DNA from: Boseongicola sp. SB0665_bin_10
GTDB lineage: Bacteria; Pseudomonadota; Alphaproteobacteria; Rhodobacterales; Rhodobacteraceae
Direction: 5' to 3'
Assembly: GCA_009838075.1 (NCBI GenBank)
Contig: VXSG01000109.1
Coordinates: 1-44,125 of the forward strand
Length of the DNA: 44,125 nucleotides
Shown here: positions 1 to 44,125 of the stretch, one piece after another
How the letters are laid out: every line of letters starts with the position of its first letter
Numbering within the stretch: the stretch's first letter is position 1
The notes under the pieces: model-generated
Told to the model about the DNA's origin: nothing
The model's input: only the letters and a program-made list of their open reading frames with translations
Databases searched by the model: none
Position numbers and translations under genes: made by a program

Positions 1-3055
<3,055 letters not shown>

Positions 3056-3246
3056 GTGCGCCCACATTCTCCCAAATTCTAGGCGGGACCGGGAATGCCT
3101 GGTCCGAGCATTGTCAAGGCGTGCGGCACTAGACAGTTCACATGGTACCACCACCGGCCAACTCCCGATATTACTTGCAACTTTCAGGGAGAGTCAAACC
3201 GGTACACCGTCTGCCGCCGGCCGGAGGGGTACAGGGATCCGTGCAA

Positions 3247-5313
3247 TCAAGTCTGCTGCACGGGTTCCCGAGAGCGCCGGCGCCTGCGGCGACTTGCGGG
3301 AGAGTTTGCGCTCCTGCTTCCACCCGCGTTGAAGCTGACATCCGGAAGATCCGGCAGGTGCGGAAACAGGTCCGAGGCATGCGGTATCGCGTTCGCCGCC
3401 ACGAAATGTTCCTGGAATCTCGGCTCGATTGCCGTTTCGACCTTTTGGACGCGAAGCACCTCAGATTCGATCTTGGCGCGTGCCGAGATGTCACAAAGCG
3501 CGATCCGTGCACCCGTTCCCGCAGCATTGCCGGCCGACGTCACCTTGTCGGGATCGCAATCGGGAATCATGCCGAGGACCATGGCGTGCCTTGGCGAGAT
3601 ATGCGACCCGAACGCGCCCGCGAGCGCGATGCGGTCCACGCTTTCGACCTGGAGTTCGTCCATCAGAAGGCGTGCGCCGGCGTATAGCGCGGACTTCGCC
3701 AGCTGGATGGCGCGGATGTCGCCCTGGGTGACGGTGATGAGGGGGTCGCCGTCGTCTCGCGTTTCCCAGATGACGTATGCATGCGTGCGGCCGTCGGGAA
3801 TGCAGAGATCCGAGCCGGTCTGCTCGGCCGAGCCTATCAGCCCCGAGGCATCCAGCAATCCTGCCATGCGCATTTCGGCGACGGCTTCTATGATCCCCGA
3901 CCCGCAGATGCCGGTGACGCCTGTCACGGCAGTCGCCTCGGCAAAGCCGGCGTCGTTCGACCAGAGATCCGAGCCGATCACCTGGAACCGTGGCCTTTTC
4001 GTCTTCGGGTCGATCTCGACGCGCTCGATTGCGCCGGGGGCTGCGCGTTGCCCGGAGGAAATCTGCGCGCCCTCGAACGCCGGACCGGTGGGCGACGAGC
4101 ATGCAAGAACCCGATCCCTGTTTCCCAGCAGTATCTCGGCATTCGTGCCGACGTCGCAAATGAGGACAAGGTCTTCCGACTTGTAGGGCTCCTCCGAAAG
4201 GGCGACGGCCGCGCAGTCCGCCCCGACATGTCCGGCGATGCAGGGCAGGACGTATGCATTGGCCGAGGGGTTTATGGATGTCAGGCCGATGTTGGCGGCA
4301 TGCGTGTTCACGGCGCCTGACGTGGCGAGGGCAAAGGGCGCCTGGCCGAGCTCCACCGGATCGATGCCCAGGAGAAGGTGGTGCATCACGGGATTGCAGA
4401 CGACCGCGGCCTCCACGATCTGGCGCAGCGGCGCGTCCGCCTCGCCGGACAGTTCGATCGCGAGCTCGCCGACGGCCTCGCGCACCGCCCTGGTCATTTC
4501 GACGTCGCCGCCCGGATTCATCATCGCGTACGAGACGCGGCTCATCAGGTCCTCGCCGAATCGGATCTGGGGGTTCATCACGCCGGACGATGCAAGGACC
4601 AGGCCGTCGCGAAGGTCGCAGAGATGTGCGGAGATCGTCGTGGAGCCGAGGTCGATCGCAAGCCCATAGAGTCGTCCCTCGAAGAACCCGGGCCATATGT
4701 CGAGCAGCATCGGGGCACCGCCGCGATGATCGCGCCAGACCGCGACGGTGACCTTCCAGCCGCCGTCGCGAAGCGCAGGCTGCAGCGCCGCCAGGAATGC
4801 CGGACTCGCCTCGGCATCCGAGATGTCCCAGTCGCGCTTGAGCGCTTCGCAGAGCCGTTGCAGGTCACCCGTGGGTTCGTGCATGTCGGGCTCGCGCACT
4901 TCGACGTAACGGAGCTGCGTCGCCGGATCCATCGTGATTTGGCGTCGGGTTGCGGCTTTCCGGACGACCTGCCTGTGGACCTGGCTCCCCGGAGGCACGT
5001 CGATGACCACGTCGCCAAGAATGCGCGCCTGGCAGCCGAGGCGACGACCTTCCTTCAGCCCTCGTTTCTCGTCATACCTTGCCTCGACCGCGTTCCATTC
5101 GGACAGCGCGCTCTCGGCGACCGTGACACCGTGCTTGGGGAATGTCCCGAAGCCCGGCGTGACCTGGCACTTGGAACAGATCCCGCGTCCGCCGCAGACG
5201 GAATCAAGGTCGACCCCGAGTTGCCGCGCCGCGGTCAGAACCGGAGTTCCCACCGGAATGTTCCCGCGCTTGCCCGAAGGCGTGAAAATCACGAGTGCGG
5301 TCTTGTCGCCCAT
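3247..5313 (-). CDS. ASKHA-domain 2Fe-2S corrinoid reductive activator (RamA/RACo-like, DUF4445)
   Basis: This 688-residue protein has an N-terminal ferredoxin domain with Cys40, Cys46 and Cys49 (CX5CX2C) and a fourth cysteine at Cys94, the plant-type 2Fe-2S set. A large ASKHA/DUF4445 domain follows, with the nucleotide-binding motifs GLAIDLGSTT and ICDVGTNAEI. Family members use ATP and an electron to return inactive cob(II)alamin to cob(I)alamin in corrinoid methyltransferases. In Phaeobacter a RamA-like protein was linked genetically to B12 reactivation for a split methionine synthase. The next gene upstream is a methyl-THF-type methyltransferase, so the same role is inferred. The start at 5313 (MGDKTALVIF) is chosen because it begins directly at the ferredoxin fold; the frame stays open for 51 more codons without homology. 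The partner corrinoid protein is not in this window. Confidence 0.9.
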   Translation of the reverse strand: MGDKTALVIFTPSGKRGNIPVGTPVLTAARQLGVDLDSVCGGRGICSKCQVTPGFGTFPKHGVTVAESALSEWNAVEARYDEKRGLKEGRRLGCQARILGDVVIDVPPGSQVHRQVVRKAATRRQITMDPATQLRYVEVREPDMHEPTGDLQRLCEALKRDWDISDAEASPAFLAALQPALRDGGWKVTVAVWRDHRGGAPMLLDIWPGFFEGRLYGLAIDLGSTTISAHLCDLRDGLVLASSGVMNPQIRFGEDLMSRVSYAMMNPGGDVEMTRAVREAVGELAIELSGEADAPLRQIVEAAVVCNPVMHHLLLGIDPVELGQAPFALATSGAVNTHAANIGLTSINPSANAYVLPCIAGHVGADCAAVALSEEPYKSEDLVLICDVGTNAEILLGNRDRVLACSSPTGPAFEGAQISSGQRAAPGAIERVEIDPKTKRPRFQVIGSDLWSNDAGFAEATAVTGVTGICGSGIIEAVAEMRMAGLLDASGLIGSAEQTGSDLCIPDGRTHAYVIWETRDDGDPLITVTQGDIRAIQLAKSALYAGARLLMDELQVESVDRIALAGAFGSHISPRHAMVLGMIPDCDPDKVTSAGNAAGTGARIALCDISARAKIESEVLRVQKVETAIEPRFQEHFVAANAIPHASDLFPHLPDLPDVSFNAGGSRSANSPASRRRRRRSREPVQQT

Positions 5314-5487
5314 TGAGGTTCCCGTCCTGCCCCGGGCAGCATAGCAATATGAATCGCGAGAGAAAGCCAAGCCGTCACGCGCGTGCCTGGCGGCCTGCGC
5401 GAAGCCCCGGCCTTCCTGATCATGTTGTCGCGCCCGGGAAGCGGAGTCGTCGACAACAGCCTGCATTCCGGTCCGGGAATGGCGACA

Positions 5488-6648
5488 TCAGGCTCTCCGG
5501 CGGCGGCGCCCCTCGCGCCGGCCACGGCCGTTCTCCCCGCTTCCGGCGGGCTTGTTCATCCTGATCCAGTTGCTGCCCGAAGGATCGTTGTTGTTCAGGA
5601 AGTCGGCCGCCCGGATGGACAGGATTTCCTCCGATGCGACCCCGGTCTTCGGGGAGAGACCGAGCAGCGGTGCCAGCCGAGCGGCACTGGTCCCTTCCGG
5701 AACGGCGATTCCCAGATCCGCAAGCCTTGCGACTCGCTCTTGAACCAGGTCCTCCGAAGGCTCCATCCCCAGAAGAGGGCGCAAGGCGTGCAGGTCCACC
5801 TCCCCTGGCGCCGTGACACCCAAAGTCTTCAAGGCGTCAAGGCGCTCGCTGACAGCCTTGAGCGTGCGTGGCATTGCGACCGGGTTCATGATCGCGCTGG
5901 TCATGCCGTGCGAGGCAGCCATTGCCAGGAACGCATTGTTGATGCCGTGCCGGTTCGGAAGTCCGAAAGAGACGTTCGACGCGCCGCAGGTGGTGTTGAC
6001 GCCCAGTTCCAGGCGCAGGCGTCGCACGAGCGCAAAGACCTGCTTGCCCGCGGTTCCCATTGCGCCGATCGGCATCACGAGCGGGTCGACCACGATGTCC
6101 TCCGCCGGGATGCCGAAATCGGCCGCGCGTTCGACGATCTTCCTTGCAACCTCGAACCGCACGTCCGGATCCTCGGAAATCCCCGTGTCGTCATTCGAGA
6201 TGGCGACGACCGGAACGTTGTATTTCTTGACCAGCGGCAGGACCAGTTCCAGTCGCTCCTCCTCTCCGGTCACGGAGTTCAGCAACGGACGCCCCTCGGC
6301 GGTCTCGAGGCCCGCCTCCAGTGCGCCGGGCACGGAACTGTCGATGCACAGGGGAACTTCGACCAGGTCCTGCACGAGCCGGACCATCTTCTGCATCAGC
6401 GGCGGTTCGGTTTCGTTCGGATTCGGATTCGAGTTGTAGACGACACCTGCATTCACATCGAGGACCTGCGCACCGCAGGCGACCTGTTCGATCGCATCCT
6501 TCTCGACCGTCGAGAAGTCGCCGGCTTCCAGTTTGGCGGCGAGAATCTTGCGCCCGGTCGGGTTGATGCGTTCGCCAATCACGCAGAAGGGTTCATCAAA
6601 CCCGATGACGACGGTCTTGGACTTCGATTCGAGAACGGTACGTGCCAT
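5488..6648 (-). CDS. methyltetrahydrofolate-dependent methyltransferase (pterin-binding, split-MetH type)
   Basis: This 386-residue protein has the pterin-binding TIM-barrel fold shared by dihydropteroate synthase, MtrH/AcsE and the folate module of MetH. Visible motifs are GERINPTGRK (25-34), VLDVNAG (62-68), CIDSS, DPLVMPIG and GASNVSFGLPNR. These fit transfer of the methyl group of methyl-THF to a corrinoid protein. The neighbours support this: a MetF-like reductase 29 bp upstream would supply methyl-THF, and the corrinoid activator follows. The ATG at 6648 has GGAAAG upstream. The last 20 residues are very arginine-rich and look unstructured. In Rhodobacterales such stand-alone modules form part of a split methionine synthase; that assignment here is inference. 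Confidence 0.9.
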   Translation of the reverse strand: MARTVLESKSKTVVIGFDEPFCVIGERINPTGRKILAAKLEAGDFSTVEKDAIEQVACGAQVLDVNAGVVYNSNPNPNETEPPLMQKMVRLVQDLVEVPLCIDSSVPGALEAGLETAEGRPLLNSVTGEEERLELVLPLVKKYNVPVVAISNDDTGISEDPDVRFEVARKIVERAADFGIPAEDIVVDPLVMPIGAMGTAGKQVFALVRRLRLELGVNTTCGASNVSFGLPNRHGINNAFLAMAASHGMTSAIMNPVAMPRTLKAVSERLDALKTLGVTAPGEVDLHALRPLLGMEPSEDLVQERVARLADLGIAVPEGTSAARLAPLLGLSPKTGVASEEILSIRAADFLNNNDPSGSNWIRMNKPAGSGENGRGRREGRRRRRA

Positions 6649-6677
6649 GGACCTGTCTTTCCGGAACTGCAATTTCG

Positions 6678-7601
6678 TCAGGCGGTCAGGACCGCCGGCT
6701 CGGTCGTGCCGCGCGTCCGTGCCCACGCGGCGGCGGTCGTGATGCCGCCCAGCGGAAAGAGGTGCAAGCAGGTAATTGCGGAATCCGGTGTATTCGCCTT
6801 GTGCCGGGCGAGCACCCTTACCACTTCATCCGGCTCGAAGGGCAGGAGCAGCTTGCCGACGTCGATCGCGCGTCGCTGGAGCACCTTGAGAGACGGTCCG
6901 ACCCCGCAGGCGATTGCGAACTTGATGAGCGTCTGCAGTCGTGCAGGTCCGGCGATGCCGACATGGACCGGCAGGCCGATGCCCGCGTCCCGAAGGCCGT
7001 TCGCCCATTCGATGATCGGCCCGGCCTCGAAGGCGAACTGCGTCACCAAGGCCATTTCCGCGTCCGTGCGTTCGTTGAATGCGGACTTCCAGCGCATGGC
7101 GGCATCGACGTTTCCGGTGCCGCCGTCAGGGTCGATGTCCCGGTTGCCTTCAGGGTGGCCGGCGACATGCAGATGCTTGAAGCCGGCCCGGTCGAAGGCC
7201 CCGGACTCCAGGAGCTGCATCGAGCTGTCGAATTCTCCGGCGGGGGACGCAACGCCACCGGCAAGGACCAGGGCATCCTCCACTCCGGCCTCGCCCTGGT
7301 AGCGGGCGACCCATTCGTCGAGCATCGCCTCGTCCTTGATGATCCGCGCCGGAAAGTGCGGCATGACGCGGAAGCCGTCGGAAGAAAGGCGTCTTGCGGT
7401 CGCCACCATTTCCTCGATTGAAGTGCCCTCGATATGCGCAATGTAGACGCGGGTGCCGATCGGCAGGATCGCCCGGAAATCGTCGACTTTCGCCGCCGTG
7501 CGGGGCATGACCTCGATCGAAAAGCCGTCCAGGAAATCCGAGACCTGCGGGTCGGCCGGCTCGGCACGATCGGATCTGGAGCGAAATTTCGCCAATGCCA
7601 T
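6678..7601 (-). CDS. methylenetetrahydrofolate reductase family protein (MetF-like)
   Basis: This 307-residue protein has the FAD-dependent MTHFR TIM-barrel fold. The family pattern is visible in FSIEVMPRTAAK, in the barrel strand HIEGTS, in HVAGHPEGN, in VTQFAFEAG and in GLPVHVGIAGPA, all typical of the folate/FAD site. It would reduce 5,10-methylene-THF to 5-methyl-THF, the methyl donor for the next enzyme in the operon. The start codon shares one base with the stop of the preceding gene (TGATG at 7599-7603), so the two are probably translationally coupled. The sequence is of the divergent type found in corrinoid operons rather than classical MetF, and the electron donor cannot be told from sequence. 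Confidence 0.88.
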   Translation of the reverse strand: MALAKFRSRSDRAEPADPQVSDFLDGFSIEVMPRTAAKVDDFRAILPIGTRVYIAHIEGTSIEEMVATARRLSSDGFRVMPHFPARIIKDEAMLDEWVARYQGEAGVEDALVLAGGVASPAGEFDSSMQLLESGAFDRAGFKHLHVAGHPEGNRDIDPDGGTGNVDAAMRWKSAFNERTDAEMALVTQFAFEAGPIIEWANGLRDAGIGLPVHVGIAGPARLQTLIKFAIACGVGPSLKVLQRRAIDVGKLLLPFEPDEVVRVLARHKANTPDSAITCLHLFPLGGITTAAAWARTRGTTEPAVLTA

Positions 7602-7924
7602 CACGTGCCCTCCGGGATCGAAGGCGCTCGGGCCCATCCGTCATTGTCTATCAGGTCCGCCAGTCGCTCGCGATCATACTCGCGTTCGATGCGCGCCGCC
7701 TCGGCCCTTGCGATCTCTTCGGCCGCACCGTCGCGGTCGCCCTTGATGACCTTGCGCCACTCGGACAGGTACGCGTCGCTGTCCCGTGCCCCGACTTTCA
7801 TCGCGGCGCGGTCGATCGCCTGTTCGAAGCGCTCGGGCAGGGCAACCTTGGCCCCGCGCCGGCCCTTTCCGACGATGACCTGCGCGGGCATGTCCCGCCA
7901 GCAGACGATGGTGATCTCGGCCAT
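7601..7924 (-). CDS. 'virulence factor' family small protein (PF13769-like)
   Basis: This 107-residue protein starts MAEITIVCWRDMPAQVIVGK and contains KVALPERFEQAIDRAAMK. Both are characteristic of a small alphaproteobacterial family named 'virulence factor' in databases without a proven biochemical role. The family is typically encoded beside the MetF-like and pterin methyltransferase genes, as here, so a role in corrinoid-dependent methyl transfer is more likely than virulence. It is the first gene of the minus-strand operon. The ATG at 7924 is preceded by AAGGAT; an upstream in-frame ATG at 8047 lacks both a ribosome site and family similarity. Confidence 0.8.
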   Translation of the reverse strand: MAEITIVCWRDMPAQVIVGKGRRGAKVALPERFEQAIDRAAMKVGARDSDAYLSEWRKVIKGDRDGAAEEIARAEAARIEREYDRERLADLIDNDGWARAPSIPEGT

Positions 7925-8066
7925 GCGGCAATCCTTGTTCCGCGCGTCTCTTACCGCCGCTTCGTTGCGTCCACAGGGCGAATATCGACTTCTTTCGAAG
8001 GCTTCGCGACCTCTTTCATCGTGGGCGGCCAATGGGCCGGCGGTCATCCATGGATGCAGGGGCCAA

Positions 8067-8096
8067 TGCTTGCCAAGACCGGTGCGCAGCTATAGT
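8067..8096 (+). promoter_or_regulatory. candidate promoter of yajC-secDF
   Basis: TGCTTG (8067-8072) and TATAGT (8091-8096) are separated by 18 bp, about 60 bp upstream of yajC. This fits a sigma-70-type promoter facing right in the 231-bp divergent gap. It is based on sequence match only. Confidence 0.4.
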
Positions 8097-8155
8097 GTGC
8101 GCGAATTCGGGCGGGGCGCACATTGCGCCTCGAATCAATGACAAGGACACATCCA

Positions 8156-8479
8156 ATGATCGTCACGCCAGCCTTTGCCCAGGCCGCCGGTGGAGGCGGA
8201 AACGCGCTCCTGATGCAGTTGCCTTTCTTCATTCTCATCTTCGCAATCTTCTACCTGCTGCTGATCCGCCCGCAAAGAAAGAAGATGAAGGAACATCAGG
8301 CCATGGTCGAGGCGCTGCGCCGGGGCGACCAGGTCATCACCCAGGGCGGTGTCGTCGGCAAGGTGACCAAGGTCCGCGAGGACGGTGAAGTCGAGATCGA
8401 AATTGCCGACGGCGTGAACGTTCGCGTGATCAAGAACACGATCCAGACCGTTTTGTCAAAGACGGAACCGGCGAACTAG
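8156..8479 (+). CDS. yajC: preprotein translocase subunit YajC
   Basis: YajC is the small accessory membrane protein of the SecDF-YajC complex that assists SecYEG-driven export. This 107-residue protein has one transmembrane helix (about residues 20-40), the hallmark LLIRPQRKKMKEHQ just after it, and the cytoplasmic domain with GDQVITQGGVVGKV. The ATG at 8156 is chosen because AAGGA (8142-8146) sits at the right distance; an ATG at 8138 lacks such a site. It is followed 8 bp later by secD, the usual order. Confidence 0.96.
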   Translation: MIVTPAFAQAAGGGGNALLMQLPFFILIFAIFYLLLIRPQRKKMKEHQAMVEALRRGDQVITQGGVVGKVTKVREDGEVEIEIADGVNVRVIKNTIQTVLSKTEPAN

Positions 8480-8487
8480 AGGCCCAG

Positions 8488-10155
8488 ATGCTGCAAATCG
8501 CGCTCTGGAAGCGGGTCCTGATTCTTGCGGTTTGCGTGTCGGGCCTGCTGTTTTCCTTCCCGAACGGGTTCTACTCCCGCGTCGAGACCCATAACGATGC
8601 CGTTGCCGCCATCCAGGCATTCGGCTCGACTTCCGAGCGCGAGGCGGAGGCGGCCATCTGGCCCTCGTTCCTGCCCTCGACGCTGATCAATCTGGGCCTT
8701 GACCTGAGAGGCGGCGCGCACCTGCTGGCCGAAGTGTATGTCGAGGACGTCTATGCCGATCGCATGGACATCTATTGGCCGGAGGTCCGGCGGGCCCTGG
8801 TTGAACTGCGCGATCAGGTCGGATTCGTGGAGCGCGTGGACTCGGCGCCACGCGGCACCCTGCAGGTTCGCGTTCAGCGTGCCGAGGCGCTTGAGGCGGC
8901 GCTTCAGGCGGTGCGTGACCTGGCGCAGCCCGTCGTGAGCCTGACCGCGGGGGTCGGCGCGACCGACATCGTCGTGTCGGGGCAGGATGACGTCATTGCC
9001 GTTGAGCTTTCGCCGGAGGAAAGGGCGGCAACTGACAACAGGACCGTGCAGCAGGCACTCGAGATCATTCGTCGGCGGATCGACGAAGTTGGCACGCGGG
9101 AGCCGTCGATCCAGAGGCAGGGCGAGAATCGGATCCTGATCCAGGTGCCGGGCGTCGGGTCGGCGGCCGAGCTCAAGGCCCTGATCGGCACGACGGCGCG
9201 CCTGACATTCCATCCGGTGGTCAGTTCCACGACCGATCCCGACGCAAGGGCGGGGCCCGGGAACATCCTGGTGCCGCACCTGGACCGCGAAGGGGAGTTC
9301 TACATCGTTGAGCGCGCAGCCGTTCTGTCGGGCGAAGACCTGGTGGACGCGCAGCCGGCTTTCGACCAGAACGGGCTGCCGTCGGTCACCTTCCGGTTCA
9401 ATCCCGCAGGTGCACGGATTTTCGGCCAGTACACGAGCGACAACGTCGGCGCACTGTTCGCCACGGTTCTCGACGGGGAGGTCATCACGGCACCGCAGAT
9501 CCGCGAACCGATAACTGGCGGGTCGGGACAGATCACCGGGAACTTCACGGTCGAAAGCTCGACCGAGCTTGCCATACTCCTGCGTGCCGGCGCGCTTCCC
9601 GCCGAACTGACATTCCTCGAAGAGCGGACGGTCAGTCCCGGGTTGGGCCAGGACAGCATCGATGCAGGACGCATCGCCTGCATCGTGGCATTTGCCGCCG
9701 TGATCGTCTTCATGGCCCTTTCCTATGGCCTGTTCGGCGTCTTCGCGGACGTGGCGCTCATCCTGAATGTCGCCTTGCTTCTGGGAATCCTGTCAGTGTT
9801 CGGGGCGACTCTCACGCTCCCGGGCATTGCCGGGATCGTGCTCACGATCGGCATGGCGGTTGACGCAAACGTTCTGGTCTTTGAACGCATTCGGGAGGAG
9901 CTCAAGACCGCGAAGGGGCCGAGCCGCGCCATCGAGCTTGGCTACCAGCGGGCGCTGTCCGCCATCATTGACGCCAATGTCACGACAGGAATGACGGCGG
10001 TGATCCTCTTCGCGCTTGGTTCGGGACCGGTCAAGGGCTTCGCAGTCACACTGATGTGCGGCATCGTCACGTCCGTCTTCACGGCGATCTTCGTGACACG
10101 TCTCCTGATCGTGATGTGGTTCGAGCGGCGGCGTCCGCGGACCATCGAGGTATGA
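8488..10155 (+). CDS. secD: protein translocase subunit SecD
   Basis: SecD is the larger half of the proton-driven RND-like SecDF motor that helps pull exported proteins through the membrane. The 555-residue product has an N-terminal transmembrane segment (about 8-25), the D1 motif LGLDLRGGAHLL (69-80), the periplasmic P1 head, and five C-terminal membrane helices. The last region includes GMAVDANVLVFERIREEL, the conserved segment around the proton-relay aspartate. Length and domain order are normal. The gene lies 8 bp after yajC and 4 bp before secF, so the three are clearly an operon. Confidence 0.97.
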   Translation: MLQIALWKRVLILAVCVSGLLFSFPNGFYSRVETHNDAVAAIQAFGSTSEREAEAAIWPSFLPSTLINLGLDLRGGAHLLAEVYVEDVYADRMDIYWPEVRRALVELRDQVGFVERVDSAPRGTLQVRVQRAEALEAALQAVRDLAQPVVSLTAGVGATDIVVSGQDDVIAVELSPEERAATDNRTVQQALEIIRRRIDEVGTREPSIQRQGENRILIQVPGVGSAAELKALIGTTARLTFHPVVSSTTDPDARAGPGNILVPHLDREGEFYIVERAAVLSGEDLVDAQPAFDQNGLPSVTFRFNPAGARIFGQYTSDNVGALFATVLDGEVITAPQIREPITGGSGQITGNFTVESSTELAILLRAGALPAELTFLEERTVSPGLGQDSIDAGRIACIVAFAAVIVFMALSYGLFGVFADVALILNVALLLGILSVFGATLTLPGIAGIVLTIGMAVDANVLVFERIREELKTAKGPSRAIELGYQRALSAIIDANVTTGMTAVILFALGSGPVKGFAVTLMCGIVTSVFTAIFVTRLLIVMWFERRRPRTIEV

Positions 10156-10159
10156 TGCC

Positions 10160-11134
10160 ATGCGCCTGAAACTTGTCCCCAAGGAAACGAACTTTGACTT
10201 CTTCCGCTATCGAACCGTCACTATGGGCGCCTCGATCGCGGCGGTCGTCGCATCGATCGTTCTTTGGCTGGTGGTGGGCCTCAACTTCGGCATTGATTTC
10301 CGTGGCGGCACGACCATCAGGACCGAGGCGGTTCAGCAGGTCGACGTCGGCGCCTACCGGCAGGCGGTTTCGGCCCTGGATCTCGGCGAGGTTTCCGTCA
10401 TCGAGGTCTTTGATCCGAATTTCCGCGAAGACCAGAACGTCACCCTGATTCGCATCCAGGCCCAGGAGGGGCAGGAGAGCGTAACGGGCGCCATCATCAC
10501 CGACGTCGAGGCGGCACTGAAGGAAGTGGACCCTTCCATCGAGTTCACGTCCGTCGATTCCGTGGGACCCAAGGTTTCGGGCGAACTCGTCCAGACGGCA
10601 ATTCTGGCCGTCGCCTCTGCGCTGGCCGCGATTCTGATCTACATCTGGCTCCGGTTCGAATGGCAGTTCTCGGTCGGGGCCGTCGCGGCGCTGTTCCACG
10701 ACGTGATTCTGACCATAGGCATTTTCAGCCTTCTGCAGATCCGCTTCGATTTGTCGACCATCGCTGCGCTTCTGACCATCGTGGGATACTCGATCAACGA
10801 CACGGTGGTGATCTTCGACAGGCTGCGCGAGAACCTGCGGAAGTACAAGGCGACGCCGCTGAAGGACGTCATGAACACGTCGGTCAACGAGACGTTGAGC
10901 CGTACGTTGATGACCAGCGGGACGACGTTGCTGGCGCTGGTTGCGTTGCTCGCCTTCGGCGGGGACGTTATCAGGGGCTTCGTGTTCGCGATCACCTGGG
11001 GCGTGATCGTCGGCACCTATTCCTCGGTCTACGTGGCCAAGAACGTTGTCCTGATGCTGGGCGTGAAGCGTGACTGGTCAAAGCCGTCCGATGGCGGCGG
11101 CGCGGGCACCCAGTTCGCAAGCGTGGATGCTTGA
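10160..11134 (+). CDS. secF: protein translocase subunit SecF
   Basis: SecF is the smaller partner of SecD. The 324-residue protein has an N-terminal helix, the motif LNFGIDFRGGT (41-51), a short periplasmic domain and five further membrane helices. It also has GYSINDTVVIFDRLRENL, the SecF version of the conserved D4 motif. It begins 4 bp after secD, and its last 8 bp overlap the start of the downstream permease gene. Confidence 0.97.
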   Translation: MRLKLVPKETNFDFFRYRTVTMGASIAAVVASIVLWLVVGLNFGIDFRGGTTIRTEAVQQVDVGAYRQAVSALDLGEVSVIEVFDPNFREDQNVTLIRIQAQEGQESVTGAIITDVEAALKEVDPSIEFTSVDSVGPKVSGELVQTAILAVASALAAILIYIWLRFEWQFSVGAVAALFHDVILTIGIFSLLQIRFDLSTIAALLTIVGYSINDTVVIFDRLRENLRKYKATPLKDVMNTSVNETLSRTLMTSGTTLLALVALLAFGGDVIRGFVFAITWGVIVGTYSSVYVAKNVVLMLGVKRDWSKPSDGGGAGTQFASVDA

Positions 11135-11879
11135 GCCTTTCGCGATTGCCGCCCAGACGGACGGGTTGTGGCTTCTGGGCCTGGGCGCGATCCTGGCAGG
11201 CATCGTAAGGGGTTTCACCGGCTTCGGCACCGCGATGGTCTACCTCCCTGTTGCGGCGCAGGTGCTTGACCCGTTCGAGGCGCTCACTTCAATGATCGTG
11301 ATGGACCTCGTGGCACCGCTCATACATGTGCCGCGCGCCCTCAGGGACGGGCATCCGCCGGATGTCCTGCGCCTGGCATGCGGGGCGTTGATTGCCTTGC
11401 CCCTTGGCGTGCTTGTCCTCGCCATGGTCGAGCCCGAAGTGTTTCGCTGGGGCGTTTCGGTCGTGGCCCTGGGCCTTCTTGTCCTCTTGCTTGCCGGTGT
11501 AAGGTACAGGGGGAAACCGACGTCGGCCATGATCTACGGCACCGGACTGATCGGCGGGTTCACCGGCGGATCCGTCGGGCTGCCGGGGCCGCCGGTGATC
11601 ATCCTGTACATGGCCTCGACGCTGCCGGCGGCGGCGGTGCGCGCAAACAGCACGCTGTACCTGATACTGGCCGAACTGGCCTTGCTGGCCGTATTCCAAT
11701 GGAACGGATATCTTTCGGTTCCGGCACTTGCCCTCGGAGGGATCCTGATCTTGCCCTATGTCCTCGGCAACTGGAGCGGAGCGATGCTGTTTCAGCCGAA
11801 CGCCGAGCGCGTGTACCGGAACATCGCCTACCTGGTCATCGCGGGCTCGGCGATCTTGGGCCTGCCGGTATGGGACTGA
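11127..11879 (+). CDS. TauE/SafE-family (TSUP) membrane permease
   Basis: This 250-residue hydrophobic protein has about eight predicted membrane segments in two halves. It carries the TSUP family signature near the N-terminus (GIVRGFTGFGTAMVYLP) and a second-half repeat with GGFTGGSVGLPGPPVI. Family members export or import sulfite, sulfoacetate and other organosulfonates; the substrate cannot be read from the sequence. The ATG at 11127 overlaps the secF stop by 8 bp, suggesting coupled translation. In related genomes secF is normally followed directly by the Mth938 gene, so this looks like an extra gene placed inside a conserved operon. Confidence 0.88.
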   Translation: MLEPFAIAAQTDGLWLLGLGAILAGIVRGFTGFGTAMVYLPVAAQVLDPFEALTSMIVMDLVAPLIHVPRALRDGHPPDVLRLACGALIALPLGVLVLAMVEPEVFRWGVSVVALGLLVLLLAGVRYRGKPTSAMIYGTGLIGGFTGGSVGLPGPPVIILYMASTLPAAAVRANSTLYLILAELALLAVFQWNGYLSVPALALGGILILPYVLGNWSGAMLFQPNAERVYRNIAYLVIAGSAILGLPVWD

Positions 11880-11889
11880 GGAGAGACCT

Positions 11890-12243
11890 TTGCGCATCAC
11901 CGAAATCGCCTACACGGAAGCGCTGCCGATCGACGGGTACGGACCGGGGTTCTTTCGCATCGGCGGCGAGGTCCATGACGCGCCGTTGGCGATCCTGCCG
12001 TCGGGCATAACGGCGTGGGGCGGCCTGGAAGATTGCGACTCGCTCCTTGGCGCGGCCGGCCAGATCGATGTCCTCCTGGTCGGCACGGGGCCGGAACTGG
12101 TCAGGCTTCCGGAAGAGTTCGGCGACCGGCTGGCGGCGCGGGGCATCGGCGCCGAAGCGATGGCATCTCCCCAGGCGTGCCGAACCTACAACGTCCTCCT
12201 GGGCGAGGGTCGACGTGTCGGCCTGGCGCTTCTTTCGGTATGA
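11890..12243 (+). CDS. Mth938-like (DUF498) domain protein
   Basis: This 117-residue protein belongs to the Mth938/NDUFAF3-like family, whose eukaryotic relative is a complex I assembly factor; the bacterial role is unknown. Family features are IDGYGPGFFRIGGE near the N-terminus, the central LLVGTGPEL, and the ending SPQACRTYNVLLGEGRRVGLALL. It starts with TTG at 11890: the homology begins there (LRITEIAY) and GAGGAGA (11878-11884) sits just upstream. The gene lies between secF/TauE and ccmA, its usual position in Rhodobacterales. Confidence 0.88.
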   Translation: MRITEIAYTEALPIDGYGPGFFRIGGEVHDAPLAILPSGITAWGGLEDCDSLLGAAGQIDVLLVGTGPELVRLPEEFGDRLAARGIGAEAMASPQACRTYNVLLGEGRRVGLALLSV

Positions 12244-12370
12244 GTGCCTGCATGGAACCGCCGGATACGCGTCAATTGCAGGCTCATCTGCCCGCCGTTG
12301 TTCACGTGTGGCAGATTTCGCAGGGAACCGGCCTTCGTTCAGGCTCGGGTGCCAATCGGTCGCAGGTCGC

Positions 12371-12994
12371 ATGACCGCCCCGTTGCTGGCCCTGACCGGT
12401 CTTCATTGCAGCCGGGGGGGCGTCCCCGTCCTGGAAGACGTCTCGCTCACGTTGCATCCGGGCGAGGCGGTCGTGGTCAGGGGGCCGAACGGGTCAGGCA
12501 AGACGACACTTCTCAGGACCGTTGCCGGATTGCAGCCGGTAACAAGAGGCGCGATGGCTCGCGACGGGGATTCGATTGCCTATGTGCCTCATGCCAACGG
12601 CGTCAAGGGCACGTTGAGCGTGGCCGAGAACCTTGCTTTCTGGGCCGGGCTTCATGGCGTTGACGGCGTGGACGCTGCGCTCGATGCGCTTGCCTTGGGC
12701 GCAGCGCGAAACAGGCGCGCCCAGACATTGTCTGCCGGACAGAAGCGTCGGCTTGCATTGGCACGGCTCCTCGTGACCGGTCGGCCGCTCTGGTTGCTGG
12801 ACGAGCCCACGGACTCGCTGGACGAGGCGTCCGTGCGGCTCTTTGCGGATCTGGTGCGGACGCATCTCGCATCCGGTGGCGCGGCTCTCATCGCGAGCCA
12901 TGTTGATCCGGGCCTGGACGCGCGCGTGCTGGACATCGCTGCTCTCAAGCCGACGGGCCCGGATGCTCGATTCGCTGACGAGGCGTTCCTGTGA
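12371..12994 (+). CDS. ccmA: heme ABC exporter ATP-binding protein CcmA
   Basis: CcmA is the ATPase of the CcmABCD complex, which releases heme-loaded CcmE for cytochrome c maturation. The 207-residue protein has Walker A GPNGSGKTT (about 38-46), a signature in the CcmA form (LSAGQKRRLALARL), and Walker B LWLLDEPTDSLD. This is a small ABC protein of normal CcmA length. The ATG at 12371 begins just before the first strand (MTAPLLALTGL). Its stop overlaps the GTG start of ccmB by 4 bp. Confidence 0.94.
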   Translation: MTAPLLALTGLHCSRGGVPVLEDVSLTLHPGEAVVVRGPNGSGKTTLLRTVAGLQPVTRGAMARDGDSIAYVPHANGVKGTLSVAENLAFWAGLHGVDGVDAALDALALGAARNRRAQTLSAGQKRRLALARLLVTGRPLWLLDEPTDSLDEASVRLFADLVRTHLASGGAALIASHVDPGLDARVLDIAALKPTGPDARFADEAFL

Positions 12995-13647
12995 TCCGCC
13001 TTGTGCTGAGGGACTTGCGGCTGGCCGTTCGGGCCGGCGGCGGCTTCGGGCTGGCGCTGGCCTTCTTCCTGATCGCTTGCGTGTTGGTGCCCTTCAGCGT
13101 CGGGCCCGAATCCGGACGCCTCGCATCCATTGCCCCCGGCATGCTCTGGGTCGGCGCGCTGCTTGCCTGCCTTCTTTCGCTTGACCGGATCTTCGCGACG
13201 GATTTCGAGGACGGCTCGCTCGAGCTTCTCGCAACCGCACCGCTTCCGCTTGAAGCTCTGGCACTGTCCAAGTCCGCAGCCCACTGGCTGACGACCGGGT
13301 TGCCGCTGTCCCTCGCAGCCCCGGTCCTGGCCCTCCTGCTAAACCTGCCGTCTGCCGCGTATGGCTCATTGGTCCTGAGCCTGCTGATCGGCACGCCGGC
13401 GCTTTCGATGATCGGCACCTTTGGCGCGTCATTGACGGTCGGGCTGAAGCGCGGCGGGCTTCTTCTGTCCCTGCTTGTGCTGCCGCTCTACGTGCCGACC
13501 CTCATCTTCGGGTCCGAGGCCGTCAGCCGGGCTGCAGCGGGCCAGGGAATTGCCACGCCGCTGCTCCTTCTGGCGCTGATCACGCTTGGCAGCCTTGCCG
13601 TCCTGCCATTTGCATGCGCCGTGGCCCTGCGCGGCAACCTGCGCTGA
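12991..13647 (+). CDS. ccmB: heme exporter protein CcmB
   Basis: CcmB is the membrane partner of CcmA in cytochrome c maturation. The 218-residue protein has about six membrane helices and typical CcmB features: RDLRLAVRAGG near the N-terminus, FEDGSLELLATAPLPLEALALSK (given here in two family blocks, FEDGSLE and PLPLEAL), and TVGLKRGGLLLSLLVLPLYV. It starts with GTG at 12991 in a GTGA overlap with ccmA. The usual followers ccmC, ccmD and ccmG are not in this window; a convergent bioY follows instead. Confidence 0.94.
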   Translation: MIRLVLRDLRLAVRAGGGFGLALAFFLIACVLVPFSVGPESGRLASIAPGMLWVGALLACLLSLDRIFATDFEDGSLELLATAPLPLEALALSKSAAHWLTTGLPLSLAAPVLALLLNLPSAAYGSLVLSLLIGTPALSMIGTFGASLTVGLKRGGLLLSLLVLPLYVPTLIFGSEAVSRAAAGQGIATPLLLLALITLGSLAVLPFACAVALRGNLR

Positions 13648-13761
13648 TCAGGACGCGACAGGGCGAGGATGACCGCGCACGCCATGCATGCCACGACGGC
13701 GCATCATGATGCAAAGGTCGCGTGGCCGCGCCGGGCCATGCAGCGCTCGGTTGTGGAGTTC

Positions 13762-14361
13762 TCAGGCCCGGGCGTCGCCCACCAGTTTCCAGAGGCCCGG
13801 AATGACGAGAGCGGCAAGCACGAGCTTCAACCCGTCACCGATCAGGAACGGCCAGAGACCCCATGCCAGGATCGGCTTGTCCCAGCCCAGGACATGGCCG
13901 AGCCACAGCAGGCCCGGGACGTAGATGATCGCGTTGCCGATCAACAGCGCAACGGCCATCCACTTGATGTCCCTGTCCCATCCCTTGCGGGCAAACCAGC
14001 CAAGCGCCGTTGCGGCAAGGACGTATCCGACAAGATAGCCGCCCGTGGTGCCCATCATGTAGGTCAGGCCGCTTGATTCGGCCGAACTGTTGGCGAAGAC
14101 GTCAAACCCGAATGCGCCAACGACCAGGTAGGCCAGGATGGTGGACAGCCCCAGGGCCGGGCCGTAGGCCGTTCCGATTGCCAGGATTGCAAAGGTGCCC
14201 ATTGTGATCGGGACCGGCCACATCGGAACCTTGAGCTTTGCTGCAATTGTCAGGGCAAGAACGCCTGCGACAACGAGAGCGAGACGCTTGATCCAGATTC
14301 CTGCTTCGGTCGTTTCCCAAAACCTGTCCGCGAGAACCGGACGGTCGGCGAGCATTGTCAT
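13762..14361 (-). CDS. bioY: biotin transporter BioY
   Basis: BioY is the substrate-binding S component of biotin ECF transporters and can take up biotin alone in many Alphaproteobacteria. The 199-residue protein has about six membrane helices and family motifs VPMWPVPITMGTFAIL (about 47-62), YLVVGAFGFDVFA and TGGYLVGYVLAA. The ATG at 14361 follows AAAGGAAC; a second ATG two codons later is also possible. No bioM or bioN lies next to it. No BioR-type operator was recognised upstream. The gene is convergent with ccmB, with 114 bp between them that contain a 12-bp palindrome at 13701-13712. Confidence 0.94.
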   Translation of the reverse strand: MTMLADRPVLADRFWETTEAGIWIKRLALVVAGVLALTIAAKLKVPMWPVPITMGTFAILAIGTAYGPALGLSTILAYLVVGAFGFDVFANSSAESSGLTYMMGTTGGYLVGYVLAATALGWFARKGWDRDIKWMAVALLIGNAIIYVPGLLWLGHVLGWDKPILAWGLWPFLIGDGLKLVLAALVIPGLWKLVGDARA

Positions 14362-14679
14362 GGGCCTGTTCCTTTCTTCAGGATTCCGTTGGCGGGCGCA
14401 TATCATGTGACGCCTTGATCGCGCAAGGCGGCGCAACGCGAACAGGCGGCGCGGCAGCGCACAAAGGGACGGAATCCCGGCCAGCGAGCCAATGGGCACG
14501 CACATGCCGACAGCGGCACGGCAGTTCTTGCTTGCTGCCTGACGGAATGCTTCGCGCGCAGGCGCGAAATGGCGCGCCCGTTGCGAAATTGCGGTGCGGA
14601 CATCGACCTGGCCTCCGTCACGATCGACCGCCGCAATGTCATGCATCCGCGCTTCTGGACTCGATTTTTGTCACGGGCT
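14362..14679. other. 318-bp gap between bioY and the DUF6314 gene
   Basis: No gene is supported here. It should contain the bioY promoter. The frames open through it have no recognisable protein features. Confidence 0.6.
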
Positions 14680-15120
14680 TCAAACGGGCGTGTAGGTGGA
14701 GTTCATGATGTAGTTCTTGTGCGGTCCGGTCACGGTCCAGGCGCTTCTCCAGATCGGCCAGCGGCAAAAGTCGTAGGCGACATGGTATCGGTCCGGCGGG
14801 CAATCGTGGACCGCCTCGGGGTCGGCGACTCCCGTCGGGATTTCGTGAAATGGTCGCATGTCGGCGAAATGAACCCTCAGCAAGGGTCCGTCCTGCGTCC
14901 AGACGAGGCGCTGGCGGGCCTCCAGGGCCAGGTCGTCGAGCTGGAGCAGGCCGGACTCTTCCTGGATCAATCGCGGGCCCGAGCGAGTGAACGCGGCATT
15001 GCCGGCAAGAGAGTTCTCGCGGCCGTCGGCATGCCGGATCTTGCGCACCAGCGACCATTGTCCGACGAGAGACCAAAGCGAAACGAACTCGGTCGACCTT
15101 GTGTCAGAAGGCAATGCCAT
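14680..15120 (-). CDS. DUF6314 family protein
   Basis: This 146-residue protein matches the DUF6314 pattern known mainly from Rhodobacterales. It has a tryptophan-containing N-terminal strand (SLVGQWSLVRKIRHADG), GNAAFTRSG, the central FADMRPFHEIP, the segment HDCPPDRYHVAYDF and the ending WTVTGPHKNYIMNSTY. The pattern suggests a lipocalin-like beta barrel, but no function is known. The ATG at 15120 follows AGGGAGGA. It stands alone, divergent from the DUF3179 gene. Confidence 0.85.
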   Translation of the reverse strand: MALPSDTRSTEFVSLWSLVGQWSLVRKIRHADGRENSLAGNAAFTRSGPRLIQEESGLLQLDDLALEARQRLVWTQDGPLLRVHFADMRPFHEIPTGVADPEAVHDCPPDRYHVAYDFCRWPIWRSAWTVTGPHKNYIMNSTYTPV

Positions 15121-15527
15121 CGGTCCTCCCTGTCCCTGGCGAAGTGTCCGTTAGGATCCTCGCCTGGACAACCCATACAACCCATACACCAGTTTCACAT
15201 CCTGGCGGGACTCGTAATTGCGGACATGATGCTGCACTGCCGCACTGCCAACCTGGACGGGCATTTGTTGCAGCCGTGACGGAATCGGCGGAAACGTTCC
15301 CAGCAGCAGCGCCTGCATTCAAGAGACAGGGCGTCGGTGCACGGCAAGACGCCGATGGCACGGCGTTGCCAGAGCAGGGACCGTGCGCAGGCGACGCCCC
15401 CCTGCCTGGTACAGGTCAGCGCTGACGCGACGATCAATCTCGCGTGATTGGGGCTGTCATGTCCCGGGAGCGGATGCCACGTTCAGCCAGGGATTGGGGA
15501 AACATGTCGGGAATGGGGAGACCGTCC
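15121..15527. other. 407-bp divergent intergenic region
   Basis: This lies between the divergent DUF6314 and DUF3179 genes, so it should hold both promoters. The direct repeat ACCCATACA occurs twice in tandem near 15173-15190. No gene was recognised. Confidence 0.5.
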
Positions 15528-16529
15528 ATGCAAAACATCCGCTTGTTCTGCGTCTTGGTGCTGGCTCTCGGGCTGGGCACGGTCGGGCCTGGCCCGTTCG
15601 GCAACGGTTCGGCGAGTGCAGATCCCGCGTTTTGGAAGCACGAGTGGCCGAACACGGACTTCGAGGTCACGAGCATCGAGAACTGGCGGGAGATCATGTC
15701 GGGGGGACCGCCAAGGGACGGAATTCCCGCGCTCAGCGCGCCCGGGTTCATTGCGGTATCCGAAGAGGACAGGATCGGGGACCGGGAACCGGTGATCACG
15801 GTCGAGATCGACGGTTCCGTGCCGCGTGCCTATCCCATACGCTACCTGACGTGGCACGAGATCGTGAACGACATGGTCGGCGACGTGCCGGTGGCGGTGA
15901 CGTTCTGCCCGCTCTGCAATTCGGGGCTGACCTTTGACAGGCGCGTTGATGGGCAGGTCCTGACGTTCGGGGTATCGGGCAAGCTCAGGAATTCCGACAT
16001 GGTGATGTTCGACCGCGAGACGGAAAGCTGGTGGCAGCAGGCCATTGGCACGGGCATCGTGGGCGAATTGACCGGTGCCGAACTTGTGTCGTTGCCGTCA
16101 TGGATGGAAAGCTGGGCGGAGTTCAAGGCCCGGAATCCGGACGGCTTGGTCATGGACCAGCCCAAGTGGCCCCGGATGTACGGGCGAAATCCGTACGTGT
16201 CATACGATTCTTCGCCGCGTCCGTTTCTCTACGGCGGCGAACTCCCGCCCCACGGCATTCCGGCGCTGGCTCGTGTGGTCCGTGTCGGCGATCAGGCATG
16301 GCCGGTGAGCCGACTGCGCGAGGAAGGACAAGTGACCGAAGCAGGTGTGACGATTTCGTGGACGAGCGGACAGGCCTCGGCACTGGATTCGAGCGATATC
16401 GGAGCGGGAAAGGACGTTGGCACGATTCGCGTGCGTGATGCGCAGGCACGGGACGTGCCGCATGACGTCATGTTCGCGTTCGCCTTCCACGCGTTCTGGC
16501 CAGACGGGAAATGGATGCTGGGCGGCTGA
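15528..16529 (+). CDS. DUF3179 domain-containing exported protein
   Basis: This 333-residue protein has an N-terminal signal-type segment (MQNIRLFCVLVLALGLG) followed by the DUF3179 domain. Hallmarks are PRAYPIRYLTWHEIVND, VTFCPLCNSGLTFDR with the two conserved cysteines, and FGVSGKLRNSDMVMFDRETESWWQQ. The function of DUF3179 is unknown; the cysteines may bind a metal or form a disulfide in the periplasm. The start at 15528 is preferred because GGGGAG (15515-15520) lies upstream and the signal peptide then starts normally. In-frame ATGs at 15444, 15459 and 15504 are alternatives. Confidence 0.88.
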   Translation: MQNIRLFCVLVLALGLGTVGPGPFGNGSASADPAFWKHEWPNTDFEVTSIENWREIMSGGPPRDGIPALSAPGFIAVSEEDRIGDREPVITVEIDGSVPRAYPIRYLTWHEIVNDMVGDVPVAVTFCPLCNSGLTFDRRVDGQVLTFGVSGKLRNSDMVMFDRETESWWQQAIGTGIVGELTGAELVSLPSWMESWAEFKARNPDGLVMDQPKWPRMYGRNPYVSYDSSPRPFLYGGELPPHGIPALARVVRVGDQAWPVSRLREEGQVTEAGVTISWTSGQASALDSSDIGAGKDVGTIRVRDAQARDVPHDVMFAFAFHAFWPDGKWMLGG

Positions 16530-16581
16530 ACCGTGATGGCGCGTGGCTGCGCGTGATTGCGTCCCGCCCGAATCCCTGACG

Positions 16582-16608
16582 TCGCGGCGGCTCCAAGGTC
16601 CGCCGCGA
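16582..16608 (+). terminator. GC-rich hairpin downstream of the DUF3179 gene
   Basis: A perfect 9-bp inverted repeat, TCGCGGCGG and CCGCCGCGA, flanks a 9-base loop 52 bp after the DUF3179 stop. No T-run follows, so it is only a possible terminator. Confidence 0.3.
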
Positions 16609-16896
16609 ACGGGACCTGCTTCAGTGTCCGGAGATCAGTCCGGTCCTCGCAGCTGCCGGTGCCAAGGAATTGCGAGGGAAGGGGACATCACGCATGGAAG
16701 TCGACGGGCGCGCCGCGACAATCGCAAGAAGCGTGCAGCACCGTTGGCCGAGGCACGTCACGAGAAATCCAGCCACATGCCGGTCGCGGCCATGAAACTC
16801 GTCCCGGCACGTGGCGGAGCGTGCGTCAATTCGCGCGCTGCTTTGCACGCATGATCGCAGGATTCAGGCACAAGGGGCCGACTCACCGAAAGCGAC

Positions 16897-17070
16897 ATGG
16901 CCGACAACCTCCGTGACCGCATCCGTGTCAACCTGGCGGCTCTGGACGAGGCGCAGAGCCATGCACACATGCCCCGCCTTTCCGTGGCGCTCTTCCGCGC
17001 CAACTGCGACAAACTGGCTCTCCACGGTTTTTTGCTCGCAAAATCGTGCCTGATGGCGTATGATCGAGGG
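16897..17070 (+). pseudogene. possible N-terminal remnant of a gene cut by the first repeat element
   Basis: The frame starting MADNLRDRIRVNLAALDEAQ reads like ordinary protein for about 55 residues (helical and charged, with RANCDKLAL). It runs into the left end of the MITE-like element at about 17071, after which the frame has no coding character. No family is recognised. It may simply be a chance frame. Confidence 0.2.
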
Positions 17071-17340
17071 GTTATGAGTTTTACTGAAACGATTTCATCC
17101 GCCAGCGATTGTCTAGGCTGGAAGCGTTTGTCCAAGCCGGAAGGGCGGGTCTCCCGGCGACCTTCGAAACGGCATTGCGCGGCCCGTGCCGCGCCGGAAC
17201 GGCACGCATTGCGGAAAACGACACGAAGCGTCCGGGTGCGTCGCATATGCACCGCGTGGGGCGTCGGCCACCCCGACGAGCCGTGAATTCAGTCGTCAGG
17301 GCTGGAACGCATAGCGCTTCAGTGGACGGCATGAATTCCT
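17071..17340. repeat. MITE-like repeat, copy 1 (degenerate)
   Basis: This segment shares long blocks with the copy at 18874-19116: AAGGGCGGGT with TCCCG after it, GAAGCGTCCGGG/GAGGCGTCCGGG, the GGGGCGT block, CCGTGAA and ACGCAT..GC.TTCAG. Its ends are imperfect inverted repeats (TTACTGAAACG on the left; CGCTTCAGTGGACGG on the right). It lies just upstream of the KamA-like gene, the other copy just downstream. No protein is encoded. Confidence 0.6.
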
Positions 17341-17508
17341 ATGGTCCGGAACATCCTGCCCGGATTTGGCTCGCCGACGCTTGCATGCGCCTTGCCTGAC
17401 AGGATGAGCGTCGCCGCGGACGCGCAGGTTGGCCGCGCGCGTCCCGATGAATTCAAGATGCATCCACCGGATTGCCGTTGGGAACCCAGAAACGGGGGTA
17501 TTGGAAGT

Positions 17509-18867
17509 ATGAGTGGACACACTGGAAAGGCACAGCCGCACGGCCGGTATCGAGCACTGACCGCAAGGCACCTCGACAGGATTGCCGAATATGGCAACGT
17601 GAAAGGTGAAGACCTGTTCGCGATGCGTGTCGTCAGCAAGGTGCTGCCGTTCCGCACCAACCGATATGTTCTCGAAGAGCTGATCGATTGGGAAAGGATC
17701 CCTGACGATCCGGTCTACCAGCTGGTCTTCCCGCAGAAAGGCATGCTTGCCGACGAGGATTTCCATCGCATCGCGGGCCTGATGGTCCGCGATGCGCGGG
17801 CGCAGGAAATCGACGGCGCAGTGGCCAAGATCCGCGCCCGCCTCAATCCCCATCCTGCCGCGCAGCGCGAACTGAACATACCCGGTGGGGCGGACGGGGC
17901 ATTGGAGGGGATTCAGCACAAGTATCGCGAGACCGTCCTGTTCTTCCCGAGCAAGGGCCAGACCTGCCATGCCTATTGCACATTCTGCTTTCGCTGGGCT
18001 CAGTTCGTCGGCGACAAGGAGATGAAAATCGCGTCAAACGATGCTCTGAGCCTTCACCGGCATCTCGCCTCTCACAGGAATGTTTCCGACCTGCTGGTCA
18101 CTGGCGGCGATCCAATGGTCATGAAGACCCGGGTGCTGGCACGCTACCTGAGGCCGCTCGTCGACAATCCGAGGCTTGATCATGTGAGGAACATCCGGAT
18201 CGGCACAAAGGCGCTTACGTTCTGGCCGCACCGTTTCGTCAATGACAAGGATGCCGACGACCTATTGCGCCTATTGGAAGACATCGTGCGCTCAGGGCGT
18301 CATGTCGCCATCATGGCACACTTCAATCATTGGCAGGAAATGCGGACCGACGTGGTTCGCGAGGCGATCCGCCGCATTCGCGACACCGGTGCGATCATCC
18401 GCAGCCAGGCGCCGCTTCTCAACCATGTCAACAACGATCCGAATGTCTGGGCGCGCATGTGGAGCACGCAGGTCGGTCTCGGCATTGTCCCCTACTACAT
18501 GTTCGTGGAGCGGGACACGGGTGCAAAATGCTATTTCGAGGTGCCACTGGTGCGCTGCCACGAAGTGTTCAGGCAGGCAGTGCAACAGGTCTCCGGTCTT
18601 GGACGCACGGTTCGCGGCCCAAGCATGAGCGCGACACCCGGAAAGGTCGAGGTGCTCGGTGTTCAGCGTCTCGCCGGCGAGAAGGTCATCATGCTGCGCT
18701 TCCTGCAGGGTCGCGATCCAGACTGGGTCGGTCGGCCATTCTTCGCCAAATTCGATGCGCAGGCAACCTGGCTGGATGAACTCGAGCCGGCCTTCGGCGA
18801 GAACGCCTTCTTCTTTGAAGACCGGGCCGCTCAGTTACTGCAGGCAGTGCACGAGATCGAAAGCTAG
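17509..18867 (+). CDS. KamA-family radical SAM protein (lysine 2,3-aminomutase-like)
   Basis: This 452-residue protein carries the radical SAM cluster motif CHAYCTFC (Cys153, Cys157, Cys160) and the family pattern RETVLFFPSKGQ..YC.FCFRW. It also has LLVTGGDP, the SAM-binding GGD-type segment, and GIVPYYMFVERDTG. KamA-type enzymes use PLP and a 5'-deoxyadenosyl radical to move an amino group from C2 to C3. The PLP-lysine motif, PGGGGK in true lysine 2,3-aminomutase, is here the shorter ATPGK, and the aspartate usually before it is not evident. The substrate therefore may not be free lysine. The ATG at 17509 is chosen as the start of homology; a GGGGG run lies 11 bp upstream, while the frame is open back to 17341. 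The gene is flanked by two copies of a short repeat. Confidence 0.88.
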   Translation: MSGHTGKAQPHGRYRALTARHLDRIAEYGNVKGEDLFAMRVVSKVLPFRTNRYVLEELIDWERIPDDPVYQLVFPQKGMLADEDFHRIAGLMVRDARAQEIDGAVAKIRARLNPHPAAQRELNIPGGADGALEGIQHKYRETVLFFPSKGQTCHAYCTFCFRWAQFVGDKEMKIASNDALSLHRHLASHRNVSDLLVTGGDPMVMKTRVLARYLRPLVDNPRLDHVRNIRIGTKALTFWPHRFVNDKDADDLLRLLEDIVRSGRHVAIMAHFNHWQEMRTDVVREAIRRIRDTGAIIRSQAPLLNHVNNDPNVWARMWSTQVGLGIVPYYMFVERDTGAKCYFEVPLVRCHEVFRQAVQQVSGLGRTVRGPSMSATPGKVEVLGVQRLAGEKVIMLRFLQGRDPDWVGRPFFAKFDAQATWLDELEPAFGENAFFFEDRAAQLLQAVHEIES

Positions 18868-18873
18868 GGCATC

Positions 18874-19116
18874 TATACCTTTGACTGAAACTTCGGAACA
18901 TGACACGTTCGACCAGCCAGAAGGGCGGGTTTCCCGCCGATCTTCGCAAAGGCATCGGGCCGAAGGCCCCGTGAAAGACCGCCGCGTGGGCGGAAAGGCA
19001 TGACGAGGCGTCCGGGATTGGCGCATCCGCACGGCGAGGGGCGTTCGGGTTGCCGACCTCATCGACCCGTGAAATCAGCCGGGGCTGAAACGCATCGCGT
19101 TTCAGTCAACGGTATA
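18874..19116. repeat. MITE-like repeat, copy 2, with terminal inverted repeats
   Basis: TATACCTTTGACTGAAAC (18874-18891) and GTTTCAGTCAACGGTATA (19099-19116) are inverted repeats identical at 17 of 18 positions. Just outside lies a perfect 9-bp direct repeat, AAAGCTAGG, at 18860-18868 and 19123-19131, which looks like a target-site duplication. The interior has further hairpins, such as GGCGGGTTTCCCGCC and CTGAAACGCATCGCGTTTCAG, and no coding capacity. The left duplication contains the stop codon of the KamA-like gene. Confidence 0.75.
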
Positions 19117-19131
19117 ATGTCCAAAGCTAGG

Positions 19132-19836
19132 AGATACGCAGACCTTCGTGCAGGCTTCAGAACCTGGCGGCGAAATTCCTTGGTCGAATGCCTCGCGCCA
19201 TATCGTGTTTGGGGTGGTCTCGGGCGTTGAAAATCGGCTTGGCGCCGGTCGGTGAACCGGCTGCGTCCGCGAATCCAGGCGGAGAGGGTTCCTTCCGGAT
19301 GCATCTGCCTTGGCGGGACGCCACCCTTGATCTCCGAAATCGGCTCAAGTTCAATTTGTCAGGGAAACAATCGGCGGAGAGATAGCAGTCCGAAAGTCAT
19401 TGTTTATCAATGGACTAAAGTGTTGATATGAATTGACTTGGCGCTCTGACGCGCAGCAGGTCTTGCAGCAAGACGTCCAACAGATTCGGGCCGCTCTCGT
19501 AACCGGACACATGTCTCTCTGGGCAACTGCCGCTGTACGCCGTTCAATGCCGCCAGTGACACGCCTTCGCCACGGCATGCGGACAACCGAGATGTTGTGC
19601 TCCGGATTGCGGAACCGCAGCAACGCTCCGGTTTTTGGCTGCCGACGATCCAAGCTGATGTCGCTGCAGCGCAGCTCCCCGAATCCTGTCATTGGCCATC
19701 AGTCAGTTGCGGAGGCTCCGTTTGCACAGGAATTCTGCAGCCATGTTCTCTGACTATGGTGTGAATGTCGCATATGAGGGGTACGAGTCCGCTCCGAGAC
19801 GCTATCGTGCAGGCGAGCTTCATTGAATGGCACGGC
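19132..19836. other. about 700 bp without a recognisable gene
   Basis: This lies between repeat copy 2 and the EamA gene. Short frames on both strands (for example 19433-19753 plus) have no family features, and no RNA gene was recognised. The EamA promoter should lie here. Confidence 0.5.
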
Positions 19837-20754
19837 ATGACATCATTGGCACCTCCCACCTCCAAAGCGGATGCCCGCAGGTTCGGCGTGCTCTTGGTGT
19901 TTGCTGCCGGGGTCCTGTGGTCAACGGTCGGTCTTGGAGTTCGCATGATCGAAGACGCCGTCGTCTGGCAAATCTTGCTCTATCGATCAATCAGCATGTC
20001 GCTGTTTCTTTATGTGGTCATTCGCGTGCGGTCGGGAGAAAGCCCCTTTGTTCTGATCCGCCGCGCCGGAATTCCTTCGGTCATCGCCGGGCTTTCACTG
20101 GTCGCTGCCTATTCCGGCGGGATCTACTCGATGCAGAATACCTCGATCGCGAACGCCATGCTGCTCTTTGCAACGGCACCTTTCATGGCTGCGGTCCTTG
20201 GTTGGATCATTCTGCGTGAACGCGTGCGCCTTGCGACCTGGGTTGCGATTGCCGTTGCAATTGGCGGGATCGCGATCATGGTTGCCGACAAGTCCGGCAG
20301 CGTGCTCCTGAGAGGCAGCCTTGCCGCACTTGGGTCGGCACTGGGCTTCGCCGTCTTCACCGTTGCCTTGCGATGGGGACGGACGGCCGAAATGCTCCCA
20401 TCGGTATTCCTGTCCGGTATGTTCGCCATCGTCGTCACATTCGGGATATGCCAATTCTCGGGGCTGTCCGTTGCCCTCAGTTTGCACGATGGCACGATAT
20501 CCATGACCATGGGGGTATTCCAGGTGGGGGCAGGATTGATCCTCTACACGCTGGGGTCGCGCAGTCTCCCTGCTGCTGAGCTTGCCCTGTTGTCCCTGGC
20601 CGAGGTGCTGCTGGGCCCACTCTGGGTCTGGCTATTCCTTGGCGAAACAGCGAGCTTCAATACGCTGATTGGCGGTTCTGTGCTGCTTGCCGCGATTGCG
20701 GGCAATGCAGTGTCAGGCAAGCGACGCAAACCTCCGCCAATCACCGCGCCTTAG
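19837..20754 (+). CDS. EamA/DMT-superfamily transporter
   Basis: This 305-residue protein has ten membrane helices in two EamA repeats, the drug/metabolite transporter fold. Typical segments are FAAGVLWSTVGLGVRM in helix 1, SMQNTSIANAMLLFATAPFMAAVLG at helices 3-4 (family block ANAMLLFATAPF), and LLSLAEVLLGPLWVWLFLGE near the end. Substrates range from amino acids to nucleosides and cannot be predicted. Starts at 19765, 19774 and 19837 are possible; none has a clear ribosome site, and 19837 gives the usual family length. Confidence 0.88.
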   Translation: MTSLAPPTSKADARRFGVLLVFAAGVLWSTVGLGVRMIEDAVVWQILLYRSISMSLFLYVVIRVRSGESPFVLIRRAGIPSVIAGLSLVAAYSGGIYSMQNTSIANAMLLFATAPFMAAVLGWIILRERVRLATWVAIAVAIGGIAIMVADKSGSVLLRGSLAALGSALGFAVFTVALRWGRTAEMLPSVFLSGMFAIVVTFGICQFSGLSVALSLHDGTISMTMGVFQVGAGLILYTLGSRSLPAAELALLSLAEVLLGPLWVWLFLGETASFNTLIGGSVLLAAIAGNAVSGKRRKPPPITAP

Positions 20755-20983
20755 GGATGCTGCGAACGGCCCAAAGCCGCCGCCGTGCGGGCCATCGGAA
20801 TGCTGCGGTGCAGTCCGTCAAAGCAGACCTTGACCAATGACTCGGCAGCTTGGGAGTGGGGATGGCCGCAACGCAGGACACTGCAGAATTCTGCGGGTGC
20901 TCCGGCACAGGCGCAATCTGAAGCGACGGGGCTTCGTCGGGTCCATGAGAGGGCGCGGCAACCCCAAACGAAATGGAGACCCG

Positions 20984-21238
20984 ATGAAGAACGACAAGAT
21001 TAGCATGCGCGTCAGCGCCGACCTGGCCTGGGAGATCGCCCTGATGCAGGAGCATGTCCAACGGACGACAGGCTTCAGACTGACGAAGACCGCCACGGTC
21101 GAGGCGCTGATCGAGCGCGGGCTCGAAGTCATGAAAGCCGAGGAAGGCGATGGTGAAGCCGCGGACCGGGCGCCCTCCGAGGGCGTGGATACTGCCACGT
21201 TCGGGGAGGAGGATGAAAACCTGGAGACGATGCACTGA
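20984..21238 (+). CDS. small ribbon-helix-helix-like protein
   Basis: This 84-residue protein starts MKNDKISMRVSADLAWEIAL, followed by a helix-rich segment with TKTATVEALIERGLEVMK. This is the size and layout of ribbon-helix-helix DNA-binding proteins of plasmid or toxin-antitoxin origin. The last 30 residues are acidic and probably disordered. GGAG lies 6 bp before the ATG. A decayed recombinase fragment and an AbiEii-type gene follow, so this belongs to an old mobile segment. It could be the regulator of that nucleotidyltransferase, but they lie 450 bp apart. Confidence 0.6.
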   Translation: MKNDKISMRVSADLAWEIALMQEHVQRTTGFRLTKTATVEALIERGLEVMKAEEGDGEAADRAPSEGVDTATFGEEDENLETMH

Positions 21239-21464
21239 CCTGGATGCCCGCCCTTGCAAAGTCCTGTGAAACTGGACGGTGAATCCTGCGACACTTGAGA
21301 GCGCCTGGATGCTGGACGAGGTCTCCTGCGAGCACATGGAACCCGGCGAACCCCGGGCACCTCTGCCCCCTCTCGCCGACCTGCAACACTTGTTGATCGT
21401 ATCGGGAACCAGGCGAGGATGTCGGGAAGGCGCCTGCGAATCCCGAGAGGACAACGCCGATGAC

Positions 21465-21660
21465 CGCCCTTCCACCATGGACCGGAAGCCTGCGCTCCGG
21501 ACGCATCCGCTTCTGGCGACGGGCTGCGAGAGAATCATCGCCGAAAACGCCCCCGGAATGCATCGCGACCGGCCGGAGCTCCGGGGCTGCCCTTGACTTG
21601 CTGCGCGACGGCGACACGCTCGCCGTTTGGAAAGTCGTCCGGCCCAGCGCGATCGATCTC
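21465..21660 (+). pseudogene. serine recombinase (resolvase/invertase) remnant, frameshifted
   Basis: Three frames carry successive parts of a resolvase N-terminal domain. RPSTMDRKPALR..LLATGCERIIAEN..HRDRPELR (21465-21585) matches the usual VST-DQ-PALQ-DAL-AGCERI-E-DRPELR pattern. ALDLLRDGDTLAVWK follows in a second frame (about 21585-21630), the equivalent of ALDxLRxGDTLVVWK. A possible ARSIS in a third frame would match the LGRS segment. The catalytic serine region and the C-terminal half are missing. It is non-functional as written. Confidence 0.65.
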
Positions 21661-21688
21661 CCAGGTCATCGACACCGCCGCGAAACTC

Positions 21689-22477
21689 ATGGCCGCGAAC
21701 AGGTCGGAGGAGAGCTACTTCGCCGGCGGGGCTGTCCTCAACGAGCACTGGAAACGGCTTTCGGACGACCTGGACGTCTTTCATGACGACGAGAAGGCGA
21801 TCGACCCGCTTGTCAGGAAGGATGTCCGGGCACTTAAGGATGACGGGCTCGACGTTTTCGTCGATCACGATCTCTGGGGCAGCGTCGAGGCCAGGGTCCG
21901 TGACGAATCCCGGCGCGAAACCATCGTCCTGTGGATGGGCGAGACCCGGATGCGCTACTTCCCGCTCGTGGCGGATCCGCTCTGGGGGGTCCGGCTGCAC
22001 CGTTCCGACCTCGCGGTGAACAAGGTCATCGCCGCAGCTTCCAGAATGAAGGCGCGCGACGTGGCGGACATGGTCCTGGTCTCGCGGCACTGCTGCCCCC
22101 TAGGCCCGCTGTTCCTGGCCGCAGCGGCCAAGCTCGGACGTGTCTCTCCGCTCGAACTCGTCGACAGGGCCCGCCACAGGACGTCCGCGACGCCCAACGA
22201 GGAGATCGAGGAGCTTCGCGAGGCCCTGGACTGCGAGAACGAGGGCGAAATCAAGACGTCCGCGTTCGTCGCTCTGGATTCCGCAGAGACTTTCCTGCTG
22301 AAGCTGCCAGAGTCGATGCTTGGCGGGCTGCCTGTCAACGCCGACGGCATCCCCGTGGACAAGGTGGAGGGCATGGCCTCCCTCCGCCCCGTTCTGGACG
22401 GCGGGGGACGCTTTCCGGACTTCCCGGCAGGCCGGCCTGAGTTCGGCGGGGCTGGCGGCCTTGGCGACGGGCCGTAA
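21689..22477 (+). CDS. AbiEii/AbiGii-type nucleotidyltransferase
   Basis: This 262-residue protein has the nucleotidyltransferase signature FAGGAVLNEHWKRLSDDLDVFHD at its N-terminus (GGAVLN for nucleotide binding, DLD for metal binding). Downstream are RYFPLVADPLWGVRLHRSDLAVNK and the helical tail seen in AbiEii-like proteins. AbiEii toxins act with an AbiEi antitoxin in type IV toxin-antitoxin phage defence; no AbiEi gene is adjacent, so function here is uncertain. Family similarity appears to extend upstream of the first ATG (QVIDTAAKLM) into the recombinase remnant. The native start may therefore have been replaced, with TTG at 21593 possible. The gene lies 196 bp from the 3' end of tRNA-Ser. 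Confidence 0.75.
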   Translation: MAANRSEESYFAGGAVLNEHWKRLSDDLDVFHDDEKAIDPLVRKDVRALKDDGLDVFVDHDLWGSVEARVRDESRRETIVLWMGETRMRYFPLVADPLWGVRLHRSDLAVNKVIAAASRMKARDVADMVLVSRHCCPLGPLFLAAAAKLGRVSPLELVDRARHRTSATPNEEIEELREALDCENEGEIKTSAFVALDSAETFLLKLPESMLGGLPVNADGIPVDKVEGMASLRPVLDGGGRFPDFPAGRPEFGGAGGLGDGP

Positions 22478-22673
22478 CCGGCCTCGGCAAGCGAAGGCCT
22501 GCAGGATGGCGCGATCCATCCGTTCCACTCGGGACGGCGGATGCGTTCCGCGGACCGAGAAAACGTTGCGACTTCCGGGTCGTGTGCGTCTCCGCAGGCC
22601 CCCGTCCGGACATGCAGCGAAACATGCAACAGCCCGTTTTGTGACTGAAAAATGCAGCGAAAGCAAAGGGGTC

Positions 22674-22763
22674 TGGCGGAGAGACAGGGATTCGAACCCT
22701 GGGTGGGCTTGCACCCACAACGGTTTTCGAGACCGCCCCGTTCGACCGCTCCGGCACCTCTCC
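22674..22763 (-). tRNA. tRNA-Ser (anticodon CGA)
   Basis: The minus strand folds as a class II tRNA: acceptor GGAGAGG with TCTCTCC, anticodon arm GCGGT-CTCGAAA-ACCGT with CGA at positions 34-36, a long variable arm (GTGGGTGCAAGCCCAC), T-arm GGTTCGAATCC, and an encoded CCA. It reads UCG. tRNA-Ser genes are common integration sites, and accessory genes lie on its 3' side. Confidence 0.95.
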
Positions 22764-23837
22764 GCAGGGCTGGGAGAGCCGGATACTTGATAAGGCAATC
22801 GGGCGCAAGGCACTTTGGCACGGCCTTGAGCGGGCCTTTGTCCCCGTTTCAGCGTGCAGACATTTCTTATCCGCAAATTGCCTGATGAGAGCATGAACGC
22901 GCAATTCTTGGCGCCGACTGGCCACCCGGTGGCAGTTGGATGGGGATTGCGTCCTTTGGCTTGGTCAGCCGATCGGAATGCCGCCCACGCCTGGGAGTGT
23001 TGGGTGTGAACCCGAGTTCCTGTGGGCCGAACACCATGAAACCGGTCCGCATCGGGCACAATTCGGCATTGCGGTGTTCCGAATGCCCGCCCCAGGGTGT
23101 ACAGGTGGCTGACAGGGGATGGCTGTCTCAGCCGACTTCCGTGTGTGCTGTGTGCTGTTCTGAAAGTTGTCGCACAAGCGAGAGAGGCGTCCTTTGGAAC
23201 GATGTTCGCCACTTCGCCGCATTCGACATGCGGTTGATGATCCTGATACGGTTGGTAACGCTGGCCGCGCACGCCGATTTCGAAGAGAATGTCACATTTG
23301 CAGGCAGCATTCTCGTCCATCCCCGGCGGTGCGCGGGGCGGAACGCTGCCTTGGCCAATGCGCGGCGAGGTGTTCCGGAGTTTGGTGGCGTTCAACCTGT
23401 CGCTCGTGGTGCTCACAAGGCAGATTGCGAGATTGCGCACGCGAAACCGCTTCACCGCCCGGATTCTGTTCTGCGCGCCGGAACGGTGGGGGATGCGAGG
23501 CATCTTGCGACGCCCCGGCATCTCGAGGAGCATCGCCCTGTGTTGCGCATTGGCCGGGGCGCGCGCGGCTTGAACGGAGAACACCATGGAATGAGCGGCC
23601 GTCCATGGCCTCGTTGGTGCCGGAGGATGTATCGTCGACGCTACCCTCACGTTGCCCGTGCTTGGTGACGCCGGAGCACGCGGCCAACGGGAAGGGGTCT
23701 CCAAGGTGCACGGGACATCGCACCGGCCAAATTGACCGGCGCGACGACGCGACGGTCCGTACGCGAATTGCATGCCGTGCGGCGACCAAGACCGCCTGGT
23801 CCGGGTCAGGGAGGCGGCAGTGGGTCGCTCGGCCGGA
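22764..23837. other. about 1.07 kb without a supported gene
   Basis: Between tRNA-Ser and the MMPL gene several long frames overlap on both strands, but none has recognisable family motifs. Most extend across clearly non-coding or antisense sequence. A degraded gene cannot be excluded. Confidence 0.5.
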
Positions 23838-25910
23838 ATGCTGATCGTGCAAGCAATGCGGAGACTGGAGTCGCGGCTTGGCGACTGGGCCATCGAGCGA
23901 CGGCGCGCGGTCATCGCCGCCGCTCTCGCGCTGTCAGCAGTTGCGGCGAGTGGCACGGCATTTCTCGAATTCTCTGCCGACGACCGCATCTACTTCGACA
24001 AGGACAATCCCCAGCTTGTAGCAGCCGAAGCGATGGAGGACACGTATGGCGAGACAAGCAACGTCTTCTTCGCCGTTGCGCCCGAGGACGGCAACGCTAC
24101 ATCCGCCCTCGCGCTTGAGGCCGCCCTCTGGCTCACTGATCGAGCGTGGCAAATCCCGTTTGCCACCCGTGTCGACTCGCTGACCAACTTCCAGCACAGC
24201 ATGGCTGACGAAGACGACATCCTGGTCCGCGACCTCGTGGACCGCGGCGCGTTGGACGATGCCGGGGCACGAGCCCGGGTTCGTGCGATCGCGTTGGCGG
24301 AACCGCTCCTGGCGGGGCGCCTGATTGCGCGCGACGGCAGGGCCAGCGGCGTCAACGTCACCGTGGCGCTGCCGGGCGACGACCAGATGCGCGAAGGAGC
24401 CTTGGTAGCCGAGGTCTCCCACGGGCTTGCCGACCAGGTTCGTCAGCGATTCCCTGGCATTGACGTGCGCGTGACCGGCCTCGTCATCTTCAACCAGGCG
24501 TTCATGGAGGTTTCGCTGAGCGATCTCAAGACGCTGGTGCCTGCGAGTTTCGCGGCGATGACGCTTACGTTGCTGTTCCTGACCGGGGGGTTGGGCGGGA
24601 CGTTCGCGATCATGCTCGTGGTCGCGCTTTCGGTGATGGTCTCGGTGGGACTCGGCGGATGGGTGGGGCTGCCGATGACGGCGCCGTCCGCCATCGCGCC
24701 CGTCGTCGTGCTCACGGTCGCGATCGCAAGCTGCGTTCACATCTTCTCGAGCCTCGTCCATTCCATGCAACGAGAGGCCTCCCGAACGCTGGCGGACCGC
24801 GGTGCCGACGGGCCGCTTCCGCCGTCAGGAGATGACGCGCTCAAGCGGAACGCCATCGCCGAGTCGATGCGGGTCAATCTTCAACCGGTCTTCCTCGCAT
24901 GCCTGACCACCACGCTCGGCTTCCTGAGCATGAACGCCTCCGAGGTGCCGCCGCTCCGCCATCTGGGCACCTTTGTCGCGTTCGGGGTCGGCGCGGCGTT
25001 CTTTCTGTCGGTGACACTGCTGCCTGCGCTGCTTTCGCTGGTGCCCATTCGGTTGCGCGTTACCGAAATTCGCCGCGATGCCGCGATGGCAGCGCTCGGC
25101 GAGTTCGTGATCCGCCGACGCCGTGTGCTGGGGTGGGGGTTCGGAGCGGTTACCGTGGCGCTCCTCGCCTCGATTCCTCGCAACGAGCTGAATGACGTCT
25201 TCCTCCACTATTTCGACGAGACCGTCGGGTTTCGCCGTGACGCGGAATTCACTGTCGAGAATCTCACGGGGCTCTACACCATTGATTACTCGCTCTCTTC
25301 GGGTGAGCCGGGAGGCATCAGCGATCCGTCCTACTTGTCAGATGTCGCGGCATTCGCCGAATGGTACCGGGCGCAGCCCGAGGCTCTCCACGTCAACGTC
25401 ATTACGGACACGCTCCGCCGACTCAACAGGAGCATGCACGGCGACGACCCGGCCGAATACCGGCTGCCCGCGAACCGGGAGCTTGCCGCGCAATACCTGC
25501 TGCTCTACGAGCTGTCGCTTCCCTTCGGCCTCGATCTCGACAACCAGATCGCCGTAGACAGGTCTGCCACCCGTATGACGGTGGCGACGCGGACGCTGTC
25601 TTCGAACGAGGTGATCGCGCTCGATCGGCGCGCCCTGCAGTGGCTGGCCAACCACGCACCGAAAATCGTGCGTCCCGAGAGTGCCGGCGGCACCCTGATG
25701 TTCGCCCATCTCGGCCGACGCAACATCGTCGCGATGCTTATGGGGACCACGATCGCACTCGTCGGAATTTCCCTCGTCCTCGTGTTTGCCCTCAGGTCGC
25801 TGCGGCTCGGGCTCGCCAGCCTCGTTCCGAACCTGGTTCCAGGCGCGCTGGGCTTTGGAATTTGGGGGTTGACGGTCGGGGAGGTGGGAGTTTCGCTTTC
25901 GATGGTGTGA
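23838..25910 (+). pseudogene. MMPL/RND-family transporter, 3'-truncated
   Basis: The 690 residues present form an RND-type exporter of the MMPL/hopanoid-transporter class. There is an N-terminal helix, a first periplasmic domain, and a first membrane bundle with LSVMVSVGLGGWVGLPMTAPSAIAPVVVLTVAIASCVH (core block LGGWVGLPMTAPSAIAP). A second loop and the start of the second bundle follow (LVFALRSLRLGLASLVPNLVP). It stops at GVSLSMV followed by TGA, exactly where relatives continue into the last four helices and the GIVVDDTVHF motif. About 100 residues are therefore missing and transport function is unlikely. The start may be 23838 or 23856. The break coincides with the beginning of the mobilisation genes. 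Confidence 0.8.
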
Positions 25911-26225
25911 ACCATAGAAGACCAGAGCGCCGCGTAGCGGCTCCGTTGCCCAGACTCTTTCTCCTCTCTCGATCAGCCAGAGATTACAGGAGGTTGGGTT
26001 CATACACAAGAGGAAATCATGTGCATTGCACATGGCGAAGCCGTGGAAGCGGGATGCACGGGAGTTGCATTTCCGGGAATGCCATGTGCAAGAAACGGAC
26101 AAGGCGGAATCGCTGGAGAACGGGCAGGGTTGGCATGCGCAGGGTTCTGTGCAATATACAAAAGGTGTCTGCAGTGACTTAAGAAGCGCGCCTTTAGCAG
26201 GTACCTGCACATGAAGGAGACGACC
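25911..26225. promoter_or_regulatory. palindrome-rich region upstream of the mobilisation genes (candidate oriT/operator)
   Basis: Three inverted repeats occur within 200 bp: CATGTGC-ATT-GCACATG (26018-26034), the near-palindrome GCATTTCCGGGAATGC (about 26066-26081), and the perfect 12-bp palindrome GCAGGTACCTGC (26197-26208), 17 bp before the next start codon. The last would suit an operator for the ribbon-helix-helix-type product downstream; the whole could include a nic region for the MobF relaxase. This is inference from symmetry and context. A 52-codon frame at 26019 is not convincing. Confidence 0.4.
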
Positions 26226-26582
26226 ATGCAAGAGGGGTCCGCGGAGCCCAAGGCCGTCAGGAAGCAGAGGGCCGTCAAGGCAACGGACAGCGAATGGGAC
26301 ATCGTGCGCGCGCGGGCGAAGGCCGCGCGGATGTCGGCGAGCGGCTACGTCGTCCGGCGTGCGCTTGCACCTGAAAGGGCGTCGGGGCCGTCGCTTGAAA
26401 CGGTCGTGGCGCGGCTCGACCGCATCGAGACAGCGGTGCTGACGCTGGCCGAGGTCGAGCGGATGCGGCTGGCGGAACGCGGCGAGGACGGCGGCTGGAC
26501 GGCGGCGCTGCAGAGGGTCGAGCTCCGGCTTCGCACCGAGCGGACTGTTTCCGGAGAGGCGGAGGGATCGCGATGGGCCTGA
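26226..26582 (+). CDS. putative relaxosome accessory protein (MobC/ribbon-helix-helix type)
   Basis: This 118-residue basic protein has the pattern RAVKATDSEWDIVRARAKAARMSASGYVVRRAL (core block MSASGYVVRRAL). That is typical of MobC-like and plasmid ribbon-helix-helix proteins that bind oriT and help the relaxase. A helical C-terminal part follows (VVARLDRIETAVLTLAEVERM). The ATG at 26226 is chosen because AAGGAGA ends 6 bp before it; an ATG at 26211 lies inside that region. It is the first of four closely packed genes, overlapping the next by 10 bp. Confidence 0.6.
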   Translation: MQEGSAEPKAVRKQRAVKATDSEWDIVRARAKAARMSASGYVVRRALAPERASGPSLETVVARLDRIETAVLTLAEVERMRLAERGEDGGWTAALQRVELRLRTERTVSGEAEGSRWA

Positions 26583-26908
26583 AGAGGGGACACCCGGTCT
26601 ACTGCAGGGATCCCGCCGACTGGGACCGGATCAGGAAGCGCGCTGACTCGGTCGGCAGGAGCGTCTCGGAGTTCGTGATGACCTGCGCGCTGCACGACGG
26701 AGACGCGACGCCGCCTACCGTGCTTGCTCTCACGCCCGAGCGGCAGCTGGAACTCTACAGGAACGTTCGCGAAATGCATCGCCGTATCGAGCAGATTTTC
26801 GACGAGAGGATGGACGGCTTTCCGGGGATAGACAGCGCAGTCCGCCTGCTGTTCCTCCTGCACGGCGGGGAGGAGAACCTCCACCTGCTGGCGGAGGGCG
26901 ATGAATGA
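26573..26908 (+). CDS. small helical protein of the mobilisation operon
   Basis: This 111-residue protein begins GLKRGHPVYCRDPADWDRIRKRADSVGRSVSEFVM, with the 'DWDRIRKRADSVGRSVSEFV' layout of small DNA-binding accessory proteins. It ends in an amphipathic segment (RRIEQIFDERMDGFPG). It overlaps its neighbours at both ends (10 bp upstream, ATGA downstream), so it is translated in series with them. A decayed partial copy of its last 45 residues lies at 27449-27580. No exact family is recognised. Confidence 0.55.
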   Translation: MGLKRGHPVYCRDPADWDRIRKRADSVGRSVSEFVMTCALHDGDATPPTVLALTPERQLELYRNVREMHRRIEQIFDERMDGFPGIDSAVRLLFLLHGGEENLHLLAEGDE

Positions 26909-27384
26909 CGCGGCCTCGCGGCATGCCGGAGAGGAAGACGTTCCATGTCTCCTGCACGGACGGGCAGTGGGCGGAGGCGAAGAGGCGGGCCGCAGCCGCC
27001 GGGATGAGGACGTCGCCCTGGCTCGTCGAGCGGGCGCTGGAGGCGGACCTGTCGATCTTCGACGCGCGGCCGGAGCCGCAGCGGCTGGCGCTGAGCCCGA
27101 ACCAGCAGGAGTGGATTCTGGGCGATGTCGAGCTGATGACGAACTCGCTCGAACAGCTTTTCAACGGCAAGGCGATCGAGGAGATGGGCAGGCAGGTCGC
27201 GCTTGTCCGCGACGCGAAGGTGAGGGAGATGATCGACGGCGGGCGGTTCGACGAGCTGTTCCTGGCCTTCGGGAAGCTCTTCGGGCCGGAGCGCGCCGAG
27301 AGGCTGCTGGCGAAGGTCGTGGCGGAGCGGCACGAGGCCGGTTCGGTCGAGGTGACCGTCGGTGGCCCGAAGAAGCGGTCGTGA
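26905..27384 (+). CDS. accessory protein of the mobilisation operon, copy A
   Basis: This 159-residue protein carries DGQWAEAKRRAAAAGMRTSP near the N-terminus, followed by WLVERALEADLSIFD. This is the MobC-like 'W.E...RA..AGM..S.W....AL' pattern of relaxosome accessory proteins. A helical middle and a short C-terminal strand (GSVEVTVGGPKK) follow. It starts in an ATGA overlap with the gene before. A close paralogue with the same length and order of elements lies at 27578-28057, so this gene has been duplicated in tandem. Confidence 0.55.
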   Translation: MTRPRGMPERKTFHVSCTDGQWAEAKRRAAAAGMRTSPWLVERALEADLSIFDARPEPQRLALSPNQQEWILGDVELMTNSLEQLFNGKAIEEMGRQVALVRDAKVREMIDGGRFDELFLAFGKLFGPERAERLLAKVVAERHEAGSVEVTVGGPKKRS

Positions 27385-27448
27385 TGCCACCCGCCGTGCT
27401 CGTGCCGTCCGCTGGGCAAGGATTCGGTCCCTGCAAGGACGTTGGTGA

Positions 27449-27580
27449 CATGGACCGCCGCGTCGACCCGATCTTCGACGAAAGGCTGGACGGCTCTCCG
27501 GGGAATGCCCGCGCGATGCGCCTGCCATTCCTTCTGCATGGCGGCGAGGACAGCCTCCGCCTGCCGGAGGGTCCCGGGTG
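27449..27580 (+). pseudogene. partial duplicate of the 26573-26908 gene
   Basis: The frame reads MDRRVDPIFDERLDGSPG and then LPFLLHGGEDSLRL. It matches the last 45 residues of the 26573-26908 product (MHRRIEQIFDERMDGFPG; LLFLLHGGEENLHL). The 5' part of that gene is absent, so this marks the left edge of a tandem duplication. Confidence 0.7.
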
Positions 27581-28057
27581 ACGCGGTCCCGGGTCAGGCC
27601 GGAAAGGAGAACGTTCTACATCTCCTGCACGGACGGGCAGTGGGCGGAGGCGAAGACAAGGGCCGCCGCCGCCGGCATGAAGACGTCGCCCTGGCTCGTC
27701 GAGCGGGCGCTGGAGGCGGACCTGTCGATCTTCGACGAGCGTCCGGAGCCGGAGCGGCTGGCGCTGAGCGAAACCTGGCAGCGCTGCATTGCGGAAAATG
27801 TGGAGTACATGACGGACTGGGTCGGGGAGTTGTTCGACGAGAAGGCGATCGAGAGGATCGGCAACCAGGTCGCGTTCATGTGCGACGTCATGGTGACGGA
27901 AATGATCGCCGACGGCAGGACCGACGAGGCGTTCCTGGCGTTCGAGAGGCTCGTCGGGCCGGAGAACGCGGAATGGCTGCTGGCGAAGGCCGTGAAGGAA
28001 TGGCACGGGGCGAAGTCGGTCGAGGTCAAGATCGGCGGCCCGACGAGGCGGGCGTGA
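27578..28057 (+). CDS. accessory protein of the mobilisation operon, copy B
   Basis: This 159-residue paralogue of the 26905-27384 product is near-identical for the first 60 residues (SCTDGQWAEAK; TSPWLVERALEADLSIFD). It diverges more in the middle, where LALSETWQRCIAENVEYMTD replaces LALSPNQQEWILGDVELMTN. It starts with GTG at the same relative place as the ATG of copy A. The DNA of the two copies is identical over runs of tens of bases, so the duplication is recent. The halogenase gene begins 151 bp later on the same strand and could be co-transcribed. Confidence 0.55.
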   Translation: MTRSRVRPERRTFYISCTDGQWAEAKTRAAAAGMKTSPWLVERALEADLSIFDERPEPERLALSETWQRCIAENVEYMTDWVGELFDEKAIERIGNQVAFMCDVMVTEMIADGRTDEAFLAFERLVGPENAEWLLAKAVKEWHGAKSVEVKIGGPTRRA

Positions 28058-28208
28058 CGCGCCCGGGCCGGACGGCGGCTCCGGAAGCCGCTCGGGGAGA
28101 ACGGGCCGCGGGCGAAACGGCTGGCATCGGCTGTCCGTCCATGAGCTGCGAACGCGCTGAAACGGGGTGCGCTTGGAGTTCGGGTCGGCAACCACGCGGA
28201 GGTGGAGC

Positions 28209-29699
28209 TTGAACGACCAGAGGATTCGAAAAGTCGTCATAGCCGGTGGCGGCACCGCGGGGTGGATGACTGCGGCGACGCTCGCAAAGCTGCTCGGCAA
28301 GACCCTGGACATCAAGCTGATCGAGTCGGAGGAGATCGGCACGGTTGGCGTCGGGGAGGCGACAATACCTCCGCTGAAATGGCAGCATCGTCTTCTGTCG
28401 ATCAGGGAGCCGGAATTTCTGCATGCCGTTCAGGGCACGTTCAAGCTTGGCATCCGCTTCGAGAACTGGCGGGATCTCGGAGGGAGATACTTCCATGTCT
28501 TCGGCAACTCCGGCCGAAGCAGCGGGGTGGCCGAATTCCAGCATTTCTGGCTCAGGGGCCGGAAACTGGGCATCGCGGGTGAGTTCGGAGAGTACTGCAA
28601 GGAGTGGGCGGCGGCGCGAAGCGGGCGGTTCGGACTGATCCTGAACTGCATTCTGGACTACGCCTACCACATTGACGCCTCCCTCTATGCCAAGCTCTTG
28701 CGCGACACGGCCGAAGGGTACGGCGTCATGCGGCAGGAGGCGCGCATCGCGCAGGTTGTGCAGGATTCGTGCAACGGCTTCATTTCCGGCTTGCGCCTGC
28801 AATCCGGACAACTGGTCGAGGGAGACCTGTTCATTGACTGCACGGGCTTTCGCGGACTTCTGATCGAACAGACGCTCAATGCCGGCTACGAAGATTGGGG
28901 CCACTGGCTGCCCTGCGACAGCGCGATTGCCGTCCAGGCCGAACCAACGGAGCCGCCACGTCCCTACACGCGCGCCATCGCCTGCGAGGCGGGGTGGCAG
29001 TGGCGCATACCCTTGCAGCATCGGGTCGGCAACGGCATCGTCTACAGCACCCGGCACTGGTCCGACGACGAGGCCAGAACCCGGCTGCTCGACAACGTTC
29101 GGGGGCGGCTGGTCACGGAGCCTCGCGTGATTCGCTTCAGAGCCGGGCAGAGGCGCAGGCACTGGCACAGGAACTGCGTGGCGGTGGGGCTGGCATCCGG
29201 TTTCATCGAGCCCTTGGAATCAACCAGCATTCATCTCATTCAGCGCAGCGTGACGCGCCTGGTGCAGATGTTTCCGAACAAGGGCATCCGCGAATCCGAC
29301 GTTCTCGAATTCAACAGGCAGATGCGGGTCGAGACCGACAGCGTCCGGGACTTCATCATCCTGCACTACCATGTCACGGAGCGGACGGATTCCCCGTTTT
29401 GGCGGCAGTGCCGCATGATGGAGATTCCCGATTCCCTCAGGCACCGCATCGAGCTGTTCAGACAAGGCGGACGCGTGTTCAAGACGTCGGAAGAGCTGTT
29501 CGGCGAGACCTCCTGGCTGCAGGTGATGCTCGGTCAGGGGCTGGTGCCCGAACAGCATCATCCCGCCGTCAACTCGATGGGCAATGAGGAACTCCGCGAT
29601 TTCCTCGAAGGAATCCGCGACGAGGTCGGCAATGCGGTCGATCGGCTTCCGGATCACCAGCGCTTCATTGACGACTACTGCAAGGCGCCCGCGGATTGA
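28209..29699 (+). CDS. flavin-dependent tryptophan halogenase
   Basis: This 496-residue enzyme has all landmarks of FADH2-dependent tryptophan halogenases. They are the FAD motif GGGTAGW (13-19), the catalytic lysine at exactly Lys79 (TFKLGI; Lys79 in PrnA and RebH), the WQWRIP form of the WxWxIP motif (263-268), and the catalytic glutamate in PLESTS (Glu337). Such enzymes make hypohalous acid from halide, O2 and FADH2, then chlorinate or brominate an indole via the lysine. The TTG at 28209 is chosen as start: GGAGG (28198-28202) sits 6 bp before it and MNDQRIRKVVI is the usual beginning. No flavin reductase is nearby. In this cluster the likely substrate is the Trp of the peptide encoded at 39072-39335, not free tryptophan; this is inference. 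Confidence 0.93.
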   Translation: MNDQRIRKVVIAGGGTAGWMTAATLAKLLGKTLDIKLIESEEIGTVGVGEATIPPLKWQHRLLSIREPEFLHAVQGTFKLGIRFENWRDLGGRYFHVFGNSGRSSGVAEFQHFWLRGRKLGIAGEFGEYCKEWAAARSGRFGLILNCILDYAYHIDASLYAKLLRDTAEGYGVMRQEARIAQVVQDSCNGFISGLRLQSGQLVEGDLFIDCTGFRGLLIEQTLNAGYEDWGHWLPCDSAIAVQAEPTEPPRPYTRAIACEAGWQWRIPLQHRVGNGIVYSTRHWSDDEARTRLLDNVRGRLVTEPRVIRFRAGQRRRHWHRNCVAVGLASGFIEPLESTSIHLIQRSVTRLVQMFPNKGIRESDVLEFNRQMRVETDSVRDFIILHYHVTERTDSPFWRQCRMMEIPDSLRHRIELFRQGGRVFKTSEELFGETSWLQVMLGQGLVPEQHHPAVNSMGNEELRDFLEGIRDEVGNAVDRLPDHQRFIDDYCKAPAD

Positions 29700-29739
29700 A
29701 TCCGGCCCCGCAATGCGGATGGCGCGAAGGGGGCCGGAT
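29700..29739. terminator. hairpin between convergent halogenase and oxygenase genes
   Basis: ATCCGGCCCC (29700-29709) and GGGGCCGGAT (29730-29739) are a perfect 10-bp inverted repeat right after the halogenase stop. No T-run follows. It may act as a terminator or RNA-stability element. The remaining DNA to 29912 shows no gene. Confidence 0.4.
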
Positions 29740-29912
29740 CCGCCGGGCAGTGTGCGACGACACAAGCTTCGATGGACCCGGGAAGCGTAGACCCGGCTTT
29801 GTCAGGTTCGGAAAGTTCGCCGGGCGGGAATTGCGGGTTGGTCCATGAGCAATCCGTTGGAATCCCTTCCATTGGGCGGGGCAGCCAGTGTCCGGGAGAA
29901 GCGAAGCCCTCG

Positions 29913-30887
29913 TCAATTCGCCGGATCCGCGGCAGCCATAGACGGCTGCCGCTTCATGCCGACCCAGTCGACTTCCGGTTCCTGGCGCCAGGTCGAAACC
30001 GTGCCGTCCAGCCGTCTGTTCGGCACCTCGGCCTGGAACCTGGCCTTTCTGCAATCCCGATCCGGGTCGGCGTCGGGGAGCACCGCCAGAACGCGGACTT
30101 CGACCGATTCCCGCAACGGCGCATCTTCCCGGGTGGTTGGATCCTGGAATGCAGTATGGAAGACCGCGCGCGAAGCGGCATCTTCCTGGCGCGAGTCGTA
30201 TTGCTTGAAGATCAACGCCTCGCTCGGCTTCATGTTCGGGAAGTAATGCCACATCTGGCCCGGTTCGTGAATCAGGCGGCAATTGATCACGCGTGTTTGC
30301 GGTTCGGAGCGCCGCAGGCAATCGGCGTAAACGATGTCGTCAGCGGAGACCGAGGCGAGATCGCACAGCGCCAGCGGCCCCGATTCGATCGGACGGTCTG
30401 GATTCGTTCCGCGCCAGATGTTGAACAGGGCGAAGTGGTGCCCTTCCGGCACTTCGACAAAGTCCTCGATCATTGGAGAAAAGTCGGCGTGAGCGCCCAC
30501 CCCGTAGAGACCCCGTCCAGCGGGTCCCGTTGCTCTTCCAGTGCGAAAGCCATGCTGCACGGCCTTGGCGGACAGGCACCCTGTGGCGGCCTCGACCAGA
30601 CTTTCGCAATGCCTCAGGAATTGGCCGGTCACACGGGAATGATTGCGAAAATCCAGATCATCTGGCGCATCGACCAGCTGGAAGCCCTCGCGCTCGATGC
30701 TTGGCGCGCGCTTCAGCGAACGGGCGTCGTGGATCCGCATCTCCCTGCGGCAAATCGCGTCCCTGCTGCCATCCGGATCGAACGCGTCCTCTGCGTTCAG
30801 ACGCGCAGACCGATGTCTCGGGCTGACGAAGACGCTGTCCGAGATCACGAAAGGCGTATCCAGAAGCGGTGGCAGTCGTCCGATCAT
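29913..30887 (-). CDS. CmcJ/NvfI-family oxidoreductase (Fe/2OG-type hydroxylase or desaturase)
   Basis: This 324-residue protein matches the CmcJ/NvfI/AsaB family, known from cephamycin hydroxylation and fungal natural-product oxidation. Family blocks are HFALFNIWRGTNP, PLALCDLASV, MWHYFPNMKPSEALIFKQYDS and VFHTAFQDPTTREDAPLRESVEVR. Members with known chemistry use Fe(II) and 2-oxoglutarate. The metal ligands are not assigned here, though HAD, HYF and HTAF supply candidates. It lies on the opposite strand between the halogenase and methyltransferase genes, suggesting it oxidises the same product. The ATG at 30887 has GGAG 13 bp upstream, rather distant. Confidence 0.82.
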   Translation of the reverse strand: MIGRLPPLLDTPFVISDSVFVSPRHRSARLNAEDAFDPDGSRDAICRREMRIHDARSLKRAPSIEREGFQLVDAPDDLDFRNHSRVTGQFLRHCESLVEAATGCLSAKAVQHGFRTGRATGPAGRGLYGVGAHADFSPMIEDFVEVPEGHHFALFNIWRGTNPDRPIESGPLALCDLASVSADDIVYADCLRRSEPQTRVINCRLIHEPGQMWHYFPNMKPSEALIFKQYDSRQEDAASRAVFHTAFQDPTTREDAPLRESVEVRVLAVLPDADPDRDCRKARFQAEVPNRRLDGTVSTWRQEPEVDWVGMKRQPSMAAADPAN

Positions 30888-31555
30888 CTGTCTTTCGCTC
30901 CACGCCCGCTCGGCCTGCCGGTCGTGTTCACATTATCGAACGCACCGATTTGCATCAAGCTGCGCGTTGCTCCATGGTCCGGGCGTGGCCCGGAACTCCT
31001 GCAACGCTTCGGCGCTCCGCCACTCCTGGCGGTGGGGGCATCCGGACGGGCCCGCTTCATTGGCATGGTGCCAACACTGCAGAACCAGAAAACACGGGCG
31101 TGAAGAAAGCTCGGGTGACCGTTTGGTCCCTGTCCGAGGCAGGCCGGATCGCCGAGGCGGTCAATGAGCGCGATCCGCTTGCTGCCGTCGCGAGAGTGTC
31201 GATGCCTGATTCCGACACTTCCGGAAAACAGCCGGTCGGGTGCAGCAGGAACTTATGCACGACCGCGCAATCCAGGTCGGAGGCGTGTCGTGGAGAACGG
31301 CTGCTGCAGCTTTGTGCTGCACCTGATGCTTGGCGGGACATACGGTGGTCCCGCCAGTGAGCTGGCGTCGTCCCGTTGCACAGACGAGCCGCAAAATTAG
31401 ACGCAGCCTGCCCTGAGTTCACGAACGGCGGGCGAACCCAGCCGTTTCCGACTGACCAGCCCGGTTGGGCTGAGGCTGATCGCCGACCGCCTCGCCAAGC
31501 TTGCGCAACGATGCCCTGCCTGCGTATGGTTCGGACATCATTGGGATCTGGAAAC
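30888..31555. other. 668-bp divergent intergenic region inside the peptide cluster
   Basis: No gene is supported here; it should hold promoters for the divergent oxygenase and methyltransferase. A perfect 9-bp hairpin, TGGCGGGAC and GTCCCGCCA, lies at 31331-31356. A frame starting GTG at about 31100 reads like protein for about 35 residues (VTVWSLSEAGRIAEAVNERD) but then degenerates. Confidence 0.45.
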
Positions 31556-32341
31556 ATGAAGAATCGTGCCGCGGAAAGCCCCGGAAGCATGCAGTGGTGG
31601 AAGGAAGAGCAGATTCGCTATTGGCGCGAAACGACCGACCATTACCTCAAGTTCGGCACCACCATCCAGGCCGGGATCCTTTGCGATGAAGACTCGGAAG
31701 GCCAGTCGTATGACGACAACAATCGCACCATCCTGAAGCGGTCCGGCCTTCGTGACGGCCAGGTGGTCCTTGATGCCGGCTGCGGCGTCTGCGGCCCGGG
31801 ACTCCATGCCGCAATGCATGTTCCGGGCCTTGAAGTGCACGGAGTGACCCTATCGCCCTATCAGGCCGAGGTCGCCCAAAAGCTGATCGCGGACTCTCCG
31901 GCCGCCGGGCGGGTTCACGTGCAAGCGGCGGACTACCACGAGCTGCCGTTTCCGGACCGGACATTCGACTGCGCCCTGTTTCTCGAATCCGCCGGATACT
32001 CCTTCCGGCTCGAGGAACTCTTTGCCGAGATTTCCAGGGTGCTGCAAGATGACGGGAAGGTCTACATCAAGGACGTGTTCTGCAGGGCCGGCGAGATGAC
32101 CGTGCAGGAATGGAAGCAGATCGACGCGTTTCGCCGGATCTACGCGCAGCCCACACCCCCCATGCAAGACATGTCGGCGGCGCTTGCGGCAGCCGGCTTT
32201 GCCGTCACGTCGGCGCTGGACATCACGCCGATGATCGTTCCCAGGCCCAGGGAACGGGAATTCGGCCTTCCCCGCTTCCGGCCGTTTCCGGCCCCGCCCA
32301 TACATTGGGGCGAAATTGTCGCCATCAAGGCAGCGACCTGA
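31556..32341 (+). CDS. SAM-dependent methyltransferase (class I)
   Basis: This 261-residue protein has the class I Rossmann methyltransferase fold. Motif I is VVLDAGCGVCGPGLHAA (about 70-86), the acidic ribose-binding segment is VHGVTLSPYQAEVAQ, motif II-type sequence is AADYHELPFPD, and motif III-type is LQDDGKVYIKDVF. The N-terminal WWKEEQIRYWRETTDHYLKFG resembles small-molecule N- and C-methyltransferases of natural-product pathways. The substrate is unknown; the exported peptide of this cluster is the obvious candidate. The ATG at 31556 begins the homology. The next gene starts 16 bp after its stop, so the two are an operon. Confidence 0.85.
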   Translation: MKNRAAESPGSMQWWKEEQIRYWRETTDHYLKFGTTIQAGILCDEDSEGQSYDDNNRTILKRSGLRDGQVVLDAGCGVCGPGLHAAMHVPGLEVHGVTLSPYQAEVAQKLIADSPAAGRVHVQAADYHELPFPDRTFDCALFLESAGYSFRLEELFAEISRVLQDDGKVYIKDVFCRAGEMTVQEWKQIDAFRRIYAQPTPPMQDMSAALAAAGFAVTSALDITPMIVPRPREREFGLPRFRPFPAPPIHWGEIVAIKAAT

Positions 32342-32357
32342 CGGGAACCAGGGGCTG

Positions 32358-33428
32358 ATGGAGCGCTTTGGGGACGTGCTGACCGGACTGCGCAGCCAGA
32401 TTCCCCGATCCTTGCTTGCCGGAGCGGGATGGGACCGCCTGCTTGAACGGGTCGGCGACCTGCCGACGGCCGCGGCGTCCTCTCTTTGCGGCTTCGAGTT
32501 CAGGCTGGACGAGCCTTCACCGGCGGCGGACTTTTCGAATCCGGTTTCCGACGGGAAGGTTGCGCGTCACCACATCGTCCGCGGCGAGGCGGCGGCGCCG
32601 GCATCGGTTGACGCATGGCTCGCCGCGCACCTGAAGGACCCGTCCGCGACCGAACATTGGCTCGAGTCCGTGTTGCTGGCCTACGACATCATCGGCATGC
32701 CTCCCGGACGGCCCGAGCCCCCGGTCATCTATCTGAGGCTTCTGTCCGGCCGCGGCAAGGGTGGGGCGGCCGCCGGACCAGCGACGATCGCGCGCACGGT
32801 TGCCCAGGCATCGGCGCGCGATGACAGCGCGCCCGAGCGCCGCGCGCTGACATGGGCGCTTGGAGTCTTGCCGGCGGGCGCCAGGCTTGCCTATGTCGGG
32901 GCGACCCCGAACCGTTCGCCCAGATCGGTCAGGTTGCTCATGGCGGACATCGGACCTCGTGACGTCGGACCCCTGCTCAGCCGGCTGGAGTGGCAGGGGT
33001 CGATCGCCGCCGTGGACCGCCTGCTGTCCGGCATGGCGGATCTTTGCCGTCGCTTCCTGCTCCTCCTCGATGTCAGCGAGGACGGCGCGTTGCCGCGCAT
33101 CGGCTTCGAAATGCATGCGTTGCCGGAGGACGCAACCAGCCACCGCGCCTTGTTCGCCGCCTGGCTGATCAGTTCGAGACCTGACTGGAAACCGGTGATC
33201 CAGCGCCTGGTGGACCGGCATCAATGCATCCCCGCCAAGGCCGAAGGCCTGCTGTCATGGCCCAGGCGGCGCACCGTCTTCGGCAAGGACGGGGCGTTCG
33301 AGCTCTACATGGGAATCAACCACGTAAAGCTGTCGGTCGAAGGGGGGGGGGTGCGGGCCAAGGCCTACGGCGGCCTACGCCTGCTGCCGATGGACGAGTT
33401 CGCGAAAGAGGCCCTCTTCGGCGGCTAG
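32358..33428 (+). CDS. conserved-looking protein of unknown family in the peptide cluster
   Basis: This 356-residue protein matches no family I can name. It has no signal peptide or membrane helix. Segments that look constrained are GFEFRLDEPSPAADFSNP (about 48-65), LESVLLAYDIIGMP, RFLLLLDVSEDGALPRIGFE, LSWPRRRTVFG and the C-terminal INHVKLSVEGGGVRAKAYGG. AGGGG lies 6 bp before the ATG. It follows the methyltransferase by 16 bp, so a tailoring or recognition role for the peptide is plausible but unproven. A G10 run (33342-33351) lies inside the gene. Its last 54 bp overlap the 3' end of the ABC transporter gene on the other strand. Confidence 0.75.
   Translation: MERFGDVLTGLRSQIPRSLLAGAGWDRLLERVGDLPTAAASSLCGFEFRLDEPSPAADFSNPVSDGKVARHHIVRGEAAAPASVDAWLAAHLKDPSATEHWLESVLLAYDIIGMPPGRPEPPVIYLRLLSGRGKGGAAAGPATIARTVAQASARDDSAPERRALTWALGVLPAGARLAYVGATPNRSPRSVRLLMADIGPRDVGPLLSRLEWQGSIAAVDRLLSGMADLCRRFLLLLDVSEDGALPRIGFEMHALPEDATSHRALFAAWLISSRPDWKPVIQRLVDRHQCIPAKAEGLLSWPRRRTVFGKDGAFELYMGINHVKLSVEGGGVRAKAYGGLRLLPMDEFAKEALFGG
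33342..33351 (+). repeat. G10 homopolymer inside the unknown-protein gene
   Basis: Ten consecutive G lie about 80 bp before the stop. The frame after the run keeps the constrained-looking AKAYGGLRLLPM segment, so length 10 appears to be the coding state. Gain or loss of one base would replace the last 25 residues. Confidence 0.9.
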
Positions 33429-36296
33429 CTCCTCGAAGCGGCCTGCCTGGGCGACACGGCCCGCTTTCAGCACGTAGATCCGGTTCGCCCGGCGTATGGT
33501 GGACAGCCGGTGCGCGATGACGATGCGCGTGCTGGCGGACTCCTCGATGGCTCGCATCGTCCGGGCCTGGCTGTTCGTGTCCAGCCAGCTCGTGGGTTCG
33601 TCGAGAAGGATGATGCGGGGGTTGCGTATCAACGCCGCAGCGATGCGGATTCGCTGAACCTGGCCGCCGGAGAACGTCGCCGCGTTTTCGTCCACGGAGG
33701 TATGAAGCCCCATCGGCATGGCGCGGACATCCTCCTCGACTCCGGCGAGACGCACGGCGCGCCAGGCGTCCTCCTCGTTCAATCCGGTGTCGTTGCCGAT
33801 TATGTTGTCGAGAATGGTTCCGCTTTGCAGCAGCACGTCCTGCAGCACGACGCCGAGCTGCCTTCGCACCGAGACGACATCAAGCTGGTCGAGACTCTGG
33901 CCGTCGAAATACACCGCCCCGGCGCTCGGCCGTTCCAGGCCAAGGGCGAGCCGGAGCAAGGTGCTCTTGCCAGCGCCGGATTCTCCCACGATGGCGATGA
34001 ATTCGCCCGGTTTCGCGTGAACGCTCACGTCCCGCAAGGTCGCGGCATTCTCAGAATAGCCGAAACTGACCTTGTCGAGAAGGATCTCCCCTTGCAGTTC
34101 CTTGCCCACGCCACGTACCGCGCCGGACGCCGTCTCGGCCGCAAGAACCGGACGCACCTGCTCGCAGGCCGGCTTGACGAAGGCGATCGAACGGACAGAA
34201 TTGCCCAGCATGACGAGTGTCATGAACAGGAACATCGCCGCGGTGTGAACCGCAAGAAAGTCGGCGGTGGCAAGGCCGTTCTCGCCTTGGACCGCCACCG
34301 CGGCGAACAGCGCGGCACTCCCGACGAAAGGCACCGCAGCCGCCAACGCCACAATCCGTTCGTTCAGGACGGCCTGCCGGATTTCCGCGTGCTTGTGTTC
34401 GCGATAGCGCCTTGCCCACGCGGCGAAGGCCATGTCCTCGGCCCCGGCGGTGCGCAGCTTCGCGATCCCGCTCAGGAACTGATGCAGTTCGCCCAGAAGC
34501 TGGCGCGACGACCGCAGATGGCTGCGCTGGTGCTCGATCAGGCTACCGCAGAAGGCGGCGGTTGCCCCGAGCACCGCAAATGTCAGGGCGGTGACCGTCC
34601 AGCCCAGGGTAGCATCGTGGTAGAAGATCAGCCCTAGGGCCGGCAGGGCGAACAGCGTGGACAACGCTGCATCGACCGCAATCCCGGCCACATTGTCCCT
34701 GACGTCCTGAAAGACCATCGATCTCGCCGCGAGTTCGCCTGCGCTGAAGCGGCGGAAAAACTTCAGCGGCAGGCGCAGCAGACGATCCCAAACGGCCGCG
34801 CCGATGCGCGCGGCGATCCGCCCTTCAAGGCGCATGAGCGCCATGCCCCTCAGCACCTGGGCCAGGGCAGCGGTCACCGCGATGCCGGCCAGAATCGCGG
34901 AGAACTGGAAGACGGCGACGGCATTTGCGGCGGGAATTGCATGCTCGACGAGCAGGTTCGCCGCAATGGCGGGCGCCAAGGCCAGCAGTCCCGCGCAAAG
35001 ACCGAAGGCCGTGAGCCGGACAGCCTCGGCAGTCATCGGCGCCACGCCGACGCCAAGCAGCTTCCGCATCGAGACGGGTCCGCTGGTGGACAGCGCGGGA
35101 TACAGGAGGCAGGCGTCCCGAAGCCCTGCGCCGGTTCCGGCATTGGCGCGCACGGCCTCGCCGGTTTCCGGATCCACGACGCGATAGCGTCCGGCAAGGC
35201 CGGGCAGGAGCGCCACGGGCCGGCCGTCGTCGCTTCGGAATGCCAGCATCGCGCCGCTGTCGCCAAGCCACCAGCGGTCTTCCACCGTCAGCCGCACGTC
35301 CCGTCTGCGCAGCGCGGACGCCATGCAGAAATCGTCCAGCGAAGGCGGGACTTCACCGGACACGGCCGGCGCGAGGATCTCGAGACCTTCATGGGCGCCG
35401 ACGATCCGCAGGGCCCGTTCGAGCGTGGAGTCGCCCTTTCGGCCTTTGCCCCTGGACTGCGTGCGGAAATCCAGCAGGTCCGCCAAGCCTCTTCTGGCAA
35501 GCGACTTTTCGCGGCGGCGCAGGGCCGCCGACGCCACCTGCAGGTTCGCGTCGTCCACCAGCAGCAGGCGACGATGAACGGATTCTGCGCCGAGAGCGAG
35601 GCGGTGGAACTCGGGCAGGCCGGCGTCGAGCAGCATCCGGATGCCGAGTTCCTGTGACGAGAGGCACGCGACGCCGCCGACTGCATGCAGCGTGACCCAG
35701 CTGTCCCGCGTCACCGGCATCAGGCCCCGTGGCCCGGACCGTGAGTCGGCCACGTCCAGGAAGGTCGCGTCCAGGTCATCGGCGGCAAGCCATGCCACGC
35801 CCTGCTCGGCCGCAGACACTCCGTGTCCCGCGTTGCTTCCCGGGCCGAGCCGCGACTCGATGCGGGGGCGGCCTTCGACTTCGGACGCCACCGCGCCCGC
35901 AAGATCCTCGACCCACGCGTCCAGCTGGGCCACGACCGCGGGCGCGATCGCTTCGGCTTGCCTCCCTCGGGCCGCTTCCTCGCGCAGTTCCGCGAGGGGG
36001 ATGCATTGCAGTGTCGTGGCTTGCACGCCCTTGGCGACGAGGAGCGTCGAATGCCCGGAGCCTTCCGCTCCGAAAGCCAGCCGGCCCCTTTCCAGGCGCG
36101 CGATGTGCCTGTACGGCATTTCCATCCGGCCGTCGGCAAGCTCCGTCCCGAGAATGTCGATCGCGCCTTCCTCGACGAACCAGGCCAGGCCGGGGTCGTC
36201 CAGCCGGATCGGGCGGTTGCCGGCCGCATCACGGCGTTCGCCCTTGGCGGCGAAGAATGCGGCCAGCGCGCCTTCCGTGCGGCTCTCATTCGCCAT
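33375..36296 (-). CDS. NHLM-type bacteriocin ABC transporter, ATP-binding/permease protein
   Basis: This 973-residue protein is the larger, peptidase-free ABC exporter of NHLM (nitrile-hydratase-leader microcin) systems. About 400 N-terminal residues form a cytoplasmic region with cyclic-nucleotide-type and other beta-rich parts. An ABC exporter membrane domain of about six helices follows, then the ATPase with Walker A GESGAGKST, signature FSGGQVQRI and Walker B IILLDEPTSWLD. The pairing with a C39-containing ABC protein directly upstream (11-bp overlap at 36286-36296) is the usual arrangement. It probably acts with that protein to export the mature peptide. Its 3' end overlaps the convergent gene by 54 bp. 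Confidence 0.9.
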   Translation of the reverse strand: MANESRTEGALAAFFAAKGERRDAAGNRPIRLDDPGLAWFVEEGAIDILGTELADGRMEMPYRHIARLERGRLAFGAEGSGHSTLLVAKGVQATTLQCIPLAELREEAARGRQAEAIAPAVVAQLDAWVEDLAGAVASEVEGRPRIESRLGPGSNAGHGVSAAEQGVAWLAADDLDATFLDVADSRSGPRGLMPVTRDSWVTLHAVGGVACLSSQELGIRMLLDAGLPEFHRLALGAESVHRRLLLVDDANLQVASAALRRREKSLARRGLADLLDFRTQSRGKGRKGDSTLERALRIVGAHEGLEILAPAVSGEVPPSLDDFCMASALRRRDVRLTVEDRWWLGDSGAMLAFRSDDGRPVALLPGLAGRYRVVDPETGEAVRANAGTGAGLRDACLLYPALSTSGPVSMRKLLGVGVAPMTAEAVRLTAFGLCAGLLALAPAIAANLLVEHAIPAANAVAVFQFSAILAGIAVTAALAQVLRGMALMRLEGRIAARIGAAVWDRLLRLPLKFFRRFSAGELAARSMVFQDVRDNVAGIAVDAALSTLFALPALGLIFYHDATLGWTVTALTFAVLGATAAFCGSLIEHQRSHLRSSRQLLGELHQFLSGIAKLRTAGAEDMAFAAWARRYREHKHAEIRQAVLNERIVALAAAVPFVGSAALFAAVAVQGENGLATADFLAVHTAAMFLFMTLVMLGNSVRSIAFVKPACEQVRPVLAAETASGAVRGVGKELQGEILLDKVSFGYSENAATLRDVSVHAKPGEFIAIVGESGAGKSTLLRLALGLERPSAGAVYFDGQSLDQLDVVSVRRQLGVVLQDVLLQSGTILDNIIGNDTGLNEEDAWRAVRLAGVEEDVRAMPMGLHTSVDENAATFSGGQVQRIRIAAALIRNPRIILLDEPTSWLDTNSQARTMRAIEESASTRIVIAHRLSTIRRANRIYVLKAGRVAQAGRFEELAAEEGLFRELVHRQQA

Positions 36297-38505
36297 GCAT
36301 CAGCCTTCGATAGAAGCTGTCATGAGCATGGAGCTCGTCGTGAGTGCCCTGCTCGACGATGCGGCCCTGGTCCATGACGACGACAAGGTCGGCGTCGCGG
36401 ATGGTGCCGAGGCGATGGGCGACGACCAGGCAGGAGCAGCCCCGGCGGCGGATGCGGTCATCGATCCGCAGCTCGACGGCCGGGTCGAGCGCGCTGGTCG
36501 CTTCATCCAGGATCAGCAGTGACGGATTGCTGACCAGCGCCCGGGCGATTTCGAGCCGTGCGCGCTGGCCGCCGCTGAAATTGCGCCCTCGCTCTTCAAC
36601 CATTGACTCGTATGCCCCGGGCCGACTGGTGACTTCCCCATGAATCGCGGCATCCCGGGCGGCGGCGGTCATGTGTCGCTCGGGAACCGTCGCGTCCCAC
36701 ATCGTCAGGTTGTCGCGCACGCTCGCGGCAAACAGCACGGGCTGCTGGTTCACGATGGAAACCGATCGGCAGAACACTTCCCTGGGAATGCCGGCGAGTG
36801 CATGCCCGTCGAACAGCACCTCGCCGGACCATGGCTGATGCAGTCCGACCGCGAGCAACGCCAGGGTGGACTTCCCCGAACCGCTTGCGCCCACCACCGC
36901 CACTCGCTGGCCGGGCTCGATCGTCAAATTGAAGTCTTCCACAAGCGGCGGGCGGTTCCGCTGGAAACCGAAGGTCACGCCCCGCAGTTCCAGCCGGCCG
37001 ACCAGCCGCAGGCGGCCGCCGAGCGCGCGGACACGGCCTTGCGGGTCGCCGTCACGGTTTGCCAGCGTGGCTGCCTGCGGGGCGTTGAAGACGTCATCCA
37101 TCCTGGTCAGGTCTGCCTCCAGGGTCGCCAGGAGATCCGAGAACTGGCCAATGCTCGACACCGGGCGGAGGAAGTTGCCGGCCAGAACGTAGAATCCCAG
37201 CAAGGTCCCGATGCTCATGTCCCCGGACATCGCGCGCCAGCCGCCAAGGCCGAACACCGCCGCCGCCGCGAACAGCTGGAACAGTTGCGGCAGCGCGGCC
37301 GCGACATGGCCCAGCTCCACGAACCTTTGCCTGGCGCCGAGTTCGCGAGCCTGCCTGCCGCTCCAGCGCGAAAAGAAGTCGTTCTCGCCGGCCGTCGCCT
37401 GCAGGCTCTCGATCATGCGCAACCCTGCCGCGCTCATGCCGGCAAGGATTCCCTGTTCGCGCCGCACCTGATGGTTCCGGTCGCGGCGCATGCGGGCAAG
37501 CACATGGATCGACATCACGCAAGCGATGCCAAGGCCGGCCACGGCCAGACCCAGCAGAAAGTCCAGGGCAAGCATTGCGGCAAGGAAGACCGTGCTCATC
37601 GCCAGATCGACACCGAGCCGCACGAGCTGGCCGGCCCCCGCTTCGGCGACCTGGTCTATCAGCCGCATGCGCAGGGCCAGGTCCGCGGCAAAGCGCTGGC
37701 TGAAGAATCGCATCGGCAGCCGAAGCAAGTGGTCCAGGTAGCGGTCCGACTGCTCCGTGGACAGCCGCAGGACCAGATCGTTCAGGGTGCGCATCTGCAG
37801 CCACGTGAACAGGAAGACGAGTCCGCCAGCGGCCATCATGGTCGCGACCAGGGTCCCGCCTGCATCAGTCTGCTGCGCCTGCAGCACGCCGTCGACGAAC
37901 CGGGCAAGCAGCAACGGCAAGGCAAGCGAAGTCAGGGCAAGCAGCAAACCGAATGCGGTCGCGCGGCCCAGCAATGCGCGATGGCCGCGCAGCCAGGGCC
38001 ACAATCGCCGCATGACGCCCGGGCGCGTGCCGGTGGCGACGAACCCGGTGTCCGGCTCAAGCAGGAGTCCGACGCCGGTGAAGTCGCGATTGAAGGTACG
38101 GGCATCGACCACCCGATGTCCCTCGGCGGGGTCGTTCAGGTAGTAGCATCCCCGCCCGACACCCTCGAGAACGACGAAGTGCCTGAACCCCCAGAACAGG
38201 ATCATGGGCATCGGCAGCCGGGACAGTCCGCTCACCTGGCTCGACCAGCCGGTCGCCTTCAGGCCGCAGTTCCGGGCGGCGACCGCAAGATCCTCGAGCG
38301 TCGCGCCGTCACGTCCTGCGCCGCAGCGTTCGCGCAGTTCCTCGAGCTGCGCCCAGCAGCCGAAATGCGCGAGCACGATGCCAAGACATGCGGCGCCGCA
38401 GTCGGTGGCTTCCAGCTGCATGACCAAGGGCGTGCGGCGACGCATCGCGTTGCGTTTCGAAGGTGCGGGACCGGTGGCTGAGTCTGATTGGCGGCCGTTG
38501 TTCAT
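36286..38505 (-). CDS. NHLM-type ABC transporter with C39 leader peptidase
   Basis: This 739-residue protein joins an N-terminal C39 peptidase to an ABC exporter. The peptidase triad is visible: Cys36 in EATDCGAAC, His109 in FRHFVVLEG and Asp125 in YYLNDPAEGH. Six membrane helices follow (about 160-430), then the ATPase with Walker A GASGSGKST, signature FSGGQRARLEIARAL and Walker B LLILDEATSALD. C39 domains cut precursors after a Gly-Gly pair during export, and the precursor encoded just upstream has such a site (Gly78-Gly79). The ATG at 38505 lies 12 bp after the small membrane gene; ATG at 38445 is an alternative that still keeps the peptidase intact. Confidence 0.93.
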   Translation of the reverse strand: MNNGRQSDSATGPAPSKRNAMRRRTPLVMQLEATDCGAACLGIVLAHFGCWAQLEELRERCGAGRDGATLEDLAVAARNCGLKATGWSSQVSGLSRLPMPMILFWGFRHFVVLEGVGRGCYYLNDPAEGHRVVDARTFNRDFTGVGLLLEPDTGFVATGTRPGVMRRLWPWLRGHRALLGRATAFGLLLALTSLALPLLLARFVDGVLQAQQTDAGGTLVATMMAAGGLVFLFTWLQMRTLNDLVLRLSTEQSDRYLDHLLRLPMRFFSQRFAADLALRMRLIDQVAEAGAGQLVRLGVDLAMSTVFLAAMLALDFLLGLAVAGLGIACVMSIHVLARMRRDRNHQVRREQGILAGMSAAGLRMIESLQATAGENDFFSRWSGRQARELGARQRFVELGHVAAALPQLFQLFAAAAVFGLGGWRAMSGDMSIGTLLGFYVLAGNFLRPVSSIGQFSDLLATLEADLTRMDDVFNAPQAATLANRDGDPQGRVRALGGRLRLVGRLELRGVTFGFQRNRPPLVEDFNLTIEPGQRVAVVGASGSGKSTLALLAVGLHQPWSGEVLFDGHALAGIPREVFCRSVSIVNQQPVLFAASVRDNLTMWDATVPERHMTAAARDAAIHGEVTSRPGAYESMVEERGRNFSGGQRARLEIARALVSNPSLLILDEATSALDPAVELRIDDRIRRRGCSCLVVAHRLGTIRDADLVVVMDQGRIVEQGTHDELHAHDSFYRRLMHGE

Positions 38506-38517
38506 CGGAACGGAATG

Positions 38518-38685
38518 TCAGTTCAGCAAGACGGTGGCGATGGCCAGAACGAAAAGCAAGGAAATTCCGAACGCCAGCAGGAACACCCTTTCATGCGGTG
38601 CCGTGACTCGCAGGAGTTCGTCCGGCGCTTCGGGCTGCGCATGGCGGATCAGCGCTTCACGGCGGAAGAATCTTCTGTCAGTCAT
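38518..38685 (-). CDS. 55-residue membrane protein resembling the N-terminus of the NHLM HlyD-like secretion protein
   Basis: The product reads MTDRRFFRREALIRHAQPEA, then PDELLRVTAPHERVF, then one membrane helix (about 34-54), and ends LLN. The 'FR+EAL-R-PE--D-LLRVT-P' layout before a single helix is what starts the HlyD-like subunit (TIGR03794 type) of NHLM exporters. The periplasmic adaptor that should follow is absent and the stop codon comes right after the helix. It lies between the precursor and the C39 transporter, where the full subunit is normally found. The ATG at 38685 has AGGG upstream. It may be a remnant or a genuine miniature subunit. Confidence 0.6.
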   Translation of the reverse strand: MTDRRFFRREALIRHAQPEAPDELLRVTAPHERVFLLAFGISLLFVLAIATVLLN

Positions 38686-39071
38686 GGAAAGACCCTGGCC
38701 AAATCCGCAATCCCGTTCAACAATCCTGGTCAGACTGTGACGGCCAGCCGCCGTCTGCCTCGCTGGCAGCCTGCCGAACTTCAGGCAACAGCCCGACCCC
38801 GGCCCATGATGCAGTCATCAGGCCGGAAGAGCGCGGTTTTCTGGCCCCGCACGGATGATCGCTCCTGCCCCCTTGATGGCCGAAGCCACGGAACCTGGCG
38901 GCAGGCGACTTGGCGAACTCTCCGGGACGCAGGACAGTTCCTTCGCCGGCAAGGCGATGCCGGACCGAGGCCACACCCTCAACCGCCGCTGTCCGGCCGC
39001 TATGCAGGAGCCGGCCTGCATCGCGTTTCATGCCGAACCTGCAGACGCCTTCGCGCCAATGCCGGCCGCTC
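38686..39071 (-). other. 386-bp region between precursor and small membrane gene
   Basis: No intact gene is supported here. One minus-strand frame contains PPGSVASAIKGAGAIIRAG (about 38843-38901), which resembles the 'GS-P--V-G-G-LIR-G' stretch that follows the membrane helix in NHLM HlyD-like proteins. This suggests debris of that gene. The rest has no features. Confidence 0.35.
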
Positions 39072-39335
39072 CTAGTACGAGCTTGAGGTCGGAGCCCAAC
39101 CTCCGGCTGCGCCGCGCAGTTCCTCGTCGGAAAGGCGGCTGCCTGCCGGCGGCAGGACCAAGTGAAATTCGGTCGCGCTCTCTTCATGCACGTTGATGGA
39201 AAACCCTTCCGGCACCGTAAGCCCGGTGGCTTCCTTGATTGCCTCGCGCGGGTCTTCAAGCAACCTGCCGCGGAAGGCTTCGTCCTCGTCCGCCTTGACC
39301 TTGATCATGTCTTCCATTTCCACTGCGGTCTTCAT
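39072..39335 (-). CDS. NHLP-leader RiPP precursor peptide (core WAPTSSSY)
   Basis: This 87-residue protein has the nitrile-hydratase alpha-like leader used by NHLM/proteusin-type peptides. The visible features are VKADEDEAFRGRLLEDPREA, then IKEATGLTVPEGFSINVHEE, the HLVLPP segment, and LSDEELRGAAGG at the leader end. Gly78-Gly79 is the expected C39 cut site, leaving an eight-residue core, WAPTSSSY (80-87). Trp80 is the only Trp and Tyr87 the only Tyr in the whole protein. GAGGAG (39343-39348) sits 7 bp before the ATG at 39335. The transporter genes follow on the same strand and the tailoring genes lie beyond them. The frame is open upstream, but the leader homology begins at this ATG. Confidence 0.9.
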   Translation of the reverse strand: MKTAVEMEDMIKVKADEDEAFRGRLLEDPREAIKEATGLTVPEGFSINVHEESATEFHLVLPPAGSRLSDEELRGAAGGWAPTSSSY

Positions 39336-39353
39336 GGAGTCTCTCCTCAGGCT

Positions 39354-39371
39354 CTGGCGAAAATGCGCCAG
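39354..39371 (-). promoter_or_regulatory. hairpin in the precursor mRNA leader
   Basis: On the minus strand CTGGCG-CATTTT-CGCCAG forms a perfect 6-bp stem with a 6-base loop, 5 bp upstream of the GAGGAG ribosome site. It could affect stability or translation of the precursor mRNA. Confidence 0.35.
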
Positions 39372-39380
39372 CTGGCCCAC

Positions 39381-39408
39381 ATTATGCCCAGGAGGTCCTG
39401 TCATGCAA
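39381..39408 (-). promoter_or_regulatory. candidate promoter of the precursor-exporter operon
   Basis: TTGCAT (39403-39408) and CATAAT (39381-39386), read on the minus strand, are separated by 16 bp in the short gap between the relaxase stop and the precursor start. This would start transcription about 40 bp before the precursor ATG. Confidence 0.5.
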
Positions 39409-39481
39409 GGACGACATTTGCACGACTCGACGGCAGAAAGGCGTCTCCGCAAGCTGCCCACGGATCGCGTACTGCAATTGC

Positions 39482-42400
39482 CTACCGCCCGTAGTCGATC
39501 TCGGGGCCCATGTAGCGCGACGGGCTGCGGCTCCGCTCCAGTTCCCGCTCGCGCTGCCTGATCGCCCTCTCGCGTTCCATCCGGACCTTGTACGCCGCCT
39601 CGACCTCCTTCCGGACGGGCGCGTCGCGCCTGACGGTTTCCGTGATCGTGGCCGCCATCTCCCGCATCCGCCTCTCCAGCCCGGGAACCCTGTCAAGATG
39701 CGGGCCGTAGCGGTCCCTGTCGCCGAGGACATGCCGGAAATACCCGACATGGCGCGTGGCCTCGCGCTTCCACCCGGCGTAGGGGTGCATCTCTGAAACG
39801 AACCGCTCGCCGCCTTCCTCGCGCTCCTGCACTGCCTTCGCAAGATCGTCCTCCAGGCCTTCGACGCATGCCTGCGCGACCCGCATGTCGTCGCGCAGCA
39901 GCCTTTCGCGGGCCGCGAGCGCGTTCTTTCCCGGCCCCACGCACGCCTGCTGGCCCAGGTCGCGGACCCAGCTCCCGTAGCCCTCGACGAAGTAGCGGTG
40001 GCATCCCTCCTTCTCCGCCCTGTCGCCGATCTCCTCGAAGGTCCGGACATGCCGCGCCTCGAGGCCGCAGGCGTCAAGCGTGTCCTTGATGCGCACCGTC
40101 GCCCTCTCCAGCGCCTTGCGATCATCGGGAGAGATCAGCGGGTCCTTCGCCAGCGTCTCGCCCCGCTCGACCACCTTCGGGGCCGACCTTGCCCAGCGTC
40201 CGTAGCTGCTGGCCAGGCTCCTGCCGAGCGGCGTTTCCGGCCGCCAACGCGCGGCCCGCTCGACGATCCTCCGTCTCCTGGCGTCGAAACCCGTCACTTC
40301 CCTGACGCGATGCCGGATCCCGCGGTCCCTCGCCTCCAGCCCGGGCAGCCCGTCCACCATGCCCGCGAGGTCCGGGGGCAGGTCGTGCCCGAAGCCCGCG
40401 AGCCGCTCGACGAAGCGGCCGTATCCTGCCACGTGGAACGGATGGCAGCCCTGCCGCTCCGCCTCCGCCTCGATCCTGCCGAGGTCCTTGCGAAGGCCGA
40501 GGATCCGGCCCTCCGCCGTGCGCCTCCCGTTCAGTTCGGCGAGGACGTCCTTCACCGGCAGGAGACGTCCCGTGTCCAGGAGCCTGGCCGACAGGCGGCC
40601 GTCTGCGAGAATCCCCTCCGCCTCGGCCATGGCCTTGCACGTGGCCTCCCCGGGAGGCTCCGGCGTATCCGAGCAGTCGGCAATCTGCTTGAGGGCATGC
40701 CCGAACCGCTTCCACCTGTGCCGCACGCTTTCGCAGTCTCGCGCGAGGTCGGCCGTCGCCTTGGGCAGTTCTCCGGGGTGCCGCTCATCGAATTCCCGGG
40801 TCCGTTCCAGCAGCGCCTCCGTGCCCGCCAGGAAGGCGATGTCGCGATGCTGCATCGCTGCCTTGGCGCGGCGGCTCCGCCATTCCCTCTCGATCCCGGC
40901 AAGGGCGTCGTCCCGTTCGCGGGCATCACGCATGATTCCTGCGCCGGCATGTTCGAGCCGGTCGCCCAGGTCGCGCACGCGGGCGCCGCAATCCCTGACG
41001 CCCTCGGCAATCGGCTCCGGCAGCGGCCCGGGATGCCTCTGCGCGAACGCGCCGGTCCGCTTCAGAACCGCGTCGGTTCCAGCCTGCGCGGCGACGTTGG
41101 CGCCGTCCCTCTCCGCCCGCGCGCGCAGGTTCCGCCATGCCTCCTCGATCACGTCGAGATCCAGCCGGCGGACATGGCCATCGTGGTCCGCCAGGATCCG
41201 CGCAAGCTCGTCCGGCGCGTCGCCGCCCTCGGCTTCCGCACGGTTGCGGAGCCGGTCCAGCAGCGCGTCGGCCTCCTTCGCCAGGAAGGGGGAGATGCCG
41301 TCGCGCTCCGCCTCCGCCTCCAGCGCCCGCCACTCCTGAAGGGCGGGACGCAGCGGCTCCTTCCGGGAGACCTCGCGCTCCAGGTGGCGCACGGCGTGGC
41401 CCGTCGCCTCCAGCGCCGAATGCGACACGCCGATCTCCTGCTCCAGGCGGTGCACGAGCTCCTGCGTGTCGTCGGTCAGCAGCACGAACCCGTCGCGGGC
41501 CCGGCTCATCTCCACGTAGAGCAGCGCGCGGTCCGTCATCATGCTGGTCGCGTCCAGGACCGCGATCACGTTGTCCGTCGTGACTCCTTGAGCGCGGTGC
41601 ACCGTCGAGGTCCAGGCGTGGTCGACATGCCGCAGGCCGTCGTCGTCGGTCCTGAACGACAGCCGCCGTCCGCCTTCGAGCCGGATGCGGACGCGCTTCC
41701 GCCCGATCTCCGCGATCGTGCCGCGCTCGCCGTTCACGACGCCCGGTTCCCCGAGGTTGCGCGTGAAGACGATCTCGTCCCCCGCCCTCAGCGAGATCGG
41801 GCGGGTCTCGAACACGGAGACGTTGTGGGAGGCGTTGCCCGACGGCCTGAACCCGCCGGTGACGCCTCGCCGCTCCAGCGCGATCCCGTCCTCGCCGCTG
41901 CCGGTGACCCGCCAGGCCTCGCCCTTCCGCAAGCCGTAGACGTCGCGGTTCGCGACCACGGCGTCGCCCGGCCGGTAGCTCATCGGGTCCGCCGCCAGGA
42001 CCCGTGTCAGCCGGCGGTCCACGAAACGCCCGGTTTCCAGCGTCCGGCCGCCGAGGATTTCCTCCTCCGCGAGACCCTTGCGAAGGACGGCGGTGGTCTC
42101 CTCCCGCTGCGCGTGGGTCGGCGCCAGGATCACGGTCCGTCTCCGCGCTTCCGGGGGCAGCGCCAGCCAGAGCCGCGCCGCCGTCTCGGGCAGCCTGTCC
42201 GGCGGAAGCTCCTTCACGTCGGCGCCGAGGCTATGGAGCGCGAGATCCGCGTCCCCCGCGACCATGTGCGTCACGGCGGCCTTGAGGTCGACGGACCGCT
42301 GCCGGAGGATGTCGTCCATGCGGGCCGTCTCCATGCCGGCCTCCTGCAGCAGCCGGAACGGCTGTCCCGCCTCGACCGACCTCAATTGGAGCCTGTCGCC

Positions 42401-44041
42401 GACGAGCGCGAGCCGGGAGGCCCCGAGCCTCTCCGCGACGTTCTGAAGGCTGCGCATCTGGACCGTGCCGATCATGGACGCCTCGTCGACCACGATCACG
42501 GCGCCCCGGAACCGCTCGCGGGCCTCCCGGAGCTCCGGGCCGTCGGCGTCGCCGAGGTCCCCGTAGCGCGCGAGCATCCACTGGAGCGTGCTCGTGCCGA
42601 TCCCGGCCTCCAGGGCCATGACGCGGGCCGCCGCCGAGGACGGGGCGAGGCCGATCACCGGGCGGTCCCCGGCGAGGCGGACGACCTCCTTCAGCATGCG
42701 GGTCTTGCCGGTGCCCGCGAATCCCTGCACGCCGACGATGCTGTCGTTGGACAGCAGGATCGTCCGGACCGCGTCCCGCTGCCCGTCGGTCAGCGAAGTC
42801 GCGTCAAGCCGGGCGGCGACGGCCCCTTCGTCGGCCAGCGGTGCGGCCTTGTCCCGGCCTTCCCGCATGGCTGCGATCACGTCGCGTTCCGCCTCGAGCG
42901 TCTGTCGCGTCGTCAGGTCGCCGGACCTCGTGTCCACCAGGTTCCTGTCATCCCGGAGTCTGTCGATGGCCGCCTCCAGCTCCCCGTGCGAATGCCGGCC
43001 CGGATCGCGTCCCAGCGCGGCGGCGAGCAGGTCCGTCCGCCTGAAGACGCACTGCCGCTCCTCAAGGTGCGCCGTCGCCTGCCAGACGGCCTCCAGCGGC
43101 GACAGCCTCGGCTGCTCCGGCGTCCGCTCGGGGCGTGCCTTCCGGTCCCTCCGTGCCTCGACAAGACCGAGCGCCTCGGCCCGCTGCCGCCAGAGCTTCA
43201 CGAGTTCGCCCTTGACCGGCTCAACCTTTTTGCCCCGTGTCGCGAGGGTCGCCGCCTGCGCGTTCGCGGTCGTGTACTCCAGGCCCTCGCTCTCCATGTG
43301 TTTCAGGATGTCCTGCCGCCGCGTCGAGAACGCCTCAAGCCACTCCCGCGACCAGCCGGCGATCTCGAAGCTCGGCAGCCCGCCAACCGTCGTCGGCACC
43401 AGCTCGTAGCCGAGATCCCTGAGCCGCCGCGCCAGGTCGTTGCGGTACCAGGCGCCGAACACGCGCCGGTTGCGCCTGAGCAGCGTCGGCTCGACGCTGC
43501 GCCACTCGCCGCTCCTGTTGCGCGTCATGTTCGCGACGACGGCGTGCGTGTGGAACTGCGGGTCGTTGTTGCGGCTCGCCATGTGCCGGAACGTCGCCGC
43601 GATCATCCCGTCCGCCGCCTCGCGCGGCCTCCGTCCCGTCGCCGGGTCGTATCCCCTGGTCTGGAGGTGCTCGCGCTCGATCCAGTCGAGCGTCGCGCGG
43701 ACGGCCTCGTCATGGGCGTGCATCACCGCCCGCCTGCCGTGGTAGAGCGCCTCCAGCGAGACCGACTTCGGCGCCGAGAACGTCATGTCCCAGCCGGGAC
43801 GGTGCTGGCGCTCCCCGTCGATGACGCGGCCCAGCATGACGTCCGTGCCGGGCACGTGGCCGGACAGGATCGAGATGAACCTGCGCTTGCCGACGCGCTG
43901 GCCGAGCCCAAGGGCCTCGGCGCCCTCGCCGTGCCAGCGGTTGGCGGAGCGGTGGGAGCCGTCGTTCCGCGCGAGGTACTCGTGCAGGAAGTAGCCGAAG
44001 GTCTGCTCGGCGCTGGCAAGCTGGCGCGGGCCGGAGAGCAT
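39482..44041 (-). CDS. MobF-family conjugative relaxase/helicase (TraA/TrwC-like)
   Basis: This 1,519-residue protein nicks and unwinds DNA at oriT during conjugation. The N-terminal relaxase domain has candidate nucleophile tyrosines Tyr17 and Tyr22, DMTFSAPKSVSLE (85-97), and the HUH-type motif FRHMASRNNDPQFHTHAVVAN with metal-binding His153, His164 and His166. A RecD-like helicase follows with Walker A GFAGTGKT, Walker B VIVVDEASMIG and a late motif STVHRAQGVT. The last 550 residues are charged and helical, typical of alphaproteobacterial members. It is complete. Its start overlaps the stop of the upstream gene (TGATG). The long antisense frame across it is a composition shadow. Confidence 0.93.
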   Translation of the reverse strand: MLSGPRQLASAEQTFGYFLHEYLARNDGSHRSANRWHGEGAEALGLGQRVGKRRFISILSGHVPGTDVMLGRVIDGERQHRPGWDMTFSAPKSVSLEALYHGRRAVMHAHDEAVRATLDWIEREHLQTRGYDPATGRRPREAADGMIAATFRHMASRNNDPQFHTHAVVANMTRNRSGEWRSVEPTLLRRNRRVFGAWYRNDLARRLRDLGYELVPTTVGGLPSFEIAGWSREWLEAFSTRRQDILKHMESEGLEYTTANAQAATLATRGKKVEPVKGELVKLWRQRAEALGLVEARRDRKARPERTPEQPRLSPLEAVWQATAHLEERQCVFRRTDLLAAALGRDPGRHSHGELEAAIDRLRDDRNLVDTRSGDLTTRQTLEAERDVIAAMREGRDKAAPLADEGAVAARLDATSLTDGQRDAVRTILLSNDSIVGVQGFAGTGKTRMLKEVVRLAGDRPVIGLAPSSAAARVMALEAGIGTSTLQWMLARYGDLGDADGPELREARERFRGAVIVVDEASMIGTVQMRSLQNVAERLGASRLALVGDRLQLRSVEAGQPFRLLQEAGMETARMDDILRQRSVDLKAAVTHMVAGDADLALHSLGADVKELPPDRLPETAARLWLALPPEARRRTVILAPTHAQREETTAVLRKGLAEEEILGGRTLETGRFVDRRLTRVLAADPMSYRPGDAVVANRDVYGLRKGEAWRVTGSGEDGIALERRGVTGGFRPSGNASHNVSVFETRPISLRAGDEIVFTRNLGEPGVVNGERGTIAEIGRKRVRIRLEGGRRLSFRTDDDGLRHVDHAWTSTVHRAQGVTTDNVIAVLDATSMMTDRALLYVEMSRARDGFVLLTDDTQELVHRLEQEIGVSHSALEATGHAVRHLEREVSRKEPLRPALQEWRALEAEAERDGISPFLAKEADALLDRLRNRAEAEGGDAPDELARILADHDGHVRRLDLDVIEEAWRNLRARAERDGANVAAQAGTDAVLKRTGAFAQRHPGPLPEPIAEGVRDCGARVRDLGDRLEHAGAGIMRDARERDDALAGIEREWRSRRAKAAMQHRDIAFLAGTEALLERTREFDERHPGELPKATADLARDCESVRHRWKRFGHALKQIADCSDTPEPPGEATCKAMAEAEGILADGRLSARLLDTGRLLPVKDVLAELNGRRTAEGRILGLRKDLGRIEAEAERQGCHPFHVAGYGRFVERLAGFGHDLPPDLAGMVDGLPGLEARDRGIRHRVREVTGFDARRRRIVERAARWRPETPLGRSLASSYGRWARSAPKVVERGETLAKDPLISPDDRKALERATVRIKDTLDACGLEARHVRTFEEIGDRAEKEGCHRYFVEGYGSWVRDLGQQACVGPGKNALAARERLLRDDMRVAQACVEGLEDDLAKAVQEREEGGERFVSEMHPYAGWKREATRHVGYFRHVLGDRDRYGPHLDRVPGLERRMREMAATITETVRRDAPVRKEVEAAYKVRMERERAIRQRERELERSRSPSRYMGPEIDYGR

Positions 44042-44125
44042 CAGGCGGCCTCGAAGGCGGGCAGGGCGGGAAGGGCGAACCCGGTCATGAAATTCCGCAG
44101 CCCCTTAGGCCAGCAATGAAGCCCC
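44041..44125 (-). CDS. 3' end of a gene upstream of the relaxase (partial)
   Basis: The minus-strand frame is open from the window edge and ends MTGFALPALPAFEAA at a TGA that overlaps the relaxase ATG (TGATG at 44039-44043). The overlap suggests a co-translated partner in the mobilisation operon. Only about 27 codons are visible and no family can be named. Confidence 0.5.
   Translation of the reverse strand, partial: GLHCWPKGLRNFMTGFALPALPAFEAA

Follow-up and report, generated by a model that had tools for sequence, protein, structure and literature searches.

The seven genes lying at 28209-39335 of the window (the whole stretch of 44,125 nucleotides that was analysed) were all present in its sequence, and they form a real cluster. 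It is fairly probable that this cluster encodes a proteusin-like (NHLP) RiPP pathway, in which a halogenase (HAL) would act on Trp1 of the core, with prenylation at Tyr8, oxidation, methylation, cleavage by a C39 peptidase and export. The product is most likely a small ribosomal peptide bearing a halogen and a prenyl group. The initial annotation had read the region as a RiPP locus in which tailoring enzymes and dedicated exporters accompany an NHLP precursor, and our results support that; the NHLP leader, the halogenase with its Lys79, WxWxIP and Glu337, the CmcJ/NvfI oxygenase and the methyltransferase that it listed within 11 kb were confirmed by models and motifs.

The same gene order was found in four genome bins (L032, L033, L034 and L035). 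The full gene set was thus found in five places (the window and the four bins), four of which were recovered by a search with one of the cluster's own genes; NHLM-type exporters were present in every one, as was an NHLP precursor wherever the contig extended far enough (that of L034 stops inside the exporter gene ABC1, short of the precursor). The dN/dS ratios of the cluster against L034 and L035 were 0.11-0.27 (12 informative comparisons), and nucleotide similarity between the window and these diverged copies covered the cluster only, with none beyond it. None of the seven window genes has an internal stop. Of the 26 gene copies checked across the four bins, 25 were likewise free of stops, the exception being the L034 oxygenase (ORF of 316 aa), whose match passes one stop a few residues before the C-terminal end. 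This stop, together with NikA-like mobilisation genes (26211..28057, + strand; three scanned ORFs matched PF21983, one of these under the cut-off) and a TrwC/MobF relaxase-helicase (39482..44041, - strand; PF08751, E 8e-73) on the flanks, outside the pathway, and with a partial relative on contig C29 of the same genome, followed by a transposase-like gene, could suggest that the genes came together by accident, or are decaying, on a mobile element. This reading is extremely improbable in view of the order shared by four bins, the dN/dS values and the intact genes of the window.

The precursor gene (39072..39335, - strand), with GAGGAG 7 nt upstream of its start, encodes an 87 aa protein of NHLP (proteusin) type, which matched TIGR03793 with 67.6 bits (cut-off 50.9) and the Nif11 model TIGR03798 with 15.5 bits only. 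The leader is nitrile-hydratase-like, about 80 residues long (residues 1-79), with an LxxxxL motif at residue 68 and AAGG at its end, and the TIGR03793 match stops at residue 79. From this leader model and the C39 peptidase we infer cleavage after GG, which would leave the eight-residue predicted core WAPTSSSY (residues 80-87; 39075..39098, - strand, by translation). The cores that follow the Gly-Gly are short and variable: an ortholog of the precursor, 89% identical, bears WAPTSDSY, and a diverged cluster in genome G185 bears FAPGGDSW, with Phe at position 1 and Trp at position 8. Cleavage would be performed by the C39 domain of ABC1 (739 aa; 36286..38505, - strand), and ABC1 and the permease/ATPase ABC2 (973 aa; 33375..36296, - strand) would export the product. 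Their best NCBIfam models were the two NHLM exporters, TIGR03796 for ABC1 (818.3 bits, cut-off 853.3) and TIGR03797 for ABC2 (661.4 bits, cut-off 709.4), both scores being somewhat under the curated cut-offs. ABC1 matched PF03412 (E 1.5e-29) and contains C36, H109 and D125, which we take to be the C39 catalytic triad. The earlier naming of NHLM exporters with this triad stands as to residues and best models, with the reservation of the scores.

The halogenase gene (28209..29699, + strand) has a TTG start, with GGAGG 6 nt upstream, and its 496 aa product is a flavin-dependent halogenase (PF04820, E 6e-187) of the Xcc4156/BrvH type. Aligned to 6y1w, 9luq and 6frl, HAL showed the FAD motif and the catalytic motifs of that type (K79, WQWRIP at 263 and E337) and was 58% identical (285/492 columns) to Xcc4156 (PDB 6y1w); the Trp4-like motif of free-Trp halogenases, as defined in PMC8269204, gave no pattern match in HAL. 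According to the part of PMC7336383 that was available, the native substrates of Xcc4156 and BrvH were unknown in 2020, a peptide being the standing hypothesis; Xcc4156 was inactive on free Trp, and a peptide was proposed as its substrate, and both enzymes act on free indole. That part names no RiPP context for them, whereas HAL shares a cluster with a defined candidate peptide. Using a flavin reductase encoded at another place in the genome, HAL would halogenate the indole of the core Trp1 while the leader is still attached, the halide probably being bromide.

Action of HAL on a small indole or other compound, the gene being present as cargo or for a small-molecule partner, is unlikely. The free indole activity of Xcc4156 and BrvH would fit it, as would the nearest relatives of HAL outside the cluster, because none of their 20 fetched neighbourhoods contained the precursor, UNK (the 356-residue protein discussed below), the oxygenase or the methyltransferase. 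The relatives near TonB receptors may use small compounds; one annotated context held a TonB receptor, SapC, a cupin and glycoside hydrolases. However, HAL lies inside the conserved block at all four cluster loci, with dN/dS of 0.18-0.20, and the cluster HAL rows formed a single clade (100/100). Moreover, the core has Trp1 where HAL is present and Phe1 in G185, the genome of which had no halogenase of the window's type, a contrast that comes from this single diverged locus. Tailoring genes without a precursor or exporter, which the initial annotation had held to speak against its reading, were found for the halogenase alone; the full set was always accompanied by exporters, and by the precursor where the contig reaches it. 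An assignment of HAL as SrpI-like was rejected, as it was 24-31% identical to the halogenases beside LCCCW precursors, those of the srp-like loci by which SrpI was represented, and the two lay on separate 100/100 branches of the tree.

UNK (356 aa; 32358..33428, + strand) matched no Pfam family at E<=1, and no prenyltransferase was found among the PDB sequence matches of its profile up to E 5. Its AF2 model (pLDDT 84.5, pTM 0.85) is a predicted repeated alpha-beta-beta-alpha barrel, in which the succession of 11 strands and the helices flanking them fits five such repeats. In Foldseek, all 29 matches at E<=0.001 were ABBA enzymes, and ranks 1-44 were all ABBA prenyltransferases, with modest TM scores (0.35-0.53 by query length). 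By its predicted structure UNK is very probably an ABBA-type prenyltransferase, and the expected product would therefore also be prenylated; the previous proposal of a halogenated, oxidised or methylated peptide, with this protein left as unknown, was incomplete in that respect. In the alignment of UNK relatives (A1) K294 and H322 were invariant and R192, K324, K335 and Y337 nearly so. All seven strong matches of the UNK profile (at least 296 bits, in three genomes of the 240-genome sample) had NHLP precursors within about 7 kb on the same contig. A distant relative (L058, from G162) carries an additional MstE-like terpene cyclase domain as a fusion, and G095 also has a homologous fused protein; no NHLP precursor was found in the approximately 20 kb fetched for either. 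By description, L058 resembles NctPC, a bifunctional peptide prenyltransferase-cyclase with Trp as acceptor, in which, as far as the available part of PMC13290415 goes, a low-similarity ABBA domain is likewise fused to an MstE-like cyclase; unlike NctPC, UNK is stand-alone and the window cluster has no cyclase gene.

The prenyl group would be placed on the C-terminal aromatic residue, here Tyr8. The prenyltransferase relative in G261 is surrounded by 11 NHLP cores of 10 different sequences, all with Trp at the C-terminal end. Of the 12 other cores beside prenyltransferase relatives, which are not independent, 7 ended in an aromatic residue, the remaining five being three RCCC and two Nostoc cores ending KS (these counts omit NHLP-like domains within larger ORFs, e.g. 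L039:11438-12739). Since UNK relatives also adjoin cores lacking a terminal aromatic, the acceptor might instead be Trp1, Ser/Thr, the N-terminus or another group, or the methyltransferase (MT) might first methylate a prenyl diphosphate, so that a non-canonical prenyl would be transferred; we consider these options rather unlikely. MT (261 aa; 31556..32341, + strand) is a class I SAM-dependent methyltransferase (Methyltransf_11, E 3e-15), and its nearest solved structures are diverse methyltransferases. They include BezA (7fbh, 47.8 bits), which methylates prenyl diphosphate, and geranyl diphosphate 2-C-methyltransferase (4f84, 26.7 bits), but BezA is outscored by D-glucose O-methyltransferase (61.1 bits) and MitM (59 bits). 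With prenylation at Tyr8 as the preferred reading, MT would methylate the core or a new hydroxyl introduced by the oxygenase OXY (324 aa; 29913..30887, - strand), which would hydroxylate the core. OXY exceeded the cut-off of the CmcJ/NvfI model NF041278 (177.7 bits, cut-off 80), matched NvfI (7de2) with E 7e-11 and has the HxD...H metal residues of the subfamily (HAD at 133 and His 244 in FHTAF), so by sequence it is probably of the Fe(II)/2-oxoglutarate type. To our knowledge, characterised CmcJ/NvfI members act on small molecules, whereas OXY sits in an NHLP cluster.

As the initial annotation had stated, no lanthionine synthetase, YcaO or radical SAM protein was found among the seven cluster proteins with Pfam/NCBIfam models, and the pathway would have no scaffold-forming maturase in the cluster. 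This separates it from the srp proteusin clusters of sponge microbiomes, with the SrpE precursor, the Trp brominase SrpI and the YcaO SrpC (PMC10858898, PMC12615548), which installs thiazolines (PMC10858898). The window shares with srp the NHLP precursor, Trp in a short core, a flavin halogenase and the sponge setting, its host being probably sponge-associated; srp-like loci (cores LCCCW) likewise carry NHLM-type exporters and a UNK relative, which suggests that they also encode a prenyltransferase. Unlike srp, the window has an oxygenase and a methyltransferase, and neither YcaO nor a Cys-rich core ending in Trp, as Trp is at position 1 and the core ends in Tyr. Other NHLP precursors are encoded in the same genome, as is a YcaO (contig C103), and a maturase borrowed in trans from that locus would make the cluster a disguised srp-like azole proteusin. 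This is improbable because WAPTSSSY has no Cys, whereas the precursors found near a YcaO gene had CCC or CCCW at the C-terminus; moreover, two YcaO queries, both of which recovered the YcaO of L047 and L040, matched nothing in the window, L032-L035 or L038 at E<=1e-3.

The mpp cluster of Moorena producens (MppE, MppM, the brominase MppI, the ABBA prenyltransferase MppC, the terpene synthase MppD and the oxygenase MppG), as described in the available parts of PMC11791876 and PMC12715784, is alike in its long Gly-Gly leader, Trp halogenase, ABBA prenyltransferase, oxygenase and short core. It is unlike the window in its Nif11 leader, lanthionine synthetase (LanM), arginases and transporters without a peptidase domain; those parts name no methyltransferase, and MppI was found as a SrpI-like halogenase, unlike HAL. 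MibH (NAI-107) is also a flavin halogenase that targets Trp in a peptide, but its substrate is a lanthipeptide core from which the leader has been removed, in another cluster type (PMC10858898). With srp and mpp already published, the combination of an NHLP precursor with a Trp halogenase can no longer be called undescribed, and the novelty claimed for the region is therefore only partial. The new points are that the cluster lacks YcaO, LanM and radical SAM enzymes, that an NHLP precursor is accompanied by a halogenase of a second lineage, and that UNK is assigned as a probable prenyltransferase.

A broader proposal, to which we give a chance a little below even, is a proteusin subtype without scaffold maturase, the core being only halogenated (Trp1), prenylated (C-terminal aromatic), oxidised and methylated, with an NHLP-linked ABBA prenyltransferase family in alphaproteobacteria and cyanobacteria, srp-like clusters included. 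If true, it would reveal a peptide as native substrate of an Xcc4156/BrvH-type halogenase, and the prenyltransferase, if rightly assigned, would give proteusins a lipid-type modification. HAL shares its conserved RiPP cluster with a short predicted core that contains a single Trp. This peptide is a candidate for the natural target of a common halogenase type, relatives of which were found at E<=1e-60 in 34 of the 299 genomes of the phylum sample, its own genome included.

The seven genes of the cluster lie between 28209 and 39335, in a genome of 4.8 Mb that is 98.6% complete. The halogenase, the methyltransferase and a 356-residue protein are encoded on the + strand, and the oxygenase, the precursor and two ABC exporters on the - strand, where the order leftwards from 39335 is precursor, ABC1, ABC2. 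Shine-Dalgarno-like sequences were found upstream of two start codons, the TTG of the halogenase and the ATG of the precursor, and promoter and terminator scans gave a yield no higher than that of shuffled sequence. The halogenase matched PF04820 (E 6e-187), the oxygenase NF041278 (177.7 bits, cut-off 80) and the precursor TIGR03793 (67.6 bits, cut-off 50.9); the best models of both exporters were NHLM, yet ABC1 scored 818.3 against a curated cut-off of 853.3 and ABC2 661.4 against 709.4. The halogenase has the catalytic residues expected of it (K79, WQWRIP and E337), as do the C39 domain (C36, H109 and D125) and the oxygenase (HxD...H). A radical SAM query, insensitive as a control, found no match in the window, though one ORF (17341-18864) weakly matches radical SAM proteins.

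The observation of this gene set was sound, and its reading as a RiPP cluster is well supported. The initial annotation had further taken the combination of an NHLP precursor with a tryptophan halogenase to be undescribed, and this was not borne out, because the srp (SrpI) proteusin is already published. The cluster is nevertheless new as a variant in which no scaffold maturase is encoded, and what is new in it is a very probable prenyltransferase concealed as an unknown protein, together with a halogenase related to enzymes that have no known native substrate.

The 356-residue protein matched no Pfam family at E<=1, and its profile gave no relevant match among PDB sequences. A sub-threshold NCBIfam match (E 0.0066) to the model of the AmcA precursor was judged to be due to chance. 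Since identification by sequence alone had failed, a predicted fold was required. The AlphaFold2 model, built from an alignment of 13 sequences (pLDDT 84.5, pTM 0.85), had 11 strands and intervening helices compatible with five alpha-beta-beta-alpha repeats. All 29 Foldseek matches in the PDB at E<=0.001 were ABBA prenyltransferases, including CloQ, Orf2, EpzP, IptA, AmbP1, AmbP3, FgaPT2, FamD1 and PirF, and such enzymes occupied ranks 1-44 throughout, with TM-scores by query length of 0.35-0.53.

Independent support for the assignment as an ABBA prenyltransferase comes from a protein of another genome (G162), in which a domain of the same type is followed by one that, among solved structures, is closest to the terpene cyclase MstE (E 1.9e-24). 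The MstE match was established on this protein, to which a protein of genome G095 is homologous over most of its length. The architecture of the G162 protein, prenyltransferase plus cyclase, is that of NctPC as described in a review (PMC13290415), according to which NctPC transfers geranylgeranyl to Trp and then cyclises it. The stretches of roughly 20 kb around the two fused proteins contained no NHLP precursor. Our literature search found no paper joining a proteusin with a prenyltransferase and a terpene cyclase. In G185, a genome with a diverged relative of the cluster, a 368-aa protein adjoins the prenyltransferase and is at most a candidate terpene cyclase: neither Pfam (E<=0.5) nor NCBIfam (E<=0.01) placed it in a family, blast comparison with both fused proteins gave nothing significant, and its only PDB match was a weak one to drimenol synthase (E 0.001).

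When the 356-residue protein was searched singly against 299 genomes of the phylum, it was found in its own genome only, in three places. Its profile gave 12 matches in six genomes of a class sample of 240. Each of the seven strong ones (>=296 bits, three genomes) shares its contig with NHLP precursors, at distances of up to about 7 kb, and the fetched stretches around the five weak ones (<=57 bits) contained no NHLP precursor; the profile had been built partly from those loci, so this association is not an independent test. A scan of viral contigs with the profile found no relative. On a Nostoc plasmid, a stand-alone prenyltransferase relative has two NHLP precursors in its vicinity, together with a gene that resembles radical SAM at a score below cut-off. 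On a Pseudanabaena plasmid the domain forms a fusion with a 2OG oxygenase domain and neighbours Nif11/LanM genes. The genome of the window has four further NHLP precursors (contigs C73, C74 and C103); two of the four, on C103, end in AGRCCC, and that contig also encodes three prenyltransferase relatives, a YcaO, a desaturase-domain protein and an MPAB/Lcp-type protein. Three srp-like loci with the core LCCCW (L039, L040 and L044) also have a prenyltransferase relative, the first two an MMPL transporter as well. An NHLP-like match at L039:11438-12739 (-), beside the srp-like precursor, falls within a 433-aa ORF and is not a short precursor.

SrpI is reported to brominate the C-terminal Trp of the LCCCW proteusin with the leader attached (PMC10858898; PMC12615548). 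The halogenase of the window belongs to a different lineage from the SrpI-like enzymes, with 24-31% identity depending on the alignment method (24-25% by blastp with two proteins, 30-31% by global alignment with three). It is 58% identical to Xcc4156; for BrvH and the Xanthomonas halogenases, PMC7336383 reports that the native substrates are unknown, that free Trp is not halogenated and that the substrate may be a peptide. In a tree of 48 halogenases trimmed to the matched part (rows <330 aa, duplicates and the near-identical locus L033 were left out, and Xcc4156 was absent), those of the cluster formed one 100/100 branch within their close relatives and the three SrpI-like proteins a separate branch. 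For the closest relatives from elsewhere, 20 neighbourhoods were examined (19 genomes, about 14-19 kb each, a subset of all matches), and none encoded the precursor, prenyltransferase, oxygenase or methyltransferase; one annotated example lies with a TonB receptor, SapC, a cupin and glycoside hydrolases. It thus appears that halogenases of two lineages came to NHLP precursors in separate recruitments. Bromination by MppI and geranylation by MppC, on different Trp residues of one Nif11-leader lanthipeptide, have been described (PMC11791876; PMC12715784). No paper evidently describing the seven-gene set was found in the open literature, which is weak evidence of absence because subscription papers were mostly outside the search.

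The predicted core is WAPTSSSY in the window, WAPTSDSY in the diverged locus L035 and FAPGGDSW in G185. The latter genome has the precursor (67%), both exporters, the oxygenase (55%) and the prenyltransferase (46%), no halogenase of the window's kind, only a SrpI-like one, and no close methyltransferase (best 32%, on a different contig). Trp1 accompanies the halogenase and Phe1 its absence, in this single contrast, and the terminal residue is aromatic throughout. In genome G261, which has no halogenase of this kind, 11 NHLP precursors with 10 different cores surround one prenyltransferase relative, and 11/11 cores end in Trp. Together these features suggest that the halogenase acts on residue 1 and the prenyltransferase on the last residue. 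A further 12 cores adjoin prenyltransferase relatives, and five of them were without a terminal aromatic residue, and the idea that the prenyltransferase always faces one was contradicted by cores ending in RCCC and KS. A background set of 11 hand-picked NHLP cores (0/11 with a terminal aromatic residue) was not used as evidence.

Close relatives of the oxygenase in the 240 class genomes (E<=1e-20) were confined to G185 (55%) and contig C29 of the window's own genome (about 50-51%), the remaining matches among those listed all being <40%. Both close relatives directly follow NHLM-type ABC genes, and from this placement we propose that the oxygenase may long have formed a unit with the exporters, with the halogenase and methyltransferase as additions. 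Methylation of prenyl diphosphates was kept only as a rival function for the methyltransferase, whose structure matches were mixed. On C29 the partial relative consists of ABC1 (68%), ABC2 (53%) and the oxygenase, after which comes a transposase-like gene; no NHLP precursor was detected.

When the GTDB genome collection was scanned once with the prenyltransferase, four loci were returned, in two Boseongicola bins, one Defluviicoccus bin and one Rhodobacteraceae bin. The survey of bins in PMC8163846 includes the sponges Ircinia, Rhopaloeides and Coscinoderma, with which the labels IRC, RHO and COS of the present bins agree; from this probable link we infer a sponge origin. Both Boseongicola loci were near-identical to the window (99.9% over 15.7 kb with SB0675_bin_26). 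The halogenase, oxygenase, methyltransferase, prenyltransferase and ABC genes kept the same order in 4/4 loci and the precursor was present in three, the fourth contig stopping inside ABC1. Against the two diverged loci, dN/dS was 0.11-0.27 (n=12 comparisons, leaving out L033 and the ABC1 and precursor of L034); against the near-identical L032, five genes gave no defined ratio, and the values of 0.24 for ABC1 and 0.30 for ABC2 were treated as uninformative. Only one gene copy in the five loci is interrupted by a stop codon: the oxygenase frame of L034 stops close to the C-terminus, ending an ORF of 316 aa. Within reach of the fetched stretches, blastn similarity (E<=1e-8) to the diverged loci was limited to 28193-39336. 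The flanks (22674-28057 and 39482-44041) contain a tRNA-Ser, NikA-like genes, two adjacent stretches 77.7% alike, a MobF relaxase and an MMPL gene whose 712 aa fall short of the 790 and 823 aa of its relatives. The G185 precursor has an integrase and a TraI-type relaxase next to it.
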